This document shows, in pieces, positions 1-64,000 of a DNA stretch of 64,000 nt. The DNA is from Streptomyces dengpaensis (GTDB lineage Bacteria; Actinomycetota; Actinomycetes; Streptomycetales; Streptomycetaceae): the NCBI RefSeq assembly GCF_002946835.1, contig NZ_CP026652.1:4898001-4962000 (forward strand). Reading direction: 5' to 3'. The position numbers and the translations under genes were made by a program. Position 1 is the first letter of the stretch. Every line of letters begins with the position of its first letter. Under the pieces are notes generated by a model. The model worked only from the letters and a program-made list of their open reading frames with translations. It was not told where the DNA came from and ran no database searches.

Positions 1-467
1 CGGGGCGAGCCGGAGACCGGCGCCGCGTCGTACACGACCCCGGCGAACTTGTCCGCGCCGCTCACCGCGAAGCCGCGGCACAGCTCGCCCTGGTGCGCCC
101 CGAGGACGTTCACACAGAAGGCGCCCGCGCGCGCGATCCGCGGCCAGGTCGTCGACGTACGGCCGACCATGAAGCAGACCAGCGGAGGGTCGAGGGAGAG
201 GGAGGAGAAGGACTGGCAGGCGAAACCCGCGGGGCCCGGGTCGCCGTCGGCGGCCGCTGCGGTGACAACGGTCACGCCGGTCGCGAAGTTCCCCAGGACT
301 CGGCGGAATTCGGCCTGATCGACCGGCGCGCGTTCGTCGTCGCCGACCGCGCGCAGTTCCGGGCGCGGCAACGCCTCCACGGGCCTCGCGGCGGCGGGGA
401 CTCCGGCCGACCTGAGGTAGCGGACCGCGGCGGCGGCCATCCCTGCGTGTCCCATCACGCCACCCAT
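1..467 (-). CDS. Flavin reductase family protein (HsaB-like), C-terminus cut by window edge
   Basis: Partial gene: 155 codons are visible and the 3' end lies outside the window. The flavin-reductase-like fold is recognised from NFATGVTVVTA (about residues 60-70), GFACQSFSSLSLDPPLVCFM (81-100) and the FCVNVL strand (118-122). This is the FMN-binding split barrel typical of reductase partners of two-component flavin monooxygenases, such as HsaB in steroid ring degradation. About 50 residues precede the domain, so the true start could be the downstream ATG at 455 or 440. The ATG at 467 sits only 5 bp from a regulon palindrome (473-487), which suggests a leaderless message or a downstream start. 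The substrate of the partner oxygenase is not visible. Confidence 0.8.
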   Translation of the reverse strand, partial: MGGVMGHAGMAAAAVRYLRSAGVPAAARPVEALPRPELRAVGDDERAPVDQAEFRRVLGNFATGVTVVTAAAADGDPGPAGFACQSFSSLSLDPPLVCFMVGRTSTTWPRIARAGAFCVNVLGAHQGELCRGFAVSGADKFAGVVYDAAPVSGSP

Positions 468-472
468 TGAAG

Positions 473-487
473 CTGATGGGCCGTCAG
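473..487. promoter_or_regulatory. Regulon palindrome, copy 1
   Basis: CTGATGGGCCGTCAG matches the window consensus CTGACGNNNCGTCAG with one mismatch in the left arm. It lies between the flavin reductase gene (minus) and a membrane-protein gene (plus). It ends 5 bp from the reductase ATG. Confidence 0.7.
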
Positions 488-538
488 ATGAGAAGGGGTG
501 TGCAAAGACCGGTGGCGGCCTGCGCATACGCTCCCGGC

Positions 539-1483
539 ATGGGGTGGGGACACATACGCAAGAGGGGCGCGGCGCTCTGGCCGGTGGCCGACATGACCAT
601 GGCCACGGCGGCCGGTGCCGCCCAGCTGCCGGGGGCTTTCATCCTCTGGTGGATCGTGGCGTCCACGGTCAGCGACGACTACAACGCGGGTTACGGCGGC
701 GCCTTCGGCCTGCTCTGCCTCTTCGTCCTCGCCCCGCTGTATCTGCCGGTGCTGGGACTGCTGCACGCCGCCGCGCACACCATGCCGGCCACCGTCCTCG
801 CCCGCCGCGCCCCCGGACCACGCTGGGCCCGCCACCTGCTCGGCACGGCACTCCTCGGCGTGTTCTGGGCGGCGGTGACCGCCCTGCTCTGGGACGGGCC
901 GTTCCTCGCGACCGCCGTGTCCCTCGCGGCCCTCGGCGTCCTGCCCGCGCTCGCCGTGGCCTACGCGCGCAGGCGCGCGCGGGTCACCGGGCAGCCATGG
1001 GGGCTCTTCGGCGCCTGGTGGCGCGCGGCGCTCGCCGTCCCGGTGCTGTGCGTGGCGGCCTTCGGCGGCGGCGCGCTGGCCACGGTCACGGGCCTGATCG
1101 AGGAGTACGAGCCTCCGGTGCTGTCCGCCGCCCGGCTCACCGGCGAGTGGCACGGCGACGACGGGGCGGTGCTGCGGCTGCGCTCCGGCGGGCGGGCCGA
1201 GGTGACCCGGCTGCCGGCCGAGGGCGAGTTCGCATTCGGGGCGGACGAGGTCTACGTCCGGTGCGACGGCTACGGCACGTGGCAGCTCGACCGCGAGGGG
1301 CGCTACGACACGTACACCGGCAAGGGCCCCGAGGAGCGGGACGGTGTCGTCGTACGACTGGACGGCGGATGCCGGCAGGAGACGTACTGGACGATCGGCG
1401 GTACGGAGCACGAGCCGGAGCTGTTCGTGCGATTCGGGGACCCGGACGCGGGGGAGTTGTGGATCCTGGCGAAGGCCTCCTGA
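539..1483 (+). CDS. Polytopic membrane protein with C-terminal soluble domain
   Basis: 314 aa from ATG 539. The frame is open upstream to 467, but that stretch is not protein-like. About five hydrophobic segments lie in residues 30-185, for example LPGAFILWWIVAS and GLLCLFVLAPLYLPVLGLL. They are followed by a soluble domain of about 120 residues beginning LTGEWHGDDGAVLRLRSGG and rich in beta-strand patterns. The tail resembles small lipoprotein/immunity-like domains of Streptomyces membrane proteins, but I cannot name a family. It stands alone and no ribosome site is evident. Function unknown. Confidence 0.7.
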   Translation: MGWGHIRKRGAALWPVADMTMATAAGAAQLPGAFILWWIVASTVSDDYNAGYGGAFGLLCLFVLAPLYLPVLGLLHAAAHTMPATVLARRAPGPRWARHLLGTALLGVFWAAVTALLWDGPFLATAVSLAALGVLPALAVAYARRRARVTGQPWGLFGAWWRAALAVPVLCVAAFGGGALATVTGLIEEYEPPVLSAARLTGEWHGDDGAVLRLRSGGRAEVTRLPAEGEFAFGADEVYVRCDGYGTWQLDREGRYDTYTGKGPEERDGVVVRLDGGCRQETYWTIGGTEHEPELFVRFGDPDAGELWILAKAS

Positions 1484-1489
1484 CCGCCT

Positions 1490-1563
1490 GCCTGCTTACC
1501 TCCCCCTGGAAACCCTGCCTGCTTACCTCCGCCTGGAAACCCTGCCTGCTCACCTCCCCTTGA
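1490..1563. repeat. 27-bp tandem repeat, about 2.7 copies
   Basis: Two near-identical 27-bp units (1490-1516, 1517-1543) and a partial third unit (1544-1563). The third overlaps the last codons and stop of the enoyl-CoA hydratase gene. The array therefore looks like tandem duplication of that gene's 3' end, with the extra copies lying after the stop. Confidence 0.8.
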
Positions 1564-2479
1564 ACACGGGCCCGCGCCGCTCAACGAAGCTCGCCACGCC
1601 CTCCCGGGCATCCCGCGTCGTCATGTTGATCTCCTGCGCGGCGGCCTCGGCGGCGAAGGCGGTGCCGCGGTCGGTGTCGAGGGAGGCGTTGACGAGCTGT
1701 TTGGTGAGGGCGAGGGCGCGGGTCGGTCCGGTGGCGAGGCGTTCGGACCACGTGCGGGCGGTCTTCTCCAGCTCGTCCGGCGGTACGACCCTGTTGACGA
1801 GGCCGATCCGTTCCGCGTCCGCGGCCGTCAGCGCGTCGCCGAAGAACATCAGTTCCTTGGCGCGCTGCGGGCCGATGAGCCGGGGCAGCAGATAGGCCCC
1901 GCCGCCGTCCGGGACGAGGCCGCGCCGCGCGAACACCTCGATGAACTTGGCCGACTCCGCGGCGAGCACGAGATCGCACGCGAACGCGAGGTGCGCACCG
2001 ATCCCGGCCGCCGTGCCGTTGACCGCCGCGATCACCGGTTTCTCGCAGTCGAGGACGGCGGCGATCAGGCGCTGGGCGCCGAGTCGGAGGGTGCGGGAGA
2101 TGTCACCGGCGACCCGCGCTCCGGGTACCGGCTCCCCGGTCAACCGCGCCCCGGGTACCGGCCCCCCGGCCACCGGCTCCCCGCCCGGCGTCCCCCCGCG
2201 CAGGTCCGCGCCCGCGCAGAAACCGCGGCCCGTCGCCGTGATCACGACGGCCCGTACGTCCGGGTCGGCGGACGCCGCCGCGAGCAGCACGATCACGCGT
2301 TCCCGCTGGTCCCAGGTGAGGGCGTTCATCGCCTCGGGTCGGTTGAGGGTGATCCACGAGACGGCATTGTCAGTGGCGTGAAGTATCAATGAGTCGAGGG
2401 ATTTTTCCGGGTGTTCGGGAGATCCGGTGGATTCAGGAGATCCGGGGAATTCAGGGGATTCACGGGGGGAGTCGGGCAT
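1550..2479 (-). CDS. Enoyl-CoA hydratase/isomerase family protein
   Basis: 309 aa. The start at 2479 is chosen because AAAGGAG lies 7 bp upstream; the open frame runs on to 2566. Crotonase fold: oxyanion-hole region GRGFCAGADL, then NGTAAGIGAHLAFACDLVLA and GLVPDGGGAYLLPRLIG. The Asp in VPDGG resembles the PaaG/ECH2 subgroup more than classical two-Glu hydratases, so it could be an isomerase. Two oddities: a Pro/Ser/Glu-rich tail of about 30 residues at the N-terminus, and an inserted duplicated stretch (GEPVAGGPVPGAR then GEPVPGAR) just after the oxyanion loop. It lies 109 bp downstream of the acyl-CoA synthetase and probably shares its operator-controlled transcript. Confidence 0.85.
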   Translation of the reverse strand: MPDSPRESPEFPGSPESTGSPEHPEKSLDSLILHATDNAVSWITLNRPEAMNALTWDQRERVIVLLAAASADPDVRAVVITATGRGFCAGADLRGGTPGGEPVAGGPVPGARLTGEPVPGARVAGDISRTLRLGAQRLIAAVLDCEKPVIAAVNGTAAGIGAHLAFACDLVLAAESAKFIEVFARRGLVPDGGGAYLLPRLIGPQRAKELMFFGDALTAADAERIGLVNRVVPPDELEKTARTWSERLATGPTRALALTKQLVNASLDTDRGTAFAAEAAAQEINMTTRDAREGVASFVERRGPVFKGR

Positions 2480-2588
2480 GGGGGTACTCCTTTTCGTATG
2501 GGGGGTGGTGAACGTCTTGGTGCGGGGGGTGGCGAGCGTCTTCGTACGGAGGGCGGTGAGCGCCATGGTGAGGGGCGGGTGGGACCGC

Positions 2589-4814
2589 TCAGCGGCACAC
2601 CACCAACGCGTCCAAGGCCACCGCCCCCTGCCCCCTGGGCAGCACCATCAGCGGATTGATGTCCAACTCCGCGATGTCGTCCCCGAGTTCGAGCGCCATG
2701 CGCTGCACCCGGAGCACGACTTCGACGAGTGCGTCGACATCGACGGGCGGCCCGCCGCGCACTCCGTCGAGGAGCGCCCGCCCCCGCAGTTCGGCCGGCA
2801 TGGCCCGCGCCTGGTCCTCGCCGAACGGCGGCACGCGTACGGCGGCATCCCGCAGCACCTCGACGAGGACGCCGCCGAGCCCGACCGTCACGGTCGGCCC
2901 GAAGAGCTGGTCGTGCGTGACGCCGACGACCATCTCGACGCCCCGCTCGACCATCTGGCACACGAGCACCCCGTCGAGCGAGATCCCTTCGTAGCGCGCG
3001 ATGTCGGTCAGCTCCCGATAGGCGTCGCGGACCTGGCTGGCGGAGGTCAGCCCGGTCTTCACCAGGCCGAGTTCGGTCTTGTGGGCGATCTGCGCGCCGG
3101 ACGCCTTCATGACCACCGGATAGCCGACCAGGCTCGCCGCCCGTACGGACGCCGCCGCGCTGGTCACCAGCTGCTCGCGCGGCACACGGATCCCGTACGC
3201 GCGCAGCAACTGCTTGGCCGCGTGCTCGCTCAGCTGCCTGCCCGGGCGCATCAAGGGCTGCGCCTTGCGGAAGGAGGGCGAGGGGGTGCGGGGCGCCTCG
3301 TCGAAGGGGGAGCGGTACGCGGAGACGAACCGGTGGTGGTCCAGGTAGGCGCGGACGGCGGTGATGCAGTTGGCGAACGTACGGAAGGTGGCGACCCGCG
3401 ACGACCCGAGCAGTGTCTCGCGGTACGCGGCCTCCGTGCCGACCGGCGACCCCCACACCACGCACACCAGCTTGTCCGTCTGCTCCGCCGCGTCCACCAG
3501 GTCCTGCGCGAGCTTGTCGCTCATCGGCGGGAAGGGGCCGGTGATCGGGCAGATCAGCACGCCGACGGCCGGGTCGGCGAGGATCGCGTCGATGATCTTC
3601 CGGCCGCGCCAGTCGCCGACGGGGTGGCCGCCGTTGTCGACGGGGTTGGCGACGTTCAGGTACTCGGGTATCCACTGGTGCAGTTCGGCCTGCTTGGCGG
3701 AGGTCAGGGTGGGCAGGGTGAGCCCTGCCTCGCTCGCCAGGTCCGCGAAGTGCGCGCCCGTGCCGCCCGAGATCGAATAGACGACGACGCCGTCGGCCCG
3801 CGGGGTGCGGGCGCGGGCCAACAGGGCGGCGGTGTCCTGGAGTTCGTCGAGTCCGTCGACACGGATCACGCCGTACTGCCGCAGCGCCGCGTCCACCACC
3901 TGGTCGGCGCCGGTCAGCTTGCCGGTGTGTGAGGCGGCGGTGCGGGCGCCGGTCTCGGTGCGGCCGACCTTGACGGCGACGACGGGCACTCCGCGGCGTG
4001 CGGCGCGGTCGGCGGCGAGCAGAAAGGAGCGGCCGTCCTTCAGCCCCTCGACGTAACAGGCGATGGCGCCGATCTCGGGCTGCTCGGAGAAGTAGGAGAG
4101 GAAGTCGGCGGTTTCCAGATCGGCCTCGTTGCCGGTGGGCGCCCAGTGGGAGAGCCGCACGCCCAGTTCCTGCATCGCGAACACCGGCCGTCCCTGGTGG
4201 CCGGACTGTGTGATGAGCGCGATGGCGGGACCGTCGAGGTCGTCGCGGAACTTCTCGAAGGCGTTGAGGTTGGTGTTGGGCCCGAGCAGCCGCATCCCGG
4301 AGCGGCGGACGGCGGAGGCGAGCCGGGCCTGTGCGGCGGCGCCCTCGGTTCCGGTCTCGGCGAACCCGGAAGCGAAGACGACCGCGAATTTCACCTTGGC
4401 CTCGGCCAGTTCCTCGATCACGGGAAGGGGGTCGCCGACAAGGAGTACGGCCAGGTCGACCTGCTCGGGCAGGTCCGCGACGGAGGGGAAGCAGGGTATG
4501 CCGAAGACGGACTGACGGGTGGGGTGCACCGGGTGCAGCCGGGCCCCGACCCGCTCGGCCCAGGCGATCAACTGGCGGGTGATGCCGGTGTTCGGCCGTC
4601 CCTCGGCTTCCGAGGCGCCGACGACGGCCACGGACTCAGGGCGGAAGAAGCGGTCCAGATCGGGTACGCCGGCGTACAGCGGACGGCCGCTGACGTCCAG
4701 GTCGTCGACCTCGGCGGGCCGGCCGTGCACGACCGGTGAGGGTTGCTCGCCGCAGGCGATGGCCCGGGCCCGGCGGGAGTCGGTGGTGAGGGTGCCGTGG
4801 GTTGATCCAAGCAT
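2589..4814 (-). CDS. ADP-forming acyl-CoA synthetase (acetate-CoA ligase family)
   Basis: 741 aa. Domain order: CoA-binding Rossmann domain (RFFRPESVAVVGASEAEGRP, from about residue 55), succinyl-CoA-synthetase-like flavodoxin domains in the middle (VVYSISGGTGAHFADLASEAG), and a C-terminal ATP-grasp domain (VVMKASGAQIAHKTELGLVK). Enzymes of this family convert an acid plus CoA and ATP to acyl-CoA, ADP and Pi through a phosphohistidine. In actinobacteria they often sit in catabolic clusters and act on acids other than acetate. Start at 4814 has AGGAG upstream. Two adjacent regulon palindromes lie 35 and 59 bp before the start, so this should be the first gene of an operator-controlled unit with the hydratase. 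Confidence 0.88.
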   Translation of the reverse strand: MLGSTHGTLTTDSRRARAIACGEQPSPVVHGRPAEVDDLDVSGRPLYAGVPDLDRFFRPESVAVVGASEAEGRPNTGITRQLIAWAERVGARLHPVHPTRQSVFGIPCFPSVADLPEQVDLAVLLVGDPLPVIEELAEAKVKFAVVFASGFAETGTEGAAAQARLASAVRRSGMRLLGPNTNLNAFEKFRDDLDGPAIALITQSGHQGRPVFAMQELGVRLSHWAPTGNEADLETADFLSYFSEQPEIGAIACYVEGLKDGRSFLLAADRAARRGVPVVAVKVGRTETGARTAASHTGKLTGADQVVDAALRQYGVIRVDGLDELQDTAALLARARTPRADGVVVYSISGGTGAHFADLASEAGLTLPTLTSAKQAELHQWIPEYLNVANPVDNGGHPVGDWRGRKIIDAILADPAVGVLICPITGPFPPMSDKLAQDLVDAAEQTDKLVCVVWGSPVGTEAAYRETLLGSSRVATFRTFANCITAVRAYLDHHRFVSAYRSPFDEAPRTPSPSFRKAQPLMRPGRQLSEHAAKQLLRAYGIRVPREQLVTSAAASVRAASLVGYPVVMKASGAQIAHKTELGLVKTGLTSASQVRDAYRELTDIARYEGISLDGVLVCQMVERGVEMVVGVTHDQLFGPTVTVGLGGVLVEVLRDAAVRVPPFGEDQARAMPAELRGRALLDGVRGGPPVDVDALVEVVLRVQRMALELGDDIAELDINPLMVLPRGQGAVALDALVVCR

Positions 4815-4849
4815 CGGTCCGCCCGCTCCTGTGTGACAGCCACTGATAA

Positions 4850-4864
4850 CTGACGTAGTGTCAG
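4850..4864. promoter_or_regulatory. Regulon palindrome, copy 2
   Basis: CTGACGTAGTGTCAG, one mismatch in the right arm, 35 bp upstream of the acyl-CoA synthetase start. Confidence 0.75.
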
Positions 4865-4873
4865 ATTACTGAA

Positions 4874-4888
4874 CTGACGTCACGTCAG
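4874..4888. promoter_or_regulatory. Regulon palindrome, copy 3
   Basis: CTGACGTCACGTCAG, perfect arms. Its centre is 24 bp from that of copy 2, so the pair could be bound cooperatively upstream of the acyl-CoA synthetase. Confidence 0.8.
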
Positions 4889-4951
4889 GAACCGTTGTGC
4901 GGGCAAAGTCGTGCGGTTTCTGGCGGGGCGCCTTCTGCCGGGGGGTGGGTC

Positions 4952-5073
4952 GGGGCCGTGCCGTGCCGGTACATCCGCCCGTCGCCGCTGAATCAGACGT
5001 TGGCCTGTAGGGAGACGTTTCCAGATCCGGGCGTAAGCGACGGGCATGTGATGTACCGGCACGGCACGGCCCC
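4952..5073. repeat. Perfect 24-bp inverted repeat with 74-bp spacer
   Basis: The arms at 4952-4975 and 5050-5073 are exact reverse complements. Complementarity resumes inside after a small bulge (GCCCGTCGC against GCGACGGGC), leaving an inner loop of about 50 bases. No open frame or target-site duplication is obvious. It could be a large terminator/hairpin RNA or a miniature mobile-element relic. Confidence 0.8.
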
Positions 5074-5106
5074 TTCCACGCGCTTGCGACTGCGGGTGCA
5101 CCCCCT

Positions 5107-5217
5107 CAGCCCGTCCGGCGTTTGAGGACGAGGCCGTTCAGGCCGACAGCGGGGGTCTGGGGGCGGCAGCCCCCAAGTACGGTGGGGGTCCCCCCGCTCT
5201 GGGGGTACCTCCCAGGC
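5107..5217. repeat. Interspersed GC-rich repeat, copy A
   Basis: About 110 bp beginning CAGCCCGTCCGGCGTTTGAG and ending in a run of G/C hairpins. A second, highly similar copy lies at 16986-17095. This class of repeat is common between Streptomyces genes, usually near 3' ends; here it lies after the flavin monooxygenase gene. Confidence 0.85.
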
Positions 5218-5347
5218 CCTTAAGGCACTGGGGGAGAAGCCGAGAGTGGGGGAGGGTAGGGGCGGCGGGGGCGAATAACGTCGCCGCCTGCGGCGGGCAG
5301 GTGAGGGGCCGTGCGTGGCGGCTGCGGGCCGTGGCGAGGGCGGTGGT

Positions 5348-6550
5348 TCAGCGAGACGTGCCCCGTGCGGAGGCAACCCGCCGAGCGATCGCCTTCGCGA
5401 TCTTCTCGGCATCGAGGGCGAGTTCGCGGAGCATGCCGCTGATGGGGTTGGTGAAGCCGGTGAAGTACAGGCCGGGGGCGTTCTCCGGGGTGCGGGCGCC
5501 GCGCACGACCGGGCGCCCGCGGTCGTCGAGCACGCCGAGGTGTCCGACGATGCCCTCCAGCGCGCGCCGGTAACCCGTGGCGGCGATCACGACGTCCGGG
5601 CCGATGCGGTTCCCGTCGGCGAGGGCGACCTTGCCGTCCTCGAAACCGTCCACCGCGGCCACGATCTCCACCCGGCCCTCGCGGACGGCGTCGATGAGGC
5701 CGACGTCCTGGACGGGGATGGACCCCTCCTCGACGCGGGAGTAGAGCCCGGTGTCGGGACGCGGCAGCCCCTGGGCCGACAGGTCCGGCACGCTCAGCTT
5801 GGCCATCGGCTCGGCGAGGCGGTCGACAAGGCGAACCGGCAGCCGTCGTACGAGAATCCCGGTGAACTGGGCGGCCCAGCCGGCCGTCGAGCGGCGCACG
5901 ATGTGCGGGGCGGTGCGGACGGAGAGCCGTACGCGCTCGGCGCCGCCGTTGATCAGGTCCACGGCGATTTCCGCGCCCGTGTTGCCGACGCCGACGACGA
6001 GGACGTCGCGGCCGGTGTAGGGGGCGGGGTTGCGGTACTCGCCGGCGTGCAGGAAGTCGCCGGTGTATGTGTCGCGCCCCGGCCAGTCGGGCACGTGGGG
6101 CGTGTGGTTGTAGCCGGTGGCGACGACCACCGCACTGCCGGTCAGTTCCCGCCCGCCGGTGGCGTGCAGCAGCCAGCCGTCGCCGTCCGGGGCGGGCTCG
6201 ACGCGCGAGACCTCGACGCCCGTGACGATCTCCAGCTGGTGGTGCTCGGCGTACTTCTCCAGGTAGCGCACCACGTTGTCGCGCGACACCCACCGCCCGA
6301 ACGAGCGCGGTATCGCGAGCCCTGGGAGCGCCGACAGGCGTCGCGTGGTGTGCAGATGCAGCCGGTCGTAGTGACGCCGCCAGGACGCCCCGACGCCCGC
6401 CGACTTCTCGAGCACGACGGCTCGTATGCCCTGCGTGCGCAGCGCACAGGCCGCCGCGAGACCGCCCGGGCCGCCGCCGATCACGTACACGGGGCGGTCT
6501 TCGTGGGACGGCACCGTGCGGGGGGTCGAGGGAGCAGTCGAGTCGGCCAT
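5348..6550 (-). CDS. FAD-dependent NAD(P)-binding monooxygenase/oxidoreductase
   Basis: 400 aa from ATG 6550. FAD-binding GGGPGGLAAACAL is near residue 25, a second Rossmann motif VVGVGNTGAEIAVDL near 175, and the ATGYN and ATGYRR dinucleotide-fold signatures are present. This organisation is that of the YUCCA/CzcO-like flavin monooxygenases. Such enzymes hydroxylate or Baeyer-Villiger-oxidise small organic substrates with NADPH. A clean FxGxWxxxxH fingerprint was not seen, so the reaction is open. It is transcribed divergently from DoxX; the regulon palindrome at 6763-6777 lies 212 bp from its start and nearer to DoxX, so membership of the regulon is uncertain. Confidence 0.8.
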   Translation of the reverse strand: MADSTAPSTPRTVPSHEDRPVYVIGGGPGGLAAACALRTQGIRAVVLEKSAGVGASWRRHYDRLHLHTTRRLSALPGLAIPRSFGRWVSRDNVVRYLEKYAEHHQLEIVTGVEVSRVEPAPDGDGWLLHATGGRELTGSAVVVATGYNHTPHVPDWPGRDTYTGDFLHAGEYRNPAPYTGRDVLVVGVGNTGAEIAVDLINGGAERVRLSVRTAPHIVRRSTAGWAAQFTGILVRRLPVRLVDRLAEPMAKLSVPDLSAQGLPRPDTGLYSRVEEGSIPVQDVGLIDAVREGRVEIVAAVDGFEDGKVALADGNRIGPDVVIAATGYRRALEGIVGHLGVLDDRGRPVVRGARTPENAPGLYFTGFTNPISGMLRELALDAEKIAKAIARRVASARGTSR

Positions 6551-6762
6551 GAGCGCGAGCGTAATCACGTCCCCAGTTGATAGGTCTCGGTCAAGACCGG
6601 AATCGGTTGCGAACTGATCACGGCTGTAGGAGGAGTGGGTGGGGCCGGTGGCGTAGGTCACTTGGTTGTGGTGAGGGCGTGGAGGGGCGCGGTCGCGTAC
6701 GCCTCCCGCGAGGGCGGCGATCGGCCGCGAACCCCTTGCGGGGGTGCTCTCCGTACGCTGAA

Positions 6763-6777
6763 CTGACGTACCGTCAG
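6763..6777. promoter_or_regulatory. Regulon palindrome, copy 4
   Basis: CTGACGTACCGTCAG, perfect arms, 28 bp upstream of the DoxX start codon in the DoxX/monooxygenase divergent region. Confidence 0.8.
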
Positions 6778-6805
6778 ATATCCGCGCGCGGCAGGAGGTT
6801 CGGCC

Positions 6806-7258
6806 ATGGACACGATCTGGCTCGGCGGGGCGGAGTGGCTGGCCGTGCTGCGGATCGGGCTCGGGCTGTGGTGGCTGGAGAGCTGGCGGCACAAGGACAA
6901 GAAGGGCTGGTTCGAGCGCGGGACCGGGATCGCGTGGGCGGCGGACGTCGCGGCCAAGCACCGGTGGCACGCGGTGCGCTCCGGCTTCGACGTGGTGGTC
7001 TCGCCGCGCCCGAGGGTGATGGCGTACGTCGTCGTGTACGCCGAGCTGGCGCTCGGGCTGGGCCTGGTGGCCGGACTGCTGACGCCGGTCGCCCTGGTCG
7101 GAGGGCTTGTCCTGAACGTCCTCTATCTCGTCCTCATGATCCACGACTGGGCCGAGCAGGGGCAGAACTCGATGATGGCGCTGATCTCGGTGGTCGGGCT
7201 GTTCGGGATGTCGTGGCAGACGTGGTCGCTGGACAGCGCGCTGGGACTGTTCCAGTGA
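6806..7258 (+). CDS. DoxX family membrane protein
   Basis: 150 aa with AGGAGG 7 bp before ATG 6806. Hydrophobic segments lie near residues 10-25, 70-90, 92-112 and 125-140, separated by a charged loop (ESWRHKDKKGWFERG). The size and four-segment plan fit the DoxX/TQO small-subunit-like family, whose members are often linked to thiol or quinone chemistry. It leads an operon: its stop overlaps the GTG of the downstream DUF35 gene by 4 bp (GTGA). The palindrome just upstream makes it a probable regulon member. The exact role in the pathway is unknown. Confidence 0.75.
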   Translation: MDTIWLGGAEWLAVLRIGLGLWWLESWRHKDKKGWFERGTGIAWAADVAAKHRWHAVRSGFDVVVSPRPRVMAYVVVYAELALGLGLVAGLLTPVALVGGLVLNVLYLVLMIHDWAEQGQNSMMALISVVGLFGMSWQTWSLDSALGLFQ

Positions 7259-7737
7259 GCGGGGCCGCGCAAAGTGCCGGCGCCGCGGGGTTCGACGTCC
7301 CCGAGGTGGACGCCTTCACCCGCCCCTACTGGGACGCGGCCGCGAAGGGGCTGCTGCTGCTCCGCCACTGCGCCGCCTGCGACCGGGCCCACCACTACCC
7401 CCGGGAGTTCTGCCCGCACTGCTGGAGCGAGGACGTGCGCTGGCGGCCCGCGAGCGGGCGCGCCACGCTCTACACCTGGTCCGTCGTGCACCGCAACGAC
7501 CTGCCGCCGTTCGGGGAGCAGGTGCCGTACGTCGCCGCCGTCGTCGACCTCGCCGAGGGCCCCCGGATGATGACCGAGGTGGTGCAGTACGAGGAGGGAG
7601 CGCTGCGGATCGGGATGGAGCTGCAGGTCGCCTTCCGCGCGGGAGCGCCCGTCTTCCGGCCCCGGCCGCCCCTGTCCTCCGTGCCGGGGCCGGATCCCGA
7701 GCGGCGCGACGGGAGAGGGCGGAGCGGCACGAGGTGA
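7255..7737 (+). CDS. DUF35 OB-fold/zinc-ribbon acyl-CoA-associated protein (ChsH2-like)
   Basis: 160 aa from GTG 7255, overlapping the DoxX stop. N-terminal rubredoxin-like zinc ribbon with two CxxC knuckles (CAAC and CPHC), then an OB-fold (ATLYTWSVVHRND, YVAAVVDLAEGP). DUF35 proteins partner thiolase-like or MaoC-like enzymes, for example ChsH2 with Ltp2 in steroid side-chain cleavage. The likely partner here is the thiolase-like gene at 9624-10802, which is on the other strand but carries the same operator. The last 20 or so residues are Arg/Gly-rich and not conserved-looking. Confidence 0.83.
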   Translation: MSGAAQSAGAAGFDVPEVDAFTRPYWDAAAKGLLLLRHCAACDRAHHYPREFCPHCWSEDVRWRPASGRATLYTWSVVHRNDLPPFGEQVPYVAAVVDLAEGPRMMTEVVQYEEGALRIGMELQVAFRAGAPVFRPRPPLSSVPGPDPERRDGRGRSGTR

Positions 7738-7791
7738 AGGGGTGGGGGCCCCGGGCGTGACCCCCGCGGCCCGACGCGTTTGAATGGCTGG

Positions 7792-8418
7792 ATGGCCGAC
7801 CTCCACGAGCAGTACGCCATCCATCCCTTCCCCGAGCTGCGCGGCCACGGTCTGCGGCTGCGCTCCTGGGACGCGGAGTCCGACGTCGACGTCGCGACGT
7901 GGCTGCGCGGGCTGTCCGACCCTGAGTTCCAGCGCTGGAACACGCCGCTCAAGTTCATCCGGGACATCGACGGCGCCCGCGAGTCGCTCCGTGCGCGGGC
8001 GGAGAGCGCGGAGCGCGGCACCGCGGTCGCCTTCTGCGTCACGGACGCCGACACCGGCACGCCGCTCGGCCACATCGGCGTCAACGACATCGACTACGTC
8101 GCCGGCTGTGCGCGCGTCGGCTACTGGGTCCTCCCCGAGGCCCGCGGCCGCAAGGTCGCCACCCGCGCCCTGCTCCTCGCCGCCCGCTACGCCTTCACCG
8201 ACCTCGCCCTGCACCGCCTGGAGCTCGGCCACGCCGTCGGCCACGACCTGTCCTGCCGCGTCGCCGAACGCTGCGGATTCGCGTACGAGGGGACGCTGCG
8301 GGGCGCGATGTTCGCGGCGGGGCGGCACGACGCGTTCCGGGACGTGCATCTGCACGGCCGCCTGGCAACAGATCCGGAACCGACGGCTCCCGACCTCGCG
8401 GAGGGACGTCTGCGGTGA
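7792..8418 (+). CDS. GNAT family N-acetyltransferase (RimJ/RimL type)
   Basis: 208 aa from ATG 7792. A TTG at 7780 is possible, but no ribosome site decides. RimJ/RimL-like layout: substrate region near the N-terminus (LRGHGLRLRSW), the acetyl-CoA loop RVGYWVLPEARGRKVATRAL (about residues 106-125), and the typical RVAERCGFAYEGTLRG near the end. It should transfer acetyl from acetyl-CoA to an amine, perhaps a protein N-terminus; the substrate cannot be read. No palindrome precedes it, so it is probably independent of the catabolic regulon. Confidence 0.85.
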   Translation: MADLHEQYAIHPFPELRGHGLRLRSWDAESDVDVATWLRGLSDPEFQRWNTPLKFIRDIDGARESLRARAESAERGTAVAFCVTDADTGTPLGHIGVNDIDYVAGCARVGYWVLPEARGRKVATRALLLAARYAFTDLALHRLELGHAVGHDLSCRVAERCGFAYEGTLRGAMFAAGRHDAFRDVHLHGRLATDPEPTAPDLAEGRLR

Positions 8419-8434
8419 GGGCGCTCGACCGGCC

Positions 8435-9091
8435 TCACGGCCACAGCAGCTCCTTGACCCAACCGTCCTTGGTGCGGCGGTAGGCGAGGCGTACGTGCCG
8501 TCGCCGGGCGTCTCCCTGGAAGAACTCCACCTCGTCCGGGCAGAGCCGGTACAGCGTCCACGTCGGGGCCGGGGTGTCCGGCTCCCGGGCCGCCCGCTCC
8601 CACGCCGCGTCCGACGCGCGCGCCAACTCCTCCTCCGAGGACAGGACTTCGCTCTGGTGACCCACCAGCGCGGCGGCCAGCGCCCCCGTGGAGCGGGCGT
8701 GCAGATCCGCCTGGCCCTCCTCGGGCGGCGCCACGGTGACGGGGCCGCGCAGCCGGATCTGCCGCCCCTGGGCGGGCCAGTAGAAACCGAGGGCCGCGTA
8801 CGGCCGCGCCGCCAGCTGCCGTCCCTTGCGGCTCGTGGCGTGCGAGGCGAAGGCCCAGCCCTCGGCATCCGCCCCGTGCAGCATCACCGTCCGCACGTCG
8901 GGCAGCCCGTCCTCGTCCGCCGTCGCCAGCGACACCGTGTGCGGCTCGGTCTGCCCGGCCGCCACCGCCTGCGCGAACCACGCGGTGAACAGCGGCAGCG
9001 GCTCGTCCGGCGCCGCGCCCGGGTCGAAGGACGGCAGCTCCGTGTCCCACACCCGCAGCGACCTCAGCAGCTCATCAAGATCCGGTTCCAT
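8435..9091 (-). CDS. pdxH: Pyridoxamine 5'-phosphate oxidase family protein (PdxH-like)
   Basis: 218 aa. FMN-binding split-barrel fold with the PdxH signatures RTVMLHG, SRKGRQLAARP, FYWPAQGRQIRLRG and the C-terminal EVEFFQGDARRRHVRLAYRR. The length matches PdxH (about 210-220 aa), which oxidises PNP/PMP to PLP with FMN and oxygen. A PhzG-like relative acting in secondary metabolism cannot be excluded. It is convergent with the GNAT gene (17-bp gap). Confidence 0.75.
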   Translation of the reverse strand: MEPDLDELLRSLRVWDTELPSFDPGAAPDEPLPLFTAWFAQAVAAGQTEPHTVSLATADEDGLPDVRTVMLHGADAEGWAFASHATSRKGRQLAARPYAALGFYWPAQGRQIRLRGPVTVAPPEEGQADLHARSTGALAAALVGHQSEVLSSEEELARASDAAWERAAREPDTPAPTWTLYRLCPDEVEFFQGDARRRHVRLAYRRTKDGWVKELLWP

Positions 9092-9142
9092 GCCCCGAGT
9101 ATCACTCCGCGCGGCGCCTCGGTCCGCGCCGGTGCCGGGTCC

Positions 9143-9568
9143 TCAGATCGACCCGAGGTCGGCCGACACCCAGCGCTCGGGCCGCATGCGGATGACCAGC
9201 TGCTCGCCGTGGTTCTTCAGAGCGAATTCGACATAACCCTCGACCTTCTCGGCCGGCACGTACCGGGCGGTGAGCTCCCGGAGCTTCTCGACGGTCGCGG
9301 GGGCGGAGTCGATCACCGGGCCCTCCACCGACACGTACCGGATGGTGGGTTCGATCCGGTCGACCATCAACGTGAACCGGCCCGCCTCGCTGATCAGCGC
9401 GTTCTTGCGGGACTCGAGTCCGGTCATGATCCAGATGTTGCCACCGGGCTCGTACTGGTACCAGATCGGCACGGTGAGCGGGGCCCTCCCCGCCCCGGAG
9501 TCCACCGCCAGCGCGGCGACATGCGGCTCGGCCAGAAACTGCTCGCGCTCTTCATGGGACAGTGCCAT
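9143..9568 (-). CDS. PPOX-class (possibly F420-dependent) small oxidoreductase
   Basis: 141 aa with GGAGGAG before ATG 9568. Single split-barrel domain: HEEREQFLAEPHVAALAVD, PLTVPIWYQYEPGGNIWIMT, KNALISEAGRFTLMVDR. Small proteins of this shape in actinobacteria often bind F420 rather than FMN (Rv1155-like) and reduce unsaturated carbonyls or bind haem products; cofactor use is inference. It stands 55 bp downstream of the thiolase-like gene on the same strand and may be co-transcribed with it, which would place it in the regulon. Confidence 0.8.
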   Translation of the reverse strand: MALSHEEREQFLAEPHVAALAVDSGAGRAPLTVPIWYQYEPGGNIWIMTGLESRKNALISEAGRFTLMVDRIEPTIRYVSVEGPVIDSAPATVEKLRELTARYVPAEKVEGYVEFALKNHGEQLVIRMRPERWVSADLGSI

Positions 9569-9623
9569 GTCATGCTCCTCCGAGTCGTTGCTGTCCTGAC
9601 GGAGAGCACCGGCCCGGGGGTCG

Positions 9624-10802
9624 TCATTCCCGTCCCAGTACCACCGTTCCCGAGGAACAGAACCACCCGCCCGTACCCGACACGACCGCCATTCGGGGCA
9701 CCTCCCCGCCCGCCCGCCGTATCTGCCGCCGCCCCGCCTCTCCCCGCAACTGACGTACGGCCTCGACGAGCAGGAACAGTCCCCGCATACCCGGATGCTG
9801 CGCCGACAGCCCGCCCCCGTCGGTGTTCACCGGCAGCTCGCCGCCCTCCACCCGCAGCCGCCCCTTCTCCACGAACGCGCCGCCCTCCCCCTTCCCGCAG
9901 AACCCGAGATCCTCCAGCGTCACCAGCGTCATGTACGTGAAGGCGTCGTAGATCTCCGCGAAGTCGATCTCCTCGGGGCGTACGCCCGCCCGCTCGAAGG
10001 CGAGCCGCCCGCTCACCGCCGCCGGGGACACCGTGAAGTCCGGCCATGCGGACATCGTCGTGTGCGAGACGTGCTCGCCGGTGCCGAGGATCCACACCGG
10101 GCTCGTACGGCAGTCGCGTACGTACTCCTCGGCCGCGAGCAGCACCGCCGCGCCGCCGTCGGAGCGTATGCAGCAGTGCAGTCTGGTGAAGGGGTCCGCG
10201 ATCATCGGGCCGTCCAGCACCTCGTCCACCGTGATCGGGTCCCGGAACATCGCCTCGGGATTCAGCGCCGCGTTCGCCCTCGCCTGGACCGCCACCTGCG
10301 CCAACTGCTCGATGGTTGTGCCGTGTTCGTGCATGTGGCGGCGGGCGGCCATCGCGTACTTGGCGATGAGCGTGTGACCGTACGGGACCTCGAACTGGAG
10401 GGGGCCCCGGGCGCCGAAGGAGAGATTGCCGGTGCGGCGGCCCGCCTTGATGTCCGCGCGGGCCGTGGAGCCGTACGCGAGGAGTACGGCGTTCGCGTGG
10501 CCCGCCGCGATCGCGTCGGCCGCGTGCGCCGCCATGACCTCCCAGGTGGAGCCGCCGACGGAGGTGGAGTCGACCCAGGTGGGGCGCAGCCCCAGGTACT
10601 CGGCCACCTCGATGGGCGCGAGCGTGCCGAGCCCCGCCGACGCGAAACCGTCGACGACCTCCCTGCCGAGCCCCGAGTCGGCCAGCGCCCGCCGGGCCGC
10701 CTGGGCGTGCAGCGCGTATGGGGTCGTGTCGTCCACGCGGCCGCAGTCGGAGAGGGATACGCCGACCACGGCGACCTTCCGGGTTCGGGTCCCTGATCCC
10801 AT
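9624..10802 (-). CDS. Thiolase-like protein (lipid-transfer/Ltp2 type)
   Basis: 392 aa. SCP2-thiolase-like fold: N-terminal VAVVGVSLSDCGR, the active-site helix region SVGGSTWEVMAAHAADAIAA (no Cys at the nucleophile position), IYDAFTYMTLVTLEDLGFCG with the conserved Tyr, and NTDGGGLSAQHPGM near the C-terminus. Loss of the Cys with retention of IYDAFT is typical of Ltp2-like retro-aldolases that pair with DUF35 proteins. The ATG at 10802 lies 4 bp from the palindrome 10807-10821, so the message may be leaderless or the start may be a downstream GTG. A partner is offered by the DUF35 gene at 7255. Confidence 0.83.
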   Translation of the reverse strand: MGSGTRTRKVAVVGVSLSDCGRVDDTTPYALHAQAARRALADSGLGREVVDGFASAGLGTLAPIEVAEYLGLRPTWVDSTSVGGSTWEVMAAHAADAIAAGHANAVLLAYGSTARADIKAGRRTGNLSFGARGPLQFEVPYGHTLIAKYAMAARRHMHEHGTTIEQLAQVAVQARANAALNPEAMFRDPITVDEVLDGPMIADPFTRLHCCIRSDGGAAVLLAAEEYVRDCRTSPVWILGTGEHVSHTTMSAWPDFTVSPAAVSGRLAFERAGVRPEEIDFAEIYDAFTYMTLVTLEDLGFCGKGEGGAFVEKGRLRVEGGELPVNTDGGGLSAQHPGMRGLFLLVEAVRQLRGEAGRRQIRRAGGEVPRMAVVSGTGGWFCSSGTVVLGRE

Positions 10803-10806
10803 GAAT

Positions 10807-10821
10807 CTGACGGTACATCAG
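10807..10821. promoter_or_regulatory. Regulon palindrome, copy 5
   Basis: CTGACGGTACATCAG, one mismatch, 4 bp upstream of the thiolase-like start codon on the minus strand. Confidence 0.78.
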
Positions 10822-10878
10822 ATGGTTCCTGTGCGGCAGGCGTCGCCCCTCTGGGCATCCCGGCCTTCCCGCCCTAAC

Positions 10879-10893
10879 ATGACGGCCCGTCAA
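10879..10893. promoter_or_regulatory. Regulon palindrome, copy 6
   Basis: ATGACGGCCCGTCAA: the inner TGACGNNNCGTCA core is perfect and the outer C/G pair is lost. 41 bp upstream of the acyl-CoA dehydrogenase, 72 bp centre-to-centre from copy 5 in the divergent promoter. Confidence 0.72.
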
Positions 10894-10934
10894 ATCCGGA
10901 GGGAAGTCCGGAGGGGAAGGCAGGGAAGGAAGCC

Positions 10935-12200
10935 ATGGACGCCAGCTTCACCGCCGAACAGGACGAGATCCGTCGTACCCTCCGTGAGCTCCTGCACAAG
11001 CGGTGCGGGGCGGAGGAGGTACGGGCCGCCGTCGCCGGTCCCGCCGGGCACGACCCCGCCCTGTGGGCCGCCCTCGCCGACCAGCTCGGTATGCCCGGGC
11101 TCGCCCTCCCGGAGGCGTACGGCGGCGTCGGCTGCTCGGTGACCGAACTCGCCCTCGCCGGTGAGGAGACGGGGCGGACTCTCGCTCCCTCGCCGCTCCT
11201 CGCGACCGCCGTCCTCGCCGCCCCGCTGCTGCTCGCCCTCGGTACCGAGGCGCAGCGCGCCGAGCTGCTGCCCCGGATCTCCTCCGGTGCCCTGACCGCC
11301 GCCCTCGCCGTACCCGGCGCCGGGCTCGCCACCGCGCTCGCCCTGACCGGCGACAACGGCGGCGACTGGGCGGGTGGCGGGCGCGCGGGCGGCGTACAGG
11401 CGAGGCGGGACGGCGCAGGCGGTGGGGGTGCGGGGAGCGGCGGGGACGGTCGTGGTCGTGCCGGCTGGCGGCTGTACGGGCAGGTCGACCAGGTCCTCGA
11501 CGGGCACAGTGCGGGGCTGCTCGTGGTCGCCGCCCACACCGGTGGCTTCGCCCGTTCCCGCACCCTGCTGTTCCTGGTGACGGGGGACGCCGCCGGGCTC
11601 GTCCGCGTACGGCAGACCGCCCTCGACGCCACCCGGCCGCAGGCGCGGCTTGAACTGCGGAACGTAGAAGCTGAGTTGCTCGGCGAGGACGGTGCGGACG
11701 GTGCGGACGGGGCGGGCCGTTCGGGCGGGACGGACGTGCTGGGCGCCCTCGCCGCCGTCGGGGACACGGCCGCCGCCGTGCTCGCCGCGGAAGCCGTGGG
11801 CGCCGCCGACCGCGCCCTGGAGCGGACGGTGGAGTACGTGCGGCAGCGCGAGCAGTTCGGCCGGGCGATCGGGTCCTTTCAGGCGGTCAAGCACCGGCTG
11901 GCGGACGTGTACGTGGCGGTGCAGGCGGCGCGCTCGGCCGCGTACTACGCGGCGTGGGCGACCGCGCACGGGGAGAAGGCGGGCGGACTCGCGCTCGCCC
12001 AGGCACTGGAGGCGCTCCGGACGGCTGCCGCCGAGGGCATCCAGCTGCACGGTGGCATCGGGTTCACCTGGGAACACGAGGCCCACCTGTACTTCAAGCG
12101 CGCCGCCGGCGACGAGCTGCTGTTCGGGCCGGTGCACCGGCTGCGGGCGCACGCGGCCCACATGGCGCGGCTCTTCGAGCAGAAGGAGGTGGCCGTCTGA
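10935..12200 (+). CDS. Acyl-CoA dehydrogenase family protein
   Basis: 421 aa. ACAD fold: N-terminal helices (FTAEQDEIRRTLRELLHKR), LALPEAYGGVGCSVTELALA, and C-terminal REQFGRAIGSFQAVKHRLAD and LHGGIGFTWEHEAHLYFKRA. That end motif is typical of the FadE subunits that form alpha2beta2 dehydrogenases on bulky CoA esters such as steroid side chains. A Gly-rich, low-complexity insertion of about 30 residues (near residues 150-185) replaces part of the middle beta domain and may disturb FAD contacts. Its stop overlaps the following F420-type gene. The palindrome upstream places it in the regulon. Confidence 0.85.
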   Translation: MDASFTAEQDEIRRTLRELLHKRCGAEEVRAAVAGPAGHDPALWAALADQLGMPGLALPEAYGGVGCSVTELALAGEETGRTLAPSPLLATAVLAAPLLLALGTEAQRAELLPRISSGALTAALAVPGAGLATALALTGDNGGDWAGGGRAGGVQARRDGAGGGGAGSGGDGRGRAGWRLYGQVDQVLDGHSAGLLVVAAHTGGFARSRTLLFLVTGDAAGLVRVRQTALDATRPQARLELRNVEAELLGEDGADGADGAGRSGGTDVLGALAAVGDTAAAVLAAEAVGAADRALERTVEYVRQREQFGRAIGSFQAVKHRLADVYVAVQAARSAAYYAAWATAHGEKAGGLALAQALEALRTAAAEGIQLHGGIGFTWEHEAHLYFKRAAGDELLFGPVHRLRAHAAHMARLFEQKEVAV

Positions 12201-12673
12201 TGGTCATCGGTGTGCGGGCGGTGCGGAAGGTGTCCTCGACCCGGGGGTTCGCCCTGGTCGCCCCGCATGTGATCCCCGCGCTCGACCGGGCCGTACACCG
12301 GCTCACCCGCGGCAAGGCGCTGCTCAGCGCGCTGATGCTGCCGGGGGTGATCCTCACCGCGACCGGGGCGAGGAGCGGCCTTTCCCGGCGTACGCCCCTC
12401 GCCTGCATGCCCGAGGAGGGCGGGCGCGGCTGGATCCTCGTCGGCTCCAACTTCGGCCGTACGGACCACCCCGCCTGGACCGCCAACCTCCTGGCCCATC
12501 CCGACGCCGAGATCAGCCGGAAGGGCGAGGACATCCCCGTAACCGCTCATCTGCTTCAGGGGGAGGAACGGGACGCGGCGTGGAAGGCGGTACTGGCCTT
12601 CTGGCCGCCGTACGCCACGTATCAGGCGCGGGTCGACCGGGAGATCCGGCTGTTCCGGCTCGTACGGCGCTGA
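12200..12673 (+). CDS. Deazaflavin (F420)-dependent nitroreductase-family protein (Ddn-like)
   Basis: 157 aa; ATG 12200 overlaps the dehydrogenase stop. Split-barrel DDN family: ILTATGARSGLSRRTPLACM, GWILVGSNFGRTDHPAWTANL, then FWPPYATYQARVDREIRLFR. Members use reduced F420 to reduce quinones or enones. Pairing with an acyl-CoA dehydrogenase suggests a step on an unsaturated or quinoid intermediate (inference). A strong hairpin follows. Confidence 0.85.
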   Translation: MVIGVRAVRKVSSTRGFALVAPHVIPALDRAVHRLTRGKALLSALMLPGVILTATGARSGLSRRTPLACMPEEGGRGWILVGSNFGRTDHPAWTANLLAHPDAEISRKGEDIPVTAHLLQGEERDAAWKAVLAFWPPYATYQARVDREIRLFRLVRR

Positions 12674-12720
12674 TCGCAGCGGGAACCCTCCGCTGCCGGG
12701 AAACTGTCTCCACAGCGCAG

Positions 12721-12753
12721 CAGGCGGCAGTCCACATGGTGAACTGCCGCCTG
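12721..12753. terminator. Bidirectional hairpin terminator
   Basis: Perfect 11-bp stem (CAGGCGGCAGT / ACTGCCGCCTG) with an 11-base loop, between the convergent Ddn-like and TetR genes. No T-run, as is common in Streptomyces. Confidence 0.75.
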
Positions 12754-12798
12754 CATGACAGGAGTTGGGTGTGCGAGAAGTAAAAGGGGAAGAGGGCG

Positions 12799-13446
12799 TT
12801 ACCTGGTCGGCTTCTTGCCCGTCACGCCGAGGTACACCAACAGCGCGAGATTCGGCTTGAGTTCAGCCTGCTTGACGCCCCACGTCTGGAAGCCCTTCTG
12901 GTGCGAGGCCACCGCCGCGAGCATGGCGACAAGGGAACCGGCCATGGCCGCCGGGTTCACGTCCTTGTCGACCTTGCCCTTGGACTGGAGGTCGGCGACC
13001 GAGTCCGAAAGGGAGTTGTTCACGGAGTTCAGAATCTTCATACGGAGCTTGTAGAACCGTTTGTCGCCCTCGGCGGCGCCCAGATCGACGACCCGGAGGA
13101 TCGCGTCATTCTTGCGCCAGAACTCCAGGAAGCCGTCGACGAGTTCCTGGGCGGTCTGCCAACCGGCCTTGCCGACCCAGGACCGCCCTTCGAGCAACTG
13201 GGTCAACCCCGCGCCCTCCGCGGCCATTTGCTCGGCGATCTCCAGGACGGCGCCTTCGACGTCCGGGAAGTACTGGTAGAAGGTCGCGGGTGAAGTCCCC
13301 GCCTTCCGGGCGACATCAATGACTTTGACGTCCCGGTAGGGCGAAGAGCTGAGCATCTCGCTGAGGCAGTCGAGCAGCTTCTGCCGGGTCGCCTGCCCTC
13401 GTCGTCCGGCCACGCGGCCGTCGACGGTACGCACTTGTCCTGTCAT
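12799..13446 (-). CDS. TetR family transcriptional regulator, candidate regulator of the CTGACGNNNCGTCAG regulon
   Basis: 215 aa. N-terminal TetR helix-turn-helix (ATRQKLLDCLSEML, VIDVARKAGTSPATFYQYFP, about residues 20-60), then an all-helical ligand domain. It is the only TetR gene in the window. It lies inside the catabolic region, convergent with the dehydrogenase/Ddn unit. A degenerate palindrome (13440-13454) covers its own start codon, which would allow autoregulation. The 15-bp palindromes fit a TetR dimer site in size and symmetry. The ligand would be expected to be a pathway acyl-CoA or acid (inference). Confidence 0.85.
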   Translation of the reverse strand: MTGQVRTVDGRVAGRRGQATRQKLLDCLSEMLSSSPYRDVKVIDVARKAGTSPATFYQYFPDVEGAVLEIAEQMAAEGAGLTQLLEGRSWVGKAGWQTAQELVDGFLEFWRKNDAILRVVDLGAAEGDKRFYKLRMKILNSVNNSLSDSVADLQSKGKVDKDVNPAAMAGSLVAMLAAVASHQKGFQTWGVKQAELKPNLALLVYLGVTGKKPTR

Positions 13447-13454
13447 GCCGTCAG
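13440..13454. promoter_or_regulatory. Degenerate regulon palindrome over the TetR start codon
   Basis: CTGTCATGCCGTCAG: the right arm is perfect, the left arm has two mismatches. It spans the TetR ATG (13444-13446 on the minus strand), a plausible weak autoregulatory operator. Confidence 0.5.
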
Positions 13455-13651
13455 CTTACCGAGGGGTGATCGGAGCGCGATTCGGCCGACTGCAAATGGG
13501 GTGCGGCCGTGCGAAAGGCCCGGAAGAAGTGGGGGGAACAGGAGCGAAGAAAGGGCGAAGAAGAGACGAAGAGGGGCGCGGGTGAAGCGTGGGCCGCGGT
13601 ACGCGGAGCGTGGCCGTCGTACGCGGGTGCCCGGCGCGCTCGCGGCGTAAG

Positions 13652-13667
13652 CCACCGCGCGCGGTGG
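13652..13667. promoter_or_regulatory. 16-bp perfect palindrome upstream of the VOC gene
   Basis: CCACCGCGCGCGGTGG, 24 bp before the VOC start. It could be an operator or a chance GC palindrome; it is unrelated to the regulon motif. Confidence 0.35.
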
Positions 13668-13691
13668 ATGAAACACCATTAGCTTGGCCGT

Positions 13692-14399
13692 ATGGCCGTA
13701 TTCACCGAAGGCGCCCCTTGCTGGGTCGACGCACAGCTCCCCGACGTGGACGCGGGCAAGCGCTTCTACGGCGAGCTCTTCGGCTGGACCTTCGCGAAGG
13801 GGTACGGCCCCTCCGGTCTGGCCTACCTCGGCGGCGAGCCCGTCGCCGGGCTCACGCCCAAGACGGACGGCCGGATGCCCACCGTATGGACGGTGTACTT
13901 CGCGACGCCCGACGCCACCGCACTCGCCCGGCGGATCACGGACGCGGGCGGGCAGCTCATCACGACACCCGAGCCGTTGGACTCCCTGGGCACGATGGCC
14001 CTCGCGGCCGACCCGGAGGGCGCCGTCTTCGGCCTCTGGCAGGCCGACACCCTCTCCGGCTTCGGCAAACGGCACGAGCGGGGCACCTTCTGCTGGGCCG
14101 AGCTGTACGCACGGGACACGATGACCGTGGACCGGTTCTACGGCTCCCTCTTCCACGACGCCCTCTTCGGCCCCGACGCGTCCCCCGACTTCGGTCGCGC
14201 GCTGGTCTCCAGCGTCTTCCTGGCCGAGATGCCGCCGCACTTCCTCGTCCATTTCGGCGTCGAGGACTGCGACGAGGTAATCGGTACGGTGAATCGGCTC
14301 GGCGGCCGGATCCAGGCGACACCCTTCGACACGTCGTACGGACGGGTGGCCGTGGTCACGGACAATCAGGGGGCGTCGTTCGCCGTACTCCAGCGGTGA
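13692..14399 (+). CDS. VOC superfamily protein, two domains
   Basis: 235 aa with two tandem vicinal-oxygen-chelate (glyoxalase/bleomycin-resistance fold) modules: APCWVDAQLPDVDAGKRFYG at the start and GTFCWAELYARDTMTVDRFY near residue 131. Each ends with a metal-site-like DPEGAVFGLWQ or DNQGASFAVLQ strand. Two-module proteins of this size are common in Streptomyces and mostly uncharacterised (hydroxylase-like or binding proteins). No ribosome site is visible, so the message may be leaderless. It is followed by a tandem repeat and small hairpin, then afsK. Confidence 0.82.
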   Translation: MAVFTEGAPCWVDAQLPDVDAGKRFYGELFGWTFAKGYGPSGLAYLGGEPVAGLTPKTDGRMPTVWTVYFATPDATALARRITDAGGQLITTPEPLDSLGTMALAADPEGAVFGLWQADTLSGFGKRHERGTFCWAELYARDTMTVDRFYGSLFHDALFGPDASPDFGRALVSSVFLAEMPPHFLVHFGVEDCDEVIGTVNRLGGRIQATPFDTSYGRVAVVTDNQGASFAVLQR

Positions 14400-14403
14400 G
14401 ACG

Positions 14404-14458
14404 GGGACTTCGGCGGTGACACGTGGGACTTCGGCGGTGAAGCGGGGCTTTTTGCCCC
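14404..14458. repeat. 16-bp direct repeat and small hairpin after the VOC gene
   Basis: GGGACTTCGGCGGTGA occurs at 14404-14419 and 14425-14440. It is followed by GGGGC-TTTTT-GCCCC (14444-14458), a short terminator-like hairpin. Confidence 0.55.
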
Positions 14459-14609
14459 GAGACACCCCGATCCGCCCCCGAGTTCGCAACCTGTGGCTCC
14501 GCCAGGAAGAATCGGGGTGCGTGCCGCCATGGCGGTGCGGTGGTGAGACGCTGCACGGGGTCGCGTTCACATGTGGATGACGCGGCCCGTACGGGGAGGT
14601 GGCAGGCAA

Positions 14610-16937
14610 GTGGTGGATCAGCTGACGCAACACGATCCGCGGCGGATCGGGCCGTTCGAGGTGCTGGGGCGGCTGGGTGCCGGCGGCATGGGGCTGGTCT
14701 ATCTCGCGCGCTCGGCGTCCGGCCGGCGCGTGGCGATCAAGACGGTCAGGACGGAACTCGCCGAGGACCAGCTGTTCCGGGTCCGCTTCACACGGGAGGT
14801 GGAGGCCGCGCGGGCGGTCTCCGGCTTCTACACGGCGGCGGTGGTCGACGCCGACCCCCGCGCGGCCGTGCCGTGGCTGGCCACCGCGTACGTGCCCGCG
14901 CCCTCGCTCGAGGAAATAGTGAACGAGTGCGGGCCGCTCCCGGCCCAGGCGGTGCGCTGGCTGGCGGCAGGCGTCGCGGAGGCGCTGCAGTCCATCCACG
15001 GCGCCGGGCTCGTCCACCGCGACCTGAAGCCGTCGAACGTGCTGGTCGTCGAGGACGGGCCGCGGGTCATCGACTTCGGTATCGCGTCCGGCGTCTCGAA
15101 CACCCGTTTGACCATGACGAACGTCGCCGTCGGTACGCCCGCGTACATGTCACCCGAGCAGGCGAAGGACTCGCGCAGCGTGACCGGCGCGAGCGACGTC
15201 TTCTCGCTCGGCTCGATGCTCGTCTTCGCCGCCACGGGGCACGCGCCCTTCCATGGGGCCAACCCCGTCGAGACGGTCTTCATGCTGCTCAGGGAGGGCC
15301 CGGACCTGTCGGGGCTGCCCGACGAGCTCAGGCCGCTGATCGAGTCCTGCATGCAGATGGGGGCGACGGGCCGTCCCAACCCGGCCGACCTCCAGGCCCA
15401 GCTGGCACCGCACCTCTTCGGCTCCGGTTCCGACGACAGCGGTACGGCGTCGGCGTGGCTCCCCGAGCGGGCGGTGGCCCTGATCGAGGCGCGCCGCGGC
15501 GGCCGTCCGCCCGTGAAGCCGCAGACGGGGAGCCGTAGCGGCGGGGGGCGCGCGGTCGTGCCTCCGCCTCCCTCGCACGCCCCCGTGCCCGTAGGGGCGC
15601 CCGACAGCGGTCCCGTACGCCTCGCGGGCGCGCAGGTGCCCATCGGCCCCGGCCCGCGCGTCGCGGACGCCCGCGCGGCCGCCGTGAAGGCGCCTCCTCC
15701 GGAAGCCGGGCTCGCGGCGTCCTGGTCCCGGCCGCGCCCCGGCGTGAACGGCGCGGACCCCGCGCCCGCCGCACCCACGGTCGCGCCCCCCATGCCCGAC
15801 TCGCCCTCCGGCTGGCGTCCCTGGCGCTTCCGTATGTCGAACGATGTCTGGGGTACGCCCTCGGTCGCCGACGACCTGGTCTACGTCACCTCCTTCGAGG
15901 TCCACGCCCTCGATGTCGCGACCGGCCGGCGCCGCTTCAAGACGCGGGACGTGGCCTGGTCGATGGCGGTCGCGGACGGCCGTATCCACGCTTCCGACGG
16001 GCCGACGCTCTTCGCGCTGGACGCAAGGGAGGGAGCGGACCTCTGGCGGCTCTCGACGGACGCCTGGGTGTATTCGTTGAAAGCCGGGCACGGGACGGTT
16101 GTCACCGGCACGCGCGGCGGCGGCGTACAGGCCTGGGAGGCCTCCAACGGCCAGAAACTCTGGGAGATCACCGGCGCCCAGACCGACTTCGAGTCCCCGG
16201 AGGCCGGGCCCGCCCTGCACGACGGCACGGTGTACGTCTGGAAGGACGCCCGCCTGCGCGCCCTGGAGGCCCGTACCGGCGAGGAGCGCTGGTCGTACCC
16301 GATCGGCGACGCGGCGTCGTGCGGGGGAGTGCCGGTGTGGATCGCGTCGGCTCCCGACGGATACGTGTACGTCACCGCGGGCACCCGGGTCCTGGCCATC
16401 GACGTGGCCAGCGGCCATGTCCGCTGGCACTTCGAGGCACCCGCCGTCTTCCTCTGTCCGCCCACCTTCGCGCCGGGCCCGGCGGTGACGGGCGGCGGCG
16501 TGTATCTCGCCGACTACCTCGGCACGGTCTACGCCCTCGACGCCACCGACGGCCGCGACCGCTGGCGCATCGCCACCGAGTCCCGCGCCTCGGTCGAGCC
16601 GGTGCTGGTGGCCGCCGGGCACGTGCACGTCGGCAGCGGCAAGGGGCTGTACACGCTGGACGCGGTCACCGGTACGCCGAAGTGGCGGTTCCAGGCCGGG
16701 GGTGACCTCGTGGGCGCCCCGGCCGTGGCCGACGGCCGCATCCACTTCGGGTCCACCGACCACCTCCTCTACACCCTCAAAGCCGACGACGGGCGACTGC
16801 GCTGGAAGCTCGCCACGGGTGGCGAGATCACCGGCGCCCCGGTGGTCAAGGACGGCGTCGTGTACGCCTGCAGCAAGGACCGCTGCGTGTACGCGCTGGA
16901 CGCGGAGAAGGGAACGGGGACGGCACGGACGACGTGA
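14610..16937 (+). CDS. afsK: AfsK serine/threonine protein kinase with PQQ-like beta-propeller
   Basis: 775 aa from GTG 14610, with GGGGAGG 10 bp upstream. Kinase domain: P-loop LGAGGMG, Lys44 in VAIKTV, catalytic HRDLKPSN (Asp138), [18 protein letters not shown] Pro/Ala-rich linker (about 290-410) leads to a C-terminal seven-bladed PQQ-like repeat domain ([16 protein letters not shown], repeated GxVYALDxxTGxxxW blades). The N-terminal half is almost identical to what I recall of S. coelicolor AfsK, the membrane-associated kinase that phosphorylates AfsR and links growth to antibiotic production. It has no membrane segment of its own. afsR and afsS lie 5.4 kb downstream instead of next door. 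Confidence 0.93.
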
Positions 16938-16985
16938 GATTCTCAGCCCGTCCGGCGCCTCCCCATCCCCGGGCGGCGAAGGTTT

Positions 16986-17095
16986 CAGCCCGTCCGGCGT
17001 TCGAGGACGAGGCCGTCCAGGCCGAAGCGGGGGTCTGGGGGCGGCAGCCCCCAGGGACGATGGGGGTCCCCCCGCTCTGGGGGTACCTCCCAGGC
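16986..17095. repeat. Interspersed GC-rich repeat, copy B
   Basis: Second copy of the repeat at 5107-5217, here after afsK and before the convergent enoyl-CoA hydratase gene. A truncated extra start of the unit (CAGCCCGTCCGGCGCC) precedes it at about 16945. Confidence 0.85.
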
Positions 17096-17186
17096 TCTGG
17101 TCGCCTCGGTGGACGCATGCGACCTCGGCCCGAAGGCCACACCGGCGAGTTGAGAGGCGGAGGAGCGGGCCGGGGAGGGGGCCGGA

Positions 17187-17966
17187 TCACCGTACGCGGT
17201 ACTCCCGCCCCCTCCCGCGGAACAGCTCCTCCTGGCGCCGTGCGGGAAGATTCCCGAGAGAGATGAGCTGGGGCGCGTGGGCGAGGGCCTGCGCGCGTGC
17301 GGCCTCCTTGGCCAGCCACAACGCCCGCACGGTCCCCTGCACGGCCTCCGCCGGATACGAGGCGATCACGCCGGCACACGAGACGGCCGCCGCCAACGCC
17401 CCACCGTCCGGCGCGAGTTCCGACACCAGCCCCACCTCATACGCCCGCCGCGCGGACACCCGCTCGGCCGTCCCCATCAACGCCATCCGCGCCACCTCCC
17501 CGAACGGCATCCGCTGCGCCATGGAGATGGACTCGTACGCGCTGACCATCCCGTAGGTGGTGTGCGGATCGAAGAAGGTCGCGCTCTCGCCGGCGACGAC
17601 GAACTCCGACTCCCCGAGGAGATAGAAGGCGCCCCCGCAGGCCATCCCCTCCACGGCGGCGATGACGGGCTTCCACAGGTCGTTCGCCTTCGGCCCGATC
17701 GCGACGAGCGGATCGTCCACCATGTAGGGAGAGTTGGGCTGCTGCACGACCACGTCCCGGTCGATCCCCGTGCAGAAGGCCCGCGTGCCCGCCCCGGTGA
17801 TGACGAGGGCCCGTACGGTGTCGTCGTACCGGAACTCCCGCCAGGCGACGGCAAGTTCGGCGGCCAGGTCGAGATCGATGGCGTTGAGCTTCTCGGGCCG
17901 GTCGAGGGTGAGGACGGCGACCCCGGTGTCCTTGTCGGCGGCAACGCGCAGGCCTCCACCACTCAT
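17187..17966 (-). CDS. Enoyl-CoA hydratase/isomerase family protein
   Basis: 259 aa from ATG 17966, overlapping the DUF35 stop by 4 bp. Crotonase fold: VAVLTLDRPEKLNAIDLDLA, GTRAFCTGIDRD (an atypical oxyanion loop, CTG rather than CAG), AAVEGMACGGAFYLLGESEF, FFDPHTTYGMVSAYES. The usual catalytic Glu pair is not obvious; FFDPHTTYG resembles the EchA20-type and related ring-hydrolase or hydratase relatives. Third gene of a thiolase-DUF35-crotonase operon, the arrangement expected for side-chain or ring beta-oxidation. Confidence 0.83.
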   Translation of the reverse strand: MSGGGLRVAADKDTGVAVLTLDRPEKLNAIDLDLAAELAVAWREFRYDDTVRALVITGAGTRAFCTGIDRDVVVQQPNSPYMVDDPLVAIGPKANDLWKPVIAAVEGMACGGAFYLLGESEFVVAGESATFFDPHTTYGMVSAYESISMAQRMPFGEVARMALMGTAERVSARRAYEVGLVSELAPDGGALAAAVSCAGVIASYPAEAVQGTVRALWLAKEAARAQALAHAPQLISLGNLPARRQEELFRGRGREYRVR

Positions 17967-18388
17967 GGCCGCTCCAGGACCCAGCGGGGTACGGACACAC
18001 CATCGCTGTCCGTGAAGACCACCTGCACGCGCGCCCCGATCCGAATCCGTTCCGGGGAAAGGGAGTTGAGAGGCTCTCCGGGGCCACTCACCAGATTCCC
18101 CACGAGCCGTATCCTCGGCGCCTCTACCAGCTCCACCACGATCGCGTTGTACGGGGCCTGCTCCGCGTAGCCGGGAAGCAGTGGGGGATGCGGGATGACG
18201 TACGACCACACGCGCCCCCTCCCGCTCATCCTGCGCCACTCGCTCGCGAAGGAGCGGCAGTGCGGGCAGCAGGGCCGGGGCGGAAAACGGAGCTCGCCGC
18301 AGTCGGCGCACGCCTGGACGCGGAGTTCGCCTTGGGCGGCGTACTGCCAGAAGGGCGCGCCGTCGTCGTCGACGACAGGTGTCAGCAT
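17963..18388 (-). CDS. DUF35 OB-fold/zinc-ribbon protein (ChsH2-like)
   Basis: 141 aa. Zinc ribbon CADC and CPHC at about residues 27-45, then an OB-fold (RVWSYVIPHPPLLPGYAEQAPY). AGGAG lies 6 bp before ATG 18388, one base after the thiolase stop. Immediate adjacency to a Cys-less thiolase-like gene strongly suggests a complex like ChsH2-Ltp2, in which the DUF35 domain positions the acyl-CoA for retro-aldol cleavage. Confidence 0.87.
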   Translation of the reverse strand: MLTPVVDDDGAPFWQYAAQGELRVQACADCGELRFPPRPCCPHCRSFASEWRRMSGRGRVWSYVIPHPPLLPGYAEQAPYNAIVVELVEAPRIRLVGNLVSGPGEPLNSLSPERIRIGARVQVVFTDSDGVSVPRWVLERP

Positions 18389-18389
18389 C

Positions 18390-19538
18390 TCAACTCCTCA
18401 GGAGAAGGGCGGAGGTCGGGACCCCTTCCCCCGCCGTGACCAGGCAGGTGGCGGCCCCGGGCACCTGCGCGGTACTGGTGCCCCGCAGTTGCTTCACGCC
18501 CTCGTTGATGAGGTTGAAGCCGTGGACGTAGGCCTCGGAGAGCCCGCCCCCGCCGGTGTTGATGGGCAGCCGCCCTCCCATCTCCAGCGCGCCCCCCTCC
18601 GTGAAGGCCGCGCCCTCGCCCCTGCCGCAGAAGCCGTAGCCCTCCAGGGACAGGGGTATCAGCGGCGTGAACGCGTCGTAGATCTGCGCCACATCCACGT
18701 CGTCCGGCGTGAAGTCGGCGTGTTTCCACAGGTGTCGGGCGGCGGTCCAGGCAGGCCCGGTGAGCGGGTCGTCGTTCCAGTAATTCACCATGCCGTGGTG
18801 CTGGGCGGGCAGCCCCTGGGCGGCGGAGTGGACGTACACGGGCCGTTGCGGGCAGTCCCGGGCCCGCTCGGCGGACACGACGACACATGCCAACGCGCCA
18901 TCGGTCTCAAGGCAGTTGTCGTAAAGGCAGAGGGGCTCGCTGATCCACCGGGAGGTCATGTACATCTCCCGGGTGAGGGGCCGCTCGTACATGATCGCGG
19001 CGGGGTTCTGGTTGGCCCTGTTCCGGCAGGCGAGGGCGACATGGAACAGGTGGTCCCGTGTGGCCCCGTACTCATGCATGTAGCGGCGTGCCAGCATGGC
19101 GATCTCGTCGGCGGGCCGGAGGAGCCCGAAGGGCCGGGTCCACTGGGCCGGGGTGGGCAGTTGGGAGGCCGTGTTTTTCCACGGACGCGGCCCGGACCCC
19201 CTCTTCCGCGACCGCCAGGCGACGCCGACCGTCGCCTGACCGGCGGCGATGGCGGCGGCGAGATGCGCGACGGTGGCGCAGGAGCCGCCGCCCCCGTACC
19301 CGACCTTGCTGAAGAAGGTGAGGTCGCCAAGACCGACGGCCTTGGCCACCTCCACCTCGTCCGTCTCCTCCATGGTGTAGGAGGCGAGCCCGTCGACTTC
19401 GGCGGGCGCGATCCCGGCGTCGTCGAGGGCGGCGAGGATCGCCCGGCAGGCCAAGGCCTTCTCGGACTCGGGGAGTTGCTTGGCGAAGGGGGTCTGCCCG
19501 ATCCCGACGACGGCTGTGGCGTCCTTGATCCCTGGCAT
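18390..19538 (-). CDS. Thiolase-like protein (Ltp2-type aldolase candidate)
   Basis: 382 aa. Signatures: AVVGIGQTPFAKQLPESE, KVGYGGGGSCATVAHLAAAI, RRYMHEYGATRDHLFHVA, VAQIYDAFTPLIPLSLEGYG and NTGGGGLSEAYVHG. Aligning on the helix after the active-site loop, the single Cys falls about four residues away from the thiolase nucleophile position, where a Gly stands. It therefore looks like an aldolase/lyase relative rather than a true thiolase. First gene of the thiolase-DUF35-hydratase operon; two regulon palindromes lie upstream. Together with the FadD3-like ligase across the divergent promoter it forms a complete activation-and-cleavage set. Confidence 0.87.
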   Translation of the reverse strand: MPGIKDATAVVGIGQTPFAKQLPESEKALACRAILAALDDAGIAPAEVDGLASYTMEETDEVEVAKAVGLGDLTFFSKVGYGGGGSCATVAHLAAAIAAGQATVGVAWRSRKRGSGPRPWKNTASQLPTPAQWTRPFGLLRPADEIAMLARRYMHEYGATRDHLFHVALACRNRANQNPAAIMYERPLTREMYMTSRWISEPLCLYDNCLETDGALACVVVSAERARDCPQRPVYVHSAAQGLPAQHHGMVNYWNDDPLTGPAWTAARHLWKHADFTPDDVDVAQIYDAFTPLIPLSLEGYGFCGRGEGAAFTEGGALEMGGRLPINTGGGGLSEAYVHGFNLINEGVKQLRGTSTAQVPGAATCLVTAGEGVPTSALLLRS

Positions 19539-19578
19539 GCGTCGTACACCTCCGCAGACGTCCTGATGCTCCCGGTGG

Positions 19579-19593
19579 CTGACAGGGCGTCAG
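19579..19593. promoter_or_regulatory. Regulon palindrome, copy 7
   Basis: CTGACAGGGCGTCAG, one mismatch, 40 bp upstream of the thiolase-like gene (minus strand). Confidence 0.75.
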
Positions 19594-19605
19594 GCTACAG
19601 CTAAT

Positions 19606-19620
19606 CTGACGGGTAGTCAG
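19606..19620. promoter_or_regulatory. Regulon palindrome, copy 8
   Basis: CTGACGGGTAGTCAG, one mismatch, 21 bp upstream of the ligase GTG. Centre 27 bp from copy 7. Confidence 0.75.
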
Positions 19621-19641
19621 CTAGTGGGCGGGAGGTCGGCT

Positions 19642-21222
19642 GTGCGCGGAGACCTGGAGTGGGGCAGCATCCCGGGACTGGTGCGGTCGGCGGCGACGCG
19701 CTTCGCCGGCCGCGAGGCGGTCGTCGAGGGCCGTACCCGTATCTCGTACGAGGAGCTGGGCGCCCGCGTCGAACGCGCGGCGGCGGCGTGCATGGCGAGC
19801 GGGGTGCGCAGGGGCGACCGCGTCGCCATCTGGGCCCCGAACACCCTCGACTGGATCGTCTCCGCCCTCGGCGCGGTGTCGGCGGGGGCCGTACTGGTCC
19901 CCCTGAACACGCGCTACAAGGGGAGTGAGGCGGCGTATGTCCTTGAGCGGAGCCGGGCGCGCCTGCTCTTCGTGACGGGAACCTTCCTGGGGACGTCGTA
20001 TGTGGCGTCCCTGCGCCGAGCGGCGGGCGACGGCCCGGGAGAGGGTCCTCTGCCCGGCCTCCCGCACCTGGAACAGGCGGTGGTGCTCGCGGACGACGCC
20101 CCCGCCGGCTTCCGTACCTGGAAGGACTTCCTGGCGGGCGGGGAGGGGGTAGGGACGGCGGAGGTACTCAGGCGGGAGGCGGCCCTGTCCGGCTCCTCCC
20201 CCTCGGACATCATCTTCACCTCGGGGACCACGGGCCGCCCGAAGGGCGTGGTGATCACCCACGCGCAGACGCTGAGGGCGTACGAGGTGTGGAGCGAGCT
20301 GGCCGGGCTGAGGCGGGGCGACCGCTACCTGATCGTGAACCCCTTCTTCCACACCTTCGGCTACAAGGCGGGCATCGTGGCCTGCCTGATGCGCGGGGCG
20401 ACGATGATCCCGCAGCCGGTGTTCGACGTGGATACGGTGCTCGCGAACGTCGCGTCGGAACGCGTCTCGGTCCTCCCCGGCCCGCCCACCCTCCACCAGT
20501 CGTTGCTGGACCACCCCTCCCGGGAAGCGTACGACCTCTCGGCGTTGAGGCTGGTCGTGACGGGCGCGGCGGTGGTGCCGCTGCGCCTGGTGGAACGCCT
20601 GCGCTCGGAACTCGGCGTGGGCACGGTCCTGACGGCGTACGGCCTCTCCGAGGCAAGCGGCATCGTCACGATGTGCCGCCGCGGCGACCCACCGTCGGTG
20701 ATCGCCTCGACCTCGGGCCGCGCGATCCCGGGCACGGAGATACGGGTCGACGCACCCCTCGGCTCGCCCGGCGATGTCCTGGTCCGCGGCTTCAACGTCA
20801 TGCGCGGTTACTACGAGGACGAGGCGGCGACGGCGGAGGTGCTGGGGGAGGACGGGTGGCTGCGGACGGGGGATGTGGGGGTGACGGACGCCGACGGCAA
20901 TCTCCGCATCACGGACCGCATCAAGGACATGTTCATCGTCGGCGGCTTCAACGCGTACCCGGCGGAAATAGAGCAGCTGCTGGGCCTGCATCCCGATGTG
21001 GCGGACGTGGCGGTGATCGGCGTCCCTGACGGACGCCTGGGCGAGGTCGGCAAGGCGTTCGTGGTCCGCCGGGCGGGTGCCGTCGTGACGGCCGACGACC
21101 TCATCGCGTGGTCGCGACGGGAGATGGCGAACTACAAGGTGCCGCGGGTGGTGGAGTTCGTGGGGGAGCTACCGCGGAACGCGAGCGGGAAGGTGGTCAA
21201 GGGGGAGTTGCGGGGGTGGTGA
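19642..21222 (+). CDS. FadD3-like acyl-CoA synthetase (AMP-forming)
   Basis: 526 aa from GTG 19642, with GGGAGG 6 bp upstream; a GTG at 19624 lies too close to the palindrome. Adenylate-forming motifs: FTSGTTGRPKGV, YGLSEASG, TGDVGVTDADGNLRITDR and GKVVKGEL with the catalytic Lys. The stretch NPFFHTFGYKAGIVACLMRG is characteristic of the FadD3/HIP-CoA synthetase group, which activates the hydroindane propionate left after steroid A/B-ring removal. That substrate is inference from family. It is divergent from the thiolase/DUF35/hydratase operon and shares its two operators. Confidence 0.87.
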   Translation: MRGDLEWGSIPGLVRSAATRFAGREAVVEGRTRISYEELGARVERAAAACMASGVRRGDRVAIWAPNTLDWIVSALGAVSAGAVLVPLNTRYKGSEAAYVLERSRARLLFVTGTFLGTSYVASLRRAAGDGPGEGPLPGLPHLEQAVVLADDAPAGFRTWKDFLAGGEGVGTAEVLRREAALSGSSPSDIIFTSGTTGRPKGVVITHAQTLRAYEVWSELAGLRRGDRYLIVNPFFHTFGYKAGIVACLMRGATMIPQPVFDVDTVLANVASERVSVLPGPPTLHQSLLDHPSREAYDLSALRLVVTGAAVVPLRLVERLRSELGVGTVLTAYGLSEASGIVTMCRRGDPPSVIASTSGRAIPGTEIRVDAPLGSPGDVLVRGFNVMRGYYEDEAATAEVLGEDGWLRTGDVGVTDADGNLRITDRIKDMFIVGGFNAYPAEIEQLLGLHPDVADVAVIGVPDGRLGEVGKAFVVRRAGAVVTADDLIAWSRREMANYKVPRVVEFVGELPRNASGKVVKGELRGW

Positions 21223-21290
21223 GGGGGCCCGGGGCTACCGATGCATCGGCGCGCCAGGCGAGGGTGTAGAACGCGTAGTACGCTCGCTGT

Positions 21291-21575
21291 ATGGGCAGTA
21301 ACAGGGAAGTCCCGCTCCGGGAGCTCAATCAGCAGACCTCGCGCGTCATGGCCCGCGTCGAGGCGGGGGAGACGGTCACCATCACCAAGGACGGTGTGCC
21401 GATAGGGGACATCGTTCCGCACGGGGTGCGAGGCGGGGTTCGCACGGGGCGGCCCGCGTATGCCTTCAGGACCGACCCCATGGGGCTGCTCGACCTTCCT
21501 GACCTGGGCGGACCGGCGCTGAGCGACGACGAGATCGACGAGACGCTGCGAGGAATGGGCGCAGGTAATGACTGA
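21291..21575 (+). CDS. Type II antitoxin, Phd/YefM family
   Basis: 94 aa. N-terminal Phd/YefM DNA-binding fold (VPLRELNQQTSRVMARVEAG, then ETVTITKDGVPIGDIVP), followed by a disordered C-terminal part that would wrap the toxin. It overlaps the downstream PIN-domain toxin gene by 8 bp, the standard layout with antitoxin first. Expected to repress its own promoter. Confidence 0.88.
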   Translation: MGSNREVPLRELNQQTSRVMARVEAGETVTITKDGVPIGDIVPHGVRGGVRTGRPAYAFRTDPMGLLDLPDLGGPALSDDEIDETLRGMGAGND

Positions 21576-22020
21576 GGTCGCCGTGGCCATCGCCGACACC
21601 AACGCGCTCTACCGCCTGTTCACGCCGAAGGACCCGCGCCATGCCGCACACCGCGAGGCTCTCGCTCAGGTCGGTCATCTCGTCGTGTCGCCTATGGTCC
21701 TCACCGAACTCGACTACCTGCTCACGGAGCGGGTGGGCCCCAGAGCGTCGATGAACGCCCTGGACTTCATCGCCGGCCAGGCGGAGGCGCGGCGCTTCGA
21801 GATGCCGGACGCGGCGCCGCACCTTCGTGGCGCGATGGCGGTGATGCGTGGCTATGAAGACGCCGGAGGCGGCAAGGGAGTTGGGCTCGCGGACGCCATG
21901 AACGTGGTCCTGGCGGCCGCCTTCCAGACCACCTCGATCTTCACCACGGAGCGCCACTTCCGCATGATGCGGCCCCTCACGGGGGAGGGGGCGTTCCGGC
22001 TTCTGCCGGGTGACATCTGA
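21568..22020 (+). CDS. PIN-domain toxin, VapC family
   Basis: 150 aa. PIN nuclease acidic residues: Asp in IADTNALYRLF, Glu in LTELDYLL, Asp in GLADAMNVVLAA; TTERHF near the end carries the last conserved position. Expected to cleave RNA when released from the antitoxin upstream. The pair lies at the junction between the catabolic genes and afsS, a typical place for an acquired cassette. Confidence 0.87.
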   Translation: MTEVAVAIADTNALYRLFTPKDPRHAAHREALAQVGHLVVSPMVLTELDYLLTERVGPRASMNALDFIAGQAEARRFEMPDAAPHLRGAMAVMRGYEDAGGGKGVGLADAMNVVLAAAFQTTSIFTTERHFRMMRPLTGEGAFRLLPGDI

Positions 22021-22049
22021 CGTGTGCGGCCCCATCGGTGAGGTGCTTG

Positions 22050-22196
22050 TCAGGGCTGGTGGCTGTCCAATGGGGCCGCGACCGTGTCCTGCGGGCTCAC
22101 CGGCACGCTGTTGTCGGCCAGCGCCGGGCTCGCGGCGGCGGCGGTGGCGCCCAGTACCAGGGCGATGGTGGCGACGATCTTCTTGGTGCGGGTCAT
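22050..22196 (-). CDS. Small secreted peptide precursor (48 aa) with an AfsS-like LDSH motif
   Basis: ATG 22196 with AGGAG upstream (spacing about 5); the longer open frame to 22289 lacks such a site. Residues 1-27 form a clear signal peptide (MTRTKKIVATIALVLGATAA then a hydrophobic stretch ending SPALA). The predicted mature peptide has only about 21 residues and ends TVAAPLDSHQP. That end resembles the TTLDSHAPVPP repeat of AfsS encoded just upstream. No homologue is known to me; it may be exported by Sec and act outside or be a diverged AfsS-related fragment. It is downstream of afsS on the same strand, with a 182-bp gap. Confidence 0.7.
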   Translation of the reverse strand: MTRTKKIVATIALVLGATAAAASPALADNSVPVSPQDTVAAPLDSHQP

Positions 22197-22378
22197 CTCG
22201 GCTCCTGTTGGGGAGGGGACTTCCGAACACCGAGTGACGCTAGCGTCAGGGGGGACGATTGTTCGAGTCAGTCGAACGGCTCCCGCCATGGATCGACCTG
22301 AACCTCCCCCTTGACACGCCTCGGCCGCGACGGCTCCCCCTCCGCGCCGCCGCGGCCGATCCCCGTCGGGATGGAGGT

Positions 22379-22609
22379 CTACTTGTTGTCCAGGTCCAGC
22401 GCCGGCGGGACGGGTGCGTGGCTGTCCAGGGTGGTGATGGCGTCCCCGCTGGGGGGGACGGGCGCGTGGCTGTCCATCGTGGTGATGGAGTCCCCACTTG
22501 GCGCGGGCGCGTGACTGTCATCCGTGGTGGCGACGGCGTCCGCGCTGGGCGGAACGGGCGCGTGGCTGTCCAGGGTGGTGATGTCCTCGTTCTTCTTGGC
22601 ATCGCTCAT
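22379..22609 (-). CDS. afsS: AfsS, small activator of secondary metabolism
   Basis: 76 aa, almost entirely four copies of a 15-17 residue repeat of the type TTLDSHAPVPPS (variants TTDDSHAPAP and TTMDSHAPVPP). This matches AfsS, the small sigma-factor-like protein whose transcription is switched on by phosphorylated AfsR in S. coelicolor and which raises antibiotic production. S. coelicolor AfsS is slightly shorter (63 aa), so this version appears to have an extra repeat. It sits directly downstream of afsR with AfsR-box-like repeats in between. Confidence 0.93.
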   Translation of the reverse strand: MSDAKKNEDITTLDSHAPVPPSADAVATTDDSHAPAPSGDSITTMDSHAPVPPSGDAITTLDSHAPVPPALDLDNK

Positions 22610-22647
22610 TGCTGAGAACTCCCATGGAATTGAAGGTCTTCTGTACG

Positions 22648-22693
22648 GAGCGCCCGTTCGGCAACTCCCCCGTGGGTCGCCGAACGGGCGCTC
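22648..22693. terminator. 15-bp perfect hairpin in the afsR-afsS interval
   Basis: GAGCGCCCGTTCGGC (22648-22662) pairs perfectly with 22679-22693, leaving a 16-base loop. It lies between the AfsR-box-like repeats and the afsS start, so it is either the afsR terminator or a leader structure of afsS. No T-run follows. Confidence 0.65.
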
Positions 22694-22781
22694 CTGGGCC
22701 GTTCACCATATAAGTGAGGCCCACGCCGATCCGTCTGCCCCCCGACGCGACGGCTCGATGTACCGAGACTGGCAGTTGCCC

Positions 22782-22799
22782 ATAAACGTTCGATGAACG
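22782..22799 (-). promoter_or_regulatory. AfsR-type direct repeats upstream of afsS
   Basis: On the minus strand CGTTCAT and CGTTTAT are spaced 11 bp start to start, the classic SARP operator geometry, just after the afsR stop. In S. coelicolor AfsR binds comparable heptamers overlapping the afsS -35 region. Confidence 0.75.
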
Positions 22800-22814
22800 C
22801 CGCCCGGTACCGCC

Positions 22815-25772
22815 TCAGGCCGCTGCGATGGGGTTGAGGAGGCTGCGCAGTTCGGCCGCCTCGGGCGCCCCCGACTGCTCATGAATGGTGAGCGCCTCGT
22901 TCCAGCAAGCCCGCGCGCGGTCCACTTGCCCCAGACCTTCGAGCGCCCTTCCGAGGAGGGTGAGCACATTCGCGCGCATCCAGTCGCCGCCGATGCAGCC
23001 CGTGCTGAGAGCCTGCTCGGCGTGCTGTGCCGCCTTGGCCGGCCTGCGGGCGGCTAGGTGGACCTGAGCGATGCGGAAGTGAGTGGTTCCTTCCCAGAGG
23101 CGCTGGCGGTTCTCGATGAAGATTGTGAGGGCTTCCGTCAGCTGTTGCAGTGCCTCGTTGCCGCGGCCCGCGTAGCCGAGGGCGATTCCGAGGGCGTACC
23201 TCGCGTTGGCGAGCCGGACAGTCAGGCCCAGCTCGTCGTAGATCGCAATCCCCTGTTGGACGAGTTCTATCCCCGCCGAGGTGCGGTCCATGGAGACGAG
23301 GACACGTGAAAGGTTGCACAGGGCACTCGCCTCGCCGGGGCGGTTGCCATCGGCGCGGAAGGAGTCGATCGCCTTGAGGAGATGGGCTTCGCCGGCGGCG
23401 TGCTCGTTCCTGCAGATGGCGATGATGCCCAGCTCGTTGGGCGCGTTACCGCTGGTCCAGGGATCCTTGGCAGCTTGGCCCAGTGCAGTGGCCCGCTCGG
23501 CCTCTTCGGCGGCTTCGTCGAAACGCCCCGCCGTGCTGAGCACTTGAGTGAGCGTGACTCGACAACGGCCCGCAGCGTGGGCGTCGCCCAGAGCGTCCGC
23601 GGCGTCCCGCGCGGCTCTGGTCGCGGCTTCATAGGTCAGCGAACTGGCACCGGATTCCGTCAAGTCCTTGGCTGCCAAGAGGAGATCAACCCCTCGTCGC
23701 AACGTTTCCGGCCCGAGGGACTGCTGAACGCACGCCAGAATGCAAGCCGCCTCGGAGTGCAGCCAGTCCAGCGCCTTCCCATCATCGCTGAACTCCTGGC
23801 CAGGGTGCCGGGTTACCTCAAGGTGATCCACGGTCCGGTCCCCAGGGCGCTCAATGGCGTACACCCGTGCCGCCGTAGCCAAGTAAAAGTCCAGCAGTCT
23901 GGACATAGCCGCACCCCGCTCACCCGGCGGCTGCTCATCCCTCTCCGCACAAGCACGCGCGTAGAGCCGCACCAAGTCGTGGTACCGGTACCGACCAGGA
24001 GCCGCCGACTCAAGCAGCGACATATCCACCAGGGACTCCAGCAGATCCTCGGTGTCATCCACCGGAAGATCCAGCACAGCCGCCGCGGCCGCCAGCGAGA
24101 TGTCCGGCCCGTCCGCCAGCCCCAGCAGACGGAAGGCGCGGGCCTGGGCCGGTTCCAGCTGGCCGTACCCCAGCTCGAAGGTCGCCTTGACCGCCAGGTC
24201 GCCGGCCTGCAGTTCGTCCAGGCGGCGGCGCTCGTCGGCCAGCTTGGCCGCGAGTACCGATACGGTCCACGTACGGCGCGCGGCCAGGCGTGACGCCGCG
24301 ATGCGGATCGCCAGGGGGAGGAAGCCGCACGCCGCCACCACGTCCAGGGCGGCTTCGCGCTCGGAGGCGACCCGTTCCTGGCCCACGATCTTCGTGAAGA
24401 GCTGGAGTGCCTCCTCGGGGGACATGACGTCGAGGTCGACCAGATGCGCGCCCGCCAGGTCCACCATCCGCACCCTCGACGTCACCAGCGCCGCGCAGCC
24501 CTCCGTCCCCGGCAGCAGCGGACGTACCTGCGCCGCGTCCCGCGCGTTGTCCAGCAGGACCAGTACCCGGCGGCCGTCCAGGACCGAGCGGTACAGGGCC
24601 GACCTCTCCTCCAGGGAGTCCGGGATCGCCGGGTCCGCCGTGCCCAGGGCGCGAAGGAACGCGCCCAACACCGTCTCCGGCTCCGCAGCCCGCGACCCCG
24701 CGCCCTGCAGGTCCACGTACAGCTGCCCGTTGGGGAACGAGCTCCGCGCTTGGTGTGCCACATGCACCGCCAGGGTCGTCTTGCCCACGCCCCCGATCCC
24801 GGCCAGCGCCGAGACCGCCATGACGCGGCCTTCGGCGGAGGAGGCGGAGGCCAGGACGTCGCTCAGTTCCTGGACGAAGGAGGCTCGGCCCGTGAAGTCA
24901 GTGACGGTCGCGGGCAGTTGAGCGGGGCGGACCGGGGCCGCGGCGGGTTCGGCCGCCGGGGCGGACGGTTCCGCCAGGCCCGGGTCCGCCTGCAGGATGC
25001 GCTGCTGGAGTTCCTTCAGGCCCGCCCGAGGGTCCACCCCCAGTTCGTCGGCCAGCAGGCGTCGCGTGTCCGCGTACACCGCCAGGGCCTCGGCCTGGCG
25101 GCCGCTGCGGTACAGCGCGAGCATCAGCAGTTCGCGCAGCCGCTCGCGGAGCGGATGCGCCGCCGTCAGCGCCGTCAGCTCGGAGACCGCCTCCGCGTGG
25201 CAGCCCTGCTCCAGGTCCATGTCCAGCCGAGATTCAAGGAGTTGGAGGCGCCATTCCTCCAGGCGCGTGCGCTGCCTCTCCGCGTACGGGCCCGGCACGC
25301 CCGCCAGCGTCTCGCCGTCCCACGTGCCGAGCGCGTGGCGCAGCAGCTCGCGGGCCTTGCAGAGATCCCCGGTGTTCCGCGCCTTCTCCGCGTCGGATGC
25401 CCGTTCCTGGGCCTCGGCGAGGTCCAGCGTGCCGACGCCCGGGGTCAGGCGGATCGCGTAGCCGCCCGACTCGCTGACCAGGACGTTGGTTCCGAGTGCC
25501 TTCCTCAGGCGCGACGCGTACGTCCGTACGGCGGCCAGTGCCTGGGACGGGGGCTCTTCCCCCCACAGCGCGTCGATGAGCTCGGATGCCGTCGCCGTGC
25601 GGCCCTCGCGGAGCAGGAGTGCGGCCAGCAGGGCGCGTTGCTGCGGGGACCCCGCAGGCAGGGGATTCTCCCCGCGCCAGGCGCGCACCGGCCCGAGCAC
25701 GCCGAAGCGCAGCGCCGCGGGCTCCTCAGAGCCGGGACGCGACTGCTCCGGTACTCGCGGCACATCGTCCAT
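22815..25772 (-). CDS. afsR: AfsR, SARP-family pleiotropic regulator
   Basis: 985 aa (S. coelicolor AfsR 993 aa). N-terminal SARP winged helix (LRFGVLGPVRAW, SPQQRALLAALLLREG) and bacterial transcriptional activation domain (residues 1 to about 270). Then an NB-ARC ATPase with P-loop GIGGVGKTTLAVH (about 322-335) and VLVLLDNARDAAQVRPLLPG. The C-terminal half is TPR-like (RPGEASALCNLSR, EGTTHFRIAQVHLAARRPA). The first 700 residues closely match AfsR as I recall it. ATP hydrolysis and phosphorylation by AfsK are known to control its binding at the afsS promoter. Confidence 0.95.
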   Translation of the reverse strand: MDDVPRVPEQSRPGSEEPAALRFGVLGPVRAWRGENPLPAGSPQQRALLAALLLREGRTATASELIDALWGEEPPSQALAAVRTYASRLRKALGTNVLVSESGGYAIRLTPGVGTLDLAEAQERASDAEKARNTGDLCKARELLRHALGTWDGETLAGVPGPYAERQRTRLEEWRLQLLESRLDMDLEQGCHAEAVSELTALTAAHPLRERLRELLMLALYRSGRQAEALAVYADTRRLLADELGVDPRAGLKELQQRILQADPGLAEPSAPAAEPAAAPVRPAQLPATVTDFTGRASFVQELSDVLASASSAEGRVMAVSALAGIGGVGKTTLAVHVAHQARSSFPNGQLYVDLQGAGSRAAEPETVLGAFLRALGTADPAIPDSLEERSALYRSVLDGRRVLVLLDNARDAAQVRPLLPGTEGCAALVTSRVRMVDLAGAHLVDLDVMSPEEALQLFTKIVGQERVASEREAALDVVAACGFLPLAIRIAASRLAARRTWTVSVLAAKLADERRRLDELQAGDLAVKATFELGYGQLEPAQARAFRLLGLADGPDISLAAAAAVLDLPVDDTEDLLESLVDMSLLESAAPGRYRYHDLVRLYARACAERDEQPPGERGAAMSRLLDFYLATAARVYAIERPGDRTVDHLEVTRHPGQEFSDDGKALDWLHSEAACILACVQQSLGPETLRRGVDLLLAAKDLTESGASSLTYEAATRAARDAADALGDAHAAGRCRVTLTQVLSTAGRFDEAAEEAERATALGQAAKDPWTSGNAPNELGIIAICRNEHAAGEAHLLKAIDSFRADGNRPGEASALCNLSRVLVSMDRTSAGIELVQQGIAIYDELGLTVRLANARYALGIALGYAGRGNEALQQLTEALTIFIENRQRLWEGTTHFRIAQVHLAARRPAKAAQHAEQALSTGCIGGDWMRANVLTLLGRALEGLGQVDRARACWNEALTIHEQSGAPEAAELRSLLNPIAAA

Positions 25773-25976
25773 CGCTGCCCCTGCCGAAACCCAACCGAAC
25801 CCACCGAACCGTCAGTACAACGAGGCCAGTTTGCCTTGTTCACGGCGGATGCGTCAGCCGTGCGAGACAGCGATCACAGGGCGCCGCACGGTACACCACA
25901 ACGTCCTCACATGGTCTCCCCACACTTTCGCGCAGGTTCGCTCGGCCGTAGCCGCCAAAGCCCCGCATCGCAACAG

Positions 25977-25991
25977 CTGACGGACCGTCAG
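25977..25991. promoter_or_regulatory. Regulon palindrome, copy 9
   Basis: CTGACGGACCGTCAG, perfect arms, 21 bp upstream of the amidohydrolase start. Confidence 0.8.
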
Positions 25992-26012
25992 ATCGGCGCT
26001 ACCGTGACCCGT

Positions 26013-27254
26013 ATGGAGACCACCAACACCCCTGCCGCCTTCCCCGACATCATTTCCGTGGACGACCACACCGTGGAGCCGCCGGACGTCTGGCGCGACC
26101 GCCTCCCGGCGAAGTACCAGGACACCGGGCCCCGCATCGTCCGCGCACCGCTGAAGGAAATGACCTTCCTGGGCGGCAAGTTCGCGCCCGTCATGGGCGT
26201 CCCGGGCGACGACGGGCCCATCGGCGACTGGTGGGTGTACGAGGATCTGCACCGGCCGCTCACCCGCCTCGACACCGCCGTCGGCTACAGCAGGGACGAG
26301 ATCAAGCTCGACATCATCACGTACGAGCAGATGCGACCGGGTTCGTACGACGTCCCCCAGCGTCTCGCCGACATGGACGTCAACCACGTCCAGTCCGCGC
26401 TCTGTTTCCCCACCTTCCCGCGGTTCTGCGGGCAGACGTTCACCGAGGCCGAGGACCGTGAGCTGGGACTGCTGGGGGTCAAGGCCTACAACGACTGGAT
26501 GGTGGAGGAGTGGTGCGGGCCGGCCGCCCGCGGTCGTCTCATACCGCTCACGCTCGTCCCCCTCTGGGACCCCGTTCTTGCGGCGGACGAAGTACGCCGC
26601 AATGCCGCCCGTGGCGTACGCGCCGTGGCCTTCTCCGAGATACCGCCGCACCTGGGGCTGCCCTCCGTCCACACCGACGACTGGGACCCGTTCCTCGCCG
26701 CGTGCGACGAGACCGGCACGGTCATCGCCATGCACATCGGGTCGTCGAGCCGCATGCCGTCCACGTCCGCCGACGCCCCGCCCGCCGTCGGCTCCACCAT
26801 CACCTTCGCCAACTGCTGTTTCTCGATGGTGGACTGGCTGATGAGCGGGAAGTTCGAGCGTTTCCCGAACCTCAAGGTGATGTACGCCGAAGGTCAGATC
26901 GGGTGGATCCCTTACATCCTCGAACGCGCCGACGTGGTCTGGGAGGAGAACCGCGGGTGGGGCGGCGTCGCCGACAAGGTCCACCGGCCGCCGTCCGAAC
27001 TGTTCGCCGACCACGTCTACGGCTGCTTCTTCGACGACGCCTTCGGCCTGCGGAACCTCGACGCCATCGGCGTCGGCAATGTCCTCTACGAGACCGACTA
27101 CCCCCACTCCGACTCCACCTGGCCCAGGTCCAGGGAGGTCGGCGAGGCGCAGATGGGGCACCTGGAGGCCGACGTTGTGGAGCGGATCGTACGAGGTAAC
27201 GCCATCGAGCTGCTCGGGCTGACGGAGGACGGCCTGTGGGACGGCGCCCCATGA
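26013..27254 (+). CDS. Amidohydrolase family 2 (ACMSD-like TIM-barrel) hydrolase
   Basis: 413 aa from ATG 26013. Amidohydrolase_2 layout: ISVDDHTVEPPDVW at the start, where the usual HxH is replaced by DDHT, then CFPTFPRFCGQTF, PLTLVPLWDPVLAADEVRRN, IAMHIGSSS and the late YETDYPHSDSTWP. Relatives decarboxylate or hydrolyse small cyclic acids with a metal in the barrel; the substrate here is unknown. First gene of a tight operon: its stop overlaps the next ATG by 4 bp. Confidence 0.82.
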   Translation: METTNTPAAFPDIISVDDHTVEPPDVWRDRLPAKYQDTGPRIVRAPLKEMTFLGGKFAPVMGVPGDDGPIGDWWVYEDLHRPLTRLDTAVGYSRDEIKLDIITYEQMRPGSYDVPQRLADMDVNHVQSALCFPTFPRFCGQTFTEAEDRELGLLGVKAYNDWMVEEWCGPAARGRLIPLTLVPLWDPVLAADEVRRNAARGVRAVAFSEIPPHLGLPSVHTDDWDPFLAACDETGTVIAMHIGSSSRMPSTSADAPPAVGSTITFANCCFSMVDWLMSGKFERFPNLKVMYAEGQIGWIPYILERADVVWEENRGWGGVADKVHRPPSELFADHVYGCFFDDAFGLRNLDAIGVGNVLYETDYPHSDSTWPRSREVGEAQMGHLEADVVERIVRGNAIELLGLTEDGLWDGAP

Positions 27255-28174
27255 GCCTGCTCTACGGGATGCAGCTTCCCGTCCAGTCGCAGAGCACCCT
27301 GTACGCCGAACCCTGGGAAGCCGGCGCCGGTCCCGCCGACCTCGTCGAGATCGCCCGCGCCGCCGACCGCACCGGCTTCGCGTACATAGCCGTCTGCGAC
27401 CACGTCGCCATCCCGCGCCGTCTCGCCCCCGCGATGGGCACCATCTGGTACGACCCCGTCGCCACCCTCGCCCACCTCGCTGCTGTGACCGAGCGAGTAC
27501 GGCTGCTCAGTCACGTCGCGATCGTCGGGCTGCGGCATCCGCTCGTCACGGCCAAGCAGTACGCCACCCTCGATCACCTCTCGGGCGGACGGCTCATCCT
27601 CGGGGTCGGCGCCGGGCACGTGGAGGAGGAGTTCGAGGCGGTCGGGGTGGACTTCCGGCAACGGGGAGCAGTGCTCGACGAGTCGATCGACGCGCTCAAG
27701 GCGGCCCTCGGGCCTGATGAATTCCCTGTCCATCACGGGAAGTTGTACGACTTCGAAGGGCTCGGGCAGCGGCCCCGGCCCGTGCAGGAGCGCGTGCCCG
27801 TGTGGGTCGGCGGTTCCTCGCCCGCCGCCGTACGCCGGGCCGCCGTCAAAGGGGACGGCTGGCTGCCGCAGGGCGATCCGCGCGACCGGCTGCCCGCGCA
27901 GATCGCCCGGCTGCGGCGCCTGCGCGCCGAGGCAGGTGTCGAGGAGCCCGTGACCATCGGCGCCATCACCGAGCCGTTGTACGTCGGTGAGCCCTGCTGG
28001 CGCGTCGGGCGGCGCACGATCCATGGCGCCCCCGAAGCCCTCGCCGAGTCGCTGCGGGCGTACCGCGCCATGGGTGTGCACCAGATCCAGGTGCGGTTCC
28101 GCAGCCGCGGTCGTACCGAACTCACCGACCAGATCGCGGCGTTCGGCTCGGAAGTCGCACCCCAACTCGACTAG
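27251..28174 (+). CDS. LLM-class F420-type oxidoreductase
   Basis: 307 aa. Bacterial-luciferase-like barrel: FAYIAVCDHVAIPRR, TLAHLAAVTERVRLLSHVAI, HPLVTAKQYATLDHLSGGRL and GVGAGHVEEEFEAVGVDF. These match the TIGR03619-like LLM subgroup, most of which use F420 rather than FMN. It should reduce or dehydrogenate a pathway intermediate with F420. Second gene in the amidohydrolase-LLM-SDR operon. The fbiC gene 8 kb away can supply the cofactor. Confidence 0.83.
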   Translation: MSLLYGMQLPVQSQSTLYAEPWEAGAGPADLVEIARAADRTGFAYIAVCDHVAIPRRLAPAMGTIWYDPVATLAHLAAVTERVRLLSHVAIVGLRHPLVTAKQYATLDHLSGGRLILGVGAGHVEEEFEAVGVDFRQRGAVLDESIDALKAALGPDEFPVHHGKLYDFEGLGQRPRPVQERVPVWVGGSSPAAVRRAAVKGDGWLPQGDPRDRLPAQIARLRRLRAEAGVEEPVTIGAITEPLYVGEPCWRVGRRTIHGAPEALAESLRAYRAMGVHQIQVRFRSRGRTELTDQIAAFGSEVAPQLD

Positions 28175-28184
28175 GGAGTCAGCC

Positions 28185-28961
28185 ATGGGCAAGCTGGACG
28201 GACGCGTCGTCCTCATCACCGGTGCGGCGCGCGGGCAGGGTGAGCAGGAGGCGCGGCTCTTCGCCGAGGAGGGCGCCGAGGTCGTGGTGGCGGATGTGCT
28301 CGACGACCAGGGGGAGACCCTCGCCAAGGAGATCGGCGCGCGGTACGTCCATCTCGACGTCGGTCAGGAGGCCGACTGGCACACGGCGGTGGCGGTCGCG
28401 AAGAGCGCGTACGGCCGCATCGACGGGCTCGTCAACAACGCCGGCATTCTCCGCTTCAACGCCCTCCTCGACACGCCCCTCGACGAGTTCATGCAGGTCG
28501 TGCAGGTCAACCAGGTGGGCTGCTTCCTCGGGATCAAGTGCGTCGCACCGGAGATCGCCGCGGCCGGGGGCGGCACGATCGTCAACACCGCCTCGTACAC
28601 CGCGATGACCGGCATGGCGGCGGTGGGCACCTACGCGGCGACCAAGCACGCGATCCTCGGGCTCACCCGGGTCGCCGCCATGGAGCTGGCCCGCCGGCGG
28701 ATACGCGTCAACGCCATGTGCCCCGGCGCCATCGACACCGCGATGTCCAACCCGGCCCAGCTGGACCCCGGCGGGAACGCCGAGGACATGCTCAAGGCGC
28801 TCGACGAGCTGTACGGCAAGCTCGTGCCGCTCGGCCGGATCGGGCGCCCGGAAGAGGTGGCCCGCCTCGCCCTCTTCCTCACCGGCGAGGACTCCTCGTA
28901 CATCACCGGGCAGCCGTTCGTGATCGACGGGGGCTGGCTGGCGGGGGTGAGCGTTCTCTGA
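28185..28961 (+). CDS. Short-chain dehydrogenase/reductase, hydroxysteroid-dehydrogenase-like
   Basis: 258 aa, GGGAG 6 bp before ATG 28185. Classical SDR: VLITGAARGQGEQEARLF (NAD site), NNAGI, YAATKHA (catalytic Tyr/Lys), and the C-terminal YITGQPFVIDGGW. Its N-terminal half reads like the actinobacterial 3-alpha/20-beta-hydroxysteroid dehydrogenases (VVVADVLDDQG, YVHLDVGQEADW, GRIDGLVNNAGI). A steroid or comparable alicyclic alcohol is therefore a reasonable but unproved substrate. Its stop codon lies within the next palindrome. Confidence 0.85.
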   Translation: MGKLDGRVVLITGAARGQGEQEARLFAEEGAEVVVADVLDDQGETLAKEIGARYVHLDVGQEADWHTAVAVAKSAYGRIDGLVNNAGILRFNALLDTPLDEFMQVVQVNQVGCFLGIKCVAPEIAAAGGGTIVNTASYTAMTGMAAVGTYAATKHAILGLTRVAAMELARRRIRVNAMCPGAIDTAMSNPAQLDPGGNAEDMLKALDELYGKLVPLGRIGRPEEVARLALFLTGEDSSYITGQPFVIDGGWLAGVSVL

Positions 28962-28972
28962 CGCAGCGTCAG
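28958..28972. promoter_or_regulatory. Regulon palindrome, copy 10
   Basis: CTGACGCAGCGTCAG, perfect arms, overlapping the SDR stop codon and 91 bp upstream of the next gene. Confidence 0.8.
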
Positions 28973-29020
28973 GTATTGACGCTCCCTGTGCGCGGTGGAA
29001 CAGTCGGCGACAGATGGAAT

Positions 29021-29035
29021 CTGACGGTACGTCAG
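29021..29035. promoter_or_regulatory. Regulon palindrome, copy 11
   Basis: CTGACGGTACGTCAG, perfect arms, 28 bp upstream of the second LLM gene. Centre 63 bp (six helical turns) from copy 10. Confidence 0.82.
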
Positions 29036-29063
29036 AGGAAAATACTGGGGACGGTGAATCTCC

Positions 29064-30182
29064 TTGGAATTCGGGCTCTTTGTACAGGGATACGTGGGCA
29101 AGCGGGCCGAGACCGATCCGCTCGCGGAGCACAAGGCGCTGATGGAGGAGACCGAGTACGTCATCCAGGCGGACAAGTCCGGCTTCAAGTACGCCTGGGC
29201 CTCCGAGCATCACTTCCTGGAGGAGTACTCCCACCTGTCGGCGAACGACGTCTTCCTCGGCTATCTGGCGCACGCGACGGACCGCATCCACCTCGGCTCC
29301 GGGATCTTCAACCCGCTGGCCCAGGTCAACCACCCGGTGAAGGTCGCCGAGAAGGTCGCCATGCTCGACCATCTCACCGAGAACCGCTTCGAGTTCGGCA
29401 GCGGGCGCGGCGCCGGCAGCCACGAGATCCTCGGTTTCCTCCCCGGCATCACCGACATGAACTACACCAAGGAGATCTGGGAAGAGACCATCGCCGAGTT
29501 CCCGAAGATGTGGCTCCAGGAGGAGTACGCCGGGTTCCAGGGCAAGCACTGGCAGCTCCCGCCGCGCAAGGTGCTGCCGAAGCCGTACGGGACGTCGCAC
29601 CCCGCCATGTGGTATGCCGCCGGGTCGCCGCCCTCGTACGCCATGGCCGCCCGCAAGGGACTCGGCGTGCTCGGCTTCAGCGTGCAGAAGGTCGCCGACA
29701 TGGAGTGGGTGCTCCAGCAGTACAAGACCGCGATCGTCGACGCCGAGCCGGTCGGGGACTTCGTCAACGACAACGTGATGGTGACGACCACCGCCATCTG
29801 CGCCCCGACGCACGACGAGGCGATACGGATCGCGGTCGGCGGCGGGCTGCACTACCTGCCCTCCCTCGTCTTCCGCTATCACGACACCTTCCCGCGCCCC
29901 GAGGGCTTCCCCGTCTGGCCGGAGACGCTGCCCGAGTACAACGCCGAGTTCGTCGAACTCCTCATCGAGGAGGAGCTGTTGATCTGCGGCGACCCGGACG
30001 AGGTGCTGACCCAGTGCAAGCGCTGGGAGCAGGCCGGGGCCGACCAGCTGAGCTTCGGGCTGCCGGTCGGGGTGCCGAAGGAGGAGACCCTCCAGACGAT
30101 CCGGCTGATCGGCGAGCACGTGCTTCCGAAGATCGACACGGATCCGGTGCATCGGACGACCCGGTTCCGGCAGTCCGCGTAG
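29064..30182 (+). CDS. LLM-class flavin/F420-dependent oxidoreductase
   Basis: 372 aa from TTG 29064; the family start MEFGLFVQGY fits this codon and no in-frame ATG lies nearer. Luciferase-like barrel: ASEHHFLEEYSHLS, RIHLGSGIFNPLAQVNHPVK, DHLTENRFEFGSGRG, HPAMWYAAGSPPSYAMAARK. It resembles the long LLM proteins next to Ltp/DUF35 genes in the mycobacterial cholesterol region (Rv3520c type). Two palindromes lie upstream. It begins an LLM-amidohydrolase-aldehyde dehydrogenase unit. Confidence 0.85.
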   Translation: MEFGLFVQGYVGKRAETDPLAEHKALMEETEYVIQADKSGFKYAWASEHHFLEEYSHLSANDVFLGYLAHATDRIHLGSGIFNPLAQVNHPVKVAEKVAMLDHLTENRFEFGSGRGAGSHEILGFLPGITDMNYTKEIWEETIAEFPKMWLQEEYAGFQGKHWQLPPRKVLPKPYGTSHPAMWYAAGSPPSYAMAARKGLGVLGFSVQKVADMEWVLQQYKTAIVDAEPVGDFVNDNVMVTTTAICAPTHDEAIRIAVGGGLHYLPSLVFRYHDTFPRPEGFPVWPETLPEYNAEFVELLIEEELLICGDPDEVLTQCKRWEQAGADQLSFGLPVGVPKEETLQTIRLIGEHVLPKIDTDPVHRTTRFRQSA

Positions 30183-30208
30183 CAGTCCGCAGTCCGCGTA
30201 GCAGTCCG
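30171..30208. repeat. 19-bp tandem duplication at the LLM gene end
   Basis: Two exact 19-bp copies (30171-30189, 30190-30208); the first contains the stop codon. A small replication-slippage type repeat in the 46-bp gap. Confidence 0.75.
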
Positions 30209-30228
30209 CACAAGGGGGTGCTGGGAAG

Positions 30229-31962
30229 ATGCTCGACCATCTGGTCAAGGGCGCGACCGTCGTGGACGGCACGGGCGCGCCCGCGTACACCGCGGATGTG
30301 GGGATACGGGACGGACGCATCGCGGCCATCGGTCCGCACGTCACGGAGGAGGCCCGGTCCGCCGAGAACGCGCACGGTCTCGTCCTCGCCCCCGGCTTCG
30401 TCGACCCGCATACCCACTACGACGCCCAGCTCTTCTGGGACCCGTACGCCACCCCGTCCCTGAACCACGGGGTCACGACGGTCGCGGGCGGCAACTGCGG
30501 GTTCACGCTCGCCCCCTTGAACCCGGCAAGGCCCGAAGACGCCGACTACACGCGCCGCATGATGTCCAAGGTCGAGGGCATGTCCCTGGTCGCCCTGGAG
30601 GAGGGCGCGCCCTGGAACTGGCACACCTTCGGCGAGTACCTGGACGCCCTGGAGGGGCGGATCGCCGTCAACGCGGGCTTCATGGTGGGGCATTGCGCGC
30701 TGCGGCGGTATGTGATGGGCGCGGAGGCGGTGGGCGGGCAGCCGACCCAGGAGCAGCTGGGCGAGATGCTCGCGCTCTTCCACGAGGCGATGGACGCCGG
30801 TGCCTGGGGGCTGTCCACCACCCAGTCCTCCACGCACTCCGACGGCGACGGGAGGCCGGTCGCCTCCCGGCACGCGAAGCCCTCCGAACTGCTCGCCCTG
30901 GCGAGGGCCGTGGGGGAGCACGAGGGCACCCAGATCGAGGCGATCGTGGCCGGGTGTCTCGACCAGTTCAGCGACGCCGAGATCGACCTGTTCGTGGAGA
31001 TGAGCGCGGCGGCGGGCCGCCCGCTCAACTGGAACGTCCTGACGATCGACGCCGCCGTCCCCGGACGCGTCCCGCGCCAGCTGGAGGCGAGCGAGCGCGC
31101 CCGCAAGGCGGGCGGCCGCGTCGTCGCGCTCACCATGCCGATCCTCACGCCGATGAACATGTCGCTCGGCACCTTCTGCGCGCTGAACCTGATCCCCGGG
31201 TGGGGGCCGATCCTGGGGCTGCCCGTCCCTGAGCGGATCGCCCGGCTGCGTGACCCGGACGTACGGGCCGAGATGCTGCGGCAGGCCGAGAGTAAGGAGG
31301 CGGGCGTCTTCCGGCGGCTCGCCGACTTCGGGCGGTACGTCATCGGGGACACGTACAGCGCGGCGAACGAGGGCCTGACCGGGCGGGTCGTCAAGGACAT
31401 CGCGGCCGAGCGCGGCCAGGAGCCGTTCGCGTGCCTCGTCGAGATCTGCACCCACGACAACCTGCGTACGGTGCTGTGGCCGATGCCCACCGACAACGAC
31501 CCCGCGTCGTGGGCGCTGCGTGCCGAGACCTGGCAGCACCAGGACGTCCTGCTCGGCGGCTCCGACGCGGGCGCCCATCTGGACCGCATGTGCGGAGCCC
31601 CGTACACCACCCGGTTCATCGGCGACTGTCTGCGCGGCCGGAAGCTGGTGACGCTGGAGCGGGCCGTGCAGATGCTGACGGACGACCCGGCGCGGCTGTT
31701 CGGGCTGCGGGAGCGCGGGCGTATCGAGGAGGGGTGGCATGCCGACCTGGTGCTCTTCGACCCGGAACGGATCGACGCCGGCAAGGCCACCCTGGTGCAC
31801 GACCTGCCGGGCGACAGCCCGCGGCTCGACTCCAAGGCCGTCGGCATAACGGCGGTGTGGGTCAACGGAGTTGAGGCCATCCGGGAGGACACGGTGACGG
31901 GTTCCGTGCCCGGGAAGGTGCTCCGCTCCGGGCGGGACACGCGGACGGTGAGCACCACATGA
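30229..31962 (+). CDS. D-aminoacylase-like amidohydrolase
   Basis: 577 aa. Composite beta-domain plus TIM barrel: VKGATVVDGTGAPAYTADVG, metal motif PGFVDPHTHYDAQLFWDP (HxH), GGNCGFTLAP, GWGPILG, and the late GGSDAGAHLDRMCG with the catalytic Asp. The N-acyl-D-amino-acid deacylase family contains many actinobacterial members of unknown substrate found beside LLM and SDR genes. Its presence in a regulated catabolic operon suggests hydrolysis of an amide, lactone or cyclic intermediate. It overlaps the aldehyde dehydrogenase by 4 bp. Confidence 0.85.
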   Translation: MLDHLVKGATVVDGTGAPAYTADVGIRDGRIAAIGPHVTEEARSAENAHGLVLAPGFVDPHTHYDAQLFWDPYATPSLNHGVTTVAGGNCGFTLAPLNPARPEDADYTRRMMSKVEGMSLVALEEGAPWNWHTFGEYLDALEGRIAVNAGFMVGHCALRRYVMGAEAVGGQPTQEQLGEMLALFHEAMDAGAWGLSTTQSSTHSDGDGRPVASRHAKPSELLALARAVGEHEGTQIEAIVAGCLDQFSDAEIDLFVEMSAAAGRPLNWNVLTIDAAVPGRVPRQLEASERARKAGGRVVALTMPILTPMNMSLGTFCALNLIPGWGPILGLPVPERIARLRDPDVRAEMLRQAESKEAGVFRRLADFGRYVIGDTYSAANEGLTGRVVKDIAAERGQEPFACLVEICTHDNLRTVLWPMPTDNDPASWALRAETWQHQDVLLGGSDAGAHLDRMCGAPYTTRFIGDCLRGRKLVTLERAVQMLTDDPARLFGLRERGRIEEGWHADLVLFDPERIDAGKATLVHDLPGDSPRLDSKAVGITAVWVNGVEAIREDTVTGSVPGKVLRSGRDTRTVSTT

Positions 31963-33410
31963 GGGACGGGCAGCGCTTGTTCATCGGCGGTTCGTGGGTG
32001 GTGCCCGACCACGGCTACTACGAGGTGATCGACCCGGCGACCGAGGGTGTCGTCGGTCTGGCTCCGGAGGCCTCGCGGGATCAGGTGCACGCGGCCGCCG
32101 CGGCGGCCCGCGAGGCCTTCGAGGCGTGGTCGCGCACTCCTGCCGAGGAGCGCGCGGCGGTACTGGCCCGCGCGGCGGACGTCATCCAGCGCCACTTCGT
32201 CCCGTACGCCGAACTCGCCCAGGCCGAGAGCGGCGCGACGACGGCGACAGCGCGCGGCATGCAGGTGGGGGTCGGGGCGGCCCGCTTCCGCCGGTACGCG
32301 AAGGTCGAGCCGGCGGAATGGGCGCTGCCACCGCAGATCAACGAGGCGGGCCCCTTCGGCAAGGCGGCCGTGATGGGCGCGCTGGCCGTACGCCAGCCGG
32401 TGGGCGTGGTCACCTGCGTCACCTCGTACAACAACCCCTGGGCGAACCCGGTCGGCAAGATCGCGCCCGCGCTGGCCATGGGCAACACGGTGGTGGTGAA
32501 ACCGGCACCCCAGGATCCTCTGTCGGTGTACCGCATGGCGGAGGCCCTGGAGGCGGCGGGCGCTCCGCCGGGCGTGGTGAACGTGGTCAGCGGTTCCGGG
32601 GCGGAGGCCGGCGAGGCCGCGGTCGACTGCGCCGACGTCGACATGGTCAGCTTCACCGGCTCGACGGCGGTCGGACAGCGCATCGCCGAGGTGTGCGGGC
32701 GCGGCATGAAGCGGCAGTTGATGGAACTCGGCGGCAAGGGCGCGGCGGTCGTCTTCGACGACGCCGACCTGGAGTCGGCGGTGTCGGGGATCGGCACGAC
32801 GTTCTCGTTCTACAGCGGGCAGATCTGTACGGCGCCGACGCGGGTGCTCGTGCAGCGGGGCGTGCACGACCGGCTCGTCGGGCAACTGGCCGAGTACGCC
32901 GGGCACTTGAAGGTGGGCGATCCGCGGGAGCGGGGGACGGTCGTCGGCCCGGTCATCTCGGCGGCCCATCGCGACCGGGTCGAGTCGTACGTCGAGCTGG
33001 GGCGGAAGGAAGGCGCGCGGGTGGTCGTGGGCGGCGTACGCCCCGCCCTCTCCAGCGGCTTCTACGTCGCCCCGACGCTTCTCGCGGACTGCGCCCCGGA
33101 CATGCGGGTGGTCCGCGAGGAGATCTTCGGCCCGGTCGTCGTCGTCCTCCCCTTCGACGACGAGGAGGAGGCGATCACCCTCGCCAACGACTCCGACTAC
33201 GGCCTCATCGACTACGTCTGGTCCAGCGACATCGCCCGCGCCTTCCGCGTAGCGCGCCGGCTCCGCGCAGGCGGCGTCGGCATCAACACCGTCGGCCGCA
33301 ACATGGAGGCCCCGTTCGGCGGCTTCAAGAAGAGCGGGGTCGGCCGCGATGTGGGCTCGTACGCGCTGCATGCGTACAGCGAGGTACAGGCGGTGGTGTG
33401 GCCGGGGTGA
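31959..33410 (+). CDS. Aldehyde dehydrogenase (NAD(P)+)
   Basis: 483 aa. ALDH motifs: VTSYNNPWANPVGKIAPALA, VVKPAPQDPLS, SFTGSTAVGQRIAE, catalytic Glu in MELGGKGAAVVFDDA, catalytic Cys in YSGQICTAPTRVLV, and EEIFGPVVVVLPFDDEEEAI. The length is standard. It would oxidise an aldehyde released in the pathway to the acid that a CoA ligase can activate. Last gene of the palindrome-controlled LLM-amidohydrolase-ALDH unit; the GTG of a broken gene overlaps its stop. Confidence 0.9.
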   Translation: MRDGQRLFIGGSWVVPDHGYYEVIDPATEGVVGLAPEASRDQVHAAAAAAREAFEAWSRTPAEERAAVLARAADVIQRHFVPYAELAQAESGATTATARGMQVGVGAARFRRYAKVEPAEWALPPQINEAGPFGKAAVMGALAVRQPVGVVTCVTSYNNPWANPVGKIAPALAMGNTVVVKPAPQDPLSVYRMAEALEAAGAPPGVVNVVSGSGAEAGEAAVDCADVDMVSFTGSTAVGQRIAEVCGRGMKRQLMELGGKGAAVVFDDADLESAVSGIGTTFSFYSGQICTAPTRVLVQRGVHDRLVGQLAEYAGHLKVGDPRERGTVVGPVISAAHRDRVESYVELGRKEGARVVVGGVRPALSSGFYVAPTLLADCAPDMRVVREEIFGPVVVVLPFDDEEEAITLANDSDYGLIDYVWSSDIARAFRVARRLRAGGVGINTVGRNMEAPFGGFKKSGVGRDVGSYALHAYSEVQAVVWPG

Positions 33411-33770
33411 CGCGTGCCGACCCCGCCGACCTCGTCACCGCTCCCCGGCGTACCGCCGTCGAGTGGGTGGGCCTCATCGCCCTCGCACGGCACGCGGTGC
33501 CGCTCACCACCCTGGGGACGGCCGTGGGCATCTTCGTTCCCCGGGGCCGAGCCCGGCGGGGTCTGTGTGGCGGTGTGGGACTCGGACCCGAGCGTCCCAC
33601 CAGAGTTCGCCAAGGAGCCCGGGCCGCACCGCGGGCACATCTGGAACATCTGCGGTGAGGGCGCGGTCCCCTTCGGCGCCGAGTTCGGCTTCACCACGGG
33701 GGAGCCCGGATTCGCCGGATGGGTCAGGCACTGGGCCGCCGACAGGCCCTGGTTCGACGCGGCGCAGTGA
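33407..33770 (+). pseudogene. Frame-disrupted small gene after the aldehyde dehydrogenase
   Basis: A plausible reading begins at GTG 33407 (VTRADPADLVTAPRRTAVEW, then LARHAVPLTTLGTAVGIF) and loses sense near 33540. From there the +1-shifted frame carries protein-like sequence (PGGVCVAVWDSDPSVPPEFA, then NICGEGAVPFGAEFGF) to a stop at 33770. The break falls in a CCCCGGGGCC run, so it may be a true mutation or a sequencing error. The WDSDP phrase resembles some HATPase-type proteins, but I do not recognise the family. Confidence 0.55.
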
Positions 33771-33809
33771 AACGCGCGGCGCCGTCACGTCCGCCGGCAC
33801 CGCTCCTGA

Positions 33810-35324
33810 TCAGTCCCCCAAGAAGACCGGATTCGTGAACGCCGCCAGCGCCCCCGGCAGCGGACCCACCGCCACCTCATGCCGCACTTCCGCCCGCACA
33901 TACGACGCGTACGAAGCCGTCGTCCTCCACTCGACCGTCCCGGATCCGGACACCGGCAGCGGCGCGCTCGTGAACAGCACGCCCTGGTCGGTGACGAAGC
34001 GGACCGTGCACCGCGGGACGCCGGTGGCCTCCAGGCGGACCGTCACCGGGGTGTCGCGGTCCACGCGCAAGCGTTCGCCGATCCCCGCGTGTTCCCCCTT
34101 CGAGCCCGTCGCCGAGAACGCGAGCGACACCGTCTTCGACTCGGCCACGTACGACCGCCCCGCGCGGATGCCCTCCTGGATGGCCTCGCGGGTGAGGTCG
34201 TCGGCGAGGACGACCGTCTGGGGGGTGCCGACCGGGTCGGGGTCGCGGTGGGCGTCGCTGTTGCCCATCGCCGGGATCCAGTCGTGGCCCTGGCGTACGG
34301 ACGAGACCAGCATGTTGTCCCAGTCCGCGAGGGCGACCTCGTCGTCGGGGGTGTACGTGCCGTTCCACACCTCGACGGCGTCCGCCTCCCCGAAGCCGAA
34401 CTTCCAGTTGCAGCCGATGCAGGTGGCGTGCGGGTGAGCCGGGACGACCAGGCCCCCGGCGCGGCGGATCTGGCGCGCGAACCGGCCGAAGCGGTTGTCG
34501 CGGGCGCGGTAGCGCCAGTCGATGAACGTTCCGGGCTCGGTGCCGAGCGCCAGCACATGGCCGTTGCGCGTCGTCACCTCCTCGCCCACCATGATCAGCA
34601 GGTCGTCGCCGGCCTCCGCGGCCCAATGCGCGTGCGCCGAGTGCGTGTTGTGCTCGGAGGAGTTGATGAAGTCCAGGCCCGCGGCCCGGGCCAGCGCCGC
34701 GATCTCCGCGGGGGTGCGGCGGCCGTCCGAGTACCAGGAGTGCAGGTGGCAGTCGCCGCGGTACCAGTCCCGGCCGCGGCCCTTCGCCCGCGTGGGCGGG
34801 TACGTCGCCTTCGCCGCGTCGGCGGGCTCCCCGTACGTGAGCGTGATCGTGATCGCGTACGGCAGTCCCTGCGGCGCGACCGTGTACGGGCCGAGCGCGA
34901 TGTGCCAGGTGCCCGGGCGGACCGGGCCGGGGAGGTAGCCGGGCGTCGCGTCGTCCGCCCGGATGAAGAACTCCGTGCGCGCCCCGCCCGACCAGCCGCG
35001 GAAACCCCGGCCGCCCAGTTCCGTGCCGCGCTCGTCGAAGATGCCGATGTCGAGGGCGTTGCCCGTGGTGCCGGCCGGGACGGGCGGCTTCTCGTAGGTG
35101 TAGGCGACCTTGATCTCCCGTACGCCGGACGGGACTTCGACGGGCAGGTACACGAAGTCCGGGGAACCGAGCGGCAGAGTGCCGCGCACCGTCCGGGTCT
35201 CGGTGTTGTGAAGGTCGTCGGCGCCTTGCGCGAAAGTCACGCTCCCCAACGTAAGCGCGGCAGCCGCTCCCGTCACGAACAGGGCACGTCTTCCCATTCC
35301 GTTTCCGTGGTCGTCGTCGCACAT
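33810..35324 (-). CDS. Exported CehA/McbA-type PHP-domain metallohydrolase
   Basis: 504 aa from ATG 35324 (GGGAG 7 bp upstream). Twin-arginine-like signal (GRRALFVTGAAAALTLGSVT) suggests Tat export. After a beta-rich domain of about 150 residues comes the PHP phosphoesterase: GDCHLHSWYSDGRRTPAEIA, SSEHNTHSAHAHW, VGEEVTTRNGHVLALG, VPAHPHATCIGC and GNSDAHRDPDPVGTP. These His/Asp/Glu residues form the metal site. Secreted relatives cleave phosphate esters or related bonds. Its relation to the catabolic genes is not evident, and no palindrome lies upstream. Confidence 0.82.
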   Translation of the reverse strand: MCDDDHGNGMGRRALFVTGAAAALTLGSVTFAQGADDLHNTETRTVRGTLPLGSPDFVYLPVEVPSGVREIKVAYTYEKPPVPAGTTGNALDIGIFDERGTELGGRGFRGWSGGARTEFFIRADDATPGYLPGPVRPGTWHIALGPYTVAPQGLPYAITITLTYGEPADAAKATYPPTRAKGRGRDWYRGDCHLHSWYSDGRRTPAEIAALARAAGLDFINSSEHNTHSAHAHWAAEAGDDLLIMVGEEVTTRNGHVLALGTEPGTFIDWRYRARDNRFGRFARQIRRAGGLVVPAHPHATCIGCNWKFGFGEADAVEVWNGTYTPDDEVALADWDNMLVSSVRQGHDWIPAMGNSDAHRDPDPVGTPQTVVLADDLTREAIQEGIRAGRSYVAESKTVSLAFSATGSKGEHAGIGERLRVDRDTPVTVRLEATGVPRCTVRFVTDQGVLFTSAPLPVSGSGTVEWRTTASYASYVRAEVRHEVAVGPLPGALAAFTNPVFLGD

Positions 35325-35798
35325 GCTGCTGCTCCCGGGGTTGTGTCGCGCTGGCAGTGACATGACATCGTGTGGCCCAAACGAGGCACCTACAAGCCTG
35401 GTATTCAGCCGTGAACGCCGATGCACGGGAAGGGAATCGGCAGCTTTCACAAAGGCCGACAGCGGGGACGAAGGCTGACCCGAGTCCCCGAGTCCCCGAG
35501 TCCCCGAGCTCCGAGCCCCCGAGCTCCGAGTCCCCGAGTCCCCGAGCTCCGAGTCCCCGAGCTCCGAACCGCCGAGCTCCGAACCGCCGAGCTCCGAACC
35601 GCCGAGCTCCGAGCCCTCGAGTCCCCGAGCTCCGAGCCCTCGAGCTCCGAACCGCCGAGCTCCGAGCCCCAAGGCACGCCCGGCGCTCCCTCCGCCGGCC
35701 CCGCCCCTCGACACCAGGAGCACGCCGTAACGACCCGCCGCGCCCGACGCATACGCTCGCGCCCCTGACGCCGATCACCGCGATCGTATGCTCGAAGG
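35325..35798. other. 474-bp intergenic region with minisatellite
   Basis: Divergent promoter region between the PHP hydrolase and fbiC. No credible gene: the open frames across it are translations of the simple repeat at 35481-35670. Confidence 0.7.
35481..35670. repeat. Minisatellite, about 190 bp
   Basis: Imperfect tandem array built from GAGTCCCC (8 bp) and GAGCTCC-type (7-8 bp) units, forming a higher-order unit of about 15 bp such as GAGCTCCGAACCGCC. It contains many SacI-like GAGCTC sites. It lies 128 bp upstream of fbiC and is prone to length variation. Confidence 0.9.
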
Positions 35799-38384
35799 AT
35801 GACGACTTCCGCGACCTCTGGAACCGGACCCACCGAGAACTCCCTGCGTCGCGCTCTCAAGCGCGCCCGCGACGGCGTCGCGCTCGACGTCGCCGAGGCG
35901 GCCGTGCTGCTGCAGGCCCGCGGCGCGGACCTCGACGACCTGGCCGCGTCCGCCGCGCGGGTGCGGGACGCGGGCCTGGAGGCGGCGGGCCGCCCCGGCG
36001 TCATCACGTACTCGAAGAGCGTGTTCGTCCCGCTGACCAAGCTGTGCCGGGACAAGTGCCACTACTGCACCTTCGTCACCGTCCCCGGCAAGCTGCGTCG
36101 CGCCGGGCACGGGATGTTCATGTCCCCGGACGAGGTCCTCGACATCGCCCGGCGCGGCGCCGAACTCGGCTGCAAGGAAGCCCTCATCACCCTCGGCGAC
36201 AAGCCGGAGGACCGCTGGCCGGAGGCCCGGGAGTGGCTGGACGCGCACGGGTACGACGACACGATCGCGTACGTACGGGCCATTTCGATCCGCATCCTGG
36301 AGGAGACGGGCCTGCTCCCGCACCTCAACCCGGGAGTCATGTCCTGGACCGACTTCCAGCGGCTGAAGCCGGTGGCGCCGAGCATGGGCATGATGCTGGA
36401 GACGACGGCGACGCGCCTGTGGAGCGAGCCGGGCGGCCCGCACTACGGCTCCCCGGACAAGGAACCGGCCGTCCGCCTGCGCGTGTTGGAGGACGCGGGC
36501 CGCTCCTCCGTCCCCTTCACCAGCGGGATCCTCATCGGCATCGGGGAGACGTACGAGGAACGCGCCGAGTCTCTCTTCGCGCTGCGCCGCGTCTCCCGCG
36601 CGTACCACGGCGTCCAGGAGCTGATCATCCAGAACTTCCGCGCCAAGCCGGACACGGCGATGCGCGGGATGCCGGACGCGGAACTGGACGAACTGGTCGC
36701 CACGGTCGCGGTGGCGAGGCACATCATGGGCCCGGCGGCCTGCCTCCAGGCGCCGCCGAACCTGGTCGACAGCGAGTACGGGCGGCTCATCGGCGCGGGG
36801 ATCGACGACTGGGGCGGGGTCTCGCCGCTCACCATCGACCACGTGAACCCGGAGCGTCCGTGGCCGCAGATCGAGGAGCTCGAGGCCAAGTCGGCCGCGG
36901 CCGGTTTCGCACTGCGGGAACGCCTCTGCGTCTACCCGGAGTTTGTGCGGCGCGGCGAGCCCTGGCTCGACCCGCGCCTGCTTCCGCACGTACGGGCGCT
37001 GGCGGACCCCGAGACGAGTCTTGCGCGCGAGGACGCGGTGGTCGAGGGTCACCCGTGGCAGGAGCCGGAGGAGGCCTTTACGTCCTCGGGCCGCACCGAC
37101 CTGCACCACACGATCGACACCACGGGGCGTACGTCCGACCGCCGCGACGACTTCGACGCGGTGTACGGCGACTGGGAGGCGCTGCGCGAGGCGGCGGCGC
37201 CCGGCATGGCGCCGTCCCGCATCGACACGGACGTACGCGCGGCGCTCGCGACGGCCGCGGACGACCCGACCCGTCTGACGGACGACGAGGCACTGGCCCT
37301 GCTGCACGCGGACGGTCCGGCCCTGGACGCCCTGTGCCGGATCGCGGACGACGTCCGCAAGTCGGCGGTCGGCGACGAGGTGACGTACATCGTCACCCGG
37401 AACATCAACTTCACGAACGTCTGCTACACCGGCTGCCGCTTCTGCGCCTTCGCCCAGCGCCGCACGGACGCGGACGCGTACACGCTGTCGTTGGAGCAGG
37501 TCGCGGACCGGGCGCAGCAGGCGTGGGACGTCGGCGCGGTCGAGGTCTGCATGCAGGGCGGCATCCACCCGGACCTGCCGGGGACGGCGTACTTCGACAT
37601 CGCGAAGGCGGTCAAGGAGCGGGTCCCGGGGATGCACGTCCACGCCTTCTCCCCGATGGAGGTGGTGAACGGCGCGACCCGCACCGGCCTGTCCGTCCGC
37701 GAGTGGCTGACGTCGGCGAAGGAGGCCGGTCTCGACTCCATCCCCGGCACCGCCGCCGAGATCCTCGACGACGAGGTCCGCTGGGTCCTGACGAAGGGCA
37801 AGCTGCCCACGGCGACCTGGATCGAGGTGGTCACGACGGCCCACGAACTGGGCATCCGCTCATCGTCCACGATGATGTACGGCCACGTGGACCAGCCCCG
37901 CCACTGGCTCGGCCACTTCCGCACCCTCGCGCGCATCCAGCAACAGACCGGCGGCTTCACGGAGTTCGTCACCCTCCCCTTCATCCACACCAACGCCCCG
38001 GTCTATCTCGCCGGCATCGCCCGCCCCGGCCCGACCACCCGCGACAACCGCGCCGTCGTCGCGATGGCCCGCCTCCTCCTCCACCCGCACATCCCCAACA
38101 TCCAGACCAGCTGGGTCAAGCTGGGCACCGAGGGTGCGGCGGACATGCTCCGCTCCGGCGCCAACGACGTCGGCGGCACGCTGATGGAGGAGACCATCTC
38201 CCGCATGGCGGGCTCCTCCTACGGCTCGTACAAGTCGGTCAAGGACCTGATCGCGGTGGCGGAGGCGGCGGGACGTCCGGCGCGGCCGCGGACGACGCTG
38301 TACGGAGAGGTACCGGAGGAGCGGCAGCGCACGGCCGCGGCGTCCGACGGTCATCTGCCGGAGCTGCTGCCGGTGTTGGACTGA
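35799..38384 (+). CDS. fbiC: FbiC, bifunctional FO synthase (CofG/CofH) for coenzyme F420
   Basis: 861 aa, the usual fused length. Two radical-SAM halves: CofG-like with CRDKCHYC (Cys83, 87, 90) and CofH-like with CYTGCRFC (Cys542, 546, 549). Other conserved stretches are [35 protein letters not shown] and [20 protein letters not shown]. It joins a tyrosine-derived and a ribityl-pyrimidine precursor to make the deazaflavin FO, precursor of F420. The location next to several F420-type enzymes (12200, 27251, 29064, perhaps 9143) is notable. Confidence 0.96.
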
Positions 38385-38403
38385 GCCCTGGGGCGACGCG
38401 CAC

Positions 38404-38460
38404 GGGCTGGTGTGCCGGCCCGTCGCGCGGGCTGGTGTGCCGGCCCGTCGCGCGGGCTGG
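38404..38460. repeat. 25-bp tandem repeat, two copies plus a fragment
   Basis: Units at 38404-38428 and 38429-38453 are identical, followed by 7 bp of a third. It lies between fbiC and the small membrane-protein gene. Confidence 0.85.
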
Positions 38461-38495
38461 GAGGATGCCCCGACCGCAATCGAAGGCAGGGGGAA

Positions 38496-38699
38496 ATGAC
38501 CATGGCCGTGCTCGTCTTGTCCGCTGTGCTGGTGCTCGTCGTCGGAGGATGCGTCTGCGTCGTGTGGGCGGCGCGGGGCGGCCCGCGCTGGGTGCGCGTG
38601 GTGGCGGCCGCGACCCGGGCGGCGGGCGAGCTGCTGCATGTGTTGGCGCGTACGAGCGGGAGTTCGAGGCAGGGGCAGCGCGGCGGCTCGGACGACTAG
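38496..38699 (+). CDS. Small single-span membrane protein
   Basis: 67 aa, AGGGGGAA just before ATG 38496. One N-terminal hydrophobic helix (VLVLSAVLVLVVGGCVCVVW) followed by a short basic, Ser/Gly-rich tail. No family recognised. The ribosome site and clean membrane helix support a real gene, but its role is unknown. Confidence 0.6.
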   Translation: MTMAVLVLSAVLVLVVGGCVCVVWAARGGPRWVRVVAAATRAAGELLHVLARTSGSSRQGQRGGSDD

Positions 38700-38798
38700 G
38701 CAGGGATGGCAGGGATCCCGACGGGCTCCCAGCGCCCACTTGTTGAGCCAGAATGATGAAGCACGGGCTCTGAGGCGGGCGGACGAGGGGACGTACGG

Positions 38799-41700
38799 GT
38801 GGCGCAGGCACGGCCGTCGATGCAGCAGCTGATCCTGCAGCGCAGGCGGGCCGGATTCGTGGGGCGGGGTGCCGAACGGGCCGCGTTCCGCGAGAACTTC
38901 GACGTGCCGCCGGAGGACGAGCGGCATCGGTTCCTGTTCCATGTGCACGGCAACGCGGGCGTCGGAAAGACCTTCCTGGTAAGGGAGTTGGAGCAGCTCG
39001 CGCGGGAACGCGGGGCCGTGACCGCCTACCTCGACGAGGGCGTGGGCAGCGTGCCCGAGGCGATGGCGGCGATCAGTGCGCAATTCGCCCGGCAGGACCA
39101 CCGGTTCAAGGAGCTGGACCGGCTGCTGGCCACCCATCGGGAGCGGCGCCACGAGGCGGAGTCGGCGGTCGTGGAGACGCTCGAACCGCAGCCGTCTCCG
39201 GCCAGTATGGCGGCCGCCCGGGCCAGTCTCGTCGGGCTGGGCCTGGTGCCGGTCGTCGGCTCGTTAGCGGGTGCCCTGGACGCGGCTCAACTCGCCCACG
39301 GTGCCGACCGGTTGCGCGCCGGGCTCAGCGCACGCTTCCGCAACCAGGACGACGTCCAGCTCGTCCTGTCGCCCGAGCGTGTCCTGACACCGGTGCTGCT
39401 CGGCGAGCTGGCCGAGGCCGCCGCCGGCGCCCGCTGGCTCGTCCTGTTCTTCGACACGTACGAGCGGACCGGCCCCTTCCTCGACGGCTGGCTGCACGAG
39501 GTGATGACGACCGACCGGCACGGGGCGCTTCCGGCGAATGTCGTCGTCGTGACCGCCGGGCAGCGGCCCTTCGACACCGCCCGCTGGGGCGGCTTCGCGG
39601 ACTTCGTGACGGACGTACCGCTCGGGCCGTTCACCGAGGCCGAGGCGCGCGGGCTGCTCGCCGACAAGGGAGTGCTGGCGGAGCCGGTCGTCGAGGAGGT
39701 GCTGCGGCTCACCGGCGGGCTGCCCGTCCTCGTGTCGACGCTCGCCGAGTCCCGGCCCGGCGACCCCGACGACGTCGGCGATCCGAGCGCGACGGCCGTG
39801 GAGCGCTTCCTGAAGTGGGAGCAGGACCCGGTACGGCGGGCCGCCGCGCTGGCCTGCGCGCTGCCCCGGCGGCTGGACGCGGACGTCTTCCGGGCCGCCG
39901 TGGACTGCCCGGACGACGAGGTGGACGCGCTGTTCGGCTGGCTGCGCGGGCTGCCGTTCGTCAGCGACCGCGGGGACCGGATCCAGTACCACGACGTGGT
40001 CCGTTCCCCGATGCTGCGGCTGCAACGGCGGCGCTCCCCGCGCGGCTGGGCCGAACGGCACACCCGGCTCGCCGAGACCTTCGCCGGATGGCGGGCGGAG
40101 GCGGAAACCGGCCTGCCTGGCGACGAGGTGTGGGGCAGCGAGGAGTGGCGGGAGCTGCGGCTCGCCGAGTCGTATCACTTGCTGTGCGCGGGGGCGCGGA
40201 CCGCGCTGCCCGTCGTGCTGCGCGATGTCGTCGACGCGTGTGGCGAGGGCGCGGTGGTGGCCCGGCGCTGGGCGCGGACGCTCGTCGAGGCGGGCGAGGA
40301 CGCGGATGCGGAGAGCGTGGCGAAGTGGGGGCGCGACCTGCTGGAGGAGCTGGAGAACGGCACCCACGACACGCTGGGACTGCTGCTGAACCGGGGCGGG
40401 CTCGACGCGCGCGGCCAAGCCGTCGCCCGGATGCTGCGCGGCCTCGGCCACCGCGTGGACCGCGACTTCGCGCGGGCCCTCGTCGAGTACGAGGCGGCCC
40501 TCGCGCTCGATCCGGAGCTGGAGCGCGCCTACTACGGCCGTGGCGTCACCCGCGCCGAACAGGGCGACTACGAGGCCGCCGTCGCCGATCTGGACCGCGC
40601 CGACGCCCTGCGTCCCGGCAAGGCGCGGATCCTGTTCGTGCGCGGCGACTACCACCGGATCATGGGCGACTACGAGCAGGCCGTCGCCGACCTCGACCGT
40701 GCCATCGCGACCGACCCCGGACTCGCGGGCGCCTGGGCCTCCCGGGGCGTGACCCGGCACAGCAGGGGCGACACCGACGCCGCCCTCGCCGACCTCGACC
40801 GTGCCCTCGAGCTCGACCCGCGGCACGTCTGGGCGCTGGTGCGGCGCGCCCGCGTACGGCGCTCGCGCGGGGAGCACACCGAGCAACTCGCCGATCTCGA
40901 CCGGGCGGTCGAGCTGGGGCCCGAGCTGGCCTGGGTGGCCTGCGAACGCGGCGACGCGCTGCGGGTCGCGGGCCGCAACGAGGACGCCCTCGCCGACTAC
41001 GACCGGGCGATCGAGCTCAACGACACCTACGCGTCGGCGTACGCGAGTCGGGGCGTCTCCCGCACCCGGCTCGGCCGCCACGACGAGGCGCTCGCGGACC
41101 TGGACCGCGCCGTGGAGCTCTACCCGTCGTACGCCTGGGCGCTCGTCCAGCGCTCAGCGGTGCACCGCCGGCTCTCCTCCTACGAACCCTCGTACGCCGA
41201 CGCCGAGCGGGCCGCGGAGCTGTGGCCCGACCAGGCGTGGGTGCTGTGGAACCGCGGTGAGGCGCTGCGCTGCCTCGGCCGCTTCGAGGAGGCCCGCACC
41301 GACCTGGACCGGGCGCTCGAACTCGACCCCGGCAACGCGTGGGCGATCGGCTGCCGGGGCGCCGTCCTGCACGAACTGCACCGGTTCCAGGAGGCGTTGG
41401 CCGACCTGGACCGGGCCGTCGGCCTCGATCCGGACGGCGGCTGGTACCGGATGCGGCGGATCATCACCCTGCTGGCCGTCGGCCGGCCCGAGGACGCCCT
41501 GGCCGGTCTGGAGCACTACCTCCGGGAGGGCGACGACCTGGCCTGGGCGCACCACACGCTCGCCCAGGTCCATCTGCTGTACGGCCGCACCGAGGCCGCC
41601 AAGGACGCGGTGGCCGCCGCCTTCGCGCACGGCCTCGAAGAACCCACCGGGCTCGAGGAGCTGGCGAGGGCGCAGCGCAGGTCCGGACAGTGGGCCGAGG

Positions 41701-42104
41701 CACGGCGCACGGCCGAGCGGATGCGGGGGCGCCACGAGGCGGGCGGCGCGTTCTGCCTCGCCATGACCGTCGGCGGCCACGACGGGGCGGACGCCGCCCG
41801 GCCGCTGTGGCGGGAGGCCGCCCGGCTGTCCTCCGGCTGGGAGCTGACGAGCGACGCCGCCGACTTCCTGCACGCCGTGATCGACGCGGGCCTGGAGGAC
41901 TGGCCCGCCCTCGACGACCGGCTCACCCGGCTGCTCGCCGAGCCCCGCGAGTGGATCGACGTCGCCTGGCTGGCGGACCTGCTGAGCGAGGTCCGCGACA
42001 GCCCCGGCGCGGACCGGGCCCGCCTTGCGCCCCGCCTTGAGCGGGTGACGGGGGAGCGGGACGCGATCAGGGCGCGGTACGCCGGGACGGATGAGGCGCC
42101 GTAG
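38799..42104 (+). CDS. STAND-type ATPase with long TPR array
   Basis: 1101 aa from GTG 38799. An N-terminal NTPase module has P-loop HGNAGVGKTFL (about 50-60) and Walker B-like WLVLFFDTYE (about 212), then a helical sensor region. From about residue 545 to 900 come about ten TPR units with the recurring consensus ADLDRAxELDP. This is the organisation of signal-transduction ATPases with numerous domains (NACHT/NB-ARC-like), used in regulation and in some anti-phage systems. No effector domain is visible at either end, so a scaffold or regulatory role is more likely than a nuclease-type defence. It is monocistronic. Confidence 0.85.
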   Translation: MAQARPSMQQLILQRRRAGFVGRGAERAAFRENFDVPPEDERHRFLFHVHGNAGVGKTFLVRELEQLARERGAVTAYLDEGVGSVPEAMAAISAQFARQDHRFKELDRLLATHRERRHEAESAVVETLEPQPSPASMAAARASLVGLGLVPVVGSLAGALDAAQLAHGADRLRAGLSARFRNQDDVQLVLSPERVLTPVLLGELAEAAAGARWLVLFFDTYERTGPFLDGWLHEVMTTDRHGALPANVVVVTAGQRPFDTARWGGFADFVTDVPLGPFTEAEARGLLADKGVLAEPVVEEVLRLTGGLPVLVSTLAESRPGDPDDVGDPSATAVERFLKWEQDPVRRAAALACALPRRLDADVFRAAVDCPDDEVDALFGWLRGLPFVSDRGDRIQYHDVVRSPMLRLQRRRSPRGWAERHTRLAETFAGWRAEAETGLPGDEVWGSEEWRELRLAESYHLLCAGARTALPVVLRDVVDACGEGAVVARRWARTLVEAGEDADAESVAKWGRDLLEELENGTHDTLGLLLNRGGLDARGQAVARMLRGLGHRVDRDFARALVEYEAALALDPELERAYYGRGVTRAEQGDYEAAVADLDRADALRPGKARILFVRGDYHRIMGDYEQAVADLDRAIATDPGLAGAWASRGVTRHSRGDTDAALADLDRALELDPRHVWALVRRARVRRSRGEHTEQLADLDRAVELGPELAWVACERGDALRVAGRNEDALADYDRAIELNDTYASAYASRGVSRTRLGRHDEALADLDRAVELYPSYAWALVQRSAVHRRLSSYEPSYADAERAAELWPDQAWVLWNRGEALRCLGRFEEARTDLDRALELDPGNAWAIGCRGAVLHELHRFQEALADLDRAVGLDPDGGWYRMRRIITLLAVGRPEDALAGLEHYLREGDDLAWAHHTLAQVHLLYGRTEAAKDAVAAAFAHGLEEPTGLEELARAQRRSGQWAEARRTAERMRGRHEAGGAFCLAMTVGGHDGADAARPLWREAARLSSGWELTSDAADFLHAVIDAGLEDWPALDDRLTRLLAEPREWIDVAWLADLLSEVRDSPGADRARLAPRLERVTGERDAIRARYAGTDEAP

Positions 42105-42268
42105 CCGGCCAGGGTGACCGAAAGGGCCGGTCGAACAACGCTAAGAAGTGATCTGTTGCGATCTGGCCGGTCACATGGCGCATACCGTTCGGGGCCCACA
42201 GCCGACCGTTCCCGTTCGTTTACAGTGCTGAGCTGTCGGTCGTACGGACGGTGCCTAGGGAGGTCTCG

Positions 42269-43384
42269 GTGAGTGCGACAGCCGGTGCCGTCTGGGGCCG
42301 TGCCGAACAGCAGGACTTCCGCAGCCGGGTGCGCGGAACGCTGCTGGGCGTGGCCGTCGGCGACGCCCTCGGCGCGCCGCTCGACGGGCTCAGCCTGGAG
42401 GAGATCCGGGAGGCGCACGGCGCGGAGGGCCTCACCGACCCGGCCTTCGGGTACGGCCGACGCGGCGCCGTGACGCACCTCACTCAGCTCACCCTCTTCA
42501 GCGTCGACGGGCTGATACGCGCCCAGGTCCGCCGCGACACGGGCGCCTGGCATCCGCCGACCGACCTCCACCGGGCCTACCGCCGCTGGGCCGCCACCCA
42601 GAGCGACTGGGGGCCCGACGAACGCCGCAAGGACGACGGCTGGCTGGCCCGCGAGGAGTGGCTGTACGCCCGCCGCGACCCCGCCCGCTCCTGTCTGCTC
42701 GGCTTCGGCGACGAGACCATGGGCACGCTGGACGCGCCCAAGAACCCCGGCGAGCTCGGGCCCGAGGCCACCGCCCGCTCCGCGCCCTTCGGGCTGCTCG
42801 TCGGCTGGGAGCCGCAGCTCGTCATACAGCTGGCCGTCGAGTGCGCCGCGCAGACGCACGGCCACCCCACCGCCTACCTCTCGGCGGGCGCGTACGCCGT
42901 GATCGTGCACGCCCTGGCCCGCGGCGAGAGCCTCGACGCGGCCGTACAGCGGGCGCTCGCGATGCTGGCCCCGCGTCCGGGCCACCAGCCCGTCACCGAG
43001 GCGCTCCAGCACGCGCTGGGGGCCGTACGGCAGGGGATGCCCTCGCCGGGGCGGGTGGAGGAGCTCGCCGGGGCCGGTACGGCGGAGGGGGCGCTCGCGG
43101 TCGCCGTGTACTGCGCGCTGGTGGGGGAGGACGTGCGGCACGGGCTGTGTCTCGCGGTGAACCAGGGCGGGCCTTCGGGGGTGTCGGGGGCGCTCACCGG
43201 GGGGCTGCTGGGAGCCCTGCACGGCGAGACGGCCCTTCCGCCGGCCTGGCTGGCCGAGCTGGAGGGCCGTCCCACGGTGCTGGTCCTCGCGGACGACTTC
43301 GCGATGGAGATGACGCAGGGGCCGGCGCTGCATGGGCCGGGCAGGTCTACTCCCGGGTGGCTGGCCCGGTATCCGCGGGGGTGA
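42269..43384 (+). CDS. ADP-ribosylglycohydrolase-fold protein, metal ligands lost
   Basis: 371 aa from GTG 42269 (GGGAGG 5 bp upstream). DraG/ARH fold: RVRGTLLGVAVGDALGAPLD, GAVTHLTQLTLFSVDGLIRA, GHPTAYLSAGAYAVIVHAL and NQGGPSGVSGALTGGLLGAL. In active relatives the second motif is TDDT and the last contains DxDS/T; both supply the two magnesium ions. Here the first is T69-H-L-T72 and the second has Pro/Gly in place of Asp. The protein is therefore probably a non-catalytic binder of ADP-ribosylated or related ligands. Relatives of this dead type may be common in Streptomyces. Confidence 0.82.
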   Translation: MSATAGAVWGRAEQQDFRSRVRGTLLGVAVGDALGAPLDGLSLEEIREAHGAEGLTDPAFGYGRRGAVTHLTQLTLFSVDGLIRAQVRRDTGAWHPPTDLHRAYRRWAATQSDWGPDERRKDDGWLAREEWLYARRDPARSCLLGFGDETMGTLDAPKNPGELGPEATARSAPFGLLVGWEPQLVIQLAVECAAQTHGHPTAYLSAGAYAVIVHALARGESLDAAVQRALAMLAPRPGHQPVTEALQHALGAVRQGMPSPGRVEELAGAGTAEGALAVAVYCALVGEDVRHGLCLAVNQGGPSGVSGALTGGLLGALHGETALPPAWLAELEGRPTVLVLADDFAMEMTQGPALHGPGRSTPGWLARYPRG

Positions 43385-43441
43385 GGAGTCCCGTACGGCC
43401 GGGATCGTGCGCCCGTACGCCTGCCAAGGGCGCGCTCGCCC

Positions 43442-44227
43442 TTACCGCATGAGTTCGCCCGCGTTCACGAGCAGCGACTGCCCCGTGATCGCGCGCGCCC
43501 GGTCGGACACCAGGAACACCGCGGTGTCCGCCACATCCCCGTCCGTGGCGAGTTCGGGCAGGGCCATCCGATCCGTGAGCCGCTTCAGCACGTCCGACTC
43601 CGGTACGCCCTCGGTATGGGCCGTGAAGCGCACATACGCCTCGACGGGCGGGCCCCACATCCACCCGGGCAGCACGGTGTTGACCCGTATCCGGTGCGGG
43701 CCGAGTTCCCGGGCGAGGGAGTACATGGCGCTGGTCAGGGCGCCTTTCGACGCCGCGTAGGCGGCCTGGCGCACCTGGCTCGGCGCGGCCACGGCCGACT
43801 GCGTCCCGATGATGACCACCGACCCGCCGCGCTCCTTCAGCGCCGGCAGACAGGCGCGCGTCATCCGCAGCGTCCCCAGCAGATTGACGTCGATGACCGA
43901 CTGCCAGGTGGCGAAGTCGGCGTCCTCCAGTCCGCCGAAGTAGCTGTCCCAGGCGGCGACATGGACGACGGCGTCGATCCCCGCGAACCGTTCCGTCGCC
44001 AGCGCGGCCAGTGACCGGCACTGTCCCTCGTCCGTGATGTCCGTCGCCCGGTACGCCGTGTGCACGCCGTCCGGATCGAGTTCGGCCGCCGCCTTGGCGA
44101 GGTTCGCCTCCGTACGCGCCCCGAGCACCGCGTTCCCGCCGTCGCGCACTACGGCCGCCGCGACCTGATGCCCGAGACCGGCCCCGACCCCCGACACGAC
44201 GACGGTCTTGCCCGAGAGCAGTGACAT
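43442..44227 (-). CDS. Short-chain dehydrogenase/reductase
   Basis: 261 aa from ATG 44227 (GGGAGG upstream). SDR motifs: VVVSGVGAGLGHQVAAAV (glycine motif), VHVAAWDSYFGG, IGTQSAVAAPSQVRQAAYAASKGAL (Tyr/Lys), and C-terminal ITGQSLLVNAGELM. The NNAG motif is altered to HVAA. The regulon palindrome at 44269-44283 makes it a distant member of the catabolic network. It is divergent from an unknown protein sharing the same operator. Confidence 0.87.
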   Translation of the reverse strand: MSLLSGKTVVVSGVGAGLGHQVAAAVVRDGGNAVLGARTEANLAKAAAELDPDGVHTAYRATDITDEGQCRSLAALATERFAGIDAVVHVAAWDSYFGGLEDADFATWQSVIDVNLLGTLRMTRACLPALKERGGSVVIIGTQSAVAAPSQVRQAAYAASKGALTSAMYSLARELGPHRIRVNTVLPGWMWGPPVEAYVRFTAHTEGVPESDVLKRLTDRMALPELATDGDVADTAVFLVSDRARAITGQSLLVNAGELMR

Positions 44228-44268
44228 CGGAGGCCTCCCTGAGTCCGGTGCGGAGTCTGGCGCATTGC

Positions 44269-44283
44269 CTGACGGGGCGTCAG
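44269..44283. promoter_or_regulatory. Regulon palindrome, copy 12
   Basis: CTGACGGGGCGTCAG, perfect arms, midway between the divergent SDR (41 bp) and unknown protein (37 bp) genes. It lies 15 kb from the nearest other copy. Confidence 0.8.
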
Positions 44284-44320
44284 AGTATGGGCGTCGACCG
44301 GAGGAAGGAAGGGGAGCGAC

Positions 44321-45160
44321 GTGAGTGAGGAGACCCGCAGCGAGGTGTACGCGGAGCTGGCCGCCCTCGGCCCGTACGGCGTCCACCCGGGCCACGCCCT
44401 GATCACCATGGTCGAACCGCACCCGGGCCACGAGTACGCGTACAACCGCTGGTACGAGGACGACCACTACTACGCCGGCGCGATGGCCATGCCCTGGATG
44501 TACGCAGGGCGCCGCTGGGTGGCGACCCGTGACCTCCAACTCCTGCGCTACCCGGAGAAGTCGGCGGTCGCCCAGCCGGTCACCACCGGCTGCTACCTCT
44601 CCACGTACTGGGTCACCGAAGGCCGTTACGACGACCACATGAAGTGGACCGTCGGCATCAACAAGCGGCTGAACCGCGACGGCCGCGTCTTTCAGGACCG
44701 TACACACGTCTTCACCGCGTTCCAGGACCACGAGGCGACGGTGTACCGCGACGGTGCCGCGGGACCCCGCGACTTCCACGCCCTCGACCACCCTTACGCG
44801 GGCCTGGTGTTGGAGGTCATCGACGCGGAATCCGCAGAGCAACGCGCCGAGTTGGTGGAGTGGCTGCGCTCCCGTCACCTCCCCAAGCGCCTCGCCGGCT
44901 CACCCGCCGCCCTCGTCACCCTCTTCCGGCCAACCCCGCTCCCCGGCGACCGCATGACGTACGTCAAGCAGGTCGAGGGCGTCGGCATCCGGCTGACCCT
45001 GCTGTGGTTCCTGGAGGCCGATCCACGGGAGTGCTGGGAGGAGTACTTCACGGGGCTGGACGCGGGGGTCGCCGCATCAGGACTGGGGAGGGTGGAGTTG
45101 GTGGCGCCGTTCATTCCCACGGTGCCGGGGACGGACACGTACGTGGACCGGCTGCGGTAG
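44321..45160 (+). CDS. Uncharacterised protein, probable duplicated dimeric alpha-beta barrel
   Basis: 279 aa from GTG 44321. Two halves look alike in plan: HALITMVEPHPGHEYAYNRW with EDDHYYAGAM, and YAGLVLEVIDAESAEQRAEL with RSRHLPKRLAG. Each is a strand followed by an acidic/aromatic helix, as in EthD- or DUF-type dimeric alpha-beta barrels. Short conserved-looking aromatic and His residues (WYEDDHYY, MPWMYAGRRW) suggest an enzyme or ligand-binding protein. It shares an operator with the SDR, so it should belong to the catabolic regulon. I do not recognise a named family with confidence. Confidence 0.75.
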   Translation: MSEETRSEVYAELAALGPYGVHPGHALITMVEPHPGHEYAYNRWYEDDHYYAGAMAMPWMYAGRRWVATRDLQLLRYPEKSAVAQPVTTGCYLSTYWVTEGRYDDHMKWTVGINKRLNRDGRVFQDRTHVFTAFQDHEATVYRDGAAGPRDFHALDHPYAGLVLEVIDAESAEQRAELVEWLRSRHLPKRLAGSPAALVTLFRPTPLPGDRMTYVKQVEGVGIRLTLLWFLEADPRECWEEYFTGLDAGVAASGLGRVELVAPFIPTVPGTDTYVDRLR

Positions 45161-45260
45161 GGGGCAGGTGCCGGGCGGTAACGCCGAGCCCCCTCGGCCG
45201 GGACGGCGGGCCAGTCGAGAGGGCTCTTTCGGTGGTGCGTATGGAGTTGTCATCGATGCG

Positions 45261-45470
45261 TCAGCCGAGGTCGAACGCCCCCCGGCCGACCGATGTCACA
45301 AACGTGTTCCAGGAGACCGCGGGGAAGGCCAGCGTGGGGCCCTCCGGGACCTTGGAGTCCCGCACGGCCATCGCCGCCGGAACCGGGGACTTGACCTCGA
45401 CACACGCGCCGTTTCCCGTGGAGTACGAGGACTTCGTCCAGGTGTCCGTGGCGCCTTGCTGAATTGCCAT
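45261..45470 (-). CDS. DUF397 domain protein
   Basis: 69 aa. Typical DUF397: TWTKSSYSTGNGACVEVKSP, MAVRDSKVPEGPTLAF, then a final WNTFV helix. Streptomyces carries many of these, nearly always beside an XRE/DUF5753 regulator, and they behave as small partners (BldB-neighbour type). Here it lies 239 bp downstream of the XRE gene on the same strand. Confidence 0.9.
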   Translation of the reverse strand: MAIQQGATDTWTKSSYSTGNGACVEVKSPVPAAMAVRDSKVPEGPTLAFPAVSWNTFVTSVGRGAFDLG

Positions 45471-45709
45471 GTTTGCTCCGCTTGACCAGTGGTGAGTTGC
45501 TGTCGCCGCCCGTGTGGTTCACGCCGAACCCACGGCACGGTTTGCGCCAACGCTGTTACCCGATGGCGTGATCGACGCTACTCGCCAACATCGCTATGCG
45601 GAGCGACTATTCACTCGACTGGATGGCATATTCCAGTGAGGCCTTCCGTCCGGGCGAGGCGAAGGTGTACCGTACGGCCCTCGCCGCGCCGGGCGGGTTC
45701 TGCCGGCTC

Positions 45710-46576
45710 TCAGCGCCCGTACTCCGCGTACTCCTTGGCGATGCCCGCGATGAACTGGCGGGACTGATCCACATTCAGGGCCTGGGCCCGCAGATGCTCG
45801 TACATCACGCTGTACTTCTGCACGTCGGCGGCCTTTTCCAGATAGAGGTCGCTGGTGACACCCTCGATGTAGACGACGCTGGAATCCGCCGCGTCGGGGA
45901 ACTCCAGGATCGCGTACTGGCCGTTGAGGCCCGGATGCGCGCCCATCTCGAACGGGATCACCTGCACGGTGACGTGCGGGAGCTGGGACTGCTCGACCAG
46001 ATGCTCCAACTGCTCGCGCATCAGCGACCGGTTGCCGACAACCCGGCGCAGGGCCGCCTCGTCGAGCACGGTCCACAGGCGCAACGGGTTCTCCGGGGCG
46101 GAGATTCGTTCCTGCCTGCGCAGCCGTACCTGGACGCGCTTGTCGATGTCGCCGGTGGCGGTCTCCGGGAGCGCGCCCACGATGAGCGCCTCCGCGTACG
46201 GGCGGGTCTGGAGCAGTCCCGGGATGACCTGGGGGTCGTAGACGCGCAGTGACGCGGCGTCGGTCTCCAGGCCGATGTAGACGCTGTACGGGATGTCGCC
46301 GAAGGAGTGCCACCAGCCCTGCTGGCGGGAGTCCTTGGCCATCTGCATCAGCGACTCGACGATGCGCTGGTCCTCGACCTCGTACACCCCGCACAGATCG
46401 CGGACGTCGCGCTGGCTGATGCTGCGCCGTCCGTTCTCCAGCCGACTGATCTTCGACTGGGAGACGAGCAGCCGTTCGGCGACCTCTTCGGCCGTCATGC
46501 CCTTGAGCTCACGGAGCCGGCGCAGCTCCTGGCCCAGCCGGCGCCGCCGGACGGTGGGATTGACATTGGACGCCAC
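45710..46576 (-). CDS. XRE family regulator with DUF5753 (Scr1-associated) domain
   Basis: 288 aa from GTG 46576 (GGAGG 10 bp upstream; the open frame continues to 46693). The N-terminal HTH has RRLRELKGMTAEEVAERLLV and SQSKISRLENGRRSISQRDV. The C-terminal DUF5753 region has VIPGLLQTRPYAEALI, RLRRQERI and YIEGVTSDLYLEK. It pairs with the DUF397 gene downstream. Such pairs modulate development or act like toxin-antitoxin-type modules; the target is unknown. Confidence 0.9.
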   Translation of the reverse strand: MASNVNPTVRRRRLGQELRRLRELKGMTAEEVAERLLVSQSKISRLENGRRSISQRDVRDLCGVYEVEDQRIVESLMQMAKDSRQQGWWHSFGDIPYSVYIGLETDAASLRVYDPQVIPGLLQTRPYAEALIVGALPETATGDIDKRVQVRLRRQERISAPENPLRLWTVLDEAALRRVVGNRSLMREQLEHLVEQSQLPHVTVQVIPFEMGAHPGLNGQYAILEFPDAADSSVVYIEGVTSDLYLEKAADVQKYSVMYEHLRAQALNVDQSRQFIAGIAKEYAEYGR

Positions 46577-46984
46577 GGGACGTGCACCTCCGGCTGCGGG
46601 CCTCTGGTTGCCACTATGCGTATCTGCTGCTGAGCAGACTGCCACCAAGGTGTTTTCTACCGCTGGGAAACAGCGGATATGCGCTGCGCACACGCCGGTT
46701 CGGGGAGCCGGCGCGTATCGGCGGCGCGTATCGGCGTGTGCGAGTGTCGCTTGTCGCCGTGTTGCGAGCGTCGCTCATCGCCGTGTGCTGGCGTACCAAT
46801 GCGGCCGCGCGGGGCGGTGGGGCCGTGTCGTCGTCCGGACGTACGGCCTTGTCGCCCCGCGCGAGCCGACGGCTCCCGAACCGGGTCATAGGGGACTGCG
46901 GTGCGGCGCTGAGGTACTGACGGTGCTGCTTGGTACTGGCGGTGCTGGTCCTGCGTGTGGTGCCGGGTGCCGTGGGACTGCGGC
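46577..46984. other. 408-bp intergenic region
   Basis: Upstream region of the XRE gene and downstream of the GPP34 gene. No credible gene. It contains a 13-bp tandem repeat (GGCGCGTATCGGC at 46710-46722 and 46723-46735) and short GGTGCTG-type repeats near 46920-46960. Confidence 0.6.
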
Positions 46985-47740
46985 TCAGTGGGCCACGACG
47001 CGCGCCATGGAACCGCGGCGCGGTTGCATCGGAACACCGCGGGCGGGTTCCGGCGCGGACCTGACACCGGTGGTGGCCGTACGGCCTGCCGATGCCGGGC
47101 TGCGGCGCGGCTGTGCGGCCACACCGTTCTGAACGTCCATGACGGCGTGCGCCACGAGGCCGCCCATGGGGTCGTGCCTGATCAGGTCCCGCAGCCGGGA
47201 GCGGGACGAGCGTCCCTCGTTCCCCGGATACAGGTGCTTGCCGAGACCGACCGCATGGGCCAGCGCGGCGAGCGCCGCGGTCCGCGGGTCCGGCGGAACG
47301 CCGGTGCGGATCGCGTTGTCCAGCCGGGACCTGATCTCCCGGCTGATCGCCGTGTCCGTCGCCTGATAGCGAGTCGTCGGCAGCACCCCGCACATCTGGC
47401 CGGCCACGGCATGCACCATGCCGCACCTCTCCAGATGCGAGAGGTAGGTCTGACGGAGCCCCAGCCGGGGTCCGCCAATCCAGTTGACCGCGCGTACGGG
47501 TGCTCCGCGTCGGCGAAGCAGCTCCAACGCACTGTCCAATGTCGGATCTCCAGTCGGCCGTGGGGCCACCACGGCGATACGATCCCCGTCTGGGGCTATC
47601 CGTCCGGCCAGCGCCAGCTCCACTAGCTGTGCTCCGGCCAGACCTAGGTCGAGCGACTGCGGCTGCGCGGTGGTACCCGTGGTCGGGTCCAACGCCAGCA
47701 GCAGAAGCTCCTCCGGAAGTGTTCTGCGGCTCCTGCCCAT
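46985..47740 (-). CDS. GPP34 (GOLPH3/VPS74-like) family protein
   Basis: 251 aa, GGGGAGG 5 bp before ATG 47740. GPP34 signature: RRTLPEELLLLALDPTTGTT, LAGAQLVELALAGRI, LERCGMVHAVAGQMCGVLPT, LAALAHAVGLGKHLYPG. In eukaryotes the fold binds phosphatidylinositol-4-phosphate at the Golgi; Streptomyces has several copies of unknown function, often near cvn-like or regulatory genes. The last 45 residues are basic, low complexity and probably disordered. Confidence 0.87.
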   Translation of the reverse strand: MGRSRRTLPEELLLLALDPTTGTTAQPQSLDLGLAGAQLVELALAGRIAPDGDRIAVVAPRPTGDPTLDSALELLRRRGAPVRAVNWIGGPRLGLRQTYLSHLERCGMVHAVAGQMCGVLPTTRYQATDTAISREIRSRLDNAIRTGVPPDPRTAALAALAHAVGLGKHLYPGNEGRSSRSRLRDLIRHDPMGGLVAHAVMDVQNGVAAQPRRSPASAGRTATTGVRSAPEPARGVPMQPRRGSMARVVAH

Positions 47741-47977
47741 CCATGCCTCCCCGCGTGGATGAATGACAGGGTGACCCCTCTCACATTGGTCTGTCGAGAG
47801 TGCCTGACCGGAATGTAGTGGAACCAGTAGGTATGTCGTTCTCGTCTAGCGCGGGGGGTAAGCCCTCACACAGGACACTGGTACATGGTTCGGACAGCGG
47901 TGTCCGGGCGGCGGTTGAAGAGTTTTGCCGGTTCGGTTGGGCGCGCGGAGGGCGTGCGCCGCATGGAGGAGGCATCG

Positions 47978-50974
47978 GTGGCGGGCGAGTCCCCCGACAG
48001 GTCGAAGCAGCACGAGTCGTCGGCATCGGCGTCGTCGGCAGAACCGACGCCGGGGGCCCCGGCGTCGGTTCCGGGTCCGGCGCGCGGAGTCGCGTCGGCG
48101 TCGGTGTCGGCTTCGGCGTCCGCGTCGACCCCGGCTTCGGCTTCGGCCTCTGCTTCGGCCGACCCCCGTCTGGCGGTGGCCCGTGAGCGGGCGGCCGCGG
48201 TACGGGGGGATCAGGCCACGGCCGTGTTCTCCACGAAGGCCTTGACGGAGCCGGAGGCCGACGGGGCCTCGGACGCCGAAGAGAAGGGCACCGAGGGCGA
48301 CTCCCGGCTGCGTGCGGCCGTGGCCGCGTGGGTGGCGGGGTCGGGTGACGCCGCGGCGGCTGAAGGCGACGGCGGTTCCGGGGGCGGCTCGGGGGCTGCG
48401 GAGCGCGGCGCCGGGGCGGAGCCCGCGGACGCGGACGCGGACGCGGACGCCAACGCCAACGCCAACGCCAACGCCGACGCGGACGCCGACGACACCGGCG
48501 CGGACGCCGATGGTGGCGCGGACGGTGCTGCATCCGAGGCCGAGGAAGCCTCTGGCGAGGCGTCAGTTCGGGATGCGACGGCCGACGCGGACGCCGACGA
48601 CGCGCAGGACACCTCCGGTGAGGCTTCCGTCACCGATGAGCCCGGGGACGAGCCCGACGCCGAGAGCGCCTCCGGAGCCGACCCCAAGACGGAGGCGGAG
48701 ACCGGGACTGAGCCCGCGTCGGAGGACGGGCCCAAGTCCGGGGGCGGGAGCGCGTCCGTCGGCGCCGTCAGGGCCGGGGACGACAACACCGAGGCGGAGT
48801 CCGGGACGGAGTCCGGGACCGAGTCCGCGCCCGCACCCGCGTCGGAGGACGGGCCCAAGTCCGGGGGCGGGAGCGCGTCCGTCGGCGCCGTCAGGACCGG
48901 GGATGACAACACCGAGGCGGAGTCCGGGACCGAGTCCGGGACCGAGTCCGCACCCGCGTCGGAGAACGAGCCCAAGGCGGAGGCCGGGACCGAGGCCGGG
49001 ACCGAGTCCGCGCCCGTATCCGCCTCCGCCTCCGAGGACGCCCCCAAGCCCAAGCCGCGCGGCGCCACTTCGGACAACGACGCGGCCCCCAGCCCGAACG
49101 CCTCGGCGAAGAGCGCCCCGGAGGACTCCCCGAAGAGCCCCTCGGGCGGCTCCCCGAAGGCCACCTCCGCGGACTCCGAGCCCGTCGCCGCCGAACCCCA
49201 GGTCGACCAGCCCACCGCCGTCTTCAAGGCCGTACGCCCGCCCGCGGTGGACCAGCCCACCACCATGCTCAAGTTGGGCTCTGCCAAGCCGGGCGACAGG
49301 CAGGAGTCCAAGCGGGACGCGAAGCCGGAGTCCAAGGTGGACCAGCCCACCACCATGCTCAAGTTGGGCGCTGCCAAGCCCGGCGACAGGCAGGAGTCCA
49401 AGCGGGACGCGAAGCCGGAGTCCAAGCCGGACACCGATCCCGCCGCCGAGGGCACGAAGTCGAAGCCCGCCGGTGAAAGCGACTCCGAGCGCACCAGCAA
49501 ATTCGTGGCCCTCAAGCCGCTCGACGAGCCCAGGCGCCCGGCGGCAGGCCCGGCGTCCCAGGCGGGCGTGACGGGCCCGGCGTCCCCGGCGCTCACGCCC
49601 CCGGAGGCCGGCCGCGTCAGCCCCGCCGAGGCCACCACGGCCCTCCCGCAGATCGGTCCCGAGCGCACCACCCAGCAGCCGCTGCCGCCCAGGCCGCCGC
49701 TGGACCTCCTGGCCGAGCTGACGAACACGCCGCCGCCCCCGGAGACCCCGGTCCGCACGATCGTGCGGCGCGTCAAGATCTGGACCCCGCTGGTCGTCCT
49801 GCTGTTGATCATCGGTGCGATCGTGCAGGCTGTACGCCCGCTGCCGACCCCCACCCTCACGCTGACCGCCGAGGAGACGCACGCCTTCGAAGGCGACAAG
49901 GTCTCCCTGCCGTGGCCCGGCGAGGGCCAGGGCTGGATGGACGTGAACGGCATCGGCACGATGGACAGCTTCGGTGAGCAGGAGGCCGTGCCGATCGGCT
50001 CGGTCGCCAAGGCGATGACCGCGTACGTCGTCCTCAAGGACAAGCCCCTGAAGGCGGGCGAGGACGGCCCGTCGATCACCGTCGACGCCACCGCCGAGAA
50101 GGAGGGCGGCTACGACGCGGACGGCGAGTCCACGCTCAACACCGTCAAGGCGGGCTCCCAGATCTCGCAGCGGGACGCGCTCTCGGCCATCATGATCCCG
50201 TCCGCGAACAACATCGCGCGGCTGCTGGCCCGTTGGGACGCGAACGGGTCCGAGCAGGCCTTCGTCGACAAGATGAACGCCGCCGCGAAGGACCTCGGGA
50301 TGAAGAACACCACGTACACGGACCCGTCCGGTCTGAAGGAGACGACCGTCTCCACCGCCGAGGACCAGGTCAAACTGGGCAACGAACTGGTGAAGATGCA
50401 GGCCCTGATGGACATCACCAAGCTCCCGGAGTGGACCGACCCCTCCGGCAAGAAGTGGCGCAATTACAACACGCTCGTCCCGTTCGACAACGCGATCGGC
50501 ATCAAGACCGGCTCCACCACCAAGGCCGGCGGCAACCTGCTCTTCGCCGCCACCAAGGAGGTCGGCGGCGAGACCGTCACCGTCGTCGGCGCGGTCCTCG
50601 GCCAGCACACGGCGCCGATCATCGACACCGTCAACGCTGTCAGCAAGGAGGCGATGCTCGCCGCCCAGGACGCGCTGACCGCCGACACGATCCTGAAGAA
50701 GGGCGACGTCGTCGGCTACGTCGACGACGGCCTCGGCGGCCGTACTCCGGTCGTCGCCACCAAGGACGTCTCCGCGGTGGGCTGGGCCGGGCAGACGGTC
50801 AAGCTGCAGCTGGCGGACGGGGGTACGACCCTCCCGCATGAGGCGAAGGCCGGAACCGAGGTGGGCGTCCTCACGGTCGGAGACGGTACGGGCGACGCCG
50901 TCGAGGTCCCCGTCGCGCTCCAGTCGGACCTCATGGAACCGGGCTTCGGCAAGAAGCTGACGCGGCTGGGCTGA
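47978..50974 (+). CDS. Membrane-anchored D-alanyl-D-alanine carboxypeptidase (DacA/PBP5-like) with long repetitive N-terminus
   Basis: 998 aa from GTG 47978 (GGAGGAGG 5 bp upstream). Residues 1 to about 590 are low complexity: runs of SASA and DADADANANA, two copies of a segment of about 40 residues containing EDGPKSGGGSASVGAVR, and two copies of a unit containing DQPTTMLKLG and KPGDRQESKRDAKPES. One membrane span lies near 601-620, then the serine peptidase domain: GSVAK (Ser675, Lys678), SAN (742-744), KTG (843-845). The catalytic domain should sit outside the cell and trim peptidoglycan stem peptides, with the disordered tail in the cytoplasm. Repeated DQPTxxxK phrases are candidate kinase or adaptor sites (inference). 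Confidence 0.88.
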   Translation: MAGESPDRSKQHESSASASSAEPTPGAPASVPGPARGVASASVSASASASTPASASASASADPRLAVARERAAAVRGDQATAVFSTKALTEPEADGASDAEEKGTEGDSRLRAAVAAWVAGSGDAAAAEGDGGSGGGSGAAERGAGAEPADADADADANANANANADADADDTGADADGGADGAASEAEEASGEASVRDATADADADDAQDTSGEASVTDEPGDEPDAESASGADPKTEAETGTEPASEDGPKSGGGSASVGAVRAGDDNTEAESGTESGTESAPAPASEDGPKSGGGSASVGAVRTGDDNTEAESGTESGTESAPASENEPKAEAGTEAGTESAPVSASASEDAPKPKPRGATSDNDAAPSPNASAKSAPEDSPKSPSGGSPKATSADSEPVAAEPQVDQPTAVFKAVRPPAVDQPTTMLKLGSAKPGDRQESKRDAKPESKVDQPTTMLKLGAAKPGDRQESKRDAKPESKPDTDPAAEGTKSKPAGESDSERTSKFVALKPLDEPRRPAAGPASQAGVTGPASPALTPPEAGRVSPAEATTALPQIGPERTTQQPLPPRPPLDLLAELTNTPPPPETPVRTIVRRVKIWTPLVVLLLIIGAIVQAVRPLPTPTLTLTAEETHAFEGDKVSLPWPGEGQGWMDVNGIGTMDSFGEQEAVPIGSVAKAMTAYVVLKDKPLKAGEDGPSITVDATAEKEGGYDADGESTLNTVKAGSQISQRDALSAIMIPSANNIARLLARWDANGSEQAFVDKMNAAAKDLGMKNTTYTDPSGLKETTVSTAEDQVKLGNELVKMQALMDITKLPEWTDPSGKKWRNYNTLVPFDNAIGIKTGSTTKAGGNLLFAATKEVGGETVTVVGAVLGQHTAPIIDTVNAVSKEAMLAAQDALTADTILKKGDVVGYVDDGLGGRTPVVATKDVSAVGWAGQTVKLQLADGGTTLPHEAKAGTEVGVLTVGDGTGDAVEVPVALQSDLMEPGFGKKLTRLG

Positions 50975-50995
50975 CGGCGCACCAGAACCGCCCAG

Positions 50996-51029
50996 CGCCC
51001 CTTCCGGTCCGACAGAACCGGGAGGGGCG
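50996..51029. terminator. Hairpin terminator after the carboxypeptidase
   Basis: 13-bp stem with one mismatch/wobble (CGCCCCTTCCGGT / ACCGGGAGGGGCG) and an 8-base loop, 22 bp after the stop. Confidence 0.75.
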
Positions 51030-51238
51030 TTCCCGTATGCGCGGGTCGTCCGTAAGCCGGTCATTGTGCACGGATCCCCTGTCACCGACGGTCATGAAGG
51101 GGCTTCGTAGTCGTCGTTCCGCTTTGGTCATCAATGTCGTGGGCGAATGTCAGTTCTAATGCTTTGATCACCCCTGGCAACGCTGTGATCGCTCACAGCC
51201 GAGCCCGGACCGACCATCCGTAGCGGGTAAGGATCAGG

Positions 51239-51523
51239 ATGACCGACTTCAAGGGCCTGACCAGCCCACCCGGCGTCCTCTCGACTCTGCGCACAGCCTG
51301 TGCGCCGGGCCGGGAAACCCCCTCGGCCCGCGAGATCAAGGCGGCCCGCGCCGATGTGCGCTGCAAGGAGGAGACCGGGGTCGTGGCCGTCTGGTCCGCT
51401 GCCGAGACGAGGATCCAGCGGACCGCCATCGCGGCTCACTCGGCGGACTTCAGGGCCCTGACGGCGACCAGGGAGGCCCATCTGACCGCCGCCCGGCGGG
51501 TGGTGGACACCGCCGGGCGCTGA
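51239..51523 (+). CDS. Small protein resembling the C-terminal part of Streptomyces lipoprotein-type proteins
   Basis: 94 aa; AAGGATCAGG directly before ATG 51239. The phrases ADVRCKEETGVVAVWSAAET and QRTAIAAHSADFRALTATRE resemble the conserved C-terminal region of a common Streptomyces secreted lipoprotein family. The signal peptide and N-terminal half are absent. It could be a truncated relic or a real cytosolic short form. The intergenic stretch before it (51030-51238) shows nothing clear. Confidence 0.55.
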   Translation: MTDFKGLTSPPGVLSTLRTACAPGRETPSAREIKAARADVRCKEETGVVAVWSAAETRIQRTAIAAHSADFRALTATREAHLTAARRVVDTAGR

Positions 51524-51561
51524 CGCGCGCCGGCGGTCCCCCTCAGTAGCTCACTGCTTTC

Positions 51562-53415
51562 TCACTTCGCCCCGTTCTCCTCGTTCTTCCCGTTCTCCCC
51601 GTTTTTCCCGTCCTCCGCATCCTCGCATTCCAGCGCGGTCTTGCGGGACGGGCCGCCGTACGCGGAGCTGATCCGGACGTCGCCGGCCTTGTGGACCGTC
51701 AGCCGGGTGAAATGGCCTTCGTCGGCCAGGCAGCCGTTGTCCGCCCACAGCCAGGGCGAGTAGGCGATTCGTACGGTGACCGCGCCGGGCTTCGGCATGT
51801 GGACGACGAGATTGGCGCCGTCGGCGCTCACCACCGAGGCGGGCTTGTCGACCAGCGGGGTCGCGTTCTTCACCTGGTAGATCTTCCAGTTGGCGTCCTC
51901 CCACACGCGCTCCAGATAGTCCGGCTCGCTGGTCACCAGAGCGTGTTCGAGCTTGGCGGGGCCGTCCGGTTCACCGTTGACGAGGACGACGAAGCCCACG
52001 GCCCACTGGGAGAGCCAGGCCTGGTAGGCCTCCGCGGAGAAGGCGCCCTCCGGCACCTTGGTCCCGCCGTGCCCCTCGTAGAACAGGCGCCCGCGCTCGA
52101 CGTCGGCCTGGCGGTTCCAGCCGCGGGCCATGTTGATGTAGGGCGCGAGGATGGCGGCTTCCCGGTGGTCGCGGGCCGGTACCACCTCGACGCGCGTCTG
52201 CTCGGCGCCCAGCCGCTTGAGCTCGTTCACGACACCGTCGGTCTTGACGGCCCACTCGGGAACCTTGGTGTTGGTGACGATGTCGGCGATGGTCTTGCTG
52301 GACAGCCAGGTCAGGGAGAGGGCCATGGCCACCACGCAGGCCACTGTGCGCCGCCGGGGTGTGAACCAGCCGAGGGGCAGTTGGGGCAGCCGGGCGGACA
52401 CCGCGCCGTTTCCGCGCCGGCTGTCGTTCGCGCCGTTTCCGCGCCGAGTGTCGTCCGCGCCGTTTCCGAGCCGGCCGTCGTCCGCGCGGCCGTCGCACCG
52501 GTGCATCGCGATGGCGAGCAGGGCGGCGGGAGCGGCCAGTTCCGTGAGCCGTTCGACGTTGGTGCCGATGGGGGTGGGGATCAGATAGCAGAGGACCACT
52601 CCGAGCGCGTACACGGCGGCGCCGGACCGCAGTACCCGCCAGGCGCGCGGCGCCACCAGCACGACCACCAGGCTCAGGAGGACCGGCGGCCATATCCGGG
52701 CCAGAGGCATGGGCTGTTCGCCCTCGAACGGGAACAGCAGCGTGGTGACGGCGACGACGGTGGTCGGGGGCACGACGAGCGCGGCGGCCCGGCTCCACTC
52801 GCGCGACAGCAGGTTCGCGGCGCCGACCACGAGGAGGAACAGCCCGGCGACGGGGCTCCCCATCGTGGACAGCGCCGCGCACACGGCCGCCACCGTGAGG
52901 TGCCGCACGCTCCGCCCGCTCACCACCGCCAGAACGGCCGCCATGCCGAAGGCCGTGCCCAGCATGAACGTCGAGCGCCCCGAGACCACTTGGCACCACA
53001 GCGAGAACGTCACCGCCAGCGCGGGCCACACGGGTCTGCGTATGCCCGTGCGCACCACGACCTCACCGGCCAGCCATGACGCGGTGAGCCCCGAAAGTAT
53101 CGTCATGGGCACCACGCCGCACGCCGCCATCACATACGGGGACAGCACGCTGTAGTTCACCGCGTGCAGACCGCCGTACCAGAACAGGTTGTACGCGGAG
53201 TCCGGGTACATCTTCGCGAACTCGGCCCACGCGACCTGTGCCGCCAGATCTCCGCCGCCGGTGGCTATGACGGCCCACCACACGAAGTACAGCGGCAGGG
53301 CGCAGACGGCGGCCGTGAGCGGCACTCGGTGGCGTACATGCCACGGCGCCCGTGTCCGGGCCGGCTTGTCGCCTCGCAGGACGGGGCGGCGTGGGGTCAG
53401 CTCGGCAAAGGCCAC
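51562..53415 (-). CDS. Polytopic membrane protein with C-terminal soluble region
   Basis: 617 aa. About nine to eleven hydrophobic helices lie in residues 28-385, for example VPLTAAVCALPLYFVWWAVI, YVMAACGVVPMTILSGLTAS and VVALSL-type stretches. A linker carries a triplicated GNGADD/GNGAND/GNGAVS repeat. About 230 C-terminal residues (from VEVVPARDHREAAILAPYIN) are soluble and rich in Trp. The last 15 residues are a Lys/Asn/Glu repeat. The plan resembles conserved actinobacterial glycosyltransferase-like or cell-envelope membrane proteins, but no catalytic motif was recognised. Confidence 0.75.
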   Translation of the reverse strand: MAFAELTPRRPVLRGDKPARTRAPWHVRHRVPLTAAVCALPLYFVWWAVIATGGGDLAAQVAWAEFAKMYPDSAYNLFWYGGLHAVNYSVLSPYVMAACGVVPMTILSGLTASWLAGEVVVRTGIRRPVWPALAVTFSLWCQVVSGRSTFMLGTAFGMAAVLAVVSGRSVRHLTVAAVCAALSTMGSPVAGLFLLVVGAANLLSREWSRAAALVVPPTTVVAVTTLLFPFEGEQPMPLARIWPPVLLSLVVVLVAPRAWRVLRSGAAVYALGVVLCYLIPTPIGTNVERLTELAAPAALLAIAMHRCDGRADDGRLGNGADDTRRGNGANDSRRGNGAVSARLPQLPLGWFTPRRRTVACVVAMALSLTWLSSKTIADIVTNTKVPEWAVKTDGVVNELKRLGAEQTRVEVVPARDHREAAILAPYINMARGWNRQADVERGRLFYEGHGGTKVPEGAFSAEAYQAWLSQWAVGFVVLVNGEPDGPAKLEHALVTSEPDYLERVWEDANWKIYQVKNATPLVDKPASVVSADGANLVVHMPKPGAVTVRIAYSPWLWADNGCLADEGHFTRLTVHKAGDVRISSAYGGPSRKTALECEDAEDGKNGENGKNEENGAK

Positions 53416-53641
53416 TGCGGCTCTTCCGTTCGGCTCGTACGGGCGGGTGTCTGTTGGGATAGACGCTAATAACCCGCTTCCAGTTGGCCGACAGGACCCT
53501 CAAGTGAGGGTCGGAGTTTGCCTGGATGATCACCATGTGACCGGACGGAGGAGGGAGTCGCAACGGCAGGTGAGCCGGATCGGCAGCAACACCCGCGACA
53601 TCGTGCGTGGAAGCCGGGGCGGGGCTGAGGCCCGAGCGCGT

Positions 53642-54628
53642 TCAGGCCGCCTGGGGTGCGGTGGCCGGCTCCGGGGAGCCGAGGACGTCCTCGCCGTACA
53701 GGTCCCTCACCCAGTTGGTCTGGTAGATGGTCTCCAGATACCGCTCACCCAGATCCGGGGCGATGGCGACCGCGGTCAGCTTCCGTCCCTCCTGCCGGGC
53801 CAGCCAGTCCGCCGCGCCGCTGACCACCGTGCCGGTGGAGCCCCCGAACAGAAATCCACGCCTGGCCAACTGGTGACAGGCCCGGATGGTGTCGGCCTCC
53901 GTCACGCGCACCACATCGTCGACGTAGGACTCGTCCAGCAGCTGCGGCCGCCTGCTGGTGCCAAGGCCGGGAATCATCCGCCGGCCCGGGGCGCCCCCGA
54001 AGGTCACCGAGCCCACGCTGTCGACGGCCACGACGCGCACCGGCCGGTGCCACTCGCGGAAGTAGCGGGCGCAGCCCATCAGGGTCCCGGTGGTGCCCGC
54101 CCCGACGAACAGCACATCCAGGTCGGGGAACTGCCGGGCGATGGCAGGCGCGGTCCTGTGGAAGTGGGCCATGCCGTTGCTGGGGTTGGCGTACTGGTTG
54201 AGCCACAGATAGCGGTCGTCGGAAGCGCACAGCGCGCGGACGTGGTCGATGCGCGCGCCGAGGAAGCCGCCGACGGGGTCGGGCTCGGTGATGACGTGGA
54301 CCTGGCTGCCCAGGGCCTCCATCATCAGCCTGGTCGCCAGGTTGCAGCGGGAGTCGGTCACGCACAGGAACTGGTAGCCCTTGCTGGCCGCGATCATGCT
54401 CAGGGCCACGCCCAGGTTGCCCGAGGACGACTCGACGAGAACCGAGTCCGGCGTCAGCAGGCCGTCGCGTTCGGCGGCCTCGACCATTTCGGTGGCGGCC
54501 TTGAGTTTGATCGATCCGGCGAAATTGAAGCCCTCGCATTTGAGGAACAGCGGGTGCCCGATGATTCCCTCGAGGTCGACGTAGAGGTCGTCCTCGTTGA
54601 ATTCCTGGGGAACGGATATGACGGGCAT
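53642..54628 (-). CDS. sbnA: SbnA-like PLP enzyme for L-2,3-diaminopropionate synthesis
   Basis: 328 aa from ATG 54628 (GAGGAG 6 bp upstream). Cysteine-synthase fold: PLP lysine in FNFAGSIKLKAA (Lys41), ESSSGNLGVALSMIAASKG, GAGTTGTLMG (phosphate loop) and GGSTGTV. The whole length and DLEGIIGHPLFLKCEGFNFAG resemble SbnA, which couples O-phospho-L-serine and glutamate to N-(1-amino-1-carboxy-2-ethyl)-glutamate. The SbnB-type gene at 61352 would complete Dap formation, which makes the assignment much firmer than a cysteine synthase call. It is transcribed away from the synthetase genes across a repeat-rich promoter region. Confidence 0.87.
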   Translation of the reverse strand: MPVISVPQEFNEDDLYVDLEGIIGHPLFLKCEGFNFAGSIKLKAATEMVEAAERDGLLTPDSVLVESSSGNLGVALSMIAASKGYQFLCVTDSRCNLATRLMMEALGSQVHVITEPDPVGGFLGARIDHVRALCASDDRYLWLNQYANPSNGMAHFHRTAPAIARQFPDLDVLFVGAGTTGTLMGCARYFREWHRPVRVVAVDSVGSVTFGGAPGRRMIPGLGTSRRPQLLDESYVDDVVRVTEADTIRACHQLARRGFLFGGSTGTVVSGAADWLARQEGRKLTAVAIAPDLGERYLETIYQTNWVRDLYGEDVLGSPEPATAPQAA

Positions 54629-54784
54629 GGTTGTCTCCTCGACTGCGGCGGGGGTGTCTCCCGGCCGCTGTCCGTCTCGGCCGGGAAGATCTCGGCGGCG
54701 AGTGGGGGCTCGCCGGAACACCTCCAGTACGGCCGAATCTGTGCCGCCTTGTCATGCCACCGAAATTCGGGACTTGACACGCAC

Positions 54785-54834
54785 CCTGTTCGCGCTTTAA
54801 AGGCGGTCCACCTGTTCGCGCTTAAAGGGCGGTC
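54785..54834. promoter_or_regulatory. Pair of 24-bp direct repeats, candidate activator sites
   Basis: Near-identical copies at 54785-54808 and 54811-54834, 26 bp start to start, sharing the core CCTGTTCGCGCTT and GGCGGTC. The position between sbnA-like and synthetase genes suggests a regulator's binding sites. A TTGACA-like -35 precedes the first copy by 5 bp. Confidence 0.65.
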
Positions 54835-54881
54835 AGCGAAATTCCCGGGCGATTTCGATTTCCCGCAGATTGATCGGGTGT

Positions 54882-54917
54882 CTGTGATCCGCGGTCGTGC
54901 CTGTGATACGCGGTCGT
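54882..54917. promoter_or_regulatory. Pair of 17-bp direct repeats in the same promoter region
   Basis: CTGTGATCCGCGGTCGT (54882-54898) and CTGTGATACGCGGTCGT (54901-54917), one mismatch, 19 bp start to start. They are distinct from the pair upstream. Confidence 0.6.
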
Positions 54918-55120
54918 AAGCCGGGCGACGCGCACAGAAAGCAAGGGAAAGCGGGGCGGTGACCGGTAGAGCGGTCGGGCTATCAAGAGCGGCGTACCTC
55001 GTCAAGCCCCGAAATTCAGGGGCAGGACAGGTACTCCCCGGCTGGGCCTACTGGAGGGGCGGGCGTCACGAATCCGTCCGCACCGACCGACGCTTACCGA
55101 ACCGCCCTCAAGGAGCTCAC

Positions 55121-57730
55121 GTGTCAGCGAAAACTGTGGAGGTCTTGCATGCCGATCCGGCTGACGTCTCCACCCCCCAGGACGGCGGGGACGCCGGCCC
55201 GGCGACCGGCCCCCAGAGGCTTCTGGCCGAGGTGCTGGCCGGCGTCCTGCACGTCGAGCAGGTGCCGGCTGACGGTCACTTCTTCAACGACCTGGGCGCC
55301 GATTCCCTGGTCATGGCCCAGTTCTGCGCGCGGGTCAGGAAGCGGGCGGACCTGCCGACGGTGTCGATGAAGGACATCTACCGGCACTCCACCATCCGGA
55401 GCCTGGCCACCGCGCTCGCCGACGCCGCGCCCGTCCCGTCCCCGGCCCCGGTTGCGGAGGCGTCGGCACCGGCGCAGACGCCGACCGGCGTGGGGGCGTC
55501 GTCCGACGCGGCGGCAGCGGCCGGTACGCGGCGCTACATCGTCTGCGGAATGCTGCAATTCCTGTTCTTCCTGGTCCATTCCTGCCTCGCCGCTCTCGCC
55601 GGTGCGGCGGGGTACGAGTGGATCTCCGCGGGCTCGGGTCTGCTCGACGTCTACTTGCGGGCGGTCCTGTTCGCCGGCGCGGGCTTCGTGGCTCTGTGCA
55701 CGGTCCCGATCGTGGCGAAGTGGGCGCTCATCGGCCGCTGGCGATCCGGCGAGTTCCCCGTGTGGGGCATGGCCTATCTGCGTTTCTGGGTCGTCAAGAC
55801 CCTGATCCGGACCAGCCCGCTGCGCCTGTTCGCCGGTTCACCGCTCTACGTGCTCTATCTCAGGGCGCTCGGCGCGCGCATCGGCAAGGGCGTCACGATC
55901 CTCTCCCGCACGATCCCGGTCTGCACCGACCTGCTCACCATCGGGGAGGGCACGGTCATCCGCAACGACGTGTCCCTGTCCTGCTACCGCGCCCAGTCCG
56001 GCCTGATCCGGACGGGCCCGGTCACCCTCGGCAGCAACGTGCTCGTCAGTGAGCACACGGTCCTCGACATCGACACCGCGATGGGCGACGGCGCTCAGCT
56101 GGGCCACGCCTCCTCCCTGCACACCGGCCAGGTGGTGCCCGACGGCGAACCCTGGCACGGCTCGCCGGCGCAGCCCACCGAGGTGGACTACCGGACGGTC
56201 GGGCCCACCGGCTGCTCCACGGCCAGAAGGACCGGCTACTGCCTGGTGCAGCTCCTGATTCTGCTGACGGTGTATCTGCCCCTGGCGATGGTCGGCGTGA
56301 GCGTCCTCCTGGCCGGCGTCCCGCAGCTTCATGGGCTTCTGAACCAGCAGTCGGCCGCCCTCACCAGCCCGGCGTTCTACGCCGACGCTCTGGCCGTCTC
56401 CCTGACCGTCTTCTTCGGCTCCCTGCTCGCCGGCCTCCTGGTCGTGGGCACCGTGCCACGCGTCCTCAACCGGGCCATCAAGCCCGGCAAGGTCTATCCG
56501 CTGTACGGCTTCCACTACGGCATCCACCGGGCGATCGTGCTGCTGACCAACAGGAAGTCCTTCACCACGCTCTTCGGCGACAGCTCCGGCATCGTCCACT
56601 ACCTGCGCTACGTCGGGTACGACCTGTCCCGCGTCGAGCAGACCGGGTCGAACTTCGGCACCGAGGTGCGGCACGAGAACCCGTATCTGAGCTCGGTCGG
56701 CACCGGCACCATGATCGCCGACGGGCTGTCGGTCATGAACGCCGACTTCTCGAGCACGTCGTTCCGTGTGTCCCGTACGTCGATCGGGCCCCGCAACTTC
56801 CTCGGAAACCGCATCGCCTACCCCCCACAGGGCAAGACCGGTGACAACTGCCTGCTCGCGACGAAGGTCATGGTCCCCATCGACGGACCGGTGCGCGAAG
56901 GTGTGGGCCTGCTGGGCTCACCCAGCTTCGAGATCCCGCGCACGGTGATGCGTGACAACAAGTTCAGCCACCTGCAGACCGGCGACGAGCTGCGCCGCCG
57001 TCTGGCCGCCAAGAACAGGCACAACGCCGCGACCGCCGGCCTGTACCTGCTGGCGCGGCTGATCCACCTCTTCGTGATCACTCTCATCGCCATGGTCACA
57101 GTCGATCTCTACCCCTCGCTCGGCGCACCGGCGATCGCACTGGCCGGCCTTCTCACCCTCACGTTCACCGTCGTCTACTTCGCGCTGATCGAACGGGCCG
57201 CCGCCGGATTCAAGCCCCAGAAGCCGCTGTACTGCTCGATCTACGAGCCCTCCTTCTGGCGTCATGAACGCTTCTGGAAGATGGCCTCGGTCGACTACAT
57301 CCAGATCTTCGACGGCACCCCCTTCAAGAACGTGATCTGGCGGCTGATGGGGGCCCGGATCGGCAAGCGGGTCTTCGACGACGGCTGCTTCCTCCCGGAG
57401 CGCACCCTCGTCACCATCGGCGACGACAGCACGCTGAACGCCGGGACCGTGATCCAGTGCCACTCGCAGGAGGACGGCGCCTTCAAGTCCGACCGCAGCA
57501 CCCTCGGCAGCGGCTGCACCCTCGGGGTCGGCGCCTTCGTCCACTACGGCGTGACGATCGGCGACAGCGCCCTGCTCGCCCCCGACTCCTTCCTCATGAA
57601 GGGCGAGGAAATCCCCTCGCGCGCCCAGTGGGGAGGCAACCCGGCCCGCGACATGCCGGACAGCCAGACCCGTCTTGAGGCCCGCCAAGAACGCAACGCC
57701 GCCCACGCCGCCCCGGCACGCGGCAACTGA
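55121..57730 (+). CDS. Pls/PosA-like membrane synthetase half: carrier domain, six membrane helices, three tandem C-type domains
   Basis: 869 aa from GTG 55121 (AAGGAG 5 bp upstream). Carrier domain at about 30-100 with phosphopantetheine Ser62 in LGADSL. Then membrane pairs near 139-163/178-203, 375-399/420-446 and 640-662/668-690, with soluble domains between them (230-350, 455-630, 700-850). The soluble parts show hexapeptide-like turns (IGKGVTI, IGEGTVI, LGSGCTLGVGAFV). This is exactly the T-TM-C1-TM-C2-TM-C3 layout of the poly-epsilon-lysine synthetase family (NRPS terminal domain TIGR02353), but without its adenylation domain. The partner A domain is encoded by the next gene. Confidence 0.87.
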   Translation: MSAKTVEVLHADPADVSTPQDGGDAGPATGPQRLLAEVLAGVLHVEQVPADGHFFNDLGADSLVMAQFCARVRKRADLPTVSMKDIYRHSTIRSLATALADAAPVPSPAPVAEASAPAQTPTGVGASSDAAAAAGTRRYIVCGMLQFLFFLVHSCLAALAGAAGYEWISAGSGLLDVYLRAVLFAGAGFVALCTVPIVAKWALIGRWRSGEFPVWGMAYLRFWVVKTLIRTSPLRLFAGSPLYVLYLRALGARIGKGVTILSRTIPVCTDLLTIGEGTVIRNDVSLSCYRAQSGLIRTGPVTLGSNVLVSEHTVLDIDTAMGDGAQLGHASSLHTGQVVPDGEPWHGSPAQPTEVDYRTVGPTGCSTARRTGYCLVQLLILLTVYLPLAMVGVSVLLAGVPQLHGLLNQQSAALTSPAFYADALAVSLTVFFGSLLAGLLVVGTVPRVLNRAIKPGKVYPLYGFHYGIHRAIVLLTNRKSFTTLFGDSSGIVHYLRYVGYDLSRVEQTGSNFGTEVRHENPYLSSVGTGTMIADGLSVMNADFSSTSFRVSRTSIGPRNFLGNRIAYPPQGKTGDNCLLATKVMVPIDGPVREGVGLLGSPSFEIPRTVMRDNKFSHLQTGDELRRRLAAKNRHNAATAGLYLLARLIHLFVITLIAMVTVDLYPSLGAPAIALAGLLTLTFTVVYFALIERAAAGFKPQKPLYCSIYEPSFWRHERFWKMASVDYIQIFDGTPFKNVIWRLMGARIGKRVFDDGCFLPERTLVTIGDDSTLNAGTVIQCHSQEDGAFKSDRSTLGSGCTLGVGAFVHYGVTIGDSALLAPDSFLMKGEEIPSRAQWGGNPARDMPDSQTRLEARQERNAAHAAPARGN

Positions 57731-57766
57731 CCCCGCGACACCAGCAACAAGCAGAGGAATAGTCCG

Positions 57767-60280
57767 ATGGCAACGCATGTGAGTCGTACCCAGACCGGCC
57801 GGGAGTACTGGCGCGGCGTACTGACAGCCGGTGGTTTCACCCCCGCCCCGCGCTGGACCCTCCACCCGGTGACCGGCGAGGGGGAGTACGGGACACTGAT
57901 CCCCGACGCCACCGTGACCGGGCTGCGACGACTGGCGGGCGAGCTGGCGGTGCCGCTCAGTTCGCTCCTGCTGGCCGCGCACGCCAAGGTGCTCGCGGCA
58001 CTGTCCGGAGAGCGGGAGGTCACCACCGGGTACGTCGCCGAAGACGGCCGTCCACTGCCGTGCCGGCTCACGACCGCACCCGCCTCGTGGCGGGACCTGG
58101 TGCACAACGCCCACGAGGTCGCCGCGGACCTGCTGGCACACCAGGACATCCCGGCCGGTGGCATCGACGATCTGAGGCGCGAACTGGGCCTGACCGGGCC
58201 GTCGTTCGAGACCGTCCTCGATCCCACCGCGATCGACGGAGACCTCGCCGAGGACACAGCGCTGCGGGTGGGCATCGGTCACCACGACGGCCGTCTCGTC
58301 CTGCGGCTGCGCTACCGCACCGACGCGCTCGACGCCGACAGCGCCGCCCGCATCGCCGGTTATCACCTGACCGCGCTCGCGCTCATCACCGCCGACCCCG
58401 ACGCCGAACACGCACGCCAGAGCCTGCTGTCCGCCGACGAACTGCGGTTCCAGCTCGAGGAACTGGCCGGACCGGTCCGGGAGTTGCCCGACAGGCGGAT
58501 GCATCAGCTTTTCGAGGACCGGGTGCGGATCCATCCGGAGGCCGTCGCCGCCGTGCACGCCGGCCGGCAGTGGACGTACGGGGAGCTCAACGCCCGCGCG
58601 AACCGGCTGGCTCGCGCCCTGACAGCCCGCGGGCTTGCCCGCGAAGGCGTCGTCGCGGTGGTGACCGAACGCAACCTCGACTGGCTGGCCGCCGTCATCG
58701 CGGTCTTCAAAGCCGGAGGTGTCTACCTCCCCATCGAGCCGCACTTCCCGGCCGAACGCATCGCCGCCACCCTCTCCCGCGCCGCATGCACCCTGGTGCT
58801 GACCGAACCCGGCAGCACCGCCACCCTCGACCGGGCCGTCGACTCCCTGCCCGGAGTCGGCACACTCTTCGTCGGCACGGCCTACGAGGAAGGCCACGCC
58901 GACGACGATCTCGGCATCCACGTCACGCCCGACCAGCTCGCCTACCTCTACTTCACCTCCGGCTCCACCGGTGAGCCGAAGGGCGCGATGTGTGAACACG
59001 CCGGCATGCTCAACCACCTCTACGCCAAGATCGACGACCTCCAGGTCGGCGAGGGACAGGTGGTGGCCCAGACCGCGCCGCAGTGCTTCGACATCTCCCT
59101 GTGGCAGCTACTCTCCGCGCTGCTGGTCGGCGGGCGGACCCTGCTGGTCGAACAGGACGTCATCCTCGACGTACCCCGCTTCCTCGACACCATCGCGGAC
59201 GGCAGGGTCACCGTCCTGCAGGTCGTGCCCTCCTACCTCGAAGCCGTCGTGACCGAGCTCGAACAGCGCCCCCGCACGCTGCCCGGCCTGCGGTACGTGT
59301 CGGTCACCGGCGAGGCGCTGAAGAAGGAACTCGCCGAACGCTGGTTCACCGCCCAGCCCCGGATCCGGCTGGTCAACGCCTACGGGCTCACCGAGACCTC
59401 GGACGACACCAACCACGACGTCATGGACCGAGCACCGGACCGCATCCTGCTCGGCCACGCGGTCAACAACGTGCAGGTCTACGTCGTCGACGAACACCTC
59501 ACACCGGTGCCCCTGGGCGCCCCGGGCGTGATCGCGTTCTCCGGGGTCTGTGTCGGCCGCGGCTACATCAACGACCCCGAACGCACCCAAGCGACCTACC
59601 TGGCCGATCCGCACCGTGAGGGCGCGCGGCTCTACCTCGGCGGCGACTACGGCCGCTGGCACCCTTCGGGAAAGCTGGAGTTCCTCGGCCGCCGCGACGC
59701 CCAGGTCAAGATCCGCGGGTTCCGGATCGAGATCGGCGAGATCGAGAACACCCTGCTCCGCCACCCAGGCGTCCGCGACGGCGCGGTGGTGGTGGCCGAA
59801 CGCGCCGACCGGAGCAAGCACCTGGTCGCCTTCTACTCCGGCCCGGAACCCCTCGACACCGGGACCCTCACCGACCGGCTGGGTGCCTCGCTGCCCGCCT
59901 ACATGGTCCCGGCGGCCTTCCACTGGCGCGCAACCCTGCCGCTGACCGCCAACAGCAAGATCGACAAGAAGGTGCTGGTGGCGCTCGCCGCGGAGCTCGC
60001 CGCCACCGAGGACGGCCACGAGGCGCCGGCCACACCGGCCGAACGGCGGCTGGCGGCCGCCTGGGCGAAGGTCCTCGGCATCCCGCACGACCGGATCGGA
60101 CGCCGCGACCACTTCTTCGACTGCGGCGGCACCTCCCTCTCGGCGCTGAAGCTCGCCATCGCCCTGGACCGCACCGTGTCCCTCAAGGACATCACCGCAC
60201 ACCCCGTCCTCACCGACCTCGCCGCCCTGGCCGACAACGAACGCCGGCGCCACGCAACCGAACTACTGACCTCCTCCTGA
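57767..60280 (+). CDS. NRPS: C-domain remnant, adenylation, thiolation
   Basis: 837 aa. Residues 1 to about 230 match the C-terminal half of a condensation domain, with no HHxxxDG. The adenylation domain (about 245-720) has FTSGSTGEPKG (396-406), NAYGLTETS, GDYGRW and NSKIDKK. The thiolation domain has FFDCGGTSL (Ser790). No thioesterase. Residues read at the ten Stachelhaus positions are D-I-W-Q-S-T-A-D-D-K, aligned by eye. Two acidic pocket residues suit a short basic amino acid such as Dap. It should load Dap either onto its own T domain or onto the carrier of the membrane protein encoded upstream. 36 bp separate the genes. Confidence 0.88.
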   Translation: MATHVSRTQTGREYWRGVLTAGGFTPAPRWTLHPVTGEGEYGTLIPDATVTGLRRLAGELAVPLSSLLLAAHAKVLAALSGEREVTTGYVAEDGRPLPCRLTTAPASWRDLVHNAHEVAADLLAHQDIPAGGIDDLRRELGLTGPSFETVLDPTAIDGDLAEDTALRVGIGHHDGRLVLRLRYRTDALDADSAARIAGYHLTALALITADPDAEHARQSLLSADELRFQLEELAGPVRELPDRRMHQLFEDRVRIHPEAVAAVHAGRQWTYGELNARANRLARALTARGLAREGVVAVVTERNLDWLAAVIAVFKAGGVYLPIEPHFPAERIAATLSRAACTLVLTEPGSTATLDRAVDSLPGVGTLFVGTAYEEGHADDDLGIHVTPDQLAYLYFTSGSTGEPKGAMCEHAGMLNHLYAKIDDLQVGEGQVVAQTAPQCFDISLWQLLSALLVGGRTLLVEQDVILDVPRFLDTIADGRVTVLQVVPSYLEAVVTELEQRPRTLPGLRYVSVTGEALKKELAERWFTAQPRIRLVNAYGLTETSDDTNHDVMDRAPDRILLGHAVNNVQVYVVDEHLTPVPLGAPGVIAFSGVCVGRGYINDPERTQATYLADPHREGARLYLGGDYGRWHPSGKLEFLGRRDAQVKIRGFRIEIGEIENTLLRHPGVRDGAVVVAERADRSKHLVAFYSGPEPLDTGTLTDRLGASLPAYMVPAAFHWRATLPLTANSKIDKKVLVALAAELAATEDGHEAPATPAERRLAAAWAKVLGIPHDRIGRRDHFFDCGGTSLSALKLAIALDRTVSLKDITAHPVLTDLAALADNERRRHATELLTSS

Positions 60281-60337
60281 ACCACATCGAGACCTCCTCC
60301 TGAACCGCATCGAGACCTCCTCCTGAACCGCATCGAA
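60269..60337. repeat. 23-bp tandem repeat, three copies
   Basis: Units at 60269-60291, 60292-60314 and 60315-60337, each containing CCTCCTCCTGAACC. The first includes the NRPS stop codon. It fills the 70-bp gap before the dioxygenase gene and repeats a stop-proximal sequence, as a slippage duplication would. Confidence 0.85.
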
Positions 60338-60350
60338 AGGAAAGAGCACC

Positions 60351-61355
60351 ATGCCGTACCCGACCCCGGCGTCCCTCCTCCAGGTGGACCTGCACCCCGG
60401 CACACCCCCGATCCTGCACACCGACACCCCCGACGACGCGTCGGCCTGGGCGGCCGAGCACCACCACGCACTGCGCTCCCTCGTCACCGAACACGGCGCG
60501 GTCCTCGTCCGCGGCCTGCACCTGCGCGACGCGGACCACGCCGGCGCCGTCCTGCACCGGCTGGCCCCGGCACTGATGCCCGACAAGGAAGCCTTCGCCC
60601 CCCGCCAGAGCTACACCCCAGGCGTGTACTCCTCCTCGACATGGCCGCCGAACCAGCCGATGTGCATGCACCACGAACTCAGCTACACCCTCCAGCCGCC
60701 CGGTCTCATGCTGTTCGCCTGTCTGACCGCGCCCACCACCGGCGGAGCCACCGCCATCGCCGACGCCCCCAGCGTCCTGGAGGCATTGCCCACCGAGCTG
60801 GTCCACCGCTTCGAACAGGAAGGCTGGCTGCTCACCCGCACCTACAACGACGAGATCGGCGCCCCCTACGCCGAGGCCTTCGGCACCGACGACCGGAGGG
60901 CCATCGAGGATTACTGCCGCGCCAACGCGATCACGTTCGAGTGGCAGCCCGACGGCGGCCTGCGCACCCGCCAGCGCCGCCCCGCCGTGACGGCCCACCC
61001 GGTCACCGGCCGCCGCTGCTGGTTCAACCAGATCGCCTTCCTCAACGAGTGGACGGTCGAACCCGAAATCCGCGACTACCTCATCGACGTCTACGGCGCC
61101 GAGTCACTGCCGTTCAACACCCGCTTCGGAGGCGGCGACCCCATCGGCCCGGACGTCATCCAGCTCCTCAACGACACCTACACCGCCCACACTCTCCGCG
61201 AGCCGTGGCAGGCCGGCGACCTCATGCTCGTCGACAATGTGCGCACCGCGCACAGCAGGGAGGCCTTCCAAGGACCGCGCGAGGTACTCGTCGCCATGGC
61301 CGAGCCGCTACGCCCGGCCGAGTGCCTGCCGGCCTCCGAGGTGAGCGCCGGATGA
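60351..61355 (+). CDS. Fe(II)/2-oxoglutarate dioxygenase, TauD/SyrP-like
   Basis: 334 aa, AAAGG upstream of ATG 60351. Jelly-roll dioxygenase with the iron triad H107-x-E109 (in MHHELSY) and distal His301 (TAHSREAF); Arg310 can bind 2-oxoglutarate. An HxE rather than HxD triad with the ELSY phrase is typical of SyrP-like enzymes that hydroxylate carrier-bound amino acids at the beta carbon. Here that would give a hydroxylated Dap residue, or act on the polymer (inference). Its end overlaps the sbnB-like ATG by 4 bp, so it is translationally coupled to precursor supply. Confidence 0.86.
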   Translation: MPYPTPASLLQVDLHPGTPPILHTDTPDDASAWAAEHHHALRSLVTEHGAVLVRGLHLRDADHAGAVLHRLAPALMPDKEAFAPRQSYTPGVYSSSTWPPNQPMCMHHELSYTLQPPGLMLFACLTAPTTGGATAIADAPSVLEALPTELVHRFEQEGWLLTRTYNDEIGAPYAEAFGTDDRRAIEDYCRANAITFEWQPDGGLRTRQRRPAVTAHPVTGRRCWFNQIAFLNEWTVEPEIRDYLIDVYGAESLPFNTRFGGGDPIGPDVIQLLNDTYTAHTLREPWQAGDLMLVDNVRTAHSREAFQGPREVLVAMAEPLRPAECLPASEVSAG

Positions 61356-62422
61356 CCACCCACCCCTTGACCGCAATGGAGCCCGCCATGTCCCAGCCGC
61401 TCACCGTGCCACCGTTCGCGGTGATCTCCGGCGCCCAGGTCCAGCACGCCCTGCAGGGCCGGGAGAAGCAGGTCGTGGACCTCGTCGAGGCCACCTACCA
61501 CCTGCACGCCGCCGGAGAGTCGGTCAACCCGCCCTCCTACTTCCTGCGCTTCCCCGACCGCCCTTCCTCCCGCATCATCGCGCTGCCCGCCTCGATCGGC
61601 GGCCAGGTGCGGGTGGACGGCCTCAAATGGATCTCCAGTTTCCCCGACAACGTCCAGGCCGGCATCCCCAGGGCCTCCGCGGTCCTGATCCTCAACGACC
61701 ACGACACCGGCTACCCCTTCGCCTGCCTGGAAAGCTCCATCATCAGCGCCACCAGAACCGCCGCGTCCGCGGCACTGGCCGCCGGCCACCTCATCCGCGG
61801 CCGGCAACGCCCCACCCGCATCGGGTTCTTCGGCACGGGCCTGATCGCCCGCTACATCCACACCTTCCTGACCGCCGTGGGTTGGTCCTTCGACCAGACC
61901 GGCGTCCACGACCTGTCCCCCGAGAGCGCCGCCGGCTTCGGTGACTACCTTCAACAGAGCGACGCCGCCGGACAGATCACCGTGTACGACAGCCCCGAGG
62001 AACTCATCCGCTCCAGCGACCTCGTCGTCTTCGCCACCATCGCGGGCGAGCCACACATCAACGACCTGGCCTGGTTCGACCACAACCCCCTGGTCCTTCA
62101 TGTGTCCCTGCGCGACCTGGCACCCGAGATCATCCTCGGCTCGACCAACATCGTCGACGACGTCGAGCACTGCCTCAAAGCCAACACCTCTCCGCACCTG
62201 GCCGAACAGCTCACCGGCAACCGTGACTTCCTGCACGGCACACTTGCCGACGTCATGACCGGACGGGTGACACCCCCCACCGACCGGCCCCTCGTGTTCT
62301 CGCCCTTCGGCCTCGGAGTACTCGACCTCGCCGTCGGCAAATACGTCTACGACGAGACGGCCCGCTCCGGGCAACTCCACGTCATCGAGGACTTCTTCCA
62401 CGACCTGCGCCGCCACGGATGA
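61352..62422 (+). CDS. sbnB: SbnB-like dehydrogenase for L-2,3-diaminopropionate synthesis
   Basis: 356 aa from ATG 61352. Ornithine-cyclodeaminase/mu-crystallin fold: SRIIALPASIGG, DGLKWISSFPDN, ASAVLILNDHDTGYPFACLE, SATRTAASAALAA, and NAD site GFFGTGLIARYIH (158-170). These phrases follow SbnB closely. SbnB oxidatively hydrolyses the SbnA product to L-Dap and 2-oxoglutarate. The 2-oxoglutarate released is also the co-substrate of the coupled dioxygenase. Last gene of the synthetase operon. Confidence 0.88.
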   Translation: MTTHPLTAMEPAMSQPLTVPPFAVISGAQVQHALQGREKQVVDLVEATYHLHAAGESVNPPSYFLRFPDRPSSRIIALPASIGGQVRVDGLKWISSFPDNVQAGIPRASAVLILNDHDTGYPFACLESSIISATRTAASAALAAGHLIRGRQRPTRIGFFGTGLIARYIHTFLTAVGWSFDQTGVHDLSPESAAGFGDYLQQSDAAGQITVYDSPEELIRSSDLVVFATIAGEPHINDLAWFDHNPLVLHVSLRDLAPEIILGSTNIVDDVEHCLKANTSPHLAEQLTGNRDFLHGTLADVMTGRVTPPTDRPLVFSPFGLGVLDLAVGKYVYDETARSGQLHVIEDFFHDLRRHG

Positions 62423-62437
62423 CCGGCCCACACAGTG

Positions 62438-62460
62438 GACCTTGCCCCAGGGGCAAGGTC
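62438..62460. terminator. Hairpin terminator after the Dap cluster
   Basis: 11-bp complementary arms (GACCTTGCCCC / GGGGCAAGGTC), nearly no loop, between the convergent sbnB-like and glutathione peroxidase genes. Confidence 0.75.
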
Positions 62461-62478
62461 AACAAGGCCGACCGGTGC

Positions 62479-62976
62479 TCAGCCGACGGCCTTCTCCACG
62501 GCGGCCACCAGCTCCGCGGACTCCGGCTCGGTCTGCGGCGAGAAACGCCCCACGACGCTCCCGTCCCGCCCGATCAGGAACTTCTCGAAGTTCCAGCGGA
62601 TGTCGCCGCTGTGCCCCTCGGCGTCGGACGTCCCCACGAGCCGCTCGTACAGCCCGTGCCGCCCCTCCCCGTTGACCTCGGCCTTCTCGGTCATCGGGAA
62701 GGTCACGCCGTACGTCGCCGAGCAGAACTCGGCGATCTCCTCGGAGGTCCCGGGCTCCTGCCCGAGGAACTGGTTGCAGGGCACGCCGAGCACCGTGAAG
62801 CCCTGGTCGGCGTACCGCTCGTGCAGCCGCTCAAGACCCGCGTACTGCGGGGTCAGCCCGCACTTGGAGGCCACGTTCACAATGAGGACGGCCTTGCCCC
62901 GGTACTGCCCCAGATCGGCGGAACCACCCTGGAGGGCCCCGATTTCGACGTCGAGCACAGAGTTGTCAGTAGTCAT
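62479..62976 (-). CDS. Glutathione peroxidase family (thiol peroxidase)
   Basis: 165 aa. GPx signatures: VNVASKCGLTPQY with the peroxidatic Cys, LGVPCNQFLGQEPG with Gln and a possible resolving Cys, and WNFEKFLIGRDG with the active-site Trp/Asn. A Cys-type enzyme that, in organisms without glutathione, probably uses thioredoxin or mycothiol-linked donors to reduce hydroperoxides. Unrelated to the neighbouring cluster in strand and likely regulation. Confidence 0.93.
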   Translation of the reverse strand: MTTDNSVLDVEIGALQGGSADLGQYRGKAVLIVNVASKCGLTPQYAGLERLHERYADQGFTVLGVPCNQFLGQEPGTSEEIAEFCSATYGVTFPMTEKAEVNGEGRHGLYERLVGTSDAEGHSGDIRWNFEKFLIGRDGSVVGRFSPQTEPESAELVAAVEKAVG

Positions 62977-63010
62977 AAGCGGATGCTAACTGCGCTCACC
63001 GACAGGCCCG

Positions 63011-63982
63011 TCAAACGCGCTGGGCTGTGACGAGCACCTCACCGGCCGCCGTCCGCGAGTACAGCACCGACCGCCCCGCCCGCCGCCGCTCCACCAGCCG
63101 CGCGTCCAGCAGCACCTTCAGATGGCGCCCGACCGAGCCGAGCCCCTGCCCGGTCACGGCGACCAGCTGGCTCGTGGACAGGGGCGAGTCGAGGAGGACG
63201 AGGACACCGGCGCGGGCGGTTCCGAGGAGCGCGCCGAGACTCTCGGGCACCACGGCCCGTGCCCCCGCGTCGGCCAGGACGCCCGAGCACGGATAGACGA
63301 CCGCGTACCGCACGCCGTCCTCCCAGCTCACCCACCCCGCCTTGGGCGTGACGGGCACGAAGAGGAGCTCGGCTCCGGAGATCTCGCGCGGCGGATACTC
63401 GTGCGGGTTCACCTGGAGCCGGTTCCCGCCCAGCCACCGCGTCCCCGGCCGCAGCGCGTCCAGTGCCGCCGCCCAGCCGCCCTGGCTCAACTGCGCGGTA
63501 CGGGCGACCACATCGGCCTCCAGGATGCGCCGCCGCCGGTCCCAGTACGGCCGTACGGACTCCTCCCATACGGAGGTGAGGAGTCCCGCGGCACGCGCGG
63601 GCAGATCGTCACGGTCGGCCAGTTCGTGGGGCAGCGGTCCGCCGCGCAGCGAGAGGGCGAGATGGGCGCGGGCGTCCTCGGGCGAAGCCTCCCGCACGCG
63701 GGCGACCTCGTCCTCGAAGGTCTCGTCGCCGTACGGGGTCGGGGTGAGGAAGTCGGCGATCCAGTCCCGCCCGAGCCCGGAACGTATGAGCAGCGCGGTG
63801 ACGGGATCGGCGGCCAGCCGCTTGCGGTACGCGGGAAGATGCGCCCGCAGCCAGGCACGCTCACCGGGGTGGGTGGCCGCCCCCGCGTGCAGCGCCTTCA
63901 GGCTGGCGAAGGTCTCGGCGAGCGGCGAGATCACGAAGCGGCTTCCGGCGAGGGTGTCGGCGTTGACCTGCCACCAGCCCAT
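63011..63982 (-). CDS. ArsR-family winged-helix regulator with long N-terminal domain (DUF5937-like)
   Basis: 323 aa, AAAGGAAG before ATG 63982. The first 230 residues form a helical domain (FVISPLAETFASLKALHAG near the start, RRRRILEADVVARTAQLSQG in the middle). The C-terminal 90 residues are an ArsR-like winged helix: LLDSPLSTSQLVAVTGQGLG, SVGRHLKVLLDARLVERRRA, VLYSRTAAGEVL. Streptomyces has many of this type; targets are mostly unknown. No cysteine metal site is evident. It might regulate the glutathione peroxidase gene 34 bp downstream on the same strand. Confidence 0.88.
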   Translation of the reverse strand: MGWWQVNADTLAGSRFVISPLAETFASLKALHAGAATHPGERAWLRAHLPAYRKRLAADPVTALLIRSGLGRDWIADFLTPTPYGDETFEDEVARVREASPEDARAHLALSLRGGPLPHELADRDDLPARAAGLLTSVWEESVRPYWDRRRRILEADVVARTAQLSQGGWAAALDALRPGTRWLGGNRLQVNPHEYPPREISGAELLFVPVTPKAGWVSWEDGVRYAVVYPCSGVLADAGARAVVPESLGALLGTARAGVLVLLDSPLSTSQLVAVTGQGLGSVGRHLKVLLDARLVERRRAGRSVLYSRTAAGEVLVTAQRV

Positions 63983-64000
63983 GCCCGTACTTCCTTTCAG

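What the first reader, a model, noticed from the sequence alone, without database searches (positions are those of the whole stretch)
53642..62422. Split Pls-type synthetase cluster with its own diaminopropionate supply and a dioxygenase
Seen: SbnA- and SbnB-like genes flank a T-TM-C1-TM-C2-TM-C3 protein, a separate C-remnant/A/T protein and an Fe/2OG dioxygenase, with no thioesterase, no exporter and no further modules. Known: Pls-family enzymes (A-T-TM-C in one chain) make poly-epsilon-lysine, and poly-diaminopropionate is, as I recall, a Streptomyces product. Inference: the cluster makes a Dap homopolymer or short oligomer, perhaps hydroxylated, with the A domain moved to a second protein. 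That split plus a dioxygenase is not an arrangement I can match to a described system.
Basis: partly seen in the sequence, partly recalled or inferred. Interest (0 to 1): 0.92.

Follow-up and report, generated by a model that had tools for sequence, protein, structure and literature searches.

The report
Polylysine-synthetase relative fed in trans
A widespread Streptomyces gene cluster looks like a polylysine-type peptide polymerase that lost its own amino-acid-activating part and is now supplied by a separate enzyme set that makes, activates and probably oxidises diaminopropionate, which would give a new kind of modified cationic polymer if the prediction holds.

Summary
In detail: SbnA and SbnB homologues, a T-TM-C protein well above the Pls/PosA (TIGR02353) cut-off, a half-C-A-T protein and a TauD-type oxygenase lie in 53642-62422. 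The A domain was not moved: it belongs to the canonical NRPS lineage, and its pocket region best matches the diaminopropionate-bound A domain of sulfazecin synthetase. The T-TM-C protein descends from single-chain synthetases whose own A domain decayed; five Pseudonocardia loci still carry the dead domain beside the trans A-T gene. The pair is common: of 295 Streptomyces genomes 103 have split T-TM-C, all 103 also have A-T, and 115 of 129 T-TM-C genes have A-T directly downstream. A-T, TauD and SbnA/B also occur together without T-TM-C in other biosynthetic clusters, as a portable Dap cassette. Product, oxidation chemistry and hand-over are inferred. Ten literature searches of an open-access library found no description. 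New variant of a known kind.

The parts
53642..54628 (-). SbnA-like PLP enzyme, first step of L-Dap synthesis (alternative start 54721)
   Evidence: TIGR03945 392 bits over cut-off 350 (on the longer reading); start MPVISV as in relatives
54629..55120 (.). divergent promoter region; holds a direct repeat CCTGTTCGCGCTT at about 54785 and 54811
   Evidence: about 54897-55089 is 84-90% identical in L010, L012 and L090-L092
55121..57730 (+). T-TM-C1-C2-C3 protein (869 aa), Pls/PosA-type polymerase without an A domain
   Evidence: PP-binding 34-99, TIGR02353 141-842 at 797 bits, T-domain Ser62 in 102 of 112 rows with 10 gaps and no other letter, hydropathy peaks at 140-158, 181-199, 378-396, 424-442 and 643-661
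55220..55417 (+). T (carrier) domain of T-TM-C
   Evidence: PF00550 residues 34-99
55541..57646 (+). TIGR02353 membrane condensation region; residue Q783 at 57467-57469 marks the split clade
   Evidence: Q in 90 of 90 split, orphan and dead-A rows, L/M/F in 22 of 22 single-chain rows
57767..60280 (+). half-C-A-T protein (837 aa), canonical-NRPS-type Dap/Dab activating module
57767..58429 (+). C-terminal lobe only of a condensation domain, no HHxxxDG motif
58511..59959 (+). A domain, 10-residue code DIWQSTADDK
   Evidence: pocket region's best PDB match is 9n1u, the Dap-bound sulfazecin A3 domain
60047..60229 (+). T domain of the A-T protein (GGTSL)
   Evidence: PF00550 residues 761-821; motif
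60351..61355 (+). TauD-type Fe(II)/2OG oxygenase, HxE...H triad H107/E109/H301
   Evidence: PF02668 152 bits; H107, E109 and H301 in 43 of 43
61352..62422 (+). SbnB-like dehydrogenase, second step of L-Dap synthesis
   Evidence: TIGR03944 429 bits over cut-off 327

Best explanation
The locus encodes a two-enzyme version of a Pls/PDAP-type isopeptide synthetase with its own monomer supply. SbnA and SbnB make L-2,3-diaminopropionate (Dap) [family assignment shown, reaction inferred]. The half-C-A-T protein, a remnant NRPS module with no working C domain, activates Dap (or a close 2,3-diamino acid) and holds it as a thioester [family and pocket shown, substrate inferred]. The TauD enzyme oxidises Dap at this stage, before polymerisation [inferred, because TauD stays with A-T and SbnA/B also where no polymerase is nearby]. 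The aminoacyl group then reaches the T domain of the membrane T-TM-C protein in trans, by direct loading from the trans A domain or by transfer from A-T [inferred]. The C1-C3 region condenses it iteratively into a beta-linked (isopeptide) Dap or oxidised-Dap oligomer or polymer [by analogy with Pls, PDAP synthetase and PosA]. The T-TM-C protein arose from a single-chain A-T-TM-C synthetase whose A domain became redundant, decayed and was deleted [supported by intermediates].
For: Family scores. Dependence: 103 of 103 genomes with split T-TM-C have A-T, against 20 of 192 without it (Fisher p 1.4e-59); A-T is directly 3' on the same strand in 115 of 129, median gap 85 bp; the other 14 lie in genomes with A-T elsewhere (rows copied). 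All five genes in 30 of 32 loci. Trans A domain: code DIWQSTADDK in 35 of 37 fully read A-T proteins and in 16 of 16 further A-T proteins; the pocket region ranks the Dap-bound sulfazecin A3 (9n1u) first and PvdL A3 next; another possible precursor set (SbnA-like, argininosuccinate-lyase-like, ATP-grasp, GHMP kinase; typed for L158 only) sits with the same code. Separate origin of the trans A. Dead A domains in five loci, each beside an A-T, while none of 22 single-chain proteins has one within the fetched flanks. Condensing region kept: 134 of 167 split-invariant columns are at least 90% conserved in 21 single-chain proteins. Cassette without T-TM-C: 15 loci, TauD in 12. Precedent: CmnA-A1 loads Dap in trans on the A-less T-C protein CmnI (PMC12400406, passages).
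Against: No product is known. The Glu that the aligned Dap-bound and PvdL domains have at pocket position 4 is Gln here (read by eye), so the exact substrate could differ. Hydroxylation of free Dap at C-beta would give an unstable hemiaminal (chemical knowledge), so the oxidation may be a desaturation or act on a bound form. TauD matched only two PDB sequences, neither a close relative. No exporter or regulator is part of the conserved unit. Orphan T-TM-C copies (14 of 129) might do something else. Five loci pair T-TM-C and TauD with an unrelated A protein and free carrier. The branch that separates single-chain from split proteins has SH-aLRT 90 only.
Confidence: 0.62

Rival explanations
1. 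Plain Dap polymer: the cluster makes ordinary beta-poly-Dap (or the comb-like Dap-on-Dap polymer reported from Streptomyces), the two T domains serving as donor and acceptor; TauD acts on something else or is a minor tailoring step.
For: Single-chain PDAP synthetase is known from Streptomyces albulus (PMC4668381, parts 1-3 of 5 read), and a comb-like Dap polymer from a Streptomyces sp. (mention and reference title only, PMC9606270); SbnA/B and a Dap-type A domain are present; in the PDAP producer the Dap genes are not close to pdaps.
Against: TauD is present in 31 of 32 loci and stays with A-T in 12 of 15 loci without T-TM-C, which argues that oxidation is part of the monomer pathway. Single-chain PDAP synthetase already does the plain job.
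Confidence: 0.18
2. Short tailored peptide or ligation product: T-TM-C joins oxidised Dap to another amine (a lipid, sugar or small peptide) in the membrane and does not polymerise it.
For: Parts of the C1-C3 region match hexapeptide acyltransferases (published beta-helix model in PMC10522769, passages); A-T, TauD and SbnA/B occur in other NRPS and PKS-like clusters; Q783 differs from all 22 single-chain proteins compared.
Against: The TIGR02353 enzymes described in the passages I read (PMC10522769, PMC8117764, PMC4668381) make isopeptide homopolymers; no gene for a second building block is conserved in the unit.
Confidence: 0.14
3. Metal-chelating product (siderophore or zincophore), as SbnA/B would suggest from staphyloferrin B.
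For: SbnA/B homologues; genes that look by eye like metal transport genes near L007, L008 and L013.
Against: No good iron-box match (best 8-10 mismatches of 19) or Zur-box match (best 5-8 of 15) in the stretches scanned, with consensus strings recalled from memory; no siderophore synthetase, receptor or transporter among the families shared by many loci.
Confidence: 0.04

Closest known systems
beta-poly-L-diaminopropionic acid (PDAP) synthetase of Streptomyces albulus PD-1 (PMC4668381)
   Same: Dap monomer, SbnA/SbnB-like supply enzymes in the strain, TM-C1-C2-C3 region of the same kind
   Different: single chain with its own A domain, L-Dap genes not close to the synthetase gene, no oxygenase described in the parts read
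epsilon-poly-lysine synthetase (Pls), gamma-poly-diaminobutyrate synthetases, PosA (TIGR02353; PMC10522769, PMC8117764, passages)
   Same: TIGR02353 membrane region and T domain; 16 of 22 single-chain relatives here sit with genes that look like Dab aminotransferase or aspartokinase (by eye), as in gamma-PDAB loci
   Different: A domain in cis with D-x-E code (DFECLSVVTK in 21, DAESIGTVVK in 1 of 22); no trans A-T or TauD nearby; residue 783 is L/M/F, not Q
CmnA-A1 / CmnI of capreomycin (PMC12400406, passages)
   Same: an A domain for Dap loads an A-less T-C protein in trans
   Different: CmnI has a canonical C-domain fold and serves an ordinary NRPS line
SyrB1/SyrB2/SyrC tailoring of syringomycin (recalled; only the SyrC title was seen, in the reference list)
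   Same: A-T protein, Fe/2OG enzyme acting on the loaded residue, TE-like shuttle, A-less acceptor
   Different: chlorination of Thr; acceptor is an ordinary NRPS module; the TE-like part is missing in this copy
Sulfazecin synthetase A3 (PDB 9n1u) and PvdL A3
   Same: best solved matches of the A-domain pocket region
   Different: Glu instead of Gln at pocket position 4 (read by eye); the A-T protein here has only half a C domain

Membership tests
Pls/PosA family (TIGR02353) | TIGR02353 domain above the curated cut-off | tested here: met
   797 bits, cut-off 423
Pls/PosA family (TIGR02353) | carrier domain with phosphopantetheine Ser before the membrane region | tested here: met
   PP-binding 34-99; Ser62 in 102 of 112 rows, 10 gaps, no other letter
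Single-chain CHPA synthetase (A-T-TM-C in one protein) | A domain in the same chain | tested here: not met
   T-TM-C has 33 residues before the T domain; A is in another protein of another lineage
Single-chain CHPA synthetase (A-T-TM-C in one protein) | D at code position 1 and E at position 3 | tested here: not met
   trans A code DIWQSTADDK; rule from PMC10522769 passages
Single-chain CHPA synthetase (A-T-TM-C in one protein) | six TM helices around three soluble domains | tested here: inconclusive
   five separate hydropathy peaks; the structure job for T-TM-C was never accepted (last try)
Single-chain CHPA synthetase (A-T-TM-C in one protein) | product is a homopolymer with isopeptide bonds | not testable with these tools
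   needs product chemistry
SbnA / SbnB L-Dap synthase pair | TIGR03945 and TIGR03944 above cut-off, in one cluster | tested here: met
   392 and 429 bits; relatives of both in 30 of 32 loci
Dap/Dab-type adenylation domain | pocket of the Dap/Dab kind | tested here: met
   pocket region's best hits are 9n1u (Dap-bound, description) and PvdL A3; shares D, W, A, D, D of the code with both (by eye); Gln replaces Glu at position 4
Dap/Dab-type adenylation domain | measured activation of Dap | not testable with these tools
   needs an ATP-PPi assay
Fe(II)/2OG TauD-type oxygenase | PF02668 and HxD/E...H triad | tested here: met
   H107, E109, H301 in 43 of 43
Canonical NRPS elongation module | complete condensation domain with HHxxxDG | tested here: not met
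   only the C-terminal lobe is matched; no motif in the first 260 residues
Siderophore cluster of the staphyloferrin B kind | siderophore synthetases and iron-box control | tested here: inconclusive
   no synthetase seen among shared neighbour families (by eye) and no iron box, but the box strings were recalled and not calibrated

The most novel reading that the evidence does not exclude
A membrane isopeptide polymerase has swapped its built-in activation domain for a portable, oxidising NRPS cassette, so that it polymerises a tailored diamino acid (hydroxylated or dehydro-Dap). This would be a tailored homopoly(amino acid), which none of the papers I read from describes, and would show that TIGR02353 polymerases can be reprogrammed in trans by exchanging the loading protein.
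Probability: 0.42. Interest if true: 0.82.

Novelty: new variant of a known kind. Interest (0 to 1): 0.66.

Why it matters
About a third of the sampled Streptomyces genomes (103 of 295) carry the T-TM-C/A-T pair, yet ten literature searches (listed in the full report) gave nothing about its product. It offers three testable things: a polymerase of the Pls kind that can be studied with a separate, exchangeable loading protein; a probable source of oxidised cationic poly(amino acid)s, of interest as antimicrobials and cell-penetrating polymers; and a case in which the decay of a redundant NRPS domain can be followed through intermediates. It also gives a signature (A-T code DIWQSTADDK plus TauD plus SbnA/B) for finding the same building block in other peptide clusters.

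Tried and rejected
Rejected: relocation of the Pls A domain. Metal-regulated siderophore (a weak test with recalled strings). Solanimycin SolG as a guide: a sub-threshold NRPS hit, and its module is said to insert serine. Dehydroamino-acid and enamidonin literature as a lead for the TauD reaction: nothing decisive. Searching printed A-domain codes: no paper held the strings. A paper says that Dap sequences share 80% with Dab ones and that the code DVWQMIGDDK goes with beta-OH (PMC12283262, passages); its tables were not visible, so this is only a hint.

Led nowhere: an AlphaFold model of T-TM-C, because the machine was busy each time; the published beta-helix model for PosA (PMC10522769 passages) stands in. 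Foldseek 'pdb' search: busy. The VIA second look did run.

Results against my reading: dead-A proteins fall in at least two places of the T-TM-C tree, although four of their A domains form one clade (L044 was not put in), so one loss with later deletions or some re-fusion are both possible. L078 keeps a degraded A9-A10 region, so 'A9-A10 lost' holds for four of five, and the N-terminal half missing in L044 may be my gene caller's choice of start. In the A-domain tree one canonical row (L126, a very long branch) and the own Pls A domain (L006) fall outside both groups, and the variant A proteins join the A-T clade at 92. Five loci use another A (code DASVATMRSK) plus a free carrier protein with TauD and T-TM-C; one of them (L051) was labelled SPLIT_AT in the tree. 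Two genomes with single-chain synthetases (G150, G096) also have an A-T elsewhere.

Limits of counts: the genome search scored at most 3 candidates per genome; one search used rows I copied by hand, leaving out 5 single-chain rows, 3 fragments and 13 listed rows near 30% identity (and whatever one search did not list), but keeping 3 partial T-TM-C rows; the A-T set (E up to 1e-150) reaches down to 42% identity. One search used the 65 of 83 loci L006-L088 that are at least 18 kb, among them the near-identical pair L067/L068. In one search I set aside two remote family members (L011 at 6803, L077 at 2678), the five variant A proteins and the A-T proteins cut by locus ends. The tree used 96 of 112 aligned rows (16 of L099-L118 left out to save time). 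Gene starts come from my own simple gene caller. Names such as Dab aminotransferase, aspartokinase and MbtH for neighbours were read by eye unless a family search is cited.


Full report
What is there. The window is from a genome of 8.7 Mb (G000, window at C1:4898001-4962000); its nearest relatives are Streptomyces. Five genes lie in 53642-62422: SbnA-like on the minus strand and, on the plus strand and close enough for one operon, T-TM-C, half-C-A-T, TauD and SbnB-like. Gaps on the plus strand are 36 and 70 bases, and TauD and SbnB overlap by four. T-TM-C scores 797 bits against TIGR02353 (cut-off 423). SbnA and SbnB both pass the NCBIfam equivalog cut-offs for L-2,3-diaminopropionate synthesis. 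I see no thioesterase, transporter or second module in this copy.

How common it is. A scan of one genome per species gave 80 loci. Of the loci L006-L088 (three of them from the own genome), 65 are at least 18 kb long; 32 of these have an A-T at 60% identity or more, and 30 of the 32 have all five genes; one lacks SbnB, one SbnB and TauD. Full sets occur in Streptomyces, Pseudonocardia, Blastococcus, Geodermatophilus and the betaproteobacterium Pseudogulbenkiania, there with a more remote SbnA and SbnB. The same genome has a second full set at 7.83 Mb (L007), an orphan T-TM-C at 8.03 Mb (L008) and one single-chain synthetase at 6.98 Mb (L006) whose A-domain code, DAESIGTVVK, has Ala at the position that PMC10522769 ties to lysine.

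The two synthetase halves go together. In 295 Streptomyces genomes I took 129 split T-TM-C loci in 103 genomes and 149 A-T loci in 123 genomes. A-T lies directly 3' on the same strand in 115 of 129, median gap 85 bases. The other 14 are orphans, and each of their genomes has an A-T elsewhere. By genome: 103 with both, 0 with T-TM-C alone, 20 with A-T alone, 172 with neither, Fisher p 1.4e-59 (at most three candidates were scored per genome, I copied the rows by hand, and the genomes are related, so the p-value is only descriptive). This is what a loading enzyme that works in trans would produce.

Where the Pls-type A domain went. Five Pseudonocardia T-TM-C proteins still carry an N-terminal A domain of the single-chain kind. 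It is dead by sequence: the P-loop TSGSTGRPKG is broken in the four that still have it (L044, as called, lacks the N-terminal half), the A8 motif is broken in all five, and the part with the catalytic Lys is missing in four and degraded in the fifth. Each of the five has a trans A-T nearby, whereas none of 22 single-chain proteins does within the fetched flanks. On the T-TM-C tree the 22 single-chain proteins lie on one side of a branch (SH-aLRT 90) and split, orphan and dead-A proteins on the other; dead-A proteins occur in at least two places. One residue separates the sides without exception: position 783 is Gln in 90 of 90 split, orphan or dead-A rows and Leu, Met or Phe in 22 of 22 single-chain rows. 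Sixteen of the 22 single-chain genes have genes that look by eye like Dab aminotransferase or aspartokinase nearby (my count), as in gamma-poly-diaminobutyrate loci (PMC8117764 passages). So a Dab-type synthetase appears to have been converted to another diamino acid by adopting a trans loader, after which its own A domain decayed. The condensing region itself is kept: 134 of 167 columns invariant in split proteins are also at least 90% conserved in 21 single-chain ones. In 19 of 113 proteins there are two or three carrier-domain matches in a row, three of these with a partial one.

A portable cassette. A-T proteins not next to T-TM-C led to 16 further loci, chosen from 34 such A-T rows; one (L163) has T-TM-C after all. 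Of the other 15, 12 have TauD, 10 have SbnA and SbnB at 63% or more, and all 15 read DIWQSTADDK. Examples of company: a 2397-aa NRPS with two A, two MT and two T domains and one C (L149), an A-KR-T protein with a small MbtH-like gene (L151), ketosynthase-like genes with phosphoglycerate dehydrogenase (L150). TauD thus goes with the monomer, not with the polymerase, and this is why I place the oxidation on or before the A-T protein.

Mechanism. SbnA and SbnB make Dap, A-T activates it, TauD oxidises it, and the aminoacyl group is loaded or passed to the T domain of T-TM-C, whose C1-C3 region condenses it iteratively. Trans loading of Dap on an A-less T-C protein is shown for CmnI in capreomycin biosynthesis (PMC12400406 passages). 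SyrB1, SyrB2 and SyrC (recalled) are a precedent for A-T, Fe/2OG enzyme and shuttle. The fused TE-like domain of many A-T relatives (motif in 19 of 36 proteins; PF00975 in L007, and in many of the 120 listed homologues) could be such a shuttle or an editing enzyme; this copy lacks it, with 70 bases that contain short direct repeats before TauD. Shown: genes, families, linkage, pocket, decay of the A domain. Inferred: substrate, oxidation, hand-over, product.

Novelty. PDAP synthetase (PMC4668381, parts 1-3 of 5 read) is a single chain with SbnA/B-like genes elsewhere in the genome. The PosA paper (PMC10522769, passages) surveys 148 family members by their A-domain codes and models the C region as three beta-helices. 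A comb-like Dap polymer is known (mention and title only). My ten literature searches in an open-access library found no description of a split Pls-type cluster with SbnA/B and TauD; most subscription papers are not held, so this is not proof. The A-T and TauD homologues listed bear only generic names. In S. scabies an SbnB homologue near an sbnA gene and an NRPS gene was overproduced with potato tubers (PMC11479980 passage); whether it belongs to this cluster type was not checked.

Noticed in passing
L007 (G000:C1:7829000-7848000), 2640-11719: A second complete five-gene set in the same genome, 61-78% identical by tblastn, all on one strand in the order T-TM-C, A-T-TE, TauD, SbnB, SbnA.
   Followed up: yes
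L008 (G000:C1:8017000-8036000), 8907-11444: An orphan T-TM-C with no A domain nearby, among genes that look by eye like copper and cation transport; its upstream region shares the string TTCGAGTGGC with that of L007.
   Followed up: partly
L149-L162, L164: A-T with TauD, SbnB and SbnA (complete in 10 of these 15) in other NRPS and PKS-like clusters, a search handle for the same unknown building block.
   Followed up: partly
L158 10370-14087: Remote SbnA relative, argininosuccinate-lyase-like and ATP-grasp genes with a GHMP kinase beside the same A-domain code: a possible second route to a 2,3-diamino acid.
   Followed up: partly
L036, L039, L041, L051, L057: Variant: T-TM-C and TauD with a 528-531-aa A protein (code DASVATMRSK) and a free carrier protein of about 90 aa.
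   Followed up: partly
L057, L071 and 17 other T-TM-C proteins: Two or three carrier-domain matches in a row in front of the membrane region (three of the 19 with a partial one).
   Followed up: partly
window 60281-60350: Short direct repeats (about 23 bases, ACCGCATCGAGACCTCCTCCTGA) between A-T and TauD, where many relatives have the TE domain.
   Followed up: no
window 54785 and 54811: Direct repeat CCTGTTCGCGCTT in the divergent promoter region, not seen in the upstream stretches of 14 relatives compared.
   Followed up: partly
window 48224-50974: Very long Ala/Asp/Glu-rich repetitive stretch fused to what looks by eye like a D-alanyl-D-alanine carboxypeptidase domain.
   Followed up: no
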